Notes under the pieces: model-generated
Told to the model about the DNA's origin: nothing
What the model saw: only the letters and a program-made list of their open reading frames with translations
The model's database searches: none
Source: Bacteroidota bacterium
GTDB lineage: Bacteria > Bacteroidota > Bacteroidia > Chitinophagales > Saprospiraceae
Assembly: GCA_016124585.1 (NCBI GenBank)
Contig: WGNL01000042.1
Location: 1 to 45,927, forward strand
Direction: 5' to 3'
Length of the DNA stretch: 45,927 bases
In this document: positions 1 to 45,927 of the stretch, in pieces
How the letters are laid out: each line of letters opens with the position of its first letter
Position numbering within the stretch: the stretch's first letter is position 1
Position numbers and translations under genes: made by a program

Positions 1-189
1 CAAGGTCGAACCCTGCGGGTTGCTCCCTGCGGTCGCAAACCTTGACACGGCCAATCTACCACTATTTTTCTTGCTGCTAAGCGGTCACTTGACCTCTAGC
101 TGTGCCTTTTCCCCATTTTACACAGTTTATGAAGCAGTACCTGACAATATGGCCTTATCCTCCTTAAATGAACCTCGATTTAGATTGAA
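1..189. other. window edge, no gene supported
   Basis: No convincing gene is seen here. Bases 1-44 can fold: caaggt at the start pairs with accttg at 39-44, and aaccc/gggtt form an inner hairpin. An open frame running rightwards from base 2 has no recognisable protein character and overlaps the antisense side of the next gene. The edge may be the end of a feature lying outside the window. Confidence 0.4.
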
Positions 190-819
190 TCACTTCACTT
201 CGCAAGCCAGCAACTGCTCCTCCTTCCCGTCCACTGTTTTCACAAAACCTTCCAATTGGTCGCCGATTTTCACGGGGCCTACCCCAGCGGGTGTACCGGT
301 GAAAATCAGGTCGCCTTGCAATAATTTAAAATACTGTGAAACGTAGGTGATGATATTGCCGAAGGAAAAAAGCACGTCACGAGTATTGCCGTGCTGCACC
401 GTCTCGCCATTTTTTTTCAGAAAAAACTCAATGTTCCCGCCGCTGTTCACACGGTGGAGTGGGATGAATTTGCCCAATACCGCAGAATTGTCGAAGCCCT
501 TGGCGATTTCCCAAGGATGGCCTTTTTTCTTCAATTCTTCTTGCACATCACGGGCTGTGAAGTCAATGCCGAGTGCCACTTCCTCGTAGTAGCTGTCCGC
601 AAATTCCGGCTGCACGGCCTTCCCGTTTTTGCAGATTTTTAGCACCACCTCGCATTCGTAGTGGAGGTCTTTAGTGAAAACTGGGTAGTAAAACGGCTTT
701 TCGTTCACCAGCAGTGCAGAAGGCGGCTTCATGAACACGACGGGCTTACCGACGGGCACTGGGTTGTTGAGTTCCTTGGCGTGGTTGGCGTAGTTGCGGC
801 CTATGCAGATGATTTTCAT
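190..819 (-). CDS. fumarylacetoacetate hydrolase family protein
   Basis: This 209-residue protein is a single-domain member of the FAH superfamily, whose members hydrolyse or decarboxylate 2-oxo/acylpyruvate-type substrates with a divalent metal. The N-terminus MKIICIGRNYANHAKEL is the typical start of short FAH proteins (the YcgM/FAHD1 class, acylpyruvase or oxaloacetate decarboxylase). The metal-ligand region is visible as HYECEVVLKI, followed by GIDFTARDVQ and KGFDNSAVLG, and the conserved GDLIFTGTPAGVGP lies near the C-terminus. The length fits the short subfamily, which lacks the extra N-terminal SH3-like domain of true fumarylacetoacetases. It is the last gene of a minus-strand run behind trpS, separated from it by a 79-bp spacer holding an inverted repeat. 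The exact substrate cannot be read from the sequence. Confidence 0.9.
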   Translation of the reverse strand: MKIICIGRNYANHAKELNNPVPVGKPVVFMKPPSALLVNEKPFYYPVFTKDLHYECEVVLKICKNGKAVQPEFADSYYEEVALGIDFTARDVQEELKKKGHPWEIAKGFDNSAVLGKFIPLHRVNSGGNIEFFLKKNGETVQHGNTRDVLFSFGNIITYVSQYFKLLQGDLIFTGTPAGVGPVKIGDQLEGFVKTVDGKEEQLLACEVK

Positions 820-836
820 GGTTGCATTGATTCAGG

Positions 837-896
837 GACTCATGGCTTCATTTTTTCACAGTTAGCGATAACCATGAAACAATGAAGCCATGAGTC
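837..896. repeat. 16-bp inverted repeat between trpS and FAH gene
   Basis: Bases 837-852 (gactcatggcttcatt) are the exact reverse complement of 881-896, with a 28-base loop. No T-run follows on the minus strand, so it is not a standard intrinsic terminator. It may be a transcript-processing element or a copy of a dispersed intergenic repeat. Confidence 0.75.
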
Positions 897-898
897 AA

Positions 899-1903
899 TC
901 ACATTTTAACATTCAAAAGTCCTGACAACTCCTTCACTTCCCGAATTGTTTCTTGAGCTCGTTTGCGGATAGTGACGGAAGATTCCCTGATTTGTTCCTT
1001 GACACCTTTTTTATCGGCGTTCAGTTCTGCCCGTTTTTCACGGAATCCAGCACTCAGGTTAGCCAGCGCATCGGCGACGACTTCCTTAAGGGGAGCGTAT
1101 TTCAGATTGCCAGCTTGATAGTCCTCCATGAGGGAAGTGTGAGCCTCTAAATTGCCAGCGGCTTTCAGCAAACTGAAAAGGTTGGCAACACCAGCGCTCA
1201 TTTCCCCGGCTGGGGTATCGCCCGTGTCCGTTACGGCGCTTTTGATTTGCTTGCGCAAAACGGCATCCTCCGCAAAGACGTTGATATAATGCTTATCCCC
1301 AGCGCTTTTGCTCATCTTCTTCGATGGGTCGGCGGTAGATTTCACACTCGGCGTTTCCGTGTTCAGCGACGCTGGCAGCACGAAATATTCCTTCCCCACT
1401 TGGTTGTTAAAGCGCTGCGCAATATTGCGGCTGAGTTCCAAGTGCTGCTCCTGGTCTTTACCCACAGGCACATAGTCCGCCCGATAAATTAGAATATCAG
1501 CAGCTTGCAGTACTGGGTAGTCGAACAGACCGACGGAAATGAATCCTTCCGCCTTCTCCTCGCTTTGGGCACTTTTGTCCTTGAACTGAGTCATGCGGCT
1601 CACCTGCCCGTAGGAGGCGAAGCAGTTGAAAATCCAGCACAGCTCCACATGCTCTGGGATGAGCGATTGAATGAAAAGGTTTTCTGCCTTCACGCCTACT
1701 GCCATCAGGTTGAGGATGAGGTCCCAGATGTTTTCCCGCAGCTTAGCAGGTTGGTACGGCATGGACATGGCGTGATAGTCGGCAATGCCGTAGAAGCAGG
1801 TGTATTTATCTTGTAAATCCACCCAGTTTTTCACCGCACCGAAGTAGTTTCCGTAGTGCATGTGACCTGTGGGTTGGATGAGGGATAGGACTGTTTTTTT
1901 CAT
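899..1903 (-). CDS. trpS: tryptophanyl-tRNA synthetase
   Basis: Class I aminoacyl-tRNA synthetase that charges tRNA-Trp in the cytoplasm, about 334 residues, the usual TrpS length. The start MKKTVLSLIQPTG leads straight into the HIGH-type signature region (HMHYGNYFGA), and the KMSKS loop is visible as KKMSKSAGD near residue 196. Family sequence such as GLFDYPVLQAADILIY and VPVGKDQEQHLELSR is present. The start at 1903 was chosen because the family begins with this stretch. In-frame ATGs at 1909 and 1933 would add 2 or 10 residues, and there is no ribosome-binding site to decide between them. It follows the small membrane gene by about 40 bases and is probably co-transcribed with ridA. Confidence 0.96.
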   Translation of the reverse strand: MKKTVLSLIQPTGHMHYGNYFGAVKNWVDLQDKYTCFYGIADYHAMSMPYQPAKLRENIWDLILNLMAVGVKAENLFIQSLIPEHVELCWIFNCFASYGQVSRMTQFKDKSAQSEEKAEGFISVGLFDYPVLQAADILIYRADYVPVGKDQEQHLELSRNIAQRFNNQVGKEYFVLPASLNTETPSVKSTADPSKKMSKSAGDKHYINVFAEDAVLRKQIKSAVTDTGDTPAGEMSAGVANLFSLLKAAGNLEAHTSLMEDYQAGNLKYAPLKEVVADALANLSAGFREKRAELNADKKGVKEQIRESSVTIRKRAQETIREVKELSGLLNVKM

Positions 1904-1945
1904 CGTCATTTTTTTCTTAGGAACGTCAATCATTTTTTAATGGTT

Positions 1946-2188
1946 TCAGGCTTTGCTTCTTTTCCATTTCACCAACCCCGCCACGCTCGCCCCCACCCAA
2001 ACCGCTTCCAAAACTACGAACGGCACCGACTCCATCAGCGCCGCTCCGACGGTCGCCAAGCTACCTCCTACCAAATTCAACAGCCAATAAGTTAAGCTTG
2101 GCTGGCTGATTTTATTGAAAGAGGAACCGAGGAACGCCAGCAAAATCAAGCTGACGCCGAGGGCACTGAACAAGGTGGCTTGGCTCAT
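1946..2188 (-). CDS. small membrane protein, CBU_0592-like
   Basis: An 80-residue hydrophobic protein starting MSQATLFSALGVSLILLAF, with about three membrane-spanning segments and a basic C-terminus (VKWKRSKA). The pattern, with SFNKISQPSLTYWLLNLVGG in the middle, resembles the CBU_0592-like domain of unknown function found in small bacterial membrane proteins. The start at 2188 was chosen because its ATG overlaps the ridA stop codon (ATGA, 2185-2188), a normal translational-coupling arrangement. The longer upstream frame reads through ridA in another frame and looks like noise. The role is unknown. Confidence 0.8.
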   Translation of the reverse strand: MSQATLFSALGVSLILLAFLGSSFNKISQPSLTYWLLNLVGGSLATVGAALMESVPFVVLEAVWVGASVAGLVKWKRSKA

Positions 2189-2568
2189 TTCACCGCAGCA
2201 ATGACGGAGATTTCGACGTTGACGAACTTGGGCAGATTGGCCACTTCCACGGTCTCCCGTGCTGGTGCCCAAGATGGGTCAAAGTATTCGGCATACACTG
2301 CATTGATGCGGGCAAACTGGTGCATGTCCTTGATGAAAACGCTTGCTTTCAGCACATCCTGATAGGTGCAGCCTGCTGCTTCAAGAATCGCCCCCACATT
2401 TTTCAGCACTTGGTGCGTTTCTTCTTCCAGACTGCCTTGCAGCAGTTCACCAGTTGCGGGTATGATGGCAATCTGGCCAGAAGCGTAGAGGATTCCGTTG
2501 TAGATGACCGCTTGGTTGTAAGGGCCTATTGCACCGGGAGCATTAGGAGTGGAGATAATTTTTTTCAT
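2185..2568 (-). CDS. ridA: RidA family reactive intermediate deaminase
   Basis: RidA (YjgF/YER057c/UK114) hydrolyses reactive enamine/imine intermediates such as 2-aminoacrylate, made by PLP enzymes, and so protects metabolism; it works as a cytosolic trimer. The 127-residue protein from MKKIISTPNAPGAIGPYNQA carries family signatures: GPYNQAV, the YASGQIAI strand, the CTYQDVLKASVFIKDM helix region, and the catalytic-arginine stretch PARETVEVANLPK near the C-terminus. The start at 2568 matches family members; a TTG at 2577 would add three residues. It appears to be the first gene of a ridA-small membrane protein-trpS unit. Confidence 0.95.
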   Translation of the reverse strand: MKKIISTPNAPGAIGPYNQAVIYNGILYASGQIAIIPATGELLQGSLEEETHQVLKNVGAILEAAGCTYQDVLKASVFIKDMHQFARINAVYAEYFDPSWAPARETVEVANLPKFVNVEISVIAAVK

Positions 2569-2613
2569 AAAAAACAATGAGTGAATGAATGGATAATAGA
2601 ATGAGTGAATGGG

Positions 2614-2621
2614 CGAAGGTA
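2614..2621 (-). promoter_or_regulatory. possible -7 box upstream of ridA
   Basis: On the minus strand this reads TACCTTCG, close to the Bacteroidota -7 consensus TAnnTTTG, about 45 bases before the ridA start. No clear TTTG -33 box lies at the expected distance, so support is weak. The leader between it and ridA contains two copies of the 12-mer aatgagtgaatg as read on the plus strand. Confidence 0.3.
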
Positions 2622-2699
2622 TTAAAAACAGAGAAAGCCCCTAATCCAACTTGCGTTGAACAGGAGCTTCTTAGATTTTAGATGCTGCTTGGCCGGGGC

Positions 2700-2897
2700 T
2701 TACTCCTGGTCTTCCTTGGATTTTACCAGAATCTTGCCTTTATAGCGCATATTCCCCTCACTATCGGTGTAGGCGTGGTGGAAAATATGCGTTTCGCCAG
2801 TGGCTTGGCATTTAGCCAAAGTTGGCATGGCGGCACGGTCGTGTGCCCGGCGTGTGCGGGTACGCTGCTTCGAATGTTTATTTCTAGGATTTGGCAT
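2700..2897 (-). CDS. rpmF: 50S ribosomal protein L32
   Basis: A 65-residue basic protein beginning MPNPRNKHSKQRTRTRRAHD, the Bacteroidota form of L32, followed by the conserved section around KCQATGETHIFHHAY and a C-terminal KGKILVKSKE. It is part of the large ribosomal subunit. It has one cysteine rather than the four of zinc-binding L32 forms, so it is the zinc-free type. It lies directly after the yceD/DUF177 gene on the same strand, the near-universal bacterial arrangement, with a 103-bp spacer containing short tandem repeats. Confidence 0.95.
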   Translation of the reverse strand: MPNPRNKHSKQRTRTRRAHDRAAMPTLAKCQATGETHIFHHAYTDSEGNMRYKGKILVKSKEDQE

Positions 2898-2962
2898 CGC
2901 TATTTGTATTTAAAGACCTTAGGTTTTAGAACTTAGACTTTAGATGATTCCCGTTACGGGCA

Positions 2963-2997
2963 GTCTAATGTCTATCGTCTAATATCTACTGTCTATT
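2963..2997. repeat. 7-bp degenerate tandem repeat between yceD and rpmF
   Basis: Five consecutive 7-mers of the form gtctaNN (gtctaat, gtctatc, gtctaat, atctact, gtctatt) fill the spacer of a ribosomal-protein operon. No function is evident. Confidence 0.6.
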
Positions 2998-3000
2998 TTG

Positions 3001-3519
3001 TCAATTATCATTTTGAAGTCCCTTCAATGCATCCCAAATGGAAGAGGAATTACTTGATTCGTTATCGCTTTCCTCCAATTTCAGGAATTTCAACATTTCT
3101 GGGTCACATTCCTCGTCGGCGTCGTCGTGGGTCTTGGACATCGGTACGGCAAGGTTGATGAACTCGTAAATGTACCGAGCCACGTTCAGCCTCGGAGTGT
3201 CCCGCAGGATGTAAATAATATCCGCATCCTCCGACTCTTCCTCATCGAATTTCACCAACAACATTTCGTCAGCTTCGATGGGCAGGTCAAACTCCTCCAA
3301 GCAGCGGTCACAGGCGGTTTTCACTGTGCCGTCCAATTGGAAGGTCATGGTGTACATGTCAGGGCTTTTATCGAAGATGAAATGCACCGACACGTCACCG
3401 TCCTTGATCGGCGACTCTGGGAAGCACTGGAAAAAGTCCTTGTCAATACTGAAATCGTACTCGTGGGGACCATTGTGCAACCCCGAAACCGGGATTGTAT
3501 AGTGCTCTAAAGCGTCCAT
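3001..3519 (-). CDS. YceD/DUF177 family protein
   Basis: A 172-residue acidic protein of the DUF177 (YceD) family, encoded next to rpmF in most bacteria; family members have been linked to 23S rRNA accumulation and plant plastid ribosome assembly. The conserved core is visible as TACDRCLEEFDLPIEA followed by the acidic stretch VKFDEEESEDAD and the helix ARYIYEFINLAVPMSKTH, then a C-terminal EECDPEM. The C-x2-C pair is the family hallmark. The start at 3519 begins MDALEHYTIPVSGL. A good -7 box lies just upstream, so this gene probably drives the yceD-rpmF operon. Confidence 0.9.
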   Translation of the reverse strand: MDALEHYTIPVSGLHNGPHEYDFSIDKDFFQCFPESPIKDGDVSVHFIFDKSPDMYTMTFQLDGTVKTACDRCLEEFDLPIEADEMLLVKFDEEESEDADIIYILRDTPRLNVARYIYEFINLAVPMSKTHDDADEECDPEMLKFLKLEESDNESSNSSSIWDALKGLQNDN

Positions 3520-3546
3520 TTTTAAAGAACTTTTTTAAAAGGAGCG

Positions 3547-3554
3547 CAAAGATA
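3547..3554 (-). promoter_or_regulatory. -7 promoter box for yceD-rpmF
   Basis: The minus strand reads TATCTTTG, an exact match to the Bacteroidota -7 consensus TAnnTTTG, 28 bases before the yceD start. No good TTTG -33 box is seen at 19-21 bases. Transcription would begin a few bases downstream, giving a short leader. Confidence 0.5.
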
Positions 3555-3721
3555 AGGCGTTTCGACGGATAAATTGCTGCTCTGATAAGTTTTTTATTTT
3601 AAAAAATGGGACAGAGTTTAGGGGTAAACCGGAATTTAAATTTCATTTTGAAGTCTCGTCGCATTTTTAGGAACTGAAAACGCCAAATCGTGAAAGTTTT
3701 TGACCTAAAAACAATACATTT

Positions 3722-3752
3722 TTTGCATAATGAACTGAATATCATACATTTG
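3722..3752 (+). promoter_or_regulatory. promoter for the OmpA/HhH gene pair
   Basis: TTTG at 3722-3725 is followed after 19 bases by TACATTTG at 3745-3752. Both boxes and the spacing match the Bacteroidota primary sigma factor consensus (TTTG, 19-21 bp, TAnnTTTG). It lies 75 bases before the OmpA-family start codon in the 308-bp divergent region from yceD, which otherwise shows only AT-rich DNA. Confidence 0.65.
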
Positions 3753-3827
3753 GCGGGCTACTTTGAAGGGAAATGAACCGTCGCCAAGACGGGCAAGCAT
3801 ACAAACGACATTTGAGAAAATTAGACT

Positions 3828-4715
3828 ATGAGAGGTTTTATCATTGGCTTCCTGTTTTTACTGGCCTATGCCATTCCGGCACGTTGGTACTTTGTCTGCC
3901 AGCTTCGGCACCATTGCGGCGACGAGCCTGCGGTGGTAGCGCCTACCCGCCCGATGACGTTGGCCCTACACGACGGCGACAAGACCGTTTTACAAGGTTA
4001 CGAGCAGTTTGGATTTGCCCCCAACGCTTTCCAACCTGACCTTTCCGCCAATAATCAGGTGTTTTTGGAAAAAGTGGCGCAGTACCTCAAGGCAAATCCC
4101 GACAAAAAAATCACCCTTACAGGCCGTTTTTTACCTTCGGAAAGTATTGCCAAAAGTGGCATTTTCGAAAATATTGGGATAGCCCGGGCAGCGGCCGTGG
4201 AGCAGCTTTTGGTAAAATTGGGTGTTTCGGAAAAACGCTTTTCCATTGACTATCAAAAAGTGATTGGCACAACGTTGGAAGAGCCCATTTCCTTCAATCT
4301 CTTCGTCCCCAAACCCAAGGATTACGACCGTCCGGTTTACAGTTTCAAGGACAACACCTTTTCTGACGCCAATTTTGCCTTTGGTTCCGATGAGTTCAAG
4401 CCCGGCGAACAGTGCATCCTTTACGCCGATTCCGTGAAAACCTTTCTGAGCGCCAATCCGACCATGACCCTAACCATCACGGGGCATACGGACAGCATCG
4501 GCACTGAGACCCGCAACCTTAATCTCGGCTTACGCAGGGCAAAAAATGCGGCTGCCTATTTCCGGGAATTGGGCGTTAAATCTGAAATTATTTCGACCAC
4601 GAAGGGTGAAGAACAGCCTGTGTCACCGAACACTTTGGACGGGAAGGATAACCCAGAAGGCCGCCAAAAAAACCGGCGGGTAAATTTTAAAATTGAAGAA
4701 AAAACTGCTCAATAA
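3828..4715 (+). CDS. OmpA family protein with N-terminal membrane anchor
   Basis: A 295-residue envelope protein. Residues about 3-20 form a hydrophobic segment (GFIIGFLFLLAYAIPARWYF) that probably anchors it in a membrane instead of acting as a cleaved signal. Two OmpA-like segments follow. The first, about 50-160, contains KVAQYLKANPDKKITLTGRF. The second, about 185-292, has the classic peptidoglycan-binding signature LTITGHTDSIGT, the LGLRRAKNAAAYF helix, and the closing arginine motif EGRQKNRRVNF. The family binds diaminopimelate of peptidoglycan through conserved Asp and Arg residues. The next gene starts 57 bases downstream and is likely co-transcribed, suggesting a joint envelope role. 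The start at 3828 directly precedes the hydrophobic segment. Confidence 0.88.
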   Translation: MRGFIIGFLFLLAYAIPARWYFVCQLRHHCGDEPAVVAPTRPMTLALHDGDKTVLQGYEQFGFAPNAFQPDLSANNQVFLEKVAQYLKANPDKKITLTGRFLPSESIAKSGIFENIGIARAAAVEQLLVKLGVSEKRFSIDYQKVIGTTLEEPISFNLFVPKPKDYDRPVYSFKDNTFSDANFAFGSDEFKPGEQCILYADSVKTFLSANPTMTLTITGHTDSIGTETRNLNLGLRRAKNAAAYFRELGVKSEIISTTKGEEQPVSPNTLDGKDNPEGRQKNRRVNFKIEEKTAQ

Positions 4716-4772
4716 TTTGGCTGGTCATCAAATGGTGAGACCCCTTTTTGACCAACTGCTTAAAACAACAAC

Positions 4773-6146
4773 ATGGAAAACTTATTTGAATCCTTAAACC
4801 ATCAGGACAGTGTTTTTTTCCTCCTCTCCATGCTCGTCAGCTTTCTGATAGGCTTCATTGCTGCTTGGCTCATGTGGCGTGGAGCGGCGAAACGGCATCA
4901 GCGGGAGGCGGCCAGTTGGAAACAAAAATACGACTCCCTCAACCTAGAAATGACTGCCCTTCGGGAAAAGCTGGACCTAAGTACCGCCGACCTTGCCAAG
5001 TCAAAAAGGGAAGCTGAAATAGCATTGGATCAAGCCACAACTACACAAAATGAAAAATTGAAATGGCAAAAGGACTTGGATCAGGCACTGGAGGAGACTG
5101 TGCGACTACAAGTTGCCAGCAACTCTTATCAATCTACCATTGAAGAACTTAACAGCCAGATAGCCCACCTCAAGTCCAATAACGAACAGCTTGCACTTTC
5201 TTCATCTAGCGACACAAAGCCTAGTGAAAAATTGTTAGAAATTCAAAATGACTATCATGTGGCTCAAGAACGCTTGAGCTTGCTCGAAACAAAAATTGCG
5301 CAGCTGACCACCGAAAACGAAACGCTACGTTCAGGTATCAAAAAAGAGGATGAGAACCTATTGAACCTCCTTCAATCTTACAACGACTCCACCCATCGCC
5401 TCGGTAGCTTAGAAGAAAAAATTGGCAACTTGATTGCCGAAAACGAGGCTCTGCGTTCAGAGCTTGCGAATTTCAATATTATATCAGCAGAAGAAGTTTC
5501 CACTCGATTCATTGAGCAGCCAATTATGGCTTCCATCAACCCTGCTGATAAAGAAGCAATTACTGGTGGCGCTATTTCACCTTCCGACGCGAAGAATGAG
5601 GTACTTGCGGCCATTGGCAATACGATACCCACCGCAACTGCTGACGAAAAAGACGACCTGACAGAAATAAAGGGTATCGGTTCCTTTTTGGAGAAAAAAC
5701 TTAATGCACTTGGTATTTATAAATTTGAACAAGTAAGCAAGCTGACACCGAATCTGGTTGAAAAATTGACTACTGCCATCGAATTTTTCCCCGGCAGGAT
5801 TGAACGAGACGATTGGGTAGGTCAGGCTGCAATTTTGGCGCTGCCTCAAAAGAAAAAAACGACTTCAAAAGCCAAGGCTGTCAAAGCGGAAGACCTAAAA
5901 ATCATAGAAGGAATTGGTCCGAAAATAGAGTCCTTGCTACAGGGCGCTGGCATCCACACCCTTACTGACCTCTCTAACGCTTCGGTCGAGCATTTAAAAG
6001 AAATTCTTTTAAATGCTGGCGAACGTTACAGAGTTCATGACCCAAGTACATGGCCTGACCAAGCTCAGCTTGCTGCCAATGGGGAGATGGAAAAATTAAA
6101 GGAATACCAAGATTTCCTAGCTGGAGGCAGGATGCCAGGTAAATGA
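4773..6146 (+). CDS. membrane-anchored coiled-coil protein with two helix-hairpin-helix motifs
   Basis: A 457-residue protein with one transmembrane helix near residues 14-36 (FLLSMLVSFLIGFIAAWLMW), then a long charged coiled coil to about residue 235 with Leu/Glu/Lys heptads. Two C-terminal helix-hairpin-helix modules follow: LTEIKGIGSFLEKKLNALGI near 296 and LKIIEGIGPKIESLLQGAGI near 375. The GIGxxhexxL pattern is the usual nonspecific DNA- or protein-contact hairpin, as in DUF4332/PolX-like modules. A membrane anchor plus coiled coil plus HhH could tether nucleoid DNA or another partner to the envelope, but that is inference. It lies directly downstream of the OmpA-family gene. Confidence 0.8.
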   Translation: MENLFESLNHQDSVFFLLSMLVSFLIGFIAAWLMWRGAAKRHQREAASWKQKYDSLNLEMTALREKLDLSTADLAKSKREAEIALDQATTTQNEKLKWQKDLDQALEETVRLQVASNSYQSTIEELNSQIAHLKSNNEQLALSSSSDTKPSEKLLEIQNDYHVAQERLSLLETKIAQLTTENETLRSGIKKEDENLLNLLQSYNDSTHRLGSLEEKIGNLIAENEALRSELANFNIISAEEVSTRFIEQPIMASINPADKEAITGGAISPSDAKNEVLAAIGNTIPTATADEKDDLTEIKGIGSFLEKKLNALGIYKFEQVSKLTPNLVEKLTTAIEFFPGRIERDDWVGQAAILALPQKKKTTSKAKAVKAEDLKIIEGIGPKIESLLQGAGIHTLTDLSNASVEHLKEILLNAGERYRVHDPSTWPDQAQLAANGEMEKLKEYQDFLAGGRMPGK

Positions 6147-6750
6147 AGTCTCAAGTTTAGCTAGGGCCCTACTAGGTTACTATCTGCCTGAGGCATAATT
6201 ATTGCAAAACTGGCAATATCATTGGTAAGCACGTAAAGAATAAGAATACTGGGGTGTTTTCTATGAATAAAGAACAAAAAAAGAAGGTCAAGGCACAGCC
6301 TTGACCCCCTGAATAAACACCTAAAACCCTATTAAATTTTGAATTTTGTGGGGAGTGCTTGTCTGAGACGCAATAACTCGTACAAAAGGTGGAATAAATT
6401 AAGATTGTTCACGGTAAATAGAAAAAAAATTCAATTCAAGTTAAAATTATCATTGAACACTAGTAAATAAAGGGGTTTTATATCCATAATTTTTTTGTTC
6501 GTTTAGAAAAGATTAAATTGCTCCATATTTGCGTTTAAACATGTGTCTTGGGAAGTGGATAGAGTCAGCTAAAATTAATTTATTCCTTTTTGACTCCCAC
6601 CCCGCTTGGTATTCAGCAAGTTATGATGGCGGCTAAATAAAATCGGTGCAGGGCAGTTTTTAGCCCGGCCCTACAACAAAATGCTACTTCCGTTGCGTTT
6701 TGTCGTCAGATAAGCCTAATCACTTTACGCAAATACCAAAGCAGATTCAC
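6147..6750. other. 604-bp intergenic region with one hairpin
   Basis: No gene is supported. Bases 6286-6294 (ggtcaaggc) and 6298-6306 (gccttgacc) form a 9-bp stem with a 3-base loop. The A-run at 6276-6282 would read as a T-run after the hairpin on the minus strand, so it resembles a minus-strand intrinsic terminator although no minus-strand gene precedes it. The rest is AT-rich, and a CATATTTG at 6524-6531 is a poor -7 candidate for the next gene. Confidence 0.4.
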
Positions 6751-8583
6751 ATGAAGTTTTTAATCCGTGTTTTTTCTTTAGCAACACTAGTCCTCATGGC
6801 CACCTTGGCCGCAGCTCAGGAGGGAGTTCCAGATTTTACTGTCCAAGTAGGCAGCTATGCTAACCCGAAACCTACCGATTTTGCCAATTTGCAAGGTCAT
6901 GGTTTTTTGTACGCCAACAAGCGCCCGAACCGAACAGATGTATTCATTGGTGGCTACGAATCTGAAGCTGAAGCTGGGAAGATGTTGGCTACCCTCCAAC
7001 TTTTTGGCTACGATAATGCTGCCGTCACCAAATTGAATTCCGAAGGTGGACAGCCTGTCACCATTATTCAATTGGCCACAAAACGAGTGGGTGACAAAGT
7101 GAATTGGGAGGATTACCTTCCCGCCGGAAAGCTTTACGTCCTGCTCAGCGGTAACCAGTTTAAAATTCTTGCTGGCACTTTTCCAGACATTACGTCTGCA
7201 AAAGCGCACCTAGCTAAACTTCAAAAAGTCGGATTTAAAGATGCTTTTGTAAAAAACGTCAACAACGTGCTGCTACACGAAGTGACGGATTTTGAAATGG
7301 GAGGTGCTCCGAAAAAGCCATTAATTCCACTTGTTTTTGAAGAAAAAAAGACAGAGGAAAAAGCACCTGAAACAGCTAAGGCAATAGAGCCAGAAGTCCA
7401 AAAGCAGGATGTGCCAAAATCTTATGATGATGTGGCCATTGTGACGCCTAAAACAAATGCCACAACATTGACACCAAAAGGTGTAGAGCCTAAGGCTGAA
7501 GAGCCAACCAAAACAGCACCTGCCAAGAGTGAACCTGCTAAAGCGGAACCTGCCAAAACCGTTACAGCGACATCAGTTAGTTTTGAAGCAGACCTACCAG
7601 ACATCCGGCCAAACGTAAAGCGCACCTCAGCTTACGAACTGCAGAAAATCTTGAAATCAGAAGGCTCCTATAAGGGTTCGCTAGATGGTTTTTATGGGAA
7701 GGGGACCCGTAGTGCTTATGACCAAGCATTGGCCAGTAATACCCAGTTGAAAAAGTACCGCATCCTTGCGAAGCACATGACCACCCCTACTGAAGATGCT
7801 CCAAAAGGCACAGTTCAGTACTATATCAACCACCTTTGGGACGACCCGAAAACTGCAATGGATGGCCTCGCTGCCGCAAAGACTCCCATCGCAAAAGCTT
7901 ATCGTGCTTATTTCATGTATGTAAATGATGGACCAAGTAAGGACGTCAACTGGCTGATGAATGAGGCCATCAAAGAGGCTTTTTCAGGTAAAAAATCGGC
8001 CTTCCCGAAATTCGACCCGACTGTTCGTTACGCATACGAAGACATTGATCAAATGCTGACCCACTTGCGCTACATCCACGAAGTATCAGCAGATAGCCCG
8101 GCAGCACCTTGCTGGCTTTTCCGCAAACACCCAAGTGCAGCATTGGCAGCATTTGGCCCAGTTGGGTCGGATAGTAAGCTAAAACTGCAAGCCTGTGGAG
8201 GCTTCTGGGAATGGGAAGACGTAAAAGTAGTCGATGCCATTACCAAAGACCTATGCGGCTCAGGCCAGATGAGTGAAGCTGCTTGCGCAAAAAGCCAATC
8301 GCAACTGGCACAACTCTATCTCACCCCTCAAGCAGTCTCGGACGACGACCGTAAGGCTCTCGAAGCCTGGAACGCTAAGCTCTGGCAAGGCATCGATGGG
8401 TGGGCGAGCCGTGACCCAATGCTAGCAGAAATTGCTACCGCCCTGAAAATCAGTTACTTGCAGACTGAGATATTGTTTGAAGATTATTTCATGAACGAAG
8501 GGTTCAATGAAAAAGAAGCCAAGGCATTGGGACTGCAAGCCATGAAAGTGTTGGTAGCACATCATTTGGAGCGGTTTATTTAA
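6751..8583 (+). CDS. secreted protein with SPOR-like and peptidoglycan-binding domains
   Basis: A 610-residue protein. The start at 6751 was chosen because it opens a clear signal peptide (MKFLIRVFSLATLVLMATLA, then AAQ). Residues about 25-190 hold SPOR-like beta-alpha units (FTVQVGSYANPKPTDF, VFIGGYESEAEAGKMLATL, KILAGTFPDITSAKAHLAKL), the fold that binds denuded peptidoglycan. A Pro/Lys/Glu/Ala-rich linker of about 90 residues follows, with repeated PAKSEPAKAEPAKT. A PG_binding_1-type helical unit lies near 294-340 (LQKILKSEGSYKGSLDGFYG). The C-terminal 260 residues are helical and unrecognised, with several cysteines. It is probably a periplasmic or cell-surface protein acting at the cell wall. 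It has its own terminator. Confidence 0.8.
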   Translation: MKFLIRVFSLATLVLMATLAAAQEGVPDFTVQVGSYANPKPTDFANLQGHGFLYANKRPNRTDVFIGGYESEAEAGKMLATLQLFGYDNAAVTKLNSEGGQPVTIIQLATKRVGDKVNWEDYLPAGKLYVLLSGNQFKILAGTFPDITSAKAHLAKLQKVGFKDAFVKNVNNVLLHEVTDFEMGGAPKKPLIPLVFEEKKTEEKAPETAKAIEPEVQKQDVPKSYDDVAIVTPKTNATTLTPKGVEPKAEEPTKTAPAKSEPAKAEPAKTVTATSVSFEADLPDIRPNVKRTSAYELQKILKSEGSYKGSLDGFYGKGTRSAYDQALASNTQLKKYRILAKHMTTPTEDAPKGTVQYYINHLWDDPKTAMDGLAAAKTPIAKAYRAYFMYVNDGPSKDVNWLMNEAIKEAFSGKKSAFPKFDPTVRYAYEDIDQMLTHLRYIHEVSADSPAAPCWLFRKHPSAALAAFGPVGSDSKLKLQACGGFWEWEDVKVVDAITKDLCGSGQMSEAACAKSQSQLAQLYLTPQAVSDDDRKALEAWNAKLWQGIDGWASRDPMLAEIATALKISYLQTEILFEDYFMNEGFNEKEAKALGLQAMKVLVAHHLERFI

Positions 8584-8605
8584 AAAATAACAAGTCTTAA
8601 ATCAA

Positions 8606-8645
8606 AAACAGCGTGGCATCAGTTGATGGCACGCTGTTTATTTTT
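8606..8645 (+). terminator. intrinsic terminator, bidirectional
   Basis: Stem aaacagcgtg (8606-8615) pairs with cacgctgttt (8630-8639), and catc/gatg pair inside the loop. A T-rich tail follows on the plus strand. The A-run before the stem also gives a T-run on the minus strand, so it can end both the SPOR-like gene and the convergent lipoprotein gene. Confidence 0.8.
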
Positions 8646-8672
8646 ATGCAAAATTGAATGAACTCGCTATTT

Positions 8673-9140
8673 TTAATTAGGCACAGTTGTATAGGTAGCA
8701 TAATACTTTACGCCACCAAAATCTTCAAAAAGCACTTTAAATTTGAAGGATTTCTGCTTCAATTCAACGATTTCAACTTCACTTATATCTCCATTGGAGC
8801 TTACACTCACCACAGTTTCACCCTGATTGAACGTCCAAGTACCTGTCTCTATGACCTGTGGGTCAGCATCATCGCATTTTGTTGCTCCCTCCTCATTTGT
8901 AAACGTCCCATTAGATTTAAAGCAAAAAATATCATCCTTATCACATGCATCTGATTGCGCATAAAGGTCAGATATGGTTGTTCCATTTATGCTAATTGGT
9001 GGGTCTACAATAATTGCAGTAGCAACCCAACAGTTGGCAGTCAGTAGTTCAGTCTTGGATTTTTCATCTTTTTTGCAAGCATTGAAAAGCAAGACTGCGC
9101 TGAAAAGCAGGGTCAAAAAAGGTAATTTAGATTGTTTCAT
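8673..9140 (-). CDS. lipocalin-like small lipoprotein
   Basis: A 155-residue protein with a lipoprotein signal (MKQSKLPFLTLLFSAVLLFNAC, lipobox LFNAC, Cys22) followed by KKDEKSK. The mature part alternates beta strands with a calycin-type layout: an initial TANCWVATAIIVDP strand, FKSNGTFTNEEG, a GTWTFNQGETVVSVS strand and a final FKVLFEDF...YYATYT pair. This resembles the lipocalin-like lipoproteins common in Bacteroidota, which have a small barrel and no known ligand. Six cysteines besides the lipobox one are unusual for the group. It is convergent with the preceding gene and shares its terminator. Confidence 0.75.
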   Translation of the reverse strand: MKQSKLPFLTLLFSAVLLFNACKKDEKSKTELLTANCWVATAIIVDPPISINGTTISDLYAQSDACDKDDIFCFKSNGTFTNEEGATKCDDADPQVIETGTWTFNQGETVVSVSSNGDISEVEIVELKQKSFKFKVLFEDFGGVKYYATYTTVPN

Positions 9141-9453
9141 AAGTTAAAATGGTTTGTTGAATGTTGCCTTCAAAATGCACATGCTGAAGTTTTGTGAGAA
9201 CCTAGGCATAAAGACAGTTGGCGACAACAGAATTAGAAGATGATAGAATTTTTACTTTTCCATAACGGAAATAACTCGCAATCGCTGTCTGTAGGTCTTG
9301 AAGAAATACTTTGTTCGCTTTAATATTAATAGCAGTTTTTAGAATATTCATTAAGTGCAATAACCTAATAAATACCTAAATTTGCAACCGATTTTATCAA
9401 AAATCATCCCCTAAGAGTCAAGTTCAATTTTTCAGCCTAACCAATTTTATAAC
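9141..9453. other. 313-bp divergent intergenic region with -7 box
   Basis: No gene is seen. The stretch lies between the divergent lipoprotein and acyl-CoA dehydrogenase genes. TAAATTTG at 9377-9384 matches the Bacteroidota -7 consensus and would give the dehydrogenase a leader of roughly 60 bases; no TTTG lies at the right distance upstream. Confidence 0.45.
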
Positions 9454-10641
9454 ATGTTTTTTGAACTAACAGAAGAACAACAGGCCGTACAGCAGGCCGC
9501 ACGTGATTTTGCCCAAAACATCCTTAAGCCTGGCGTCATCGAGCGGGATAGGGACATGAAATACCCAAAGAACGAGATTCGCCAAATGGGTGAAATGGGC
9601 TTCCTCGGAATGATGGTTGACCCTGAATATGGCGGTGGCGGCATGGATACACTGAGCTATGTACTGGCGATGGAAGAAATCTCCAAAGTGGACGCTTCCT
9701 GTTCCGTCATTATGTCCGTTAATAACTCCTTGGTCTGCTGGGGCATCCAGAAATTTGGCTCCGAGGAACAAAAAGCGAAATACCTGCCCAAACTCGCTAC
9801 GGGCGAGTGGATTGGCTCGTTCTGTCTCTCCGAACCAGAAGCCGGTAGCGACGCCACCAGCCAACGAACTACTGCCGTGGACATGGGAGATTACTACCTC
9901 CTCAACGGCACCAAAAACTGGATCACCAATGGTGGCACTTCCAAAGTGCACCTCGTGATGGCGCAGACCCATCCTGAAAAAGCACACAAAGGCATCAACT
10001 GTCTTATTGTGGAAACGGATTGGGAAGGAGTAGTCATCGGTGCGAAGGAGGACAAACTGGGCATTCGGGCTTCGGACACCCACACCATCATGTACAATGA
10101 CGTAAAAGTTCCGAAGGCCAACCGCATCGGCGAGGACGGATTCGGATTCAAGTTCGCCATGAAAACACTGGAAGGTGGCCGCATCGGCATCGCAGCGCAG
10201 GCGCTCGGCATCGCTGGCGGTGCCTACGAACTTGCGCTCGCTTACTCAAAAGAGCGGGCAGCTTTCGGCAAACCCATTTCGCAACACCAAGCTATCGCCT
10301 TCAAATTGGCGGATATGGCGACGGATATTGAAGCGGCGAAATTGCTGGTTTATCGGGCAGCTTGGCTGAAAGACCAGCACATGGACTTCGGCCCGGCCAG
10401 TGCCATGGCCAAGCTGTTTGCTTCAGAAACCGCTATGAAACACACGGTTGAAGCCGTGCAAATTCACGGTGGCTACGGTTATGTGAAAGAGTATCACGTG
10501 GAACGACTGATGCGGGATGCGAAGATTACGCAGATTTACGAAGGAACTTCCGAGGTGCAGCGCATCGTGATTTCGAGGAACGTACTGAACGGTCAACTTT
10601 ATATTCCAATCTGGGGAAGCAAAGTGGAAATGGCCATGTGA
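9454..10641 (+). CDS. acyl-CoA dehydrogenase, short/branched-chain type
   Basis: A flavoenzyme of 395 residues that oxidises acyl-CoA to trans-2-enoyl-CoA and passes electrons to ETF in fatty-acid or branched-chain amino-acid breakdown. The three-part fold is plain: an N-terminal helical domain from FELTEEQQAVQQAARDFA, the beta domain with FCLSEPEAGSDA and LNGTKNWITNGG (FAD and substrate contacts), and the C-terminal helical domain with RAAFGKPISQHQ, QIHGGYGYVKEYHVERLMRD and IYEGTSEVQR. Glu363 in IYEGT is the catalytic base position of short-chain, medium-chain and butyryl-CoA dehydrogenases. Chain-length preference cannot be assigned. The gene stands alone with its own terminator. Confidence 0.96.
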   Translation: MFFELTEEQQAVQQAARDFAQNILKPGVIERDRDMKYPKNEIRQMGEMGFLGMMVDPEYGGGGMDTLSYVLAMEEISKVDASCSVIMSVNNSLVCWGIQKFGSEEQKAKYLPKLATGEWIGSFCLSEPEAGSDATSQRTTAVDMGDYYLLNGTKNWITNGGTSKVHLVMAQTHPEKAHKGINCLIVETDWEGVVIGAKEDKLGIRASDTHTIMYNDVKVPKANRIGEDGFGFKFAMKTLEGGRIGIAAQALGIAGGAYELALAYSKERAAFGKPISQHQAIAFKLADMATDIEAAKLLVYRAAWLKDQHMDFGPASAMAKLFASETAMKHTVEAVQIHGGYGYVKEYHVERLMRDAKITQIYEGTSEVQRIVISRNVLNGQLYIPIWGSKVEMAM

Positions 10642-10691
10642 GCAGGATTGGAACACTAGTTTGAACAAAAATTTATAGCACAAATAGTTTG

Positions 10692-10721
10692 GGCGGGAGC
10701 TTTAGGGCTGCCGCCTTTTTT
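10692..10721 (+). terminator. intrinsic terminator after acyl-CoA dehydrogenase
   Basis: ggcgg (10692-10696) pairs with ccgcc (10711-10715), with agc/gct inside, and a T-run starts immediately at 10716. It lies about 50 bases after the dehydrogenase stop. Confidence 0.75.
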
Positions 10722-10742
10722 ATGCCAATGATTTCCCTAAAT

Positions 10743-10780
10743 GAAAAATTGCCTGCAACCACGGCTGCAAGCAATTTTCC
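10743..10780 (-). terminator. intrinsic terminator of the molybdenum hydroxylase operon
   Basis: gaaaaattgcctgcaa at the left pairs with the rightward gctgcaagcaattttcc segment almost perfectly around a short ccacg loop. Read on the minus strand the stem ends in a T-rich run, 29 bases after the stop of the molybdopterin subunit gene. Confidence 0.65.
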
Positions 10781-10808
10781 AATTTCCATAATTTCTAATT
10801 TCTCAACC

Positions 10809-13064
10809 TCACCCCGGCACCTGCATATTGCCCATGAACGGCTGGTCGTACACCCGTTTGCCAGTGGCTTTGTAGAGTGCATTGGCCACCGCAGCAATGA
10901 TGGGCGGATTGAGGGGCTCGCCAAGGCCAGTCGGGTCTTTGTCGCTTTTTACGAAGTGGACATCAATCGCCTTGGGAGCCTCTGAGTGGCGGATGAGCCG
11001 GTATTTGTCAAAATTGTTTTGCTCCGGTGTGCCATCCTTGAAGGTCATGGCGCTGTAGAGTGCATGTCCCATGCCGTCCACCATGCCGCCCTCGCAGAGG
11101 TTGGTGGCAGCTAGCGGGTTCACGAGTATACCACAATCAATGGCCGCATGGATTTTCTGAACCACGGGTTTGCCGTCTTCCATCACCATATCCACTACCT
11201 GCGCCACGTAACTGTTATGACAGAAATAAGCAGAAACGCCCCGATGGACATTTGCCGAGTCGTTTTTGCCCCAACCTGATTTCTCCTTCACCTCCTTAAT
11301 CACCCCAACGTAACGAGCAGCATCATAATCGTTGCCCTTGCCTACAGGATTACTTATGGCCTTTTCAAATAACGCCAATCGGAATTCGATAGGGTCTTTT
11401 CCAGCGGCTTCGGCCACCTCGTCGAGGAAGGACTGCTCCGCCCCGGCGATAAAGTTTGAGCCTGGCGCACGCCAAGCCCCCGTGCTGATGTTGGTGTCCA
11501 AAGTCCAATCTTCTGCGAGGTAATTGTCCACTGCCCCTGCCGGGAAACGGTTGGCATGAACCGGGCTGTCGCTGGTTCCGCCGCCACGGATATGGAAGGC
11601 TACGAGGTTCTTGTTTTCATCCAAACCAGCACGGTAAGTAACATAGTAGGCTGGGCGATAAACACCCGTCGTCATATCGTCCTCACGAGTATAGACCAGC
11701 TTGACGGGCGCATTCATTTGCTTCGAAATGACAGCCGCTTCCACCAAGAAGTGCCCATAAAGCCTACGGCCAAAGCCACCGCCCATGCGGGTCATCTGAA
11801 TGTCAATCTTTTCGAGTGGTAGGCCGAGCCGGGCACTGATGGTTTTTTCCATGAACTCCGGTGTTTGTATCGGCCCCACGAGTTCAGCCTTGTCAGCAGT
11901 GACGTTGGCGAAGAAGTTCATCGGCTCCATCGTGTTGTGGGCAAGGAACGGAGCGGAATAAGTGCGTTCAATAACTTGCGAAGCCGACTTGAAGGCAGCT
12001 TCCGGGTCGCCATCCTTCCGAAGCAGTTTGGCAGGTCTAGAAGTCAGGTCAGCCATTTTGGACTTGTGCGAATCGGTGTTTTCCAAGCCACCGGGCACTG
12101 TCACTTTCTGTGGGCCGCCCCAGCCTTGCACGTTCTCCGAGTAGGATGGAAAGGCTTCCCACTCCAGTTTCAGGGCTTTTTTTGCCTGCATCACTTCCCA
12201 AGTCGTGTTGCCTACCACCACAACTTTTTCATTGAAAGCCTCGGTGTCGCACCACTGCTTTTCGTAGCCATCTTCGTAAACTTTCATGGTGAAAACATCC
12301 TTGATGCCGGGCATTGATTTGGCCGCTGTGCTGTCCACCGATTTCAGCTTCATGCCAAAAGTAGGCGGATGGACAATCATGGCGATGAGCATTCCTTCTC
12401 GTTTGTAGTCAAGGCCATAAAGCGGCTGACCTGTCACGATTTTCTGACCATCCACGTTCTTACGTGGAGTACCGATGATTTTAAAATCCTTGGCGTCCTT
12501 GAGTTTTACTTCCTTCGGAACATCAATTTTTGCCGCAGCCGATGCCATTTCACCGTAGCCCGCCGACTTTCCGCTTTTATGCTTCAAAACGCCTGCTTCC
12601 GTGGTAATTTCATCGGCAGGCACTTGCCAAGCTTGGGCGGCGGCTTCCTTCAGCATTTGTCGGGCGGCAGCACCTGCTGTGCGCAGCGCCTTCCACGATT
12701 CCTTGATAGACTCGCTTCCACCTGCCAATTGGCGGGTAAAAATGGAGGTGTCAAGCGGCGCCTGCTCCACGATGACGTTCTTCCAGTCGCAGTCGAGTTC
12801 CTCTGCCACAATCATGGGCATGGAAGTTTTCACGTTTTGCCCGATTTCGGGGTTGGGAGACATGATGGTGACGACGCCGTTCTCTCCAATTTTCAGATAG
12901 CCAGTGATGTTGAACCACTCCTTCGGCATGGCAAGCACTTCCGCTTCGGATGTACCTGATTTACAAGCCGCCAGCCAACTGATACCGAGCACCATGCCAC
13001 CGCCAGCGAGGGCAGATGTTTTCAAAAAGGAACGCCTTCCGTATGATGTTTTTATGATTGTCAT
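10809..13064 (-). CDS. molybdopterin-binding subunit of a xanthine dehydrogenase-family hydroxylase (IorB-like)
   Basis: A 751-residue large subunit of a two-component molybdenum hydroxylase, similar to isoquinoline 1-oxidoreductase beta and related periplasmic aldehyde/N-heterocycle oxidoreductases. The N-terminus carries a twin-arginine signal (RRSFLKTSALAGGGMVLG) followed by LAAC, so it should be exported folded and may be lipidated. Molybdenum-cofactor motifs include TRMGGGFGRRLYGHF, TGAWRAPGSNFIAGAEQSF and the C-terminal GLGEPLNPPIIAAVANA, whose Glu is the usual catalytic base. The start at 13064 was chosen because it opens the Tat signal; upstream sequence in this frame overlaps the partner gene and is noise. 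The 2Fe-2S subunit gene lies 110 bases upstream on the same strand. The substrate is unknown. Confidence 0.92.
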   Translation of the reverse strand: MTIIKTSYGRRSFLKTSALAGGGMVLGISWLAACKSGTSEAEVLAMPKEWFNITGYLKIGENGVVTIMSPNPEIGQNVKTSMPMIVAEELDCDWKNVIVEQAPLDTSIFTRQLAGGSESIKESWKALRTAGAAARQMLKEAAAQAWQVPADEITTEAGVLKHKSGKSAGYGEMASAAAKIDVPKEVKLKDAKDFKIIGTPRKNVDGQKIVTGQPLYGLDYKREGMLIAMIVHPPTFGMKLKSVDSTAAKSMPGIKDVFTMKVYEDGYEKQWCDTEAFNEKVVVVGNTTWEVMQAKKALKLEWEAFPSYSENVQGWGGPQKVTVPGGLENTDSHKSKMADLTSRPAKLLRKDGDPEAAFKSASQVIERTYSAPFLAHNTMEPMNFFANVTADKAELVGPIQTPEFMEKTISARLGLPLEKIDIQMTRMGGGFGRRLYGHFLVEAAVISKQMNAPVKLVYTREDDMTTGVYRPAYYVTYRAGLDENKNLVAFHIRGGGTSDSPVHANRFPAGAVDNYLAEDWTLDTNISTGAWRAPGSNFIAGAEQSFLDEVAEAAGKDPIEFRLALFEKAISNPVGKGNDYDAARYVGVIKEVKEKSGWGKNDSANVHRGVSAYFCHNSYVAQVVDMVMEDGKPVVQKIHAAIDCGILVNPLAATNLCEGGMVDGMGHALYSAMTFKDGTPEQNNFDKYRLIRHSEAPKAIDVHFVKSDKDPTGLGEPLNPPIIAAVANALYKATGKRVYDQPFMGNMQVPG

Positions 13065-13174
13065 TGATAAAATTGTTGAGTTGGTTAAACTAGGTTGAAT
13101 TGGGGAAATTGGTTGAATCAGTTGCTTGGGCACTCCCAATTCAACAAATTCAACAGCTTTAACCAGTTTACAGG

Positions 13175-13630
13175 TTAAACATTCGCTACTGATTTGATGG
13201 CCGCATGGATGCGGACGTAGGTGGCACAACGACAGATATTGCCGTTCATGGCACCAGAAATTTCCTCGTCGCTGGGATGGGGGTTGTTGTTGAGCAAGGC
13301 GGCGGCGTTCATGATTTGGCCTGCTTGGCAGTAGCCACACTGGGCTACATCGTGTTCCAGCCAAGCTTTTTGAACGGGGTGGTCGCCGTTTTCGGAGAGA
13401 CCTTCGATAGTCGTGATTTTTTGTTCGCCAACCTGCGAAACAGCCAATTGGCAGGAGCGCATGGCCACGCCATCTAGGTGGATGGTGCAAGCACCGCATG
13501 AGCCAATACCACAGCCGTACTTAGTGCCGACGAGGTTGGCATGGTCACGCAGCACCCAGAGCATGGGGGTGGTCGGGTCTACATCCAACTGCTGCTTTTT
13601 TCCATTGATAGTTAGGTTGAAAATTGCCAT
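13175..13630 (-). CDS. 2Fe-2S subunit of the molybdenum hydroxylase (IorA-like)
   Basis: A 151-residue electron-transfer subunit of the xanthine dehydrogenase family. The N-terminal plant-ferredoxin-like domain shows CGIGSCGACTIHLDG and the fourth ligand region MRSCQLAV. The C-terminal helical domain carries the second cluster motifs CGYCQAGQIM and CRCATY. It passes electrons from the molybdopterin subunit encoded just downstream. It has no signal peptide, so it probably rides through the Tat system with its partner. In related two-subunit systems electrons go on to a cytochrome c, and no such subunit is adjacent here. The start MAIFNLTINGKKQ matches the family. Confidence 0.95.
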   Translation of the reverse strand: MAIFNLTINGKKQQLDVDPTTPMLWVLRDHANLVGTKYGCGIGSCGACTIHLDGVAMRSCQLAVSQVGEQKITTIEGLSENGDHPVQKAWLEHDVAQCGYCQAGQIMNAAALLNNNPHPSDEEISGAMNGNICRCATYVRIHAAIKSVANV

Positions 13631-13810
13631 AAAACAGGATTCTTTAGAAACAATGAGTGATTAATTTTAAAGGGCTAAAACTAAGTAATCGTAGGATGGT
13701 TTTTGGGAAAAACTGCTTTATTCCAAATTTTACGGCAATTTTTTAGAAAAAATTAACATTGAAGGGAAGGGCCGATAGCTCAGGGAATTGGCTTTTCTTC
13801 ATCGTTTAGG

Positions 13811-13845
13811 AAAAACAAAAGGGGGCGGCAAAAAATGCCGTCCCC
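13811..13845 (-). terminator. intrinsic terminator of the small heat-shock gene
   Basis: gggggcggca (13821-13830) pairs with tgccgtcccc (13836-13845) with one G-T pair and a 5-base loop. On the minus strand it is followed by a T-rich stretch (complement of 13811-13820), 31 bases after the Hsp20 stop. Confidence 0.75.
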
Positions 13846-13875
13846 TTCATGAATCCAATATTCGCTCGGTAAATT

Positions 13876-14334
13876 TTAGCCAATCTCGATGACCCTTGCA
13901 GGTTGTGGTTTGGCTTCAGGTTTTTTCTCCAAAGTCACATGCAACACACCGTTCTCGTAGTTTGCCTTGATGTTGGTGGTGTCCACGGTCTCAGGCAAGT
14001 GGAAGTTGCGTTTGAACTCGAAGAAGCTGAATTCTTTGCGAGTGTATTTTTCGCTGTTGTCTTCGGATTTAGTTTCCGTTTTCTTGGCGGAAATGGTCAA
14101 CTGGTCCTTGTCCACTTTCACTTCGAAATCTTCCTTGGCAAGGCCGGGAGCGGCCACTTCCAAGCGGTAGCCATTGGCCGATTCAACGACGTTGACGGCT
14201 GGGCTTTTCTGCGTGGAACCATTGCGGAAGGAAACGGGGAAATCGGAGTTGAAGAACTCGTTGAACATGCTCTCGAAAACTGGAGCGGTGGCAATTTTTC
14301 TGCCGTTGTTGGGAACAAAGCTGATAAGATTCAT
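13876..14334 (-). CDS. Hsp20/alpha-crystallin small heat-shock protein
   Basis: A 152-residue ATP-independent chaperone that holds unfolding proteins in oligomers. The alpha-crystallin domain spans about residues 45-142: YRLEVAAPGLAKEDFEVKVD, then LTISAKKTETKSEDNSEKYT, the strand RKEFSFFEFKRNFHLPETVD, and NYENGVLHVTLEKK (the conserved NGVLxVTLxK signature). The C-terminal RVIEIG supplies the I-x-I oligomerisation motif. The start MNLISFVPNNGRK is typical for Bacteroidota. The 205-bp upstream region has a sigma-54-like promoter and two palindromes, described separately, so it is probably stress-induced. Confidence 0.95.
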   Translation of the reverse strand: MNLISFVPNNGRKIATAPVFESMFNEFFNSDFPVSFRNGSTQKSPAVNVVESANGYRLEVAAPGLAKEDFEVKVDKDQLTISAKKTETKSEDNSEKYTRKEFSFFEFKRNFHLPETVDTTNIKANYENGVLHVTLEKKPEAKPQPARVIEIG

Positions 14335-14370
14335 AATCGTGGAATTTTAGTTTTTAAAAATTTGATTTTA

Positions 14371-14414
14371 AGGTTTTGAGGTAATGAAGCGAGGTTTTCA
14401 AGTCCTCAAAACCT
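14371..14414. repeat. 11-bp inverted repeat in the hsp20 leader
   Basis: aggttttgagg (14371-14381) is the exact reverse complement of 14404-14414, with a 22-base loop, inside the predicted 5' untranslated leader of the small heat-shock gene. It could act as an RNA structure controlling translation; this is inference. Confidence 0.5.
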
Positions 14415-14432
14415 GTTGACAATTCCACGCTT

Positions 14433-14448
14433 TTCAAACTGCGTTCCA
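14433..14448 (-). promoter_or_regulatory. candidate sigma-54 (-24/-12) promoter for hsp20
   Basis: The minus strand reads TGGAACGCAGTTTGAA. It matches the sigma-54 consensus TGGCACGnnnnTTGCA at 10 of the 12 fixed positions with exact spacing between the GG and TTG elements. Transcription would begin near 14421, leaving a leader of about 87 bases. Two palindromes lie 70-115 bases upstream, where enhancer-binding proteins normally sit. No TAnnTTTG box was found for this gene. Confidence 0.5.
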
Positions 14449-14492
14449 CTCGGTTTTTCACACCAAAACTGGCGGAAAAAGATAAAAACACC

Positions 14493-14536
14493 TGCCATAT
14501 TGGCAAAAAAAGCAAATAAATACTGCCATTATGACA
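14493..14536 (-). promoter_or_regulatory. two TGNCA-N3-TGNCA palindromes upstream of hsp20
   Basis: TGCCATATTGGCA at 14493-14505 and TGCCATTATGACA at 14524-14536 share the form TGNCA-N3-TGNCA. Their centres are 31 bp apart, close to three helical turns, so dimers would sit on the same DNA face. They lie between the upstream gene's stop codon and the candidate sigma-54 promoter, consistent with activator sites. Confidence 0.5.
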
Positions 14537-14539
14537 ATA

Positions 14540-15595
14540 TTAGTCTATTTTTATCTTATCAGTTGCATAAATACCCTTGTCAATACCAAAATAGTATCGG
14601 TCATTGAAAAAGACAACTCCATAAAAAAGGGAGGTATTTAGGGAAATACCTGATGGATAAACAATGGGCTTTGCTTTTTTGAAATCTTTGGGCATTACGC
14701 TAAAATACTTGCCAGTTACCTCCTGTGTGAAAATAGTAGTGTCGGCAATTGCCACATGCCGCAGCTCCGAACCAAGGTTGACTCGCTCCCAGGCAAGACC
14801 GTTGTCAATGCTCTTGTCAAGGTCGTAATCCACAGTGCCAGTCATGTAGAGGTCGCCATGCCAAGCGAAACAATCCTCTTTCCATTGGGCAAATTTCTTG
14901 ACAGCCTCGCCTGCTGGCGTGATTCGCCAAGCGCCTTGTTGCGAAGCGACATAAAAATTGCCATTTTGGAAAGTGATGCTTTTGATTACCCCGTCCACAT
15001 TTGCGTTTAGATCAGTCAGGTCAATCCTTTTGAACATGTTGACAGAAACAAAGGAATTGTGCTGTACATTTTGCTTGATGTCAAAAAGGTACAGCGAATA
15101 GTACCGGGCAGGAAGCACCCGTGCGGCCATTAGGAAAAGTGTGCCGTCCGAGCTGAATGCCCCAAAAACATTTGCGAGGTTTTCAATATCAAGTGAATTT
15201 CCCGGTGGTGCTGGGAGCGTATCGGCCAGTACTCTGAATATTTCAGAACCGTTTCGGGCAAGATTGAACTCAACAACTTGCCGATTCTGTGCATTCGTCG
15301 TCAATCGGACAAAAGTATTATCGCTGATAGCGGGAAGGCTGGTTGAGATGGGGAACTCTCTTTTTTCGATGATTTCAAGGTCGGCATCAAGCCTAGCAAA
15401 AGTGTTTTCAGTGACAACGTAAAGTTCAAAAGGGGTTGCATACAGACCTTGAATATATGCATTTGCCTTATAATCAACGAGTTCCCAAGCGGCATCGGTG
15501 CTGGAGGTATCGTCGTCAACAATGAGGGGGCGTTGGCAGGAATGGCACAGAAAGACAAGTGCGATGAGCATCGCTAAGCCAAATTTTGAGTTCAT
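14540..15595 (-). CDS. predicted lipoprotein, beta-propeller-like, function unknown
   Basis: A 351-residue protein not assigned to a named family. The start at 15595 was chosen because it opens a signal sequence (MNSKFGLAMLIALVFLCHSC) with a weak lipobox ending in Cys20; the longer frame adds 42 residues of non-signal sequence. The mature part alternates short strands and turns with recurring readout-like phrases (TENTFARLDADLEIIEKREF, GVIKSITFQNGNFYVASQQG, GDLYMTGTVDYDLDKS, NDRYYFGIDKGIYATDKIKI), resembling a degenerate beta-propeller. It is probably attached to a membrane and exposed to the periplasm or cell surface. A -7 box lies 52 bases upstream. Confidence 0.65.
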   Translation of the reverse strand: MNSKFGLAMLIALVFLCHSCQRPLIVDDDTSSTDAAWELVDYKANAYIQGLYATPFELYVVTENTFARLDADLEIIEKREFPISTSLPAISDNTFVRLTTNAQNRQVVEFNLARNGSEIFRVLADTLPAPPGNSLDIENLANVFGAFSSDGTLFLMAARVLPARYYSLYLFDIKQNVQHNSFVSVNMFKRIDLTDLNANVDGVIKSITFQNGNFYVASQQGAWRITPAGEAVKKFAQWKEDCFAWHGDLYMTGTVDYDLDKSIDNGLAWERVNLGSELRHVAIADTTIFTQEVTGKYFSVMPKDFKKAKPIVYPSGISLNTSLFYGVVFFNDRYYFGIDKGIYATDKIKID

Positions 15596-16135
15596 GGCGT
15601 TTGTTTTTTGTTTATAGTGGAAAATGCAACAATCAAGGAGGGTTGGCAAAGATAATGTTTTGATGAAAAATCTTGACATTTGCCGCAACCTTTTCGGGAA
15701 TAGATGCACCTCGGTCGGCATCTTTTATAAAGATGCCGCAGATTCGAATTGTTACTTTTGTTCGAAAATGCGTTTGAAACCCTTGACCATTGGAAAACTT
15801 GCACGATTTTGGCTAGGCAAAAGTTCTTCCATGAACATATCAAACAGGTGAACACCTAGACAAGCGTGCACTTACAAGAGCTATTGAATCCTAAAATTAG
15901 TTGATATTTTTGCAAAAGCATTTGCTCCACTGACCTGCACCTGTTCATGATATTTTACAAAACACTAATTCTTTGGTGAAAAAATTCCAAACCTGCTCCG
16001 TGTTTACCCATCCAAGAAACGATCTCAACTTAAGAAACAAACCATTGGCAATCAATTCGTCGAACCTTCTGGGTTGATTCCCTTAAATGGCTATTTTAAT
16101 TTAATTACATCACTCAATTAATTCAAATTCAAACC
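15596..16135. other. 540-bp divergent intergenic region with two -7 boxes
   Basis: No gene is supported; short open frames here lack protein character. On the minus strand TATCTTTG at 15647-15654 is an exact -7 match for the lipoprotein gene. On the plus strand TATTTTTG at 15905-15912, preceded by ATTG 18 bases upstream, is a candidate promoter for the metalloprotease gene and would leave a leader of about 215 bases. Confidence 0.45.
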
Positions 16136-19100
16136 ATGATTCGGTTTCTTACTTCACTGACACTGTTGCTTTGCGTGACAGCTGTTTTTGCTCAAAAACC
16201 AGTTTTTCAGGGGACTCCGCTGAAAGATGCCCTTCAGCAGCAGGCGGTTTCAGACCAGTTTTACCACTGGGAGATTTACCAAATTGATGCTAAGGCACTT
16301 AGTAGTTTTACAATGAACGCAGGCGATGAGTCTAATTTTCACCTAGAATTAGGCCGTCACGATTGGGACATCATGCTTCAGAAACGGGACTTGCGCAGCT
16401 CCAACTATGTTAATAGTGTTCTGACAGACGAAGGTGTGAAATCAAACCCAGCCAACGATGGTATCATGACCTACCGTGGCCAATTGCCCAACTCAGATGG
16501 TTGGTCAGTAGCTCTCACGCTGCGAGAAGATTTCATTTACGGCTATTTCGAAGAAAGTGGCGAGACCTATTATATCGAACCGCTTTGGTATTTTATTGCT
16601 GAGGCACCAAAAGACCAGTTTATCCTTTATCCCAGCTCGGCTGTGAAGCCCGACAATGGTGAGCATAAATGCGGTGCATTGGAGATGCAGGATAAAATGG
16701 AAGAATTAAATCCAGAAGAGCAAATTAAACAACACGGTGAGGATGCTGAAAAGATGATGGCTTGCGTGGAAATTGAACTCGCAATAGCTGCAGACCTCTC
16801 CATGTTCAACTTTCACGGGTCTGTATCTGCTGTTAATGCTTTCACATTTGGTGTTATGAACGACGTGCAAACCAATTATGATAACGAATTTAATGATGAA
16901 CTGCATTTCAATATCGTAGAACAGTTCGTAGTGGCACCACCTGCATCTGACCCATGGACCAACTCCAATGATGCCGGAACTTTGCTCAACAGTTTTACCT
17001 CTTGGGGACCAGGTGGCTTCACCTCCAATCACGATTTAGGTCAGCTTTGGACCAAACGTACCTTGAACAGTGGAACAGTAGGCATTGCCTGGGTTGCAGC
17101 CGTTTGTACTTCAAGCCGATACCATGTAGTGTCGCAATTCACGAATTCAGCTTGCCTACTTAGGGATATGACTGCCCACGAAATCGGCCATAATTTTAGC
17201 GCACAACACGATGCCCCTAATTCCGGATTTATCATGCAGCCAAGTGTGACTTGTACCAACACTTGGTCTGGTGCATCACTTAGCGCCATCAATGGCTATT
17301 ACCCTACCCGAAATTGCCTGGGAACTTGCACCAGCTCGCAACCCCCTGTGGCCGACTTCTCAGGCACACCGACCTCTGGTTGCAACCCATTAGTTGTGGA
17401 CTTTACCGACCTTACTACCAACAGCCCTGTAGCTTGGTCTTGGACATTCCCGGGAGGGTCACCATCATCTTCCACTCAACAAAACCCTACGGTTATTTAC
17501 GCAAACCCGGGTACGTACAACGTCACATTGGTTGCCACCAATTTGGTAGGTTCCAATAGTGTTACAAAAACTGGTTATATTACTGTATTGGCATCGCCAG
17601 TTGCAAGCTTCACATGGACACAAGCTGGCCTTACCTTGATTTTCACTAATACTTCTTCCAATGGAACCACATACCTCTGGGATTTTGGAGATGGTAATAC
17701 CAGTACGCAAACTAATCCCACACATACCTATGCCGTAGATGGCTTTTATGATGTAACATTGAGTGTTACCAATGCTTGCGGAACAGTATCTACCTTGACT
17801 TCCATCCCAGTTTTCGTGGCACCAACGGCAGATTTTACAGGAACCCCATCATCAGGATGTGCACCGCTGACCGTCAGCTTTGTTGATTTAAGTTCACCAA
17901 ACACAACTTCATGGAGTTGGAACTTCCCCGGAGGAAACCCAACCAGTTCCCTTCAGCAGTTTCCAACTGTCACTTACAATTCACCAGGAAGCTATACCGT
18001 TTCACTTACCGTCACCAACCCAGCTGGTGGTGACAACGAAACCAAAAACGGTTTTATCACAGTAGGTAGCAGCCCAACCGCAGTTGACTTTACTTCGTCC
18101 GTAAATGGTAATACTGTGACTTTCACCAGCAGCGTCACCAATCCTGCTGGCAGTGGGCCAATTATGTACTCTTGGGATTTTGGGGACGGTGGAACCAGCA
18201 CCTTGGCCAACCCGACGCACACATACGCCGCGGGTGGATCCTATGGCGTAACGTTAACAGTTACCAACTCCTGTGGTAGTGCTATCAAAGCGAATGCAGT
18301 AACCATACTCGTGCCGCCCGTAGCAGGTTTTTCAGCCACCAATACTTCTGGATGCGCCCCGCTTACAGTGAGCTATACTAGCACATCTAGTGGCGCAAAC
18401 TCCTATGCTTGGACATTCCCCGGTGGCACGCCAGGTACATCAGCTGCGCAAAACCCGACGGTAGTTTATAATACTGCTGGCACTTACAATGCTACATTGA
18501 TAGTAACTAACCCTGCTGGTAGTGACACATTGACCCAGACCAACTTTGTCACTGTCAACACTACGCCTGTAGCAGGATTTACACATACGGTAAATGGCAC
18601 AACGGCAACATTTACCAACACAACCACTAATGCTACCAGCTATTCATGGGATTTTGGGGACGGTGGAACCAGCACCAATGCCAATCCGACGCATACCTAC
18701 GCAACGGACGGCACTTACACGGTGATTTTGAGTGCGACAAATGCCTGTGGTACGGTTTCTTTCACACAAACCGTGACGATAGAGACGCCACCCACAGCTG
18801 GTTTTTCAGCAAATAATACGACAGGGTGTGCGCCATTTACAGTGCAGTTTAACAACCTATCATCTGCGAACGCCACTACTTTTGCATGGACCTTCCCCGG
18901 AGGCTCACCAAGCACTTCCACTGCACAAAACCCAACCGTGACCTACTCCGCCGTCGGCACCTATACGGTGACACTGACGGCTTCCAACACGGCAGGAAGC
19001 AACACTTCCACTCAGACCGATTATATTACCGTCAATACAACGCCCGTGGCTGGCTTTAACAGCAGTGTGAACGGCACTACTGCGACGTTTACCAACACCA

Positions 19101-21934
19101 GCAGCAATGCAACGAGCTATTCATGGGATTTTGGGGACGGCGGAACCAGCACCAACGCCAACCCAACCCACATTTACGCTACTGACGGCGTCTACAGTGT
19201 TGTGTTGAGCGCTACAAATGCTTGCGGAACGGTGACATCAACGCAAACCGTGACCATTGTGACGCCTCCAATGGCTAATTTCTCTGCAAATACAACGTCA
19301 GGTTGCGCACCATTGACCGTACAGTTCAACAACACTTCGTCCGCTAATGCAACGACTTATGCCTGGTCGTTCCCTGGTGGTTCTCCATCTACCTCTTCTG
19401 CACAAAATCCAAGCGTTAGCTACGCAACGCCTGGCACTTACGATGTAACACTCATTGTATCCAACAGTGCAGGAAGTGACACGACCATGTTTACGAACTA
19501 CATCAACGCACAGGGCCCACCAACGACCGGGTTCACGGTTGCCACCAATGTTTTCGTCGCCAATTTCACCAATACCACTACCAACGGCACTAGCTATAGC
19601 TGGGATTTTGGTGATGGAGGCTCAAGCACCAACGCCAACCCATCGCACACCTACGCTGGCGACGGCGTTTACACAGTGGTTTTGACAGCAACTGGCCCAT
19701 GTGGTACTAGTTCTGCTACACAGCAAGTAACCATCAGTTCGTTACCTGTAGCCGGGTTCTCGGCACCTGAAACGAGCGGTTGCGCCCCATTCACCGTGCA
19801 GTTCCAAGATCAATCGTCTTCAAACACAACGGCTTGGGCTTGGTCATTCCCCGGTGGAACACCTTCCAGTTCAACGGCACAAAACCCAAGTGTAACCTAC
19901 TCAACACCAGGCAGTTACAACGTATCACTTACTGCGACGAACTCCTTGGGCATGAATACGGCGATGCAGACTAACTACATCACGGTTGCGCAAGCACCAA
20001 CTGCAGGGTTCACTAGTACTACTAATGGCCTCACCGCCACTTTCACCAATACAAGCACTGGTGCCACGAGCTACTCTTGGGATTTTGGCGACAGCCAAAA
20101 CAGCAGCCAAGCCAACCCATCGCACACGTACGCTGTAGATGGCACCTACACGGTCGTTTTGACCTCCACAAATGCTTGCGGAATGACGACTTCTACCCAG
20201 ACAGTAGCTGTTTACACTCAACCGACAGCGAATTTTGATGTAAACTTGACCACTGGTTGTTCTCCATTGACGGTGCAGTTCAACAACCAATCTTCTGCCA
20301 ATGCGGAAACCTTCAGTTGGAGCTTCCCAGGCGGCACACCAGCCACCTCCACTGCTGAAAACCCCACTGTAGTTTACAATACCGCAGGCACTTATACCGT
20401 CATGCTGACCGTAAGCAATCCTGCTGGACAAAACACATCTACGCAGACAGACCTTATCGTGGTAAACACAGTGCCAGCAGCTGGCTTTACTTTCACGATA
20501 AATGGTACCACGGCGACATTTGACAACATGACCACAAATGCTACTGGCTACTCTTGGGATTTTGGCGATGGAAGTGCTGCCAACACAGAAACAAACCCAT
20601 CACATACCTATACGACTGATGGGGTTTACGAAGTAACTTTGACGGCTACCAATGAATGCGGCTCCACAGAAATCAATGGTCAATTGACTATCGTGACACC
20701 ACCTACAGCCAGTTTCTCTGCTGCGCAAACAAGCGGTTGCGCTCCGTTGCAAGTAACTTTCAACAATGAATCTTCCGCTAACGCAACGGGCTTTGCCTGG
20801 ACCTTCCCTGGCGGCACACCAGCTACTTCCACGCAACAGAATCCAGTTGTGACTTACAACACGGCCGGTTCTTACGATGTGACCCTCACCGTGACCAATG
20901 CAGCTGGCAATGATTCCTACACATTGACGAACTACGTGACGGTTTCGACTGTGCCTGCTGCAAGCTTCACCACTGCTGTAAACGGTGCTGATGTCACGTT
21001 TACCAATACGACCAGCAATGCGACGAGCTATGTTTGGGACTTCGGTGACGGCGGACACAGCATGGAAGCAAGCCCAAGTTACACCTATACTGCTGACGAT
21101 GTTTATACCGTGACGCTCACGGCTACCAACGAATGCGGCGAATCCGTGGTAACGCATACAGTGGTCATTGCTACATCGGCTCCACAAGCATTTTTCTCCG
21201 CAGAACCAACCACAGGTTGTGCACCGCTGACGGTCACGTTCACCAATGAATCATCTGCCAATTCGGAGACTTTTGCATGGAGCTTCCCTGGCGGGCTTCC
21301 AGCGACTTCTACCGAAATGAACCCAACCGTGACCTATGGTGCTACGGGTAGTTATGCGGTGTCGCTCACGGCCACCAACTCACTAGGTTCTGACACTTAC
21401 GGGCAAATTGGCTATATCGTTGTAAGTGGCGTCCCAACACCTGCGTTCACCACTGCCGCCAACTTTAACGTAGTAGCTTTCACAAACACCAGCACCAATG
21501 CCACGAGCTACGAATGGGATTTTGGTGATGGTTCAGCGACCAGCACAGAGGCAAACCCAACGCATACGTATGCCAATGGTGGCCAGTACACGGTGACTTT
21601 GACTGCCACCAATGACTGTGGTTCTAAGACGGTTACCATCGAAATAACGGTACAGGCCAATGGCACTGAGGACATACCTGGCATCAGCCGCTTCGACGTG
21701 TTCCCGAACCCGAACAGCGGTCGGTTCACATTGATAATGGATGGCGCTCCGCAAACGGAATTTGAATTGAGCTTCACGAATGTGCTCGGCCAACGCCTCC
21801 TCAACGAGAAGGTTGACTTCCGCACAGGTCATCTGACAAAGGATTTTTCATTCAGCCAATTGGCGGCTGGCGTGTACATCCTGCAGGTGAAATCTGGCGA
21901 GAAGGCCATGTTCAAGAAATTGGTGGTTGAGTAA
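16136..21934 (+). CDS. secreted reprolysin-like metalloprotease with 18 PKD domains and T9SS sorting domain
   Basis: A 1932-residue exported protein. The signal peptide MIRFLTSLTLLLCVTAVFA is followed by a propeptide-like region and a metzincin protease domain. The zinc signature HEIGHNFSAQHD starts at residue 348 (His348, Glu349, His352, His358), with FIMQPS as the Met-turn, as in M12B reprolysin-like enzymes. From about 403 to 1840 there are 18 PKD (beta-sandwich) domains as nine pairs: an A type (SGCAPLTV...FPGG) and a B type (WDFGDG...NACGT). B6 has DFGDS instead of DFGDG. The last about 80 residues, starting SRFDVFPNPNSGRF, are a type IX secretion sorting domain. It is therefore likely released or anchored on the surface as a protease on a long stalk. 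Confidence 0.93.
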   Translation: MIRFLTSLTLLLCVTAVFAQKPVFQGTPLKDALQQQAVSDQFYHWEIYQIDAKALSSFTMNAGDESNFHLELGRHDWDIMLQKRDLRSSNYVNSVLTDEGVKSNPANDGIMTYRGQLPNSDGWSVALTLREDFIYGYFEESGETYYIEPLWYFIAEAPKDQFILYPSSAVKPDNGEHKCGALEMQDKMEELNPEEQIKQHGEDAEKMMACVEIELAIAADLSMFNFHGSVSAVNAFTFGVMNDVQTNYDNEFNDELHFNIVEQFVVAPPASDPWTNSNDAGTLLNSFTSWGPGGFTSNHDLGQLWTKRTLNSGTVGIAWVAAVCTSSRYHVVSQFTNSACLLRDMTAHEIGHNFSAQHDAPNSGFIMQPSVTCTNTWSGASLSAINGYYPTRNCLGTCTSSQPPVADFSGTPTSGCNPLVVDFTDLTTNSPVAWSWTFPGGSPSSSTQQNPTVIYANPGTYNVTLVATNLVGSNSVTKTGYITVLASPVASFTWTQAGLTLIFTNTSSNGTTYLWDFGDGNTSTQTNPTHTYAVDGFYDVTLSVTNACGTVSTLTSIPVFVAPTADFTGTPSSGCAPLTVSFVDLSSPNTTSWSWNFPGGNPTSSLQQFPTVTYNSPGSYTVSLTVTNPAGGDNETKNGFITVGSSPTAVDFTSSVNGNTVTFTSSVTNPAGSGPIMYSWDFGDGGTSTLANPTHTYAAGGSYGVTLTVTNSCGSAIKANAVTILVPPVAGFSATNTSGCAPLTVSYTSTSSGANSYAWTFPGGTPGTSAAQNPTVVYNTAGTYNATLIVTNPAGSDTLTQTNFVTVNTTPVAGFTHTVNGTTATFTNTTTNATSYSWDFGDGGTSTNANPTHTYATDGTYTVILSATNACGTVSFTQTVTIETPPTAGFSANNTTGCAPFTVQFNNLSSANATTFAWTFPGGSPSTSTAQNPTVTYSAVGTYTVTLTASNTAGSNTSTQTDYITVNTTPVAGFNSSVNGTTATFTNTSSNATSYSWDFGDGGTSTNANPTHIYATDGVYSVVLSATNACGTVTSTQTVTIVTPPMANFSANTTSGCAPLTVQFNNTSSANATTYAWSFPGGSPSTSSAQNPSVSYATPGTYDVTLIVSNSAGSDTTMFTNYINAQGPPTTGFTVATNVFVANFTNTTTNGTSYSWDFGDGGSSTNANPSHTYAGDGVYTVVLTATGPCGTSSATQQVTISSLPVAGFSAPETSGCAPFTVQFQDQSSSNTTAWAWSFPGGTPSSSTAQNPSVTYSTPGSYNVSLTATNSLGMNTAMQTNYITVAQAPTAGFTSTTNGLTATFTNTSTGATSYSWDFGDSQNSSQANPSHTYAVDGTYTVVLTSTNACGMTTSTQTVAVYTQPTANFDVNLTTGCSPLTVQFNNQSSANAETFSWSFPGGTPATSTAENPTVVYNTAGTYTVMLTVSNPAGQNTSTQTDLIVVNTVPAAGFTFTINGTTATFDNMTTNATGYSWDFGDGSAANTETNPSHTYTTDGVYEVTLTATNECGSTEINGQLTIVTPPTASFSAAQTSGCAPLQVTFNNESSANATGFAWTFPGGTPATSTQQNPVVTYNTAGSYDVTLTVTNAAGNDSYTLTNYVTVSTVPAASFTTAVNGADVTFTNTTSNATSYVWDFGDGGHSMEASPSYTYTADDVYTVTLTATNECGESVVTHTVVIATSAPQAFFSAEPTTGCAPLTVTFTNESSANSETFAWSFPGGLPATSTEMNPTVTYGATGSYAVSLTATNSLGSDTYGQIGYIVVSGVPTPAFTTAANFNVVAFTNTSTNATSYEWDFGDGSATSTEANPTHTYANGGQYTVTLTATNDCGSKTVTIEITVQANGTEDIPGISRFDVFPNPNSGRFTLIMDGAPQTEFELSFTNVLGQRLLNEKVDFRTGHLTKDFSFSQLAAGVYILQVKSGEKAMFKKLVVE
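17342..21660 (+). repeat. nine ~480-bp coding repeats (A/B PKD pairs)
   Basis: The PKD region is built of nine tandem units of roughly 480 bp, each coding for one FPGG-type and one DFGDG-type PKD domain. Nucleotide similarity is strongest in the middle units around 18580-20200 (for example repeated tgggattttggggacgg), indicating recent duplication or conversion there, with the first and last units more diverged. Confidence 0.8.
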
Positions 21935-21956
21935 TTCTTATTTTTGAAAAAAATGA

Positions 21957-21993
21957 GGGGCTTCCGCCACATGGTGGAAGCCCCTTTCTTTTT
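21957..21993 (+). terminator. intrinsic terminator after metalloprotease gene
   Basis: ggggcttccgcca (21957-21969) pairs with tggtggaagcccc (21972-21984), 13 bp with one G-T pair, followed by tttcttttt. It lies 23 bases after the stop codon. Confidence 0.9.
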
Positions 21994-22038
21994 GGGGTGA
22001 ATGAGTCGGAAGTGCTACTTTTACGCCAACAATTTTTA

Positions 22039-22488
22039 ATGAAAATGAAATACCTGACTATATTTTTTCTGCTTGCCATTTCTGCTTGCAACAATAACTC
22101 TAGCCAAACCTCACGCAGCTCAAATCCTGCCGCCGAGAACCCCGAGCTACCCGCTGGGTTCGCCGATTTTTACCAGAAATTCCACAGCGACAGCCTCTAC
22201 CAAATGGAGCATATCGTATGGCCGCTGGAGGGGCTCCCCAATAATGCTGACAGTGCCGTTGTCGCTGCCAAAAACTTCCATTGGATGCCAGAGGACTGGC
22301 GGATGCAGCATCAATTTGATTTTCAGGTGAGTGAATACAAACGGGAGATTGTTCCCTTGACGGAAACCATCGTTATGGAACGCATCCTGCACCAGTCTGG
22401 CCAGTTCGGCATGATTCGCCGCTTTGCCATTGTGGGTGGCGATTGGAATCTGATTTATTATGCCGGCGTGAATCGGTTGATGCAGTGA
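22039..22488 (+). CDS. small lipoprotein, function unknown
   Basis: A 149-residue protein from MKMKYLTIFFLLAISAC, with a clear lipobox (AISAC) followed by an Asn/Ser-rich tether. The mature part contains FADFYQKFHSDSLYQMEHIV and WPLEGLPNNAD, ending in a GDWNLIYYAGVNRLM strand; a DUF4348-like fold is possible but not certain. The start could also be the second ATG at 22045. The upstream ATG at 21997 would put 14 non-signal residues ahead of the signal sequence and lies within the trailing bases of the preceding terminator, so it is less likely. The next gene on the same strand begins 58 bases downstream. Confidence 0.75.
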   Translation: MKMKYLTIFFLLAISACNNNSSQTSRSSNPAAENPELPAGFADFYQKFHSDSLYQMEHIVWPLEGLPNNADSAVVAAKNFHWMPEDWRMQHQFDFQVSEYKREIVPLTETIVMERILHQSGQFGMIRRFAIVGGDWNLIYYAGVNRLMQ

Positions 22489-22546
22489 GGATAATTGCTA
22501 TTCTATTTCGGCTTCGCTAAACTTTATATTTAGTCAATAATAAGAT

Positions 22547-23362
22547 ATGCTTTCAAGGTTTTTCTATATTCCATTTGTAATTGGTGTGGCAGCCTTCTTG
22601 ATTGTGGGATTTACCATTGATAGCAATTATTTTATTTATATCGTGCCATTTGTTGTGTGTATAGCGGTGGTGTACATTCTCAGCCCGCAAATAGATTGGT
22701 GGTGGCACCAACGGCACCCGCCGGAACTGCCTGCCGGCGTTCGGCACCTCATCAATACCCAGTCGCTTTTCTATCAAAACCTGTCCGCTGATGATAAAAC
22801 CCGCTTCCGCAACCGCATGGCGATGTACATGGAGGCCAATGAGTTCATGGGGCAGGGCATGGAGGTGGTCCCACCGGATATTCGGGGCGTAGTGGCTGCT
22901 TCCGTGGTACAGATAACATTTGGTTATGAGAATTATTTATTGAATAAATTCGAGCATATCATCATATACCCGCACCGATTCCCTTCACCACAGCACCCCG
23001 AGGAATTACATGCCTCCGAATATTATGAAGAAGACGGTGCCATTATTTTCTCTGCCGAGCAATTAATGCCGGGATTCATGCAGCCGCAACGTTTTTTAAA
23101 TATCGGCTTATATGAATACACACGGGTATTCCGCAATTGCCACCCAGAAGTTGATTTCCCATATATCGGAGTTGAGCATTGGCCTGCATTAGTGGAAATT
23201 AGCGGCTTTCTGCAGGATAAAACCATCCAATATATTGGCTTGCCAGAAATAGATTTAGTGGCGCTGGCGGTGGTTTATTATTATGATTTTGGGGAGAGGT
23301 TTAAGGTGGTTTTGCCGGGGGAGTATGAGGGGATTGGGCGGGCGTTGTGGGTTGATGGGTAA
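22547..23362 (+). CDS. MtfA-like (M90) protein with degenerate zinc site
   Basis: A 271-residue protein with two N-terminal transmembrane segments (about 5-24 and 28-47) and a domain resembling the zinc-dependent peptidase family of MtfA (Mlc titration factor). Family landmarks visible are VRHLINTQSLFYQNLSADDK, VAASVVQITFG, the FEHIIIYPHRF strand and IIFSAEQLMPG. Where the family has HExxH, this protein reads IGLYEYTRVF near residues 187-196: the glutamate stays but both zinc-ligand histidines are Tyr and Arg. It is therefore probably an inactive, binding-only relative. The membrane anchor differs from soluble MtfA. Assignment rests on pattern recognition only. Confidence 0.7.
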   Translation: MLSRFFYIPFVIGVAAFLIVGFTIDSNYFIYIVPFVVCIAVVYILSPQIDWWWHQRHPPELPAGVRHLINTQSLFYQNLSADDKTRFRNRMAMYMEANEFMGQGMEVVPPDIRGVVAASVVQITFGYENYLLNKFEHIIIYPHRFPSPQHPEELHASEYYEEDGAIIFSAEQLMPGFMQPQRFLNIGLYEYTRVFRNCHPEVDFPYIGVEHWPALVEISGFLQDKTIQYIGLPEIDLVALAVVYYYDFGERFKVVLPGEYEGIGRALWVDG

Positions 23363-23467
23363 GATTTTCCGACTTTGTGTTCTAGAGGATTTTGAAATAT
23401 TAATGTGGGCAGAAGCAATAAAACTAGGATTGTATATCGCTCTTCATTACAGAAAAAGGTGCTATCA

Positions 23468-24268
23468 TTACTTCCTCCCAATTGATTTTTCAAAATATCT
23501 ACCAATTTCAATAACTCTTTTTTTTGAGTTATAGCTTAATATCAAATTGTTTAAATAATTATAAAGTCCCACTAAGTTTTCGTCCGATACACCCTTCCAA
23601 TCTCTAAAGAATCCACCGGGGACAATTGGAAACTGCCATCCATCATTTCTACAAATGTAATAGTCTTTGTCTAAAACGACGATCATGTCAGGTGCAAAGT
23701 CTGGAAGTCGCACATTATTTTCTCTCGAAAAGTCATTAATATGTTTTAATATCGTTTCGGTTTCTAATCCTGTGTAAGCAAATATAATATATGGAATCTG
23801 TTTTATTGGAATTCTATTTAGTCCCTCATTCAGTTCAATATACCTTTTTAAAGATTTAATGTTTTGACTTGCTTTTAGAGCTGTTTTGAAATGGTCAGTA
23901 GTCAAATTAGATTTTACCTCAATCGCAGCAATTACCGAGTCAGCATAAGACAAATGGATGTTCCCCCAAAGTGGTATCTTTGGGTTATTTTTTGATTGTA
24001 GAATTATGTCAACTTGGCCTGACCGATTATCTTCTGTATCAACTATCTCTCCAGTTAAAAACTCAATTTGATCAGGTAAATGTGTTTTTAGAAATTCGCC
24101 AGTTAAGGCTTCACGCCCATATCCCTTAATGTCGCCATGTTTAGCAATGTCAAAATGATTCGCAAAACTGATTAGTTTGTGTTTTACAAACGCAAAATGT
24201 TTACTTAAGATTCTATGACTATGTTTGTCCATATAACTACCACTAAGTTTGCTAAAGTTCACACTCAA
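23468..24268 (-). CDS. DUF6602-like protein with PD-(D/E)xK nuclease-type core
   Basis: A 266-residue protein, visibly more AT-rich than its neighbours. It resembles the DUF6602 family, found scattered in bacteria and mobile DNA. The core fits a restriction-endonuclease-like fold: EALTGEFLKTHLPDQIEFLTG with a conserved Glu helix, then SGQVDIILQ (Asp) and, after a loop, SVIAAIEVKSNL (Glu-x-Lys), the D...ExK catalytic arrangement. The C-terminal half is PYIIFAYTGLETETILKHIN and DMIVVLDKDYYICRN. An alternative start is ATG at 24232 (MDKHSHRILSKH). No methylase or other defence partner is adjacent. A nuclease role, possibly defence, is inference. Confidence 0.7.
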   Translation of the reverse strand: MSVNFSKLSGSYMDKHSHRILSKHFAFVKHKLISFANHFDIAKHGDIKGYGREALTGEFLKTHLPDQIEFLTGEIVDTEDNRSGQVDIILQSKNNPKIPLWGNIHLSYADSVIAAIEVKSNLTTDHFKTALKASQNIKSLKRYIELNEGLNRIPIKQIPYIIFAYTGLETETILKHINDFSRENNVRLPDFAPDMIVVLDKDYYICRNDGWQFPIVPGGFFRDWKGVSDENLVGLYNYLNNLILSYNSKKRVIEIGRYFEKSIGRK

Positions 24269-24319
24269 AAGTACCCATTCAATACACCCATTTCAAGCGC
24301 CACATATACTATCACCCCC

Positions 24320-26263
24320 TCACTGCCACTCAAATCTCCACCTCGCAAACGCCTCCATCGCCTCATATTCCGAAAGCCCCAAGCTCCGGTAAAGCCCTGC
24401 CGTGGCGGCGTTCCGCTCCTTGGCACGTTGCCAGAACTCCCGCTCGTCCTCGCCAGGGAAGGGGGCGCTGTCCTTCTGTGACTGGTGCATGAAAATGGCC
24501 TTTTGCTTGCGGGCCACTTGGTCGGGCGACATCGGTACGGCCATGTCAATCTCATGGATGGGGAACTCGTGCCAAGCGCCCCGGTAGAGCCAGAGCCAGC
24601 AGTCCTTCGCCCATTTTTTGTCCTTCAATTTTTCGAAGGCAGCGAAAATAGCGTTCAGGCAGACCCGGTGTGTACCATGCGGATCGGCGAGGTCGCCAGC
24701 GGCATAGACCTGGTGGGGCTGCACTTTCTCTATCAAATCGGCCACCACATCAATATCCGCTTGGGTAATATCGCCCTTGCGCACCTTGCCCGTTTCATAA
24801 AAAGGCATGTCGAGGAAGTGGATTTTATCGTCTGTGAGGCCGGAGTAGCGGGCGCCGGCCCGTGCCTCTCCCCGACGAATCAGGCCCTTGATGGAGCGCA
24901 CTTCGGGGATGTCCGGCTCGCCCTGTTTTTTGTTTTTCAGGAACTTGAGAATCTTCTTGTAACGCTTCTCGATGTCCGAATCCATCAGCCCTTGGCCCTC
25001 GCCAAATTCCAGCAAAAACTCGGCGTAGCGCCGGGCGTCGTGGTCGTGTACGGCGATATTGCCGCTGGTCTGGTAGGCCACATGCACGTCGTGGCCTTGG
25101 TCAACGAGGCGCATGAAAGTGCCGCCCATCGAAATCACGTCATCGTCGGGGTGGGGGGAGAAGATGATGACCCGCTTCTTGGCAGGCGCTGCCCGCTCTG
25201 GGCGTGTGGAGTCATCAGCGTGGGGTTTGCCGCCCGGCCATCCGGTGATGGTGTGCTGTAGGCGGTTGAAAATCTTGATATTGAGTTCGTAGGCACCGCT
25301 TTCGAGGAGCATCAACTCGCTGAGGCCGTGCTCGTTGTAGTCCTCGCTGGTGAGTTTCAGGATGGGTTTTCCCGTCTGCTGGCTCACCCAAGTGACGGCT
25401 TGGCAGGCCAGTTCCTCCGTCCAGTTGCAGACGCCGCAGAGCCACGGTGCCCGGTTGCGGGTCAGTTGCTCCGCCGCCGCTTTGTCCAAAATCACCTTCA
25501 CGTTGGGGTGTTTTTGCAAAAAAGTAGCAGGAATGCCCGTCGTGATTTCCCCCTCCAACGCCTTGGCCAGTACCAACGCCTTGTGTTGCCCCCAAGCCAA
25601 GAGGAACACCGTGCGGGCCTTCATGATACTGGCCACGCCCATGGTGATGGCCCTCGTCGGTACGTCCTCCTCCTGCCCGAAATCCTTGATGGCGTCCCGG
25701 CGGGTGAGGCCGTCGAGGCGCACCATGCGGGTGAGGGAGCTTTCCCAAGAGCCGGGTTCGTTGAAACCGACATGGCCCGTGCGCCCGATGCCGAGTAGTT
25801 GGATGTCGATGCCGCCGTTCAGGTTGATTTGCTTTTCGTACCAAGTGCAGTATTCCTGTGCCTTTTCCATCGGCACGGTGCCGTCGGGGATGTGGATGTT
25901 TTCCTTCGGAATGTCCACATGGTCGAAGAGGTGCTCGTGCATGAAATACCAGTAGCTCTGCGCCGCCGTCTTTTCCATCGGGTAGTACTCGTCGAGGTTG
26001 AAGGTGACGACGTTGTAGAAGCTCAGCGCCTCCTCTTGGTGCAGCCGCACCAGTTCCCGATAGACTTGAATCGGGGAGGAACCCGTGGCCAGTCCCAGCA
26101 CGATTTTCTCCCCATCCTGCTGCTTCTGGCGGATGGCGAGGGCGATGCTCCGTGCCACATGGATGGACGCCTCCCGGCTGTCGTCCCAGATTTTGACGGG
26201 CAGTTTTTCGAAGGTCTTGAACTGAAACTTGAGGGTTGGCTGTGTGACGGCTGATGATAGCAT
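24320..26263 (-). CDS. nagB: glucosamine-6-phosphate deaminase fused to PIG-L/LmbE deacetylase domain
   Basis: A 647-residue two-domain protein. Residues about 20-290 are NagB-like: LGLATGSSPIQVYRELVRLH, FNLDEYYPM, LFDHVDIPKENIHIPDG and LGIGRTGHVGFNEPGSWESS are the active-site segments of the enzyme that converts glucosamine-6-phosphate to fructose-6-phosphate and ammonia. Residues about 365-640 form a PIG-L/LmbE domain with the zinc motif FSPHPDDDVISMGG and a later AGDLADPHGTHRVCL; such domains remove N-acetyl groups from GlcNAc-type substrates. The fusion is common in Bacteroidota and suggests deacetylation coupled to deamination, although GlcNAc-6-P deacetylation by the second domain is inference. 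A ROK kinase gene lies 4 kb away on the same strand. Confidence 0.93.
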   Translation of the reverse strand: MLSSAVTQPTLKFQFKTFEKLPVKIWDDSREASIHVARSIALAIRQKQQDGEKIVLGLATGSSPIQVYRELVRLHQEEALSFYNVVTFNLDEYYPMEKTAAQSYWYFMHEHLFDHVDIPKENIHIPDGTVPMEKAQEYCTWYEKQINLNGGIDIQLLGIGRTGHVGFNEPGSWESSLTRMVRLDGLTRRDAIKDFGQEEDVPTRAITMGVASIMKARTVFLLAWGQHKALVLAKALEGEITTGIPATFLQKHPNVKVILDKAAAEQLTRNRAPWLCGVCNWTEELACQAVTWVSQQTGKPILKLTSEDYNEHGLSELMLLESGAYELNIKIFNRLQHTITGWPGGKPHADDSTRPERAAPAKKRVIIFSPHPDDDVISMGGTFMRLVDQGHDVHVAYQTSGNIAVHDHDARRYAEFLLEFGEGQGLMDSDIEKRYKKILKFLKNKKQGEPDIPEVRSIKGLIRRGEARAGARYSGLTDDKIHFLDMPFYETGKVRKGDITQADIDVVADLIEKVQPHQVYAAGDLADPHGTHRVCLNAIFAAFEKLKDKKWAKDCWLWLYRGAWHEFPIHEIDMAVPMSPDQVARKQKAIFMHQSQKDSAPFPGEDEREFWQRAKERNAATAGLYRSLGLSEYEAMEAFARWRFEWQ

Positions 26264-26308
26264 AGATGGATAAGCTGGCTTTGATTTGTTGGATTGGTGA
26301 GGCGGGGC

Positions 26309-26340
26309 GAAGTTAAAAAGATTGGGTAGGTGTTTTCAAT
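26309..26340 (-). promoter_or_regulatory. promoter candidate for nagB fusion gene
   Basis: On the minus strand ATTG (26340-26337) is followed after 20 bases by TAACTTCG (26316-26309), close to TTTG-N20-TAnnTTTG. It lies 46 bases before the start codon. Confidence 0.4.
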
Positions 26341-26360
26341 AGAAATACCCAGCGCAAAGA

Positions 26361-26780
26361 TTATCCCTCTAATTTTTTACTCAATACTTCTTTAAAACGC
26401 TCCTTGCTAATGACTGTAACTTTTGGAAACTCTAAATTCACAAGTTTATCAAAATGTCGGTCGTCACTAACCAGATAATCAGCACCTGCTGCAATGGCAC
26501 AATCCACAAACTTGTCGTCGTCTGGGTCAAGATGGATTAGGTTCCAACGAAAATATTTCTGGTATCTGGTTACGTTTGGCAGGCTGGTTATTAGTTCAAG
26601 AACTGCGTGGGCAATATCGGCTCCGTTCTTTCTCGCAATTATCTCTTCATACTCACTAAGGATATCTGTGGTGATGCAAAGCTCGTAGTCATTGTTTAGC
26701 AGCGCCAAGAAAAGGTCGTGGTCTTTTGACCGCTCTGACAACATAATGAGCAGCACATTGGTGTCAAGGACGACTTTCAT
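26361..26780 (-). CDS. PIN-domain toxin (PIN_3/COG1569 type)
   Basis: A 139-residue PIN-fold ribonuclease-like protein, typical of VapC-like toxins of the COG1569 group. The acidic catalytic residues are in place: VVLDTNVLLIMLS (Asp near 6), TDILSEYEEII (Glu near 44) and DPDDDKFVDCAIAAGADYLV with SDDRHF. The start MKVVLDTNV is right at the core fold. The small gene just upstream ends three bases before this start and is its likely antitoxin. The target RNA is not predictable. Confidence 0.85.
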   Translation of the reverse strand: MKVVLDTNVLLIMLSERSKDHDLFLALLNNDYELCITTDILSEYEEIIARKNGADIAHAVLELITSLPNVTRYQKYFRWNLIHLDPDDDKFVDCAIAAGADYLVSDDRHFDKLVNLEFPKVTVISKERFKEVLSKKLEG

Positions 26781-26783
26781 GGC

Positions 26784-27014
26784 TTATGGATGGGATTCTC
26801 TTTTTGAAGTAGTACGGTTATGTTCCGAATACCATTTATCCAATGTCTCCTGTGTCCAGCCTTTTTCATCCCATTGAGCATTCAACAGATTTTGGAGGCG
26901 GCGGTAACGAAACTGCACGAGCATGGTGCGCAATTGCTCCAAATCCTGCTCGGTGAGCGGTTCTGCTAGCAATTCCAACAAGGTACGCTGCGCTTCATTC
27001 AATGATGTGGTCAT
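26784..27014 (-). CDS. putative antitoxin paired with the PIN toxin
   Basis: A 76-residue charged helical protein from MTTSLNEAQRTLLELL, three bases upstream of the PIN toxin gene. The region LAEPLTEQDLEQLRTMLVQF could be a dimerisation helix pair, and the tail GWTQETLDKWYSEHNRT, found in many small proteins preceding PIN_3 toxins in Bacteroidota and Cyanobacteria, would be the toxin-binding segment. No clear DNA-binding fold was identified. The start at 27014 was chosen over 27062 because the extra 16 residues lack similarity to such antitoxins. Assignment depends mainly on gene order. Confidence 0.7.
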   Translation of the reverse strand: MTTSLNEAQRTLLELLAEPLTEQDLEQLRTMLVQFRYRRLQNLLNAQWDEKGWTQETLDKWYSEHNRTTSKRESHP

Positions 27015-27129
27015 TTTACTGATTTTTGATTCCAAAAATAGGGGTTTGGGGTGGGATTTCAAACTGTGAGATTATGGAGGTAAAAATGTACTATAAAGGA
27101 TATATTTTTAATGACTAGCTTTAATCTTA

Positions 27130-27459
27130 TTATTCAGGTGCCGCATCAAATAGCACAATTAGCCGAAACTCAATAACCTTATCCTTTATATCAATAGTTC
27201 TTCTATGAATTTTAAACAAGCCATTATCATCAACTATTTCGTCCCCAATAAGGGGGAAGCCCTGGAAATCTTTATAATATTGTAACAACCTAAAATGGAA
27301 GGATTCAAGCTGGTTTTCTGTATAGAAATCTTCTTTATTTTCTTGAAAATCATATTGGATTAGGTTCCCAAACGAAGTTCGAATATGCCACCCATTAGAA
27401 ACTTTAGTTGTGAAAGTTGTATGGTCAATCATTGTTCTGTATTTAGATGCTGAATTCAT
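27130..27459 (-). CDS. hypothetical protein, 109 residues
   Basis: A small soluble protein not recognised, AT-rich relative to its surroundings. It reads as an alpha/beta protein: WHIRTSFGNLIQYDFQENKE, then a helix FHFRLLQYYKDFQG, and three C-terminal strands around FKIHRRTIDIKDKVIEFRLI. No catalytic or binding motif stands out. It lies between the toxin-antitoxin pair and the terminator of the VWA gene, all on the minus strand, and may belong to the same accessory patch. Confidence 0.55.
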   Translation of the reverse strand: MNSASKYRTMIDHTTFTTKVSNGWHIRTSFGNLIQYDFQENKEDFYTENQLESFHFRLLQYYKDFQGFPLIGDEIVDDNGLFKIHRRTIDIKDKVIEFRLIVLFDAAPE

Positions 27460-27510
27460 TTGTTCCTAATCCATTAACGCAGTAAAAATACAAGTATAAT
27501 ACTACTCCCC

Positions 27511-27545
27511 AAAAAAAAGCACCCACGCCTCTCAGCGCAGGTGCC
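27511..27545 (-). terminator. intrinsic terminator of the VWA gene
   Basis: On the minus strand ggcacctgcgc and gcgtgggtgc pair imperfectly (gcacc/ggtgc plus cgc/gcg), followed directly by eight Ts (complement of 27511-27518). It lies 47 bases after the VWA stop. Confidence 0.7.
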
Positions 27546-27591
27546 TCTTATTAACCCTGAAAAACCAAAAGTAAACTTATAAAATCGTCAC

Positions 27592-29022
27592 CTACCACAC
27601 CTCCAGCCGCTCCACCGTCTCCTTCGCCTTCACGGTCACGCTGACGGAGCGGGCGCTTAGCCCCGCAGGTTTCAGCGGCTTGATGTCCATTTTGTATTCC
27701 CCCGGTTCGAGGGTGAACGATTTGGGGTTGGAGCTGTCGCTCATATAGGTGCGGCCTGCCGCCACGGACTCCCCAGTAGCCTTGGAATAGACCGTGACGG
27801 TGGCATCCACCAAGGTGCTGCCCGTCTTTGCCCCGACTTTTAGGATACCGCTCTCGAAATTGTGGGAAAGCTCGATGGTCGCCCCACCGTTCAGGGCCTG
27901 GTTTTCCCAGCGGAACTTGGTCTTGTTGGCCAGTTCCACCGACCCGATTTCCACGTCGTAGGCACCCGGCAGCACCCGGAACTCTATGGGGTTGGACTTC
28001 TCGTGGTTGTAGCTGCGGCCGCCCGTCACCCGTTCCTTGGTGTCAGCCTTGAAGAGGTTCACCGTGGCATCGGACAGTTCGCCGTTGCGGGTGACTAGCA
28101 CTTTGAGGGTGCCTTGCGCAAAATCCACGGACTGGTGCAACGTGTCATCGGCGCTGATGGTCAGGTCGGAAAACAGTTGGGTAGGCCCGCCGTCCATGCT
28201 CACGGCCATCACCTCTAGTTGGTATTGCCCTGCGGGCAATTGCAGCACACGGGGATTGGTGAGCGGCCCGGTGTAGGTGCGGCCCAGGGCGGCCTCTTTG
28301 GTCTCGCCCTTTTTGAAAACCTTTAGCGAGCCGTCGAGGGGCTGGCCATCCAACGTGACCTTTACCGAAAGATAGCCGCCACCCTTGGCGGGTTCCTCCA
28401 CTGCTTCGTCAAGTGCAAGGGTGAGTTCCTCGGCATTGTTGGCGGGGAAATACTGCCCACCGCCTGCCTGTGCGATACACTCCAGTGCCGAGAGGTCTTT
28501 CTCTTCAATGCCAAACCCGATGACGTGCAGGGTGATTTTTACGCCCTGCTCCTTGGCCTTTCGCACAAGGTCGCAGGCATCACCGTCGCAGGTTTCGAGG
28601 CCATCGCTGACGAGTATGACATTGAGCGGGGCGGTCTCTGGCCGAATCAGCGCCAGTGCGTGGTTGATGGAAAGCGCAATGGGCGTCATGCCCTGCGGAT
28701 TGATGGCATCGAGGCGGGCGGTGAAGCTGGCGCTGTCAAGGGGCTTCAGTTCTACCAGCGTTTCGATGTCGGAGCAGTCGCTCTTGCGGTTGTGGCCATA
28801 AGCGATGAGGCCCGCACGGGTGCCGTCCGGCAGCTTTTTCACGAGGTTTTTCAGCACCGATTTGGCGGTGGCGATCTTGTGGTCAGTGCCGAGCTTTTGC
28901 CACATGGAACCAGAGCCGTCGAGGATGAAAAGGACGCCGGGCGGTTGTTCGATGGGGTTGCCGTAGGAGGTTGTGGAAAACAGGCTGAGCAACAGCAGGA
29001 GAAGTAGATTTGATTTCATCAT
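27592..29022 (-). CDS. secreted VWA-domain protein with three C-terminal repeats
   Basis: A 476-residue exported protein with signal peptide MMKSNLLLLLLLSLFSTTSYG. Residues about 28-205 are a von Willebrand factor A domain with an intact metal-dependent adhesion site: DGSGSM (residues 35-40), then NPQGMTPIALSINHAL and LVSDGLETCDGD. The C-terminal half carries three related units, each ending in a GRTY...NP...LPAGQY motif: GRTYTGPLTNPRVLQLPAGQ, GRSYNHEKSNPIEFRVLPGA and GRTYMSDSSNPKSFTLEPGE. These look like Ig-type carboxypeptidase-regulatory modules. It is probably a periplasmic or surface protein binding another protein through the metal site; the partner is unknown. Confidence 0.88.
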   Translation of the reverse strand: MMKSNLLLLLLLSLFSTTSYGNPIEQPPGVLFILDGSGSMWQKLGTDHKIATAKSVLKNLVKKLPDGTRAGLIAYGHNRKSDCSDIETLVELKPLDSASFTARLDAINPQGMTPIALSINHALALIRPETAPLNVILVSDGLETCDGDACDLVRKAKEQGVKITLHVIGFGIEEKDLSALECIAQAGGGQYFPANNAEELTLALDEAVEEPAKGGGYLSVKVTLDGQPLDGSLKVFKKGETKEAALGRTYTGPLTNPRVLQLPAGQYQLEVMAVSMDGGPTQLFSDLTISADDTLHQSVDFAQGTLKVLVTRNGELSDATVNLFKADTKERVTGGRSYNHEKSNPIEFRVLPGAYDVEIGSVELANKTKFRWENQALNGGATIELSHNFESGILKVGAKTGSTLVDATVTVYSKATGESVAAGRTYMSDSSNPKSFTLEPGEYKMDIKPLKPAGLSARSVSVTVKAKETVERLEVW

Positions 29023-29171
29023 GGTCGGAAGCTTTAATTAGTGATAGAAAAATCCAGGGGTTACTGGCTAAAATCGAAAAAATCACCGAAAGGACGAACC
29101 GAGCATTGGTAATTCATAAAATATCGGCTTTATCTGTCCGCAAAAAAGCATTCTAAGCCATTTTCACAAAT

Positions 29172-29199
29172 AAAAAAGGGGCGACAACCTGTCGCCCCT
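29172..29199 (-). terminator. intrinsic terminator after the DUF805 gene
   Basis: aggggcgaca (29177-29186) pairs perfectly with tgtcgcccct (29190-29199) around acc. T-runs exist on both strands. On the minus strand it ends the DUF805 transcript 39 bases after its stop. Confidence 0.85.
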
Positions 29200-29237
29200 C
29201 CCTTTTTTCTTGAAGAAAGTTTTCCGTCAAAAATTGC

Positions 29238-29600
29238 TTAACCTACCAAGTGGTCGGCAATGTCTGCCTCGGGATTTTTCGGATCTGGGCCATACTCGTT
29301 GGGGCCTTTTTCGCCCTCGGTACAAGCCAAAACCAGGTTGTATATCGGGATGAGGCAGTACCAACCGCTCTTACCTACATCGTGCATCCGGCGAATGGCC
29401 ACGGCAATACCCGGTATCAAAACACCGAGACCGTAGACAGTACTAAGAAATGGGAACTTAATAGCTCCTCCTAAAAACATTAACGCATAGGAAATAATCA
29501 TGTTAAACAAGAAAAAATACCAATACTCAGAGCGCCTTGCCCTGCCATCGAATTTAGCGTAGTCTTTCAAAACTTTGGTGTACCAAGAAAATGCATCCAT
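29238..29600 (-). CDS. DUF805 family membrane protein
   Basis: A 120-residue protein of the DUF805 family, small inner-membrane proteins with three or four helices and unknown role. Landmarks are the N-terminal WYTKVLKDYAKFDGRARRSE with the conserved GRARRSEYWYF, and AVAIRRMHDVGKSGWYCLIP, which holds the conserved RRMHDVGKSGW. The C-terminal tail (EGEKGPNEYGPDPKNP) is typical. It stands alone between terminators. Confidence 0.93.
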   Translation of the reverse strand: MDAFSWYTKVLKDYAKFDGRARRSEYWYFFLFNMIISYALMFLGGAIKFPFLSTVYGLGVLIPGIAVAIRRMHDVGKSGWYCLIPIYNLVLACTEGEKGPNEYGPDPKNPEADIADHLVG

Positions 29601-29823
29601 GATGAAGAAATTTAGAAGGTGAAAAATATTGTTTTCAGGTTGTGGAACTGGCTGAGCAAGATATTGAAAAGCCAGTTTTGTTTGCGGGGTCGTTCACCGC
29701 TCGTACAGAGATTCAAAAAGGCCCGAATTTTCACACAGACCGCTCATCATTGACCAAATTTCAGGCACTCACAAACATACAAAGCCCTAAGGTTTTATTC
29801 ATAAAAAATCTGACTGGCCATCT

Positions 29824-30339
29824 TCAATCTTCTCGCAGTTTGTCCTTTAGGCCCAATATACCCTTCACTATGCTACGAAAGCCTTGGATTTGTGCAGGGC
29901 TCATCTCCCGTTTTGAGATGATGTTTGCCTGTATTTTACTTTGATAAACAAAGAAAAACTCCTTTGTTTCTAGCACTTTTAACACCTTTTCCCAAGTCAT
30001 TTTTGTTTCAAAACTAGTTCCTTTCACATTGATCCACTCGTAGTCCACCATCCAATCCATTGGCTCCACGACCCTACTTTTTGAATTGAAAGCCCTGCGG
30101 CATTTAAAGTAAATAATCAATGGCACAAACGCCAATAGATATAGGCCAAGTGCAAGTTTGAGCAAGGTCATCTTACCATTAGGCTCAACTCCTGCCAGAT
30201 GATAAATTAGCGGAGATACTAATATAAATAAACCAAAAATGGCAATGAAAAGCATCGCTGGTTGCCGATAGGAAATATAAAAACTGGCTTTCAGAAACTC
30301 CCGAAAAGTCAGTTGGCTTCTAAAGTTGATTTGATTCAT
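29824..30339 (-). CDS. YcxB-like membrane protein
   Basis: A 171-residue protein with two transmembrane helices (about 24-45 and 62-81, within AMLFIAIFGLFILVSPLIYH and LLKLALGLYLLAFVPLIIYF). A C-terminal YcxB-like domain follows, with DYEWINVKGTSFETKMTWEK, FFFVYQSKIQANIISKREMS and the basic end RSIVKGILGLKDKLRED. YcxB-family proteins have no established function. The start at 30339 was chosen because the upstream frame runs into the palindromic repeat and the ROK gene's end. It follows the ROK kinase gene on the same strand. Confidence 0.75.
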   Translation of the reverse strand: MNQINFRSQLTFREFLKASFYISYRQPAMLFIAIFGLFILVSPLIYHLAGVEPNGKMTLLKLALGLYLLAFVPLIIYFKCRRAFNSKSRVVEPMDWMVDYEWINVKGTSFETKMTWEKVLKVLETKEFFFVYQSKIQANIISKREMSPAQIQGFRSIVKGILGLKDKLRED

Positions 30340-30382
30340 GCTATTTAATTTTTGATGGTCGGCAAATAGTTTTATTTCCTTT

Positions 30383-30415
30383 AGACCTGACAGGTTTTTG
30401 AAACCTGTCAGGTCT
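30383..30415. repeat. 15-bp-stem palindrome overlapping the ROK stop codon
   Basis: agacctgacaggttt (30383-30397) is the exact reverse complement of 30401-30415, with a 3-base loop. The TGA stop of the ROK gene (30408-30410) lies inside the right arm, so the last codons of that protein come from the repeat. The form acctgacaggt/acctgtcaggt is a type seen widely in Bacteroidota intergenic DNA. Confidence 0.8.
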
Positions 30416-31394
30416 TGTTCACCCCCCCTTTGACCCACACCTGATGTTCATTCCAAATCAGCGCCGCCGCACCCAGCAGCGCCGCATCGTTCTCGCCCAG
30501 CGCCGAGGGCAGCACCTTGATTTTATGGCCTTTGTGAAACGCCAAGGCATGGCGCTCCAAGCTATCAATTGTCGGTAAAAAAAGCAGGTCGCCCGCCATT
30601 GCCAAGCCGCCGGAGAGCACCACGGCCTCCGGCTCGAACCATGCCGCCATGTCAGCGATAGCCCGGCCCAGCACCTCGCCCGTCATTTCAAAGGTTTTCT
30701 TCGCCAACGCATCGCCCGACTGTGCCGCCTCGAAAATATGCCGGGAACTCATGTCCATGTAGCTTTTGCTGCGCAATGGGCTGTCCGTCATCGTGTTGGC
30801 CATCAGGTCGAACACGGTGCGCTTCAGGCCCGTGGCACTCACGTAGGTCTCCGTGCAGCCGAAGCGGCCACAACCACAGGCTCTGCCGTTGGGCACGACG
30901 CAAATATGACCCGCCTCGCCACCATGTCCGTATTCGCCGCCAAGGAGTTGGCCATTGGCCACGATGCCGCAGCCGAGGCCCGTGCCGAGCGTGATGAGCA
31001 TGAAATTTTTCATGCCCTTGGCTGCGCCAAAATGCCATTCGCCAAGCGTACTGGCGTTACTGTCTTTCACCAACTGGGTGGGCAGACCGAAGCGCTCCTG
31101 CACGGTTTTCACGAGTTCTACTTTCGGGGAAAAGGGGAGGTTGGCGGCATTCTCAATGGTGCCCTGTTGTTCGTTGGCGCTGGGCGCTCCGGCGGCGATG
31201 CCTTTGACTTCGACGCCACCCCTCAACATTTCCACTATTTTTTCAAAAAGATGGCGAAAAAATTCGTGCTCGTCAGCGCAATCTGCGGTGGAGAAGGAGG
31301 CACGTTTGGCGATGTCGCCCGAAGCGCCGACCAATGCCAGCTTGGTAGAAGTGCCGCCGATGTCGATGCCGAGTGCGAAGGTTTGTTTAGTCAT
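30408..31394 (-). CDS. ROK family sugar kinase
   Basis: A 328-residue ROK protein without an N-terminal DNA-binding domain, so a kinase (glucokinase or N-acetylhexosamine kinase type) and not a NagC-like repressor. The phosphate-binding start FALGIDIGGTSTKLALV, the catalytic-Asp region TQLVKDSNASTLGEWHFG, the LGTGLGCGI loop, GEAGHICV and the zinc motif CGCGRFGCTETYVS are all present. The start at 31394 (MTKQTFALG) puts the fold at the N-terminus; upstream ATG-like starts add residues that overlap the divergent promoter. With nagB-PIG-L nearby and murA divergent, a role in amino-sugar supply is plausible but unproven. Confidence 0.92.
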   Translation of the reverse strand: MTKQTFALGIDIGGTSTKLALVGASGDIAKRASFSTADCADEHEFFRHLFEKIVEMLRGGVEVKGIAAGAPSANEQQGTIENAANLPFSPKVELVKTVQERFGLPTQLVKDSNASTLGEWHFGAAKGMKNFMLITLGTGLGCGIVANGQLLGGEYGHGGEAGHICVVPNGRACGCGRFGCTETYVSATGLKRTVFDLMANTMTDSPLRSKSYMDMSSRHIFEAAQSGDALAKKTFEMTGEVLGRAIADMAAWFEPEAVVLSGGLAMAGDLLFLPTIDSLERHALAFHKGHKIKVLPSALGENDAALLGAAALIWNEHQVWVKGGVNKT

Positions 31395-31425
31395 TCGTAC
31401 TAGATTGTCATTCATCATTGCATGG

Positions 31426-31433
31426 CAAATCTA
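31426..31433 (-). promoter_or_regulatory. -7 box for the ROK kinase gene
   Basis: The minus strand reads TAGATTTG, an exact TAnnTTTG match, 32 bases before the ROK start. No TTTG lies at the ideal distance upstream. Confidence 0.45.
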
Positions 31434-31462
31434 AAAACAAGGCACATCGTTCCGTAGTATTT

Positions 31463-31494
31463 TTTGGTTTCAGTCACTACCTCGTCTATCTTCG
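31463..31494 (+). promoter_or_regulatory. promoter for murA
   Basis: TTTG at 31463-31466, a 20-base spacer, and TATCTTCG at 31487-31494 form a near-consensus Bacteroidota promoter 44 bases before the murA start. It is back-to-back with the ROK promoter. Confidence 0.6.
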
Positions 31495-31537
31495 CCCCCA
31501 TACTCGTGGATATCTCCATTTTCAATTATCAATTACT

Positions 31538-32848
31538 ATGAATTCCTCAACCTTTGAAGTAACCGGAGGCCGCCCCTTGAGTGGCAGCATCATCCCGAAA
31601 GGCGCTAAAAATGAAGCGCTGCAAGTCATCTGTGCCCCACTTTTGACATCAGAAAAAGTAACGATTTCCAATATCCCCGACATCGCTGACGTGCGCAGCC
31701 AGATAGAATTGATGCGTGGCCTCGGCGTGAAAGTGGAGCGGCTCGCCCCCGGCACCTACAGCTTTCAAGCTGATGAGGTAAACTCCAATCTTTTTGAAAA
31801 CAAGGAATTCCTCGGCAATGCCCGTCGCATCCGTGGTTCGGTGATGCTGATGGGGGCGCTGTTGGGTCGCTTCCGCAAGGCACTTTTACCACAGCCAGGC
31901 GGCGACAAGATTGGGCGGCGCAGGCTTGATACCCACTTCCTTGGACTTCAAAAACTCGGTGCCGATTTCCGCTATGACGCAGAAGAGCGCATATATTTCA
32001 TCGAAGCGCCAAAGCTCCAAGGCACTTATTTGCTCATGGATGAAATCTCCGTGACGGGCACTGCCAATGTGCTTTTTGCCGCTGTGCTGGCAGAGGGAAT
32101 GACCACGATTTACAATGCCGCCTGCGAGCCTTACGTGCAGCAGCTTTGCAAACTGTTGAACAAAATGGGGGCAAAAATCAGTGGTATCGGCTCCAATTTG
32201 CTCACCATCGAAGGCGTGAAAACGCTGGGTGGCGCTGACCACCGCTGCCTGCCGGACATGATTGAAATCGGCAGTTTCATTGGCCTTGCCGCCATGACCC
32301 AATCCGACCTGACCATCAAAGATTGTGCGGTGAGTGAACTGGGGAACATCCTCCCCGTCTTCGAGCGGATGGGCGTGAAAATGAACATCCTTGGCGATGA
32401 CATCCACGTGCCAGCGCAGGAGGAAATCGAAATCCAATCGTTCATTGACGGCAGCATCATGACCGTGTACGATTCACCGTGGCCGGGCTTCACCCCTGAC
32501 CTGATGAGCATCATCCTCGTGATGGCCACGCAGGCGAAGGGCAGCGTTTTGATTCATCAAAAAATGTTCGAAAGCCGCCTGTTCTTCGTGGATAAGCTGA
32601 TAGACATGGGTGCCCAAATCATCCTCTGTGACCCGCACCGAGCCACCGTCATTGGTCTGAACCGCCGCTTCCAGCTCCGTGGCATCGAAATGACCTCGCC
32701 GGATATCCGGGCGGGGGTAGCGTTGCTCATCGCTGCACTCTCGGCAAGGGGGAAGAGCACGATTCACAATATCCACCAAATTGACCGGGGGTATGAGCGG
32801 ATTGACGAGCGCTTGAATGCGTTGGGGGCGGAAATAAGGCGGGTGTGA
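31538..32848 (+). CDS. murA: UDP-N-acetylglucosamine 1-carboxyvinyltransferase, Asp-type active site
   Basis: MurA transfers enolpyruvate from PEP to UDP-GlcNAc, the first committed step of peptidoglycan synthesis. The 436-residue protein starts MNSSTFEVTGGRPLSGSIIP with the conserved KGAKNEAL, and the inside-out alpha/beta repeats continue to the end (ERIDERLNALGAEIRRV). In the flexible active-site loop the usual PGGC reads PQPGGDKIGRRR, with Asp123 where E. coli has Cys115, the residue alkylated by fosfomycin. Asp variants are known to be active and fosfomycin-resistant, for example in Mycobacterium and Chlamydia. The start at 31538 was chosen by family alignment; the longer frame runs into the promoter. 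Confidence 0.96.
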   Translation: MNSSTFEVTGGRPLSGSIIPKGAKNEALQVICAPLLTSEKVTISNIPDIADVRSQIELMRGLGVKVERLAPGTYSFQADEVNSNLFENKEFLGNARRIRGSVMLMGALLGRFRKALLPQPGGDKIGRRRLDTHFLGLQKLGADFRYDAEERIYFIEAPKLQGTYLLMDEISVTGTANVLFAAVLAEGMTTIYNAACEPYVQQLCKLLNKMGAKISGIGSNLLTIEGVKTLGGADHRCLPDMIEIGSFIGLAAMTQSDLTIKDCAVSELGNILPVFERMGVKMNILGDDIHVPAQEEIEIQSFIDGSIMTVYDSPWPGFTPDLMSIILVMATQAKGSVLIHQKMFESRLFFVDKLIDMGAQIILCDPHRATVIGLNRRFQLRGIEMTSPDIRAGVALLIAALSARGKSTIHNIHQIDRGYERIDERLNALGAEIRRV

Positions 32849-32858
32849 TGTTGCATCA

Positions 32859-32930
32859 TGTTCTAATTCTTTGGACCAACCCTGTTAGGGGTTCGAACCC
32901 CTAACAGGGTTGGTCCAAAGAATTAGAACA
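32859..32930. repeat. perfect 72-bp palindrome after murA
   Basis: The 36-base left arm (centre between 32894 and 32895) is the exact reverse complement of the right arm with no loop. It begins 11 bases after the murA stop. No T-run follows, so it is not a standard terminator although it could block transcription. The core gggttcgaaccc flanked by cctgtta/taacagg resembles the acctgacaggt-type repeat next to the ROK gene in design. Confidence 0.9.
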
Positions 32931-33328
32931 GTCCACATAAAGCCACTCAACCCCTTGATTTTCAATCTATTTAAACATAATCCTAATTTTTATCTGCAAA
33001 ATAGCTGTTACAGAATTGTAAGGCTTTGTAGTTTTGCACCTCACTTACGCCGATAGACTTTAGAACAAAATACATCTACTCCCTTCCACACCCGTATCGG
33101 CGGTCTCACAGTTTGGTCTCCATTTTTAAACAAAACTTTAAGGCTACAGGCTTCGCAAAGCTCAATGCCTAAAGGCTTTTCACTCACTTCGGCACAGGTC
33201 TAACGCCGGTCATTTCACATTTAATTTTTCGGTAAAAAAACGCCACAAAACTGCTGCGCTGCTTGCGCTGTCTGGCTTTGTTTGGTGCTGCAATACAATT
33301 CTTAAACCTGTTAACAAAAACAAACGCT
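32931..33328. other. intergenic leader of the giant T9SS gene
   Basis: No gene is seen in these 398 bases. TAGTTTTG at 33029-33036 matches the -7 consensus and would give a leader of roughly 285 bases; no TTTG -33 box accompanies it. The frame upstream of the chosen start at 33329 stays open to 33263 but lacks a signal sequence. Confidence 0.4.
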
Positions 33329-36300
33329 ATGCGCATTCAACATTACCTGTCCTGCTTGTGCCTGCTCCTGCTTGGGGTGGTCAACTTGCAAGCCCAGACG
33401 CAGTATATCGGCCCCGACAACGGGAGTTGGTTCACTGCTGCGAACTGGAACAACGGCCTCCCTGCCGCTGGTAACGACGCCCTCATCGGGGGTGGCGTGA
33501 CCGTCGCTGTAGGCAGCCCGCTGACCGTGAATTTTGGGGTAACGGCCTTCGGCAATATCTCCGCCACGGCTGCCATTACCATCGCCTCGGGTGGCAACAT
33601 TTCCAACTCTGGAACCCTGACCATTGCCAGCACCAGCAGCCTTACCAACAACGGCACGCTGTCGAATTTCGGCACGCTGACCTTCAACGGCACGGCTGGC
33701 TTCACCAACGGGGCAGGTGCCAATTTCACCAACGGCGGCAGCTTTACCCTCCAAACGACACTGGTCAACAGCGGTGCCATCACCAACAATGGCACAATCG
33801 ACGCCACCAACGGGACCCTCCAATCCGGTGGCACTTTCGACAACAACCAGACCCTCACGACCAAGTCGCTGACCATCAACGCCAGCAGCACGTTTACCAA
33901 CAACTTCGGTGCGACGGTGAACATCACGGGCGCTACGGGTGTGTTTCAGGTGAACGGCAACGTGACCAACAACGGCATCATCAACGCCTCCGGCGCAATG
34001 ACCGTGAACGGAAATTTTGCGAACAACGTGAGCCTGAATGTAACGGCAAACTCCGTTTTGACGGTGAACGCTGGTGCTCAATTGAACAACGGCGGCACGG
34101 TTGACAACAGCGGTTTTGTGCAGAACTACGGCACTTTAACCAACGGTCAGAACTTCGTGAACAGGGGAGAGGCGAACAACTTCGCTACTTTCAACAACAA
34201 CAACCTGATTGACAACAAGACAGGAGCTACTTTCTACAACCGTGCTGGCGGAACGCTAGGCATGGGCTTTGGCTCAAAAATCTCAAATGCTGGTACGTTC
34301 AACAACCTGAGTGACATCAATAGCTTTGGTACCATCGAAAACAACGGAACCTATACCAACAGCGGCAATTTGCTTAGCTTCGGCGGCTCACTGCTTGATA
34401 ACAATTCCACATTTACCAATTCAGGAAGCATCAGCACCAACGACGTGGTGAGCAACGATGGCTCATTTACCAACTCAGGAACCATCAACGTGAACGGTGG
34501 CTCCGTTTGGTCGAACAATGCCAGTTTCACCAACGCCGTGGGTGGCACAGTGAACGTGGTACAGGATTTTGTAAACAATGCAACTGGAACGCTGACCAAC
34601 AATGGTACTTTTCGCAATACGGTCCGCACCCAGAATTTGGGCAGTTTCGTAAACAACGCCTACCTGCATAACCCTGGCGACTTCACTAATTCGGCTGGTG
34701 GTACGTTGACTAACAACGAACTTTTCCTACTGGAAGCGGGCAACCTGCTGAATGCGGGGGCTTTCGTCAACAAGAACAAAACCCTGTCCGATGAATGCTC
34801 TTCCATCAAAAACACGGGCAGCATCAACAACACAGGTGGCAACCTCGAAATCCGTGGTATTTTCTTCCAGAAAGGAACTTTGACAGGTAATGCCGTGAAC
34901 AATACGGGCGGCTACACCCACACGGGCGCTACCTCCGATGCACCAACAGTTTGCCAAAACGGTACTTTCGGTGCGAATATCGACGGCGACATCAAGGTGT
35001 ACGCCAACGCCATTGTGGCTTTTGAAAACTTCGATAGCTGCGCCAACATTGTGTATTTGGCCAACGGCATCGCACGTCCGGTTTTCCATTGTTCCGACAT
35101 TCCTACAGTGCAAAACGTGAATCTCGTCATCCGCACCCGCCTCGGCGACTCGTTGACTTGCGTGGCCCAAGTTACGCCTGTTGACTTGCTCGAACCACAA
35201 ATCGCTGCTTGCCCGAAAGACCAAGTAATTTTTACACCAAACCCAACTGCCACGGCCACTTGGACAGCGCCTACGGCAAGCGACAACTGCTCTTCCACCG
35301 TCAGTGTTACCTCAACCCACAATCCCGGCGCTAGTTTCCCAGTAGGAATCACAGGCGTTACCTACACTTTCAAAGACCAATACAACAACCAGAACCAGTG
35401 CCAATTCCGCATTGATGTTCGGCAGACACCTCCGGGCAGCAACTGTACGGGGGACACTGCTGGACCTACTTTCACAGGTTGCCCAACGAACCAGACCATT
35501 CAGCAGTTGGGTATTTTGACCCCAGCTAGCTGGACTCCACCGACTCCGAACGACAACTGCAAGCCCATCAATTTGACCAGCACTCATGTGCCGGGCCAAG
35601 GCTTCCCAGTTGGTACGACGACAGTGACCTATACCGCCAAAGACGGTAGCAACAACAGCAGCACTTGTACTTTCACGATTAAAGTGAACGCTGTTGACCC
35701 ATGTTTGGAAGACACACAGAAACCTGTTATCTCAGGCTGCCCAGCCAATATCTGGCTGCCGACAAACACAGCCATCAATGGCGCAGTGGCCATTTGGTCT
35801 GCTCCGGGCGCTGGCGACAACTGCGGCGTGACCAGCCTTACTGCCTCGCATGTTCCCGGCAATGTTTACCCAGTTGGAACAACCACAGTAACCTACACGG
35901 CCAAGGATGCAGCAAACAATACGGCCACTTGCAGCTTCACCATTACGGTTGGAGCTGACCCATGCCCCGGCGACGTGACAGCGCCCGCTATCAGTGGCTG
36001 CCCATCGAATATCAGCTTGCTGACTACGGGTAATACTGCGACTGCCACCTGGACTGCACCTACTGCGACTGACAACTGCGCACCAGTGACTGTGAATGCT
36101 ACCCACACTTCAGGGAGCACATTTGGCTTGGGTTCTACCCCAGTGACTTACCAGTTTTCGGATAAAAAAGGAAACAAGAGCACTTGCACCTTCACGGTGA
36201 CGGTTCAGAACAGCTGTTCAGCTGACAACGTACCGCCAGTGATTACAGGTTGCCCTTCGAATATCACCGTTGCAGCAGTAGGTGCAAGCGGAGCGACAGC

Positions 36301-39300
36301 CACTTGGACGGCTCCTACGGCGACTGACAACTGTTCCTTGACCAGCTTTACTTCTTCTTATCTGCCAGGTGCAAATTTCCCATTGGGGGTTACGACCGTT
36401 GTTTACACAGCGATTGACTTACAGGGAAATGCCAGCAACTGTAGCTTCAATGTGGCTGTGGTGAGTGCACCAAACTGCACCACGAACGCTGCGCCGATCA
36501 ACAACACAACGGGCGTTGACCCTGCATCTGTAGCACTTTCTTGGACAACGGCTGCCAACGCCTCCAGCTACGATGTTTACCTTGGCACTGCCAATCCCCC
36601 AACGACAGTTGCTGTGGCAAACGTGAGCGGAACTTCTACCACGGTGACGAACCTTGCTGCTGGTACGACTTACTACTGGTTTGTAGTTCCAAAAAATGCA
36701 GCTGGAAGTGCGACGGGATGTTCATCTTCTGTCACCAATTTCTCCACCGCTGGCTCCAATGGAGGCGGCCCAGGCTCCTGCAATGTGACCACTGGAAGCA
36801 TCGTGCGGGAAGTTTGGAACACCAATACTTGGAACCTGAATGATATTGATGGTTTCGGCAATCCGAACAACACCGTCAACCTGACGCAATTTGCCATTAC
36901 AAGCACCGAAAACGGAACCAATTACTCGGACAGGGTACGTGGATACTTGGTGCCTTCGCAAACTGGTAACTACCGTTTCAATGTAACTGGCGATGATTAC
37001 ACTGAACTGTTCTTGAGCAGCAGTGCCAACCCAGCCAACAAGCAAAAAATTGCTTACCACTACGGCTACACTGGCACCACGGAATACAATAAATATTCAA
37101 CCCAAACTTCTTCCACTGTCGCACTGACGGCAGGTGAGATTTACTATGTCGAGCTACGTCACTTGGAAGGTGGCGGTGCTGACCACTTCCGGGTGAGTTG
37201 GAAGACGCCATCGAACAGCAACTGGAACATCGTGCCTGGTTCAAAACTGGCACCTTACACGGACATCATTTCGCCAAATGCAGTTTGCCAAAACTTGACG
37301 CTGCAGCTCACAGCAACAGGCCAATCCGTACAAATCAGCGGCCAACAAGTGGACAACGGCTCTACTCCCGGCTGTGGCGCTACTTTCACGAGCATGAATG
37401 TCTCTCCAACGAGCTTCAGCCAGCCTGGCACTTACACCGTGACGTTGAAAGTGACAAACTCCTTCGGTCTATCTTCTACCTGTACTTCCACGGTAACGGT
37501 TTTGGCACCACCATGCAATTCTTCCGTAACCGCTTGGAATTTCACGAAAGTGGATGGCACTACTTTGTTTGCACTGGTAAATAATGGCAGCTACACCACT
37601 ACCTCGCTGCCTAGCTCATACAATATTGAGGCACTGGTGAGCGGCAGCGCAGAGAGCGTAAAATTCACGCTCAGCGGCCCTGTGAGCATGACCACGACTG
37701 AAAACTTTGTGCCTTACCATGTTGCTGCTACTGGTGGTTCTATGACGCTGACACCGGGTACTTACACATTGAACGCAAAACTGTACAGCCAAGACAATGC
37801 GCAAGGAACGCTTTGCAACGAAACAACGATTACTTTCAAAATCGTTGCGCCTTGCTCCGTTACCAACACCGTTTGCGAAGCAAACGTGAACAACGGTGGC
37901 TGGTACACCCTGTCCAACTGCACACTGAGTGTAAGCGCAGGCGATGATGTGAAACTCTCCGTGAACCCGAACGGCTTGGCCTCCTACCAGTGGAGCGGCC
38001 CGAACGGCTACACAGCTACTGGGAACAACGGTGGTGACGCCATGATTTCCAACAGCATTACTGCTGCACAAGCTGGCACTTACACCGTAACCATGACCGA
38101 TGCCAACGGTTGCACAGCAGCCAAAAGCATCGCCGTGTCAGTGTGCTCAATGGGCGCTACCGTTTGCGAAGCGAACATCAACAATACTGGCTGGCAGGTT
38201 CTGAACAACTGTGCTATTTCAGTTTGCACAGGCGACAACGTGGTGCTTTCCGTGAATCCGAATGGTTTGGCTTCCTACCAATGGAGCGGCCCAGGCGGCT
38301 ACACAGCTAATGGCAACAGTGGTGGCGACGCCTTAATTTCAAGCAGCATCACAACGGCCAAAGCAGGTACCTATACCGTGACGATGACAGATGCGGGCGG
38401 TTGTACAGCAGTAGCCAGCATTAATTTGACCGTTACAGCTTGCTCAGCTTGCTCAGACAATTTGTTGGTAAATGAAGGTTTTGAAAACGGCACCGCGGGT
38501 TGGACTTGGATGCAAAACGCTGGCACTACGACCTCTTCTCCTTTTGCTGGCGCAAAATCGTTGTCCATCTGCTCTGGTTCTGGTGGCATTTCGCAAGGGT
38601 TGCCTGTACTGCCGGGTGAGACCTACACGCTGAAGGTTTACGCTAAAATCTCCGGTGCATCTGCATCTGTGGGTATCCGTTTCTATGATTCCAACTGGAA
38701 CGAGGTAGGCGTGCCTTCTGTATCCGTAAATTCAACGAGCTACAAACTCTACACTGTGAGCGGAACAGCTCCTGTGAACGCTGCTTACGTGGAAGCTTGG
38801 GCTTGGAAAAACAACAACGGTTGTTTCTACGCCGATGCATTCTGCCTTTCCAGCACAGCGGGCTTCCCTGCTTGCTCGAACAGCGTATTGGCTAACGAAA
38901 ACCCAGGCTTTGAATACAATTTCAATAACTGGGATTGGACTTCAAATGCTAGCATCACTTCTACTTCCCACAGCGGAAGCAAAGGTGCCAAAGTTTGCAC
39001 GAGCTGGAACGGTGGCGGTGCAGGCAATCAAGTATTGGCCACACCGGGTGCTACCTACAGCCTTCAGCTTTGGGCGCAAATCTCAGGGTCACCAAACTGG
39101 GCAGGTGCGGGCATGGCCTTCTACGATGCCAACTGGCACAAGATAGGCGGTGACATCAGCCGCACCATCACTTCGAACGATTGGGCGCTTTACCTCATTC
39201 AGGGTGTGGCACCTATCAATGCCAAATACGTTGACTTCTGGTTCTGGAAAGACGCTGGTGGATGCATGTACGTGGATGATTTCTGCGCTACTTCTACTGG

Positions 39301-40261
39301 TGGTGGCTGCGACAACGACGTACTTTTCGTAGTCGGTAGCACTTGGCTGAACTCTGGTGATGCTTGGGTGAAAAACAGGCTCGAACAACTCGGCTTGGAC
39401 GTCACCGTGAAAAGCGCCAACTACGTTTCCACTTCGGACGCCAATGGCAAGGGCCTTGTGGTCATCAGTTCTACCATCAACTCTGGCGATGTAACGGGCA
39501 AGTTCAAGAACGTAGCAGTGCCCGTGGTTACTTGGGAAAGTTACATCCTGGACGATATGAAAATGACAGGCTCCGTAGCACAGACCGACTATGGTCAAAA
39601 TTCCAGCTACAACAGCATCACCATCACCGACCCAAGCCACCCACTGGCGGCAGGCTTGAGCGGTACGGTCAAAGTGTTGGAATGGAGTTCTTGGTTCCGT
39701 TGGGGCTGGACGACACAATCCAGCGCAGCGAAAGTCGCCAAAGTAGCAGGTCAGGAAGCTTGGTACGGCATCTTCGGTTTCGACAAAGGCCAAGCCATGC
39801 AAGGCGGGTTTATTGCCCCTGAGCGTCGGGTAAGCCTCTTCATGGATGACGAAACTCCGGCTTACCTTACTTCTGATGGAAAGAAGCTTTTCGACAATGC
39901 TATCGAATGGGCAATCCGTTGCCACCTGGCTAGCGCCACTGGCAGTGAACTAGCCGTGCGCAATGGCGAAGCCGCCGACCATTTGACGCCAATAGCACCT
40001 AACGCTTCTGTACAAGTGTTCCCGAACCCAGCCGAGGACAGAATCTTCGTGGAATTCGGTGAAGGCTACAACAACGATGCTGCCAATATCCGCCTGTTCG
40101 ACATCAATGGAAAAGCCATCAAAGAGTGGGAAATGGAAACAAGTGGTGACTCCATCGAGCTTCCGCTTGATGGGTTGCGCAGCGGCCAATACTTGCTCTG
40201 GATTGCTGTTGATGGCAAAGCGCCGATTTCGAAGCGAATCGTTGTGGCTACGACGAAATAA
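33329..40261 (+). CDS. giant multidomain T9SS-secreted protein (HYR, Fn3, PA14, carbohydrate-binding-like)
   Basis: A 2310-residue exported protein. The start at 33329 opens the signal peptide MRIQHYLSCLCLLLLGVVN. Residues about 30-525 are an Asn/Gly/Thr-rich repeat (phrases such as NNGTLTN, FTNSGSI) that looks like a beta-helix. Five HYR domains follow at about 618-1048 (each with a PxIsGCPxN start), then an Fn3 domain (about 1050-1143), a PA14 domain (about 1158-1311, with YRFNVTGDDYTELFL), a PKD/HYR-like unit, two near-identical Ig-like units (LASYQWSGP...GGDA, about 1508-1708), two carbohydrate-binding-like beta sandwiches (NEGFENGTAGW and NPGFEYNFNNW), a Rossmann-like ThuA/amidotransferase-type domain (about 1993-2200), and a C-terminal sorting domain (VQVFPNPAEDRIFVEFG). 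It is probably a surface adhesin or glycan-binding protein. Confidence 0.9.
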   Translation: MRIQHYLSCLCLLLLGVVNLQAQTQYIGPDNGSWFTAANWNNGLPAAGNDALIGGGVTVAVGSPLTVNFGVTAFGNISATAAITIASGGNISNSGTLTIASTSSLTNNGTLSNFGTLTFNGTAGFTNGAGANFTNGGSFTLQTTLVNSGAITNNGTIDATNGTLQSGGTFDNNQTLTTKSLTINASSTFTNNFGATVNITGATGVFQVNGNVTNNGIINASGAMTVNGNFANNVSLNVTANSVLTVNAGAQLNNGGTVDNSGFVQNYGTLTNGQNFVNRGEANNFATFNNNNLIDNKTGATFYNRAGGTLGMGFGSKISNAGTFNNLSDINSFGTIENNGTYTNSGNLLSFGGSLLDNNSTFTNSGSISTNDVVSNDGSFTNSGTINVNGGSVWSNNASFTNAVGGTVNVVQDFVNNATGTLTNNGTFRNTVRTQNLGSFVNNAYLHNPGDFTNSAGGTLTNNELFLLEAGNLLNAGAFVNKNKTLSDECSSIKNTGSINNTGGNLEIRGIFFQKGTLTGNAVNNTGGYTHTGATSDAPTVCQNGTFGANIDGDIKVYANAIVAFENFDSCANIVYLANGIARPVFHCSDIPTVQNVNLVIRTRLGDSLTCVAQVTPVDLLEPQIAACPKDQVIFTPNPTATATWTAPTASDNCSSTVSVTSTHNPGASFPVGITGVTYTFKDQYNNQNQCQFRIDVRQTPPGSNCTGDTAGPTFTGCPTNQTIQQLGILTPASWTPPTPNDNCKPINLTSTHVPGQGFPVGTTTVTYTAKDGSNNSSTCTFTIKVNAVDPCLEDTQKPVISGCPANIWLPTNTAINGAVAIWSAPGAGDNCGVTSLTASHVPGNVYPVGTTTVTYTAKDAANNTATCSFTITVGADPCPGDVTAPAISGCPSNISLLTTGNTATATWTAPTATDNCAPVTVNATHTSGSTFGLGSTPVTYQFSDKKGNKSTCTFTVTVQNSCSADNVPPVITGCPSNITVAAVGASGATATWTAPTATDNCSLTSFTSSYLPGANFPLGVTTVVYTAIDLQGNASNCSFNVAVVSAPNCTTNAAPINNTTGVDPASVALSWTTAANASSYDVYLGTANPPTTVAVANVSGTSTTVTNLAAGTTYYWFVVPKNAAGSATGCSSSVTNFSTAGSNGGGPGSCNVTTGSIVREVWNTNTWNLNDIDGFGNPNNTVNLTQFAITSTENGTNYSDRVRGYLVPSQTGNYRFNVTGDDYTELFLSSSANPANKQKIAYHYGYTGTTEYNKYSTQTSSTVALTAGEIYYVELRHLEGGGADHFRVSWKTPSNSNWNIVPGSKLAPYTDIISPNAVCQNLTLQLTATGQSVQISGQQVDNGSTPGCGATFTSMNVSPTSFSQPGTYTVTLKVTNSFGLSSTCTSTVTVLAPPCNSSVTAWNFTKVDGTTLFALVNNGSYTTTSLPSSYNIEALVSGSAESVKFTLSGPVSMTTTENFVPYHVAATGGSMTLTPGTYTLNAKLYSQDNAQGTLCNETTITFKIVAPCSVTNTVCEANVNNGGWYTLSNCTLSVSAGDDVKLSVNPNGLASYQWSGPNGYTATGNNGGDAMISNSITAAQAGTYTVTMTDANGCTAAKSIAVSVCSMGATVCEANINNTGWQVLNNCAISVCTGDNVVLSVNPNGLASYQWSGPGGYTANGNSGGDALISSSITTAKAGTYTVTMTDAGGCTAVASINLTVTACSACSDNLLVNEGFENGTAGWTWMQNAGTTTSSPFAGAKSLSICSGSGGISQGLPVLPGETYTLKVYAKISGASASVGIRFYDSNWNEVGVPSVSVNSTSYKLYTVSGTAPVNAAYVEAWAWKNNNGCFYADAFCLSSTAGFPACSNSVLANENPGFEYNFNNWDWTSNASITSTSHSGSKGAKVCTSWNGGGAGNQVLATPGATYSLQLWAQISGSPNWAGAGMAFYDANWHKIGGDISRTITSNDWALYLIQGVAPINAKYVDFWFWKDAGGCMYVDDFCATSTGGGCDNDVLFVVGSTWLNSGDAWVKNRLEQLGLDVTVKSANYVSTSDANGKGLVVISSTINSGDVTGKFKNVAVPVVTWESYILDDMKMTGSVAQTDYGQNSSYNSITITDPSHPLAAGLSGTVKVLEWSSWFRWGWTTQSSAAKVAKVAGQEAWYGIFGFDKGQAMQGGFIAPERRVSLFMDDETPAYLTSDGKKLFDNAIEWAIRCHLASATGSELAVRNGEAADHLTPIAPNASVQVFPNPAEDRIFVEFGEGYNNDAANIRLFDINGKAIKEWEMETSGDSIELPLDGLRSGQYLLWIAVDGKAPISKRIVVATTK
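33560..34900 (+). repeat. coding low-complexity Asn/Gly/Thr repeat
   Basis: The N-terminal third of the giant gene consists of short imperfect units of about 30-45 bp rich in aacaacggc and accaac, coding for NNG-type strands and turns. The irregular unit length suggests a beta-solenoid under loose selection. Confidence 0.7.
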
Positions 40262-40264
40262 GAA

Positions 40265-40316
40265 TTGGATATTGGGTATTTGGTATTGATGAAAATATCC
40301 AATACCTAATATCCAA
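40265..40316. repeat. imperfect long inverted repeat after the T9SS gene
   Basis: ttggatattgggtatttgg near 40265 pairs with the segment ending atccaa at 40316 (complement ttggatattaggtattgga), with few mismatches. It lies four bases after the stop, before the true terminator. Confidence 0.6.
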
Positions 40317-40347
40317 TATCAAATCATAACCCTGGTTTCAAGCACTG

Positions 40348-40382
40348 AACCTCCGGCACCCTCCGCCGGAGGTTCTTTTTTT
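40348..40382 (+). terminator. intrinsic terminator of the giant T9SS gene
   Basis: aacctccggc (40348-40357) pairs perfectly with gccggaggtt (40365-40374) around a 7-base loop, and a T-run follows at 40376-40382. Confidence 0.92.
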
Positions 40383-40472
40383 AAGGAATATAACATTGAC
40401 CAGACCCAAATTGAATAACCCATATATTTTAATCAAAACCAATAACAGCTTTAGCACTATATTGCAATAGTC

Positions 40473-40607
40473 AAGTCCATAGGACTTATAGCTTTGTAGC
40501 ATTGATAAAACATACGGTTTAGCGTTCCATCGGAACGCCATTACTTCCCCAATAACGGGCAACAAACATAAACGGGATGTCTACAAAGATTTCACTCCGT
40601 TGGAGTG
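40473..40607. repeat. three TCC-N3-GGA mini-hairpins
   Basis: aagtcc-ata-ggactt (40473-40487), gcgttcc-atc-ggaacgc (40522-40538) and cactcc-gtt-ggagtg (40593-40607) are perfect hairpins of one design, TCC-N3-GGA with variable outer arms. tttgtag follows the first and ctacaaa precedes the third. Together they fill the otherwise gene-free 253 bases between the terminator and the next stop codon. They may belong to a dispersed repeat family. Confidence 0.7.
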
Positions 40608-40635
40608 CTTGGAAATGGCCTTACTGTGATTTCCA

Positions 40636-41055
40636 TTAAAGCAACTTCTTTATCCGCACCATCGGGCCGGGGCAGGACTGTTCGTGGCAGTTCATGCAGG
40701 TGGCCACCATCGCCGAATATTTGTCTTGAGCCTCGGCAGGCGGTGCATCCCGAAGCGCCTTCATCGCCTCCACGTAGGAGGCGGCAAAATGTGGAAACTC
40801 AGGCCCTTGCATCTTCGCAGGGTCAGTAGCCTTGGCCGTCATTATTTTCTCGAAATCAACTTGGATGCTCACTGGTTCGCCCTTTTGTATTTGGGCATGA
40901 ACCCGTTCGCCATCCTCGAACATCTGGCGCATGAGCAACGCCAGTTCACTGTCCCCGTTGGGGTTCAGCGATTTGGATGTTCCGGTATTATCATTGGAGC
41001 ATGCTTGCCATAAAAGCAGGCATACAAGCGGAATTAATGCGATTAATTTTTTCAT
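40636..41055 (-). CDS. heme c-binding lipoprotein
   Basis: A 139-residue lipoprotein (MKKLIALIPLVCLLLWQAC, lipobox WQAC). The C-terminus has a covalent heme-c site, ATCMNCHEQSCPGP (CxxCH), preceded by helices (LALLMRQMFEDGERVHAQIQ and FAASYVEAMKALRDA). The layout, with the heme motif at the end of a four-helix-like domain, resembles cytochrome c'/c556-type monoheme proteins. It is probably a membrane-tethered periplasmic electron carrier or sensor. A partner enzyme is not obvious; the PhoD-like gene upstream on the same strand is not a redox protein. Confidence 0.82.
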   Translation of the reverse strand: MKKLIALIPLVCLLLWQACSNDNTGTSKSLNPNGDSELALLMRQMFEDGERVHAQIQKGEPVSIQVDFEKIMTAKATDPAKMQGPEFPHFAASYVEAMKALRDAPPAEAQDKYSAMVATCMNCHEQSCPGPMVRIKKLL

Positions 41056-41135
41056 TTAAATTGTCGTTTAAATCATAAGGCAATGCCCTAAGTTAATTGA
41101 TGAAGCCCTTGGGGTTAAGCATTTTCAATAGTCCA

Positions 41136-42689
41136 TTACTTCTCCACTTTATTCCCATTAAACAGGATATGCCTGCTGGCGCAAAGCCGGACCCGGTCGT
41201 CCACCCGGTCTTTTCGTTTCACGAAATACCAATCCGATTGCGCCTTTTCGGGTGTCAGCGTCAGCAGTAGGTAGCCGTGGTGTACGAGGTCCAGGTACCG
41301 AAGGTGCGGATTATTTTTTTTCTTTTTGAAACGGCGCTTGGCCTCCGACGCCACAATTTTGGGCACCACTTCATCAAAATTGAAGGAAGTGATGCTTGGC
41401 GTCACAAACTCCGCACCGACCACGCCCTTGCCCGTTTTACAGTCATAGACATTGGGGTCGGCAGGATTCCCCGTCAAATCAAAGGCCCAGGAAGTATGCA
41501 CGTCACCCGTTACGACGACGATATTTTTTAGGTCGTTTTTATAAATAAAATCAAAGATATGCTGTCGCTCAGCGGGGTAGCCATCCCAACGGTCCATGCG
41601 GACAGAAGGACGGCGGTCGAACACCTTGCTGTCGTTCAGTTGGCTGAACACGACTTGATTGCCCACGATTTTCCAGCGTGCCTGGGTGTTTTTCATGCCG
41701 TTCAGCAGCCAATCCGTCTGTTCTGTGCCGAGCATGTGCCGATTTGGGTCGTTCAAGGCAGGGTCGTTTGGGCCATTCGCTTGTTTGCTGCGGCCTTCCA
41801 GGCGACCGTCGAGCATCCAGAGTTCCGCTAGTTTGCCGAAGGAAAAACTCCGCACAATCCGCCGCTCCGGGTTCTCCCGGATGGGCATCCACTCGAAATA
41901 TGCCTGCTTGGCGGCGGCCTTCCGGGCCTCCCAATTGGCCGTTCCGCTCTCCGCACCGTTCACGTAGTCGTTATTGGCCACCTCGTGGTCGTCCCAGATG
42001 ACGATGAACGGATGCAGCCGGTGGCACTCCCGCAACTGCGGGTCGAGGCGGTACTGTCCGTAGCGGGTGCGGTAATCCATCAGTTCCGTGCAGTTTTTAT
42101 CGGGGATGTGCTCCCGGTAGCGGTGCTTCATCATGCGCTTGCGGCCATTGCGCCATACGCCGTATTCGTAGATATAATCGCCGAGGTGCAGCACCGCATC
42201 CAGGTTTTGTTGCTTCGCAATATGGCCAAATGCATTGTAGTACCCGCCCTGGTAATCCGCACAACTGACGACTGCCAGGCGCAACTGGTCGCTGTTTTGC
42301 GAAGCAGTCTTCGTGCGCCCGATGGGAGAGTATTTGTCCTTGTGCTTGAAGCGGTAGAAATACGTGGTGCCGGGCTCCAGGTTTTTCACATCCACTTTCA
42401 CCGTGAAGGCCGAGGTGCCGTAGGTATATTCCTCGCCCGTTTGCACGAGGTTTTGCATGGCAGAATCGCTGGCCATTTCCCATTTCACCAGTTCCGGTAG
42501 CTTGCTGTCGAGGTAGAGTTTCGTCCAGATGACGACGGCATCGGGCAGGGGGTCGCCACTGGCCACACCAAAGTCGAAAGGGGCCAAGTCAGGGGCGGCG
42601 AGCGCTTTCAGTTCTGGATAAAACCATTCCTGGGCCTGGGCTTTTGGCAAAAAAAACAGGAGTAGCAATAAGGGACGGAGTGAGTTCAT
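41136..42689 (-). CDS. PhoD-like alkaline phosphatase/phosphodiesterase
   Basis: A 517-residue exported metallophosphatase with signal peptide MNSLRPLLLLLFFLPKAQAQ. An N-terminal PhoD_N-type Ig domain (FDFGVASGDPLPDAVVIWTK through PGTTYFYRF) is followed by the catalytic domain: VVSCADYQGGYYNAFGHIAK, the metal motif LHLGDYIYEYG, FIVIWDDHEVANNDY and VVVTGDVHTSWAFDL. PhoD enzymes use Fe3+/Ca2+ to release phosphate from phosphodiesters and wall teichoic-type polymers; here periplasmic phosphate scavenging is the likely role. No Tat signal is visible, unlike Bacillus PhoD, so Sec export is predicted. Confidence 0.92.
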   Translation of the reverse strand: MNSLRPLLLLLFFLPKAQAQEWFYPELKALAAPDLAPFDFGVASGDPLPDAVVIWTKLYLDSKLPELVKWEMASDSAMQNLVQTGEEYTYGTSAFTVKVDVKNLEPGTTYFYRFKHKDKYSPIGRTKTASQNSDQLRLAVVSCADYQGGYYNAFGHIAKQQNLDAVLHLGDYIYEYGVWRNGRKRMMKHRYREHIPDKNCTELMDYRTRYGQYRLDPQLRECHRLHPFIVIWDDHEVANNDYVNGAESGTANWEARKAAAKQAYFEWMPIRENPERRIVRSFSFGKLAELWMLDGRLEGRSKQANGPNDPALNDPNRHMLGTEQTDWLLNGMKNTQARWKIVGNQVVFSQLNDSKVFDRRPSVRMDRWDGYPAERQHIFDFIYKNDLKNIVVVTGDVHTSWAFDLTGNPADPNVYDCKTGKGVVGAEFVTPSITSFNFDEVVPKIVASEAKRRFKKKKNNPHLRYLDLVHHGYLLLTLTPEKAQSDWYFVKRKDRVDDRVRLCASRHILFNGNKVEK

Positions 42690-42703
42690 CTTTGGATTTT
42701 TGG

Positions 42704-42711
42704 CAAAGATA
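42704..42711 (-). promoter_or_regulatory. -7 box for the PhoD-like gene
   Basis: The minus strand reads TATCTTTG, an exact -7 match, only 15 bases before the start codon, implying a very short leader. No clear -33 box is seen. Confidence 0.45.
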
Positions 42712-42718
42712 ATTTTAT

Positions 42719-42763
42719 AGTTGGCAGTGTGCAGTTGGCAGTTGGCAGCCGGGGAAATACCTT
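42719..42763 (+). repeat. 45-bp direct repeat, copy 1
   Basis: Identical over 45 bases to 43694-43738. The unit contains internal ttggcag iterations (agttggcag three times). The copies bracket the beta-barrel gene. Confidence 0.9.
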
Positions 42764-42765
42764 TG
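42758..42765 (+). promoter_or_regulatory. possible -7 box for the beta-barrel gene
   Basis: TACCTTTG at the right edge of direct-repeat copy 1 matches TAnnTTTG, with GTTG 20 bases upstream. In copy 2 the same place reads TACCTTGG, which breaks the match. Confidence 0.4.
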
Positions 42766-42839
42766 ACCTATGCCAAATCTTGAATTTCCCTTTACCTTGC
42801 GCCATCAATTGGAATAATCAACACCTAAATCCTTTCTCC

Positions 42840-43688
42840 ATGAAAAAGTTATTGACGCTCTGCCTTGTCGCCGCCCTGCTGCCCTATGCCCTGATGGCAC
42901 AAAGCAGCAAAAAGAAAAAAGGCACTTCCATCCTTGCCTCCACCAGTTTTAACTACTACTCCCCATTGAAACCCTACACCTTCAGCAAGAGGTACTTCGC
43001 ACAGTACAATGATCTCAACCTCGTCTTTATCACCCATAATTCCGGCACCTTCACCATTGAGGAAGGCGACTCCGTCCTCCTAACCCGCACGGTGACGAGC
43101 AAGATGCCCAGCAACCTAGTTGGAATAGGTGCAAGCGTTCAGTTCCGGAACCTGAAGAATGTCTATCACGAACTGTCCATCACAAAACTTTCTTTTTCAA
43201 AATCAACCCATTTGACAGGCTACGAGGGACTCATCCCCACGGGAGGCACTTTCTATCTACCTGTGAGCTACAATGAAAAGACCTTTGCCTTTGCCCTTCG
43301 TTATGAGTTGGGCAAATATTTTGGAAGAAGCAAGAACGCACCGCTCCGCTTCGGCATCAGCGGCGGTATCGAACCGAGCTATTACACTTATCATTACCTG
43401 CCACGCACCTCGTCGGATTTTCCCCTCGATGCAAAGCTCCTCACCATTGACCTATCGCTCATTCCCATGCTCTCTGCCAAAATATCCAAGCACCTCTCCC
43501 TCGACTTCAAGTTTATCCCAAACTTCCTTATGGCGGATTTTGGCAATATGAAGCAGAACGACCCCTTCCTTACCAAAAGCCAACGAGGTGGCACCCGAAT
43601 CTACAAAAGCCCTGACATCACCTGGGCTTTCAGCGTACAACTGCGCTATATGGTAAAGGAAGCGAAGAAGCAGCGGGGAAAGGAGTAG
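42840..43688 (+). CDS. outer-membrane beta-barrel protein
   Basis: A 282-residue exported protein with signal peptide MKKLLTLCLVAALLPYALMA, chosen as the start at 42840. The mature part has alternating amphipathic strands ending in aromatic residues (TFAFALRYELGKYFGRSKNA, LRFGISGGIEPSYYTYHYLP, LSLDFKFIPNFLMADFGN) and the final strand ITWAFSVQLRYMV, as expected for an 8- to 12-stranded barrel. It has no recognised family beyond the general OmpX/OprF-like barrel type. It is divergent from the PhoD-like gene and flanked by direct repeats. Confidence 0.75.
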   Translation: MKKLLTLCLVAALLPYALMAQSSKKKKGTSILASTSFNYYSPLKPYTFSKRYFAQYNDLNLVFITHNSGTFTIEEGDSVLLTRTVTSKMPSNLVGIGASVQFRNLKNVYHELSITKLSFSKSTHLTGYEGLIPTGGTFYLPVSYNEKTFAFALRYELGKYFGRSKNAPLRFGISGGIEPSYYTYHYLPRTSSDFPLDAKLLTIDLSLIPMLSAKISKHLSLDFKFIPNFLMADFGNMKQNDPFLTKSQRGGTRIYKSPDITWAFSVQLRYMVKEAKKQRGKE

Positions 43689-43693
43689 ATAGA

Positions 43694-43738
43694 AGTTGGC
43701 AGTGTGCAGTTGGCAGTTGGCAGCCGGGGAAATACCTT
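43694..43738 (+). repeat. 45-bp direct repeat, copy 2
   Basis: Second copy of the 42719-42763 repeat, six bases after the stop of the beta-barrel gene. Confidence 0.9.
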
Positions 43739-44087
43739 GGCATGGCCCAATGCCCCAATGATAAATACCCCATGACAAAAGCCCAAAACGACCGTTCCGT
43801 AAATCATTCCTACCGTTCCGTAAATGGTGTCGGAATATTTTTGTTTTCCTGCGGCTTTTTTGCTTACCTTTCTAGCACCAAAAGCGGCCAAGAATAGTAG
43901 TTGGTTGGATGCGATGAATGACCCTTGAAAACGACAAGTGAACACCCGATGCTTACCTGTTGATTTTCACACACGATTAGAAGTTTGGTGGCAGTGCTCT
44001 TGGTAAAACGGTGGGATGACTGCCGTGGAATGGGCTGTCTTCTTGCTGACGGACGTTAGGACGGGAGCGGGAATCTGTATAGGATGT
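43739..44087. other. gene-free spacer with a 21-bp-spaced direct repeat
   Basis: No gene is supported; minus-strand open frames here look random. accgttccgtaaat occurs at 43791-43804 and again at 43812-43825, exactly 21 bp apart (two helical turns), which could be a tandem protein-binding site, but no start codon lies near. Confidence 0.45.
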
Positions 44088-44147
44088 GGATTGACGCATT
44101 GCATGTTTTGGATAGTCGGTTATATAAAACATGTAATGCGTCAATCC
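44088..44147. repeat. 22-bp inverted repeat before the LRR gene
   Basis: Bases 44088-44109 and 44126-44147 are reverse complements at 21 of 22 positions (core attgacgcattgcatgtttt), with a 16-base loop. It sits immediately left of the 12-bp boundary repeat at 44149. Confidence 0.8.
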
Positions 44148-44148
44148 G

Positions 44149-44160
44149 GTGTTGTGCTCA
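44149..44160 (+). repeat. 12-bp boundary repeat left of the LRR gene
   Basis: gtgttgtgctca here is the exact reverse complement of tgagcacaacac at 45041-45052. The pair brackets the AT-rich LRR gene 19 bases before its start and 11 bases after its stop. Confidence 0.75.
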
Positions 44161-44178
44161 ATTAAATCAATAATAAAA

Positions 44179-45030
44179 ATGAACAATCTCAGTCTGATAA
44201 TTTTCGGAATTCTAATAATCCTAACTTCATGTAACATTCAAGAAAGTGAAGTTCCAAAGGAAAAAGGGCATAATGATATTAATATTCAACAATACATAAA
44301 AAAAGATAAAAATGGTAACAAGACAGTTAATTTATCTAAGCTGGAATTAAAGTCAATACCTGAAAGTGTTTTCTTAATAGACTCTTTGTTTTCGTTGAAC
44401 ATCAGCCATAATAATATTTCTGAATTGCCAAAGAAATTATTCGAACTTAAACACCTTAATCACTTATATGCTGGTGACAACGACATTCATGAACTGCCAA
44501 AAGAAATAGGAAAACTTAAAAATCTTCAGACACTAAGTCTGTCGGAAAATAAAATTAAGAATATTCCAAAAGAAATTGGGGAATTATCCAAACTTCAAGA
44601 AATAACGATGAATTACAATGAAATTACAATTATACCTGATGAGATAGGGCAAAATAAAAGCTTGAAATTTTTACACATGCATCATAATCCAATAAAAAAA
44701 CTCCCTGAAACGGCTTGCAATCTTGACAGTCTGCTTAGGATATACTTGTTCTCAACAGAAATTGAAGAATTGCCAGACTGTATTGGTGAACTAAAGGAGC
44801 TAATTCATGTGGAATTTATGGATAACAATTTAAGAGAGATACCAGAATCTATAACTAATTGCGTTAACTTGATGTCCCTCAAACTTAGAGATAATAAGAT
44901 AAGGAGTATGCCAAAAGACATCGGTCGTTTACAAAAAATAGTATACCTCGAATTAGACGGAAATCCAATTTCTGAATCTGAAAAGCAAAGAATAAAAAAG
45001 GTTTTTCCAAAAAAAAATGTCAAATTTTAA
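44179..45030 (+). CDS. leucine-rich-repeat lipoprotein
   Basis: A 283-residue protein from MNNLSLIIFGILIILTSC, a lipoprotein signal with lipobox LTSC. After a short polar linker it carries about nine LRR units of 22-24 residues with the consensus LxxLxxLxLxxNxIxxIPxxIGxL: for example LNISHNNISELPKKLFELKH, LYAGDNDIHELPKEIGKLKN and LSLSENKIKNIPKEIGELSK. This is the Leu-rich type of the PRAME/intraphilin-like bacterial class. The solenoid is a protein-binding surface; the partner is unknown. The gene is strikingly AT-rich compared with the rest of the window, and it is bracketed by inverted repeats, suggesting acquisition by transfer. Confidence 0.88.
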   Translation: MNNLSLIIFGILIILTSCNIQESEVPKEKGHNDINIQQYIKKDKNGNKTVNLSKLELKSIPESVFLIDSLFSLNISHNNISELPKKLFELKHLNHLYAGDNDIHELPKEIGKLKNLQTLSLSENKIKNIPKEIGELSKLQEITMNYNEITIIPDEIGQNKSLKFLHMHHNPIKKLPETACNLDSLLRIYLFSTEIEELPDCIGELKELIHVEFMDNNLREIPESITNCVNLMSLKLRDNKIRSMPKDIGRLQKIVYLELDGNPISESEKQRIKKVFPKKNVKF

Positions 45031-45040
45031 AAATGAAAAC

Positions 45041-45098
45041 TGAGCACAACACTGCGCCAGCACCCATACCCAGCAAAAGCTGGGCACGGCGCCGGCGC
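45041..45098 (+). repeat. boundary repeat plus stem-loop right of the LRR gene
   Basis: The 12-bp repeat tgagcacaacac (45041-45052) is followed by a two-part stem: gcgccagc (45054-45061) with gccggcgc (45091-45098), and cccagc (45069-45074) with gctggg (45079-45084) around an aaaa loop. The paired-box structure is reminiscent of an integron attC site, but a matching GTT-ending box on the right is missing. There is no T-run. Confidence 0.55.
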
Positions 45099-45140
45099 TA
45101 ACCGTCATCCACAAAAAACAACATCAAAACCAACATCACC

Positions 45141-45485
45141 ATGTCCCAAACCCTAGACGAAATAGAAATCACGCCCAACACCCAAAAGCGTTTTTCGAGG
45201 TGGTCATTGGTGTGCTCGCTAATCAATATAGGGCTTGTAGGTTATTTATTAATAAGGGTTCAAAAAACAATCAACGCCACTGCGCCACCCATAAAGCCTT
45301 CTATACTATTTACATTTTTATTTCATGGCTTTATTTTCACTGGAATAATTATGACCATATTGAGCTTTACCAGAAAAGAGCCTTCAACTTGGGCCAAGTA
45401 TTTTGGAGGAAGCATGAATCTAATCATATTCCTGTTGATTGAGGGCGCTGTATTATATTTCTACATCATAAACCTGAGCAGATAG
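45141..45485 (+). CDS. small membrane protein, function unknown
   Basis: A 114-residue protein not recognised. It has three hydrophobic segments: about 21-39 (WSLVCSLINIGLVGYLLI), 52-73 (SILFTFLFHGFIFTGIIMTI) and 90-110 (GSMNLIIFLLIEGAVLYFYI), with an acidic cytoplasmic N-terminus MSQTLDEIEITPNTQKRF. It lies just after the cassette-like LRR gene and may belong to the same accessory patch. A frame open to the right of its stop leads into the tandem array but is in a different phase. Confidence 0.6.
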   Translation: MSQTLDEIEITPNTQKRFSRWSLVCSLINIGLVGYLLIRVQKTINATAPPIKPSILFTFLFHGFIFTGIIMTILSFTRKEPSTWAKYFGGSMNLIIFLLIEGAVLYFYIINLSR

Positions 45486-45814
45486 CAAGCATTTTCCCAA
45501 AAACACCAGGGCAAACGGCCCTGCAAACACCACTTAAACGCATCGAAGGGCTGGGCGAGTCTCGGAAAATCCTTTCCCAGACTAAGAAAGGGTCGTCAGA
45601 GTTTAAAAAGACCCTTTCAGAGTTTAAGAAAGGGTCGTCAGAGTTTAAAAAGACCCTTTCAGAGTTTAAGAAAGGGTCGTCAGAGTTTAAGAAGACCCTT
45701 TCAGAGTTTAAGAAAGGGTCGTCAGAGTTTAAGAAGACCCTTTCAGAGTTTAAGAAAGGGTCGTCAGAGTCTCTGACGGCCTATGGTTGGGAGACTGCTT
45801 CAAAAAGTGTGTAA
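45443..45814 (+). other. open frame without ATG across the tandem array
   Basis: A reading frame with no stop runs from 45443 to the TAA at 45812-45814 (123 codons) through the array. In this frame each 21-bp half-unit is exactly seven residues (EFKKTLS or EFKKGSS), and copies differ only by synonymous Lys codons (aaa/aag). There is no ATG, and the frame overlaps the end of the preceding gene, so expression would need a non-ATG start or a frameshift. Confidence 0.3.
45586..45778. repeat. 42-bp tandem array with internal palindromes
   Basis: gaaagggtc occurs at 45586, 45628, 45670, 45712 and 45754, exactly 42 bp apart. Its reverse complement gaccctttc occurs at 45610, 45652, 45694 and 45736. 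Both halves share tcagagtttaa, so the array is 21-bp half-units of alternating orientation in their core. The last copy ends in a perfect hairpin, cgtcagag-t-ctctgacg (45762-45778). Any transcript would fold into a chain of 9-bp stems. Confidence 0.9.
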
Positions 45815-45822
45815 ATTAAATT

Positions 45823-45927
45823 TCAAATTTTTATTCCCAGCCTGTCCGGGAAAAGTGCGTCAAACTGTAGGAGGATGACCTTTGCGTTGGCAATTTTTCC
45901 GGCCCATATCTCGGCCGTGTGCTGCAC
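45823..45927 (-). CDS. partial C-terminus of a minus-strand protein
   Basis: A minus-strand frame enters from the window edge and ends with TGA at 45823-45825. The 35 codons read like protein (AEIWAGKIANAKVILLQFDA, then LFPDRLGIKI). No family is recognised, and the start lies outside the window. Confidence 0.35.
   Translation of the reverse strand: MQHTAEIWAGKIANAKVILLQFDALFPDRLGIKI

What the first reader, a model, noticed from the sequence alone, without database searches (positions are those of the whole stretch)
45443..45814. Tandem array that is both a chain of RNA hairpins and a perfect heptad-coding frame
Seen: five gaaagggtc and four gaccctttc elements alternate in 21-bp half-units (42-bp period), ending in a perfect hairpin. 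The same DNA is open in one frame giving EFKKTLS/EFKKGSS heptads, and the only variation between copies is a synonymous Lys codon in that frame. There is no ATG. 21 bp is also two helical turns, so a DNA-binding array is possible. Whether it is a peptide, a structured RNA or a DNA site array is open.
Basis: partly seen in the sequence, partly recalled or inferred. Interest (0 to 1): 0.7.

Follow-up and report, generated by a model that had tools for sequence, protein, structure and literature searches.

The report
Orphaned 21-bp dyad array beside IS
A run of 21-base DNA repeats with inverted cores belongs to a class of arrays that sit in front of one family of bacterial genes, mostly spaced by two turns of the DNA helix but with different words at most genes, which points to a control element kept by its geometry rather than to a peptide.

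Summary
The array is real, but it is 45583-45770 (nine 21-bp half-units, 4.5 x 42 bp). The reading frame is a by-product: no ATG, its stop lies inside a mobile-element end (45791-45927), and homologous arrays in a same-genus genome break it. There the homologous arrays precede two copies of a ~205-aa gene. The window genome's closest copy lies at the end of another contig, cut at codon 8 by the other end of the same element. Of 50 genes of this family, 34 carry an upstream array at lags 20-22, 40-43 or 60-64 bp. Control genes: 3 of 733 as first drawn, 7 of 835 with stretches I had left out added back, 12 of 1085 with everything (Fisher ~1e-42). The fundamental period is 21 bp in 30 of 37 arrays, with different words. 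29 of 37 match their own reverse complement better than at least 57 of 60 column-permuted controls. There is no codon-position signal, no G.U bias and no strand preference in folding. Best reading: a DNA-level, two-turn-phased dyad array upstream of a gene family, orphaned here by an insertion. Each of the element's five inferred copies has such an array within 161 bp. What reads the array is unknown.

The parts
45583..45770 (.). Tandem array: nine 21-bp half-units alternating TAAGAAAGGGTCGTCAGAGTT and TAA(A/G)AAGACCCTTTCAGAGTT; 42-bp period, core inverted between neighbouring half-units
   Evidence: no second match in the own genome; homologous in register to arrays L042 and L048 of G008
45541..45582 (.). 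Possibly two degenerate half-units at the left edge of the array
   Evidence: by eye in the same 21-bp register; about 11-12 of 21 matches each; weak
45762..45778 (.). Terminal perfect 7-bp stem, loop GTC
   Evidence: sequence
45771..45790 (.). Flank homologous to the array-to-ATG spacer of the G008 genes, broken off by the insertion
   Evidence: three-way alignment
45791..45927 (.). Right end of an insertion-sequence-like element (also at the ends of contigs C8, C9, C10, C45); an ORF end on the - strand at 45826-45927
   Evidence: family not determined
1..141 (.). Left end of another copy of the same element; the contig lies between two copies
45443..45811 (+).

Best explanation
The array is the upstream cis-element of one gene of a multi-copy family (about 205 aa, probably helical N-half and fibronectin-III-like C-half, function unknown), severed from its gene by an insertion element. 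Such elements are arrays of dyad-symmetric DNA units spaced mostly by two helical turns. Loci differ in their words; period, dyad symmetry and position before the gene are kept. Shown: position, period, dyads and independence from reading frame. Shown by homology only, since the junction is not assembled: that this array belonged to the truncated gene on contig C10. Inferred: that it acts as double-stranded DNA. The most likely action is that a dimeric or shape-reading protein loads side by side on one face of the helix upstream of the gene and sets its expression. Units are copied along the array by slippage or conversion, so the word drifts in concert while the spacing is held by selection.
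For: Upstream 600 bp of 50 family genes, chosen by protein profile: 35 reach a lag identity of 0.55 over 84 b, 34 of them at lags 20-22/40-43/60-64. Controls in that lag class: 3 of 733 as first drawn, 7 of 835 with the G008 stretches I had left out, 12 of 1085 with every fetched 20-kb stretch and the window (Fisher about 1e-42 for the last two). The link is seen in G606 and G669, which are kin only at phylum level. Downstream of 25 family genes: one array in the lag class. Another multi-copy family has none at 6 further members. Fundamental lag 21 in 30 of 37, 20 in 3. Dyads: 24 of 37 beat all 60 column permutations, 29 of 37 at least 57. Strand-neutral: G.T 283 v A.C 335; gene strand folds better in 21 of 37. 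Homologous arrays keep the 21-bp register, with paired changes AAGGGT/ACCCTT to ATGGGT/ACCCAT between window and L048. L059/L061: identity 56/117 above the array, 147/193 in it, 190/267 from array to ATG; one gap of exactly 21 in the array.
Against: No binding protein is known, and different words at different genes are hard to reconcile with one sequence-specific binder. 16 of 50 family genes lack an array in this lag class (15 at any lag). Arrays also stand before genes outside the family: 12 in the widest control, among them L110, L131, L132 and L140. A recognisable Bacteroidota promoter (consensus recalled) within 320 bases of the ATG was found in 3 of 50, so for most loci it is not shown that the array lies outside the leader. 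L026 (46 bp) and L050/L213 (41 bp) deviate from 21. Several family genes are close paralogues (L042/L048, L204/L205, L216/L217). The core inversion is lost in L042. 8 of 37 arrays show no clear dyad excess. No expression data.
Confidence: 0.5

Rival explanations
1. The array is transcribed and works as a chain of RNA hairpins, as a leader or as a separate repeat RNA bound by the gene product, in the manner of type III toxin-antitoxin loci.
For: Arrays fold better than column-permuted versions (median z -3.2 and -3.5 on the two strands). They lie before a ~200-aa gene; in L042, L048 and L043 the best window ends 71-120 bp from the ATG.
Against: No strand preference in folding (21 of 37). No excess of G.T over A.C mismatches (283 v 335). 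In L059/L061 a conserved promoter-like block lies between array and gene. A two-turn period is not expected of RNA. No PADLOC match for 8 neighbouring proteins, 4 of them family members.
Confidence: 0.2
2. The arrays are neutral by-products of slippage and hairpin-templated repair in long intergenic stretches, and merely tolerated.
For: Words differ between loci; L059 and L061 differ by one whole unit. Quasi-palindrome correction (recalled) would make inverted cores. In L062/L202 the best match (71%, 267 b) lies mostly below the array. Arrays also stand before some unrelated genes.
Against: Strong tie to one gene family and to its upstream side; near-constant 21-bp period across different words; array more conserved than the DNA above it in L059/L061.
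Confidence: 0.17
3. The arrays are landing or recombination sites: dyads that extrude as hairpins and are used by mobile elements, and the gene family travels with them.
For: 5 of 10 flanks of the element in this genome lie within 161 bp of an array, one for each inferred copy, against one array in 800 kb of own sequence not chosen for arrays. REP palindromes are reported as IS targets (PMC1525189, title and start of abstract seen).
Against: No end of this element was found in any G008 stretch read, though the homologous arrays are there. Arrays occur far beyond this element.
Confidence: 0.1
4. The array encodes a heptad-repeat (coiled-coil) peptide.
For: Open frame with one synonymous variant. 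L063 shows a third-position tendency (p 0.05). L068 has an ATG-started 90-aa ORF over its array; L071 has one by eye.
Against: No start and a stop inside the mobile element here; stops in homologous frames; combined codon-position p 0.985 over 28 arrays; arrays of 20, 41 and 46 bp do not keep a frame.
Confidence: 0.03

Closest known systems
BIME / REP arrays (alternating palindromic units; targets of some IS)
   Same: Short units in alternating orientation between genes, with insertion elements nearby (PMC2817692, PMC1525189: titles and starts of abstracts seen).
   Different: REPs share one sequence in many copies per genome. This array's sequence occurs once in its genome, and the arrays go with one gene family.
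Type III toxin-antitoxin loci (ToxIN, CptIN, TenpIN)
   Same: A tandem repeat array before a gene of about 200 aa; repeat lengths of some 34-44 nt (recalled).
   Different: Dyad symmetry without strand preference, two-turn period, arrays up to 437 bp from the ATG, no PADLOC match.
Operator arrays and iterons (helically phased protein sites; recalled)
   Same: Direct repeats spaced by about two helical turns so that proteins can load on one face.
   Different: Those share a word set by one protein; here the geometry is common and the words differ.
Cyanobacterial STRR heptanucleotide repeats (recalled)
   Same: Short tandem repeats in intergenic DNA; 21 = 3 x 7.
   Different: The best lag was 7 in none of the 50 family upstreams, and dyads are present.

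Membership tests
BIME / REP | Same palindromic unit dispersed in many copies in the genome | tested here: not met
   Array DNA matches only itself in the own genome; TAAGAAAGGG 13 times in 6.6 Mb, 5 of them in the array
BIME / REP | Units in alternating orientation | tested here: met
   In the window array; dyad excess in 29 of 37 arrays
BIME / REP | RAYT transposase in the genome | not tested
   -
Type III toxin-antitoxin | Repeat array directly upstream of the gene | tested here: met
   34 of 50 upstream regions; distances 1 to 437 bp
Type III toxin-antitoxin | Toxin of the ToxN/AbiQ fold | tested here: inconclusive
   No PADLOC match for 8 proteins, 4 of them family members; Pfam on 20 members gives fn3 for 3 and two single weak matches; structure model failed (mean pLDDT 36.8)
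Type III toxin-antitoxin | Repeat RNA made and cleaved by the toxin | not testable with these tools
   No expression data
Heptad-coding repeat gene | Frame conserved, third positions most variable | tested here: not met
CRISPR array | Conserved repeats separated by unique spacers | tested here: not met
   21-bp units without spacers
Known structured RNA | Match to an Rfam family above its gathering score | tested here: not met
   43700-45927: seven matches at E up to 1, all below the gathering score
IS256/Mutator element at 45791 | PF00872 transposase in the genome | tested here: inconclusive
   No PF00872 match in the assembly, but the element's interior is not assembled
Phased A-tract curvature | A+T content oscillating at 10.5 bp | tested here: not met
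   Combined p 0.43 over 29 arrays

The most novel reading that the evidence does not exclude
A class of bacterial control element defined by geometry, not sequence: dyad units every two helical turns, renewed as a locus-specific word, kept upstream of one fast-evolving gene family in more than one class of the phylum. Possibly each gene product, or a shape-reading protein, recognises its own array, so that word and reader change together, and a resident mobile element homes to these arrays.
Probability: 0.35. Interest if true: 0.9.

Novelty: categorically new. Interest (0 to 1): 0.72.

Why it matters
Regulatory DNA is normally found by shared sequence. This class escapes that, because little is shared but spacing, symmetry and neighbour gene, yet the association is very strong. 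It gives a concrete, testable case of cis-elements conserved by geometry under sequence turnover. It marks an unnamed protein family as specially regulated, and it offers a natural set of about 35 arrays for finding what reads them.

Tried and rejected
Peptide: rejected by stops in homologous frames, units of 20/41/46 bp and the mod-3 test. Intrinsic curvature: no 10.5-bp A+T signal. A purine/pyrimidine wave of period 21 is present but weak against a neighbour-sequence control (p 0.02). Rfam: nothing above gathering. PADLOC and NCBIfam: no match or only weak ones far below the cut-offs; PHROGs: weak matches to families of unknown function. I first took the element at 45791 for IS256-like; PF00872 was not found and the name was dropped. 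Promoter test: 3 of 50, inconclusive. Structure of the gene product: failed, pLDDT 36.8, so no fold search was run. Phage and plasmid records: no match to 45480-45830. Genome-contig scan: only the two genes of Saprospiraceae bacterium UBA6168. A second protein family as generaliser: its query member L081 has a weak lag-63 array, the 6 others none; kept as a negative control. My first control set left out nine G008 stretches, some of which hold arrays at non-family genes, and held one family gene; the redrawn controls raise the control count from 3 of 733 to 7 of 835 and 12 of 1085 and leave the conclusion standing. Literature: nine searches; only listings and starts of abstracts were seen, no paper was opened; no listed title or abstract start describes such arrays; most subscription journals are not in that library.

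Full report
What is in the window. The window is one whole contig (C44) of a 45-contig genome. The array is 45583-45770: nine 21-bp half-units, 4.5 copies of 42 bp, 99% alike. A perfect 7-bp stem follows, and at 45791 begins a sequence that is repeated at the ends of four other contigs. The contig starts with the other end of the same element. Five left ends and five right ends were found in the assembly, so I infer five copies. Three pairs of flanks share an 8-bp target duplication, two exactly and one in seven of eight bases. The element's interior was not found and its family is undetermined.

A homologous array and its gene. A DNA search of 60 genomes (the own one and 59 relatives) found a 71% match over 166 bases in a same-genus genome, G008, later named by another route as Saprospiraceae bacterium UBA6168. 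There the array lies between relatives (by eye, from the ORF lists) of two window genes, 41136-42689 and 42729-43688, and a 205-aa gene. A 90%-identical second copy of that gene in G008 has its own array. Aligned, the window array and both G008 arrays keep one 21-bp register and alignable edges: window TTTAAGAAAGGGTCGTCAGAG / TTTAAAAAGACCCTTTCAGAG, L048 TTTAAACATGGGTACTTTGAG / TTTAACTCTACCCATTTTGAG, L042 TTTAAGAAAGGGTATTC(T/C)TA(G/C). Window and L048 invert the core between half-units and differ by matching changes on both sides; L042 has lost the inversion. The closest gene in the window's own genome (64% identical) lies at the end of contig C10, cut at codon 8 by the left end of the element. 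The duplications at the window end and at the C10 end do not match, nor do those at the C8 and C6 ends, so a small deletion or recombination must be assumed. That C44 and C10 were once adjacent rests on homology of array and gene, not on a sequenced junction.

The class. The first eight proteins gave a profile; 20 members gave a better one. Pfam sees fn3 weakly in 3 of these 20 (best E 1.7e-4) and two single other weak matches; 'helical N-half' rests on a low-confidence model. Searches covered 398 and 298 genomes of the taxonomic family and 395 of the phylum; many of the weaker hits are the C-half alone inside long proteins and were not used. I kept 51 genes; one (L044) had only 45 bases upstream, leaving 50. 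Left out: the C10 gene (upstream replaced by the element), L052, G181:C148, and partial or contig-edge hits; G000:C30 (L225) was also left out, and has an array at lag 21, identity 0.62. The very first member was found through its array, the others by protein. Upstream 600 bases were scanned at all lags from 6 to 63. At identity 0.55 over 84 bases, 35 of 50 pass, 34 of them at lags 20-22, 40-43 or 60-64. Controls are upstreams of ORFs of at least 150 aa in G000, G008, G006, G202 and G242. As first drawn, 27 of 734 passed and 3 were in the lag class; one of the 734 was a family gene. With the nine G008 stretches that I had left out, 37 of 835 pass and 7 are in class; with every fetched 20-kb stretch and the window, including those picked for element ends or arrays, 52 of 1085 and 12. 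Fisher p is 3.5e-42 and 1.1e-42 for these. Downstream of 25 family genes, four have a repeat, one of them in class. Another multi-copy family has no array at 6 members besides its query, whose own array is weak (lag 63).

Properties. The fundamental lag is 21 in 30 of 37 arrays, window included, 20 in three and 22 in one weak case; L026 repeats at 46, L050 and L213 at 41. This set was cut out at chosen lags (20-22, 40-43, 46, 60-64), but the scan of all lags gives the same picture. 24 of 37 arrays match their own reverse complement better than all 60 column permutations, 29 of 37 better than at least 57. An earlier set of 21 arrays gave 12 above all 100 permutations. Words differ between most loci by eye. 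Codon-position test over 28 arrays: combined p 0.985. Mismatches at the best dyad register: G.T 283, A.C 335. Folding against column-permuted arrays: median z -3.2 on the gene strand and -3.5 on the other, gene strand better in 21 of 37. No 10.5-bp A+T wave over 29 arrays (p 0.43).

Constraint. The pair L059/L061 from two genomes has one gap of exactly 21 bases within the array. Identity is 56/117 above the array, 147/193 in it and 190/267 from array to ATG. In the pair L062/L202 the aligned stretch lies mostly below the array. So words turn over at some loci and are kept at others.

Element bias. 5 of 10 element flanks lie within 161 bp of an array, one for each inferred copy. In 800 kb of own sequence not chosen for arrays there is one array, and 0.11% of that sequence lies within about 300 bp of it. 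No end of the element was found in the G008 stretches read, homologous arrays included, so the array is probably older than the insertion here.

Reading. The peptide is excluded as a class property. The data fit a DNA-level array of dyads phased by two helical turns better than a strand-specific RNA. Binding by a protein on one face is inference. The promoter evidence is thin: 3 of 50, with a conserved block between array and gene in L059/L061. RNA hairpins, a tolerated mutational product and a mobile-element target remain as rivals.

Noticed in passing
window 1-141 and 45791-45927; contigs C6, C8, C9, C10, C25, C28, C45: Insertion element of undetermined family with ends GAGACTGCTTC / GGTACTGCTTC and 8-bp target duplications; each of its five inferred copies has a 21-bp array on one side.
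   Followed up: partly
L131:6026-6388: A 21-bp array (0.94 identity) before a gene pair beginning with an ATPase-like protein that may be a defence operon (guess from recall, not searched).
   Followed up: no
L063:112-544: Array next to the element whose + frame reads AEINIDR-like heptads with a tendency to third-position variation (p 0.05); may be an exceptional coding array.
   Followed up: partly
L110:5046-5314: 42-bp array 35 bp before a 373-aa gene with a CarboxypepD_reg domain, outside the main gene family.
   Followed up: no
L006:1130-1458: Repeats of 8 bp (CTCTCAAA) in both orientations between two genes in another same-genus genome; a different repeat type.
   Followed up: no
window 16136-21934 and 33263-40261: Two very long ORFs (1932 and 2332 aa) that look by eye like secreted repeat proteins.
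   Followed up: no
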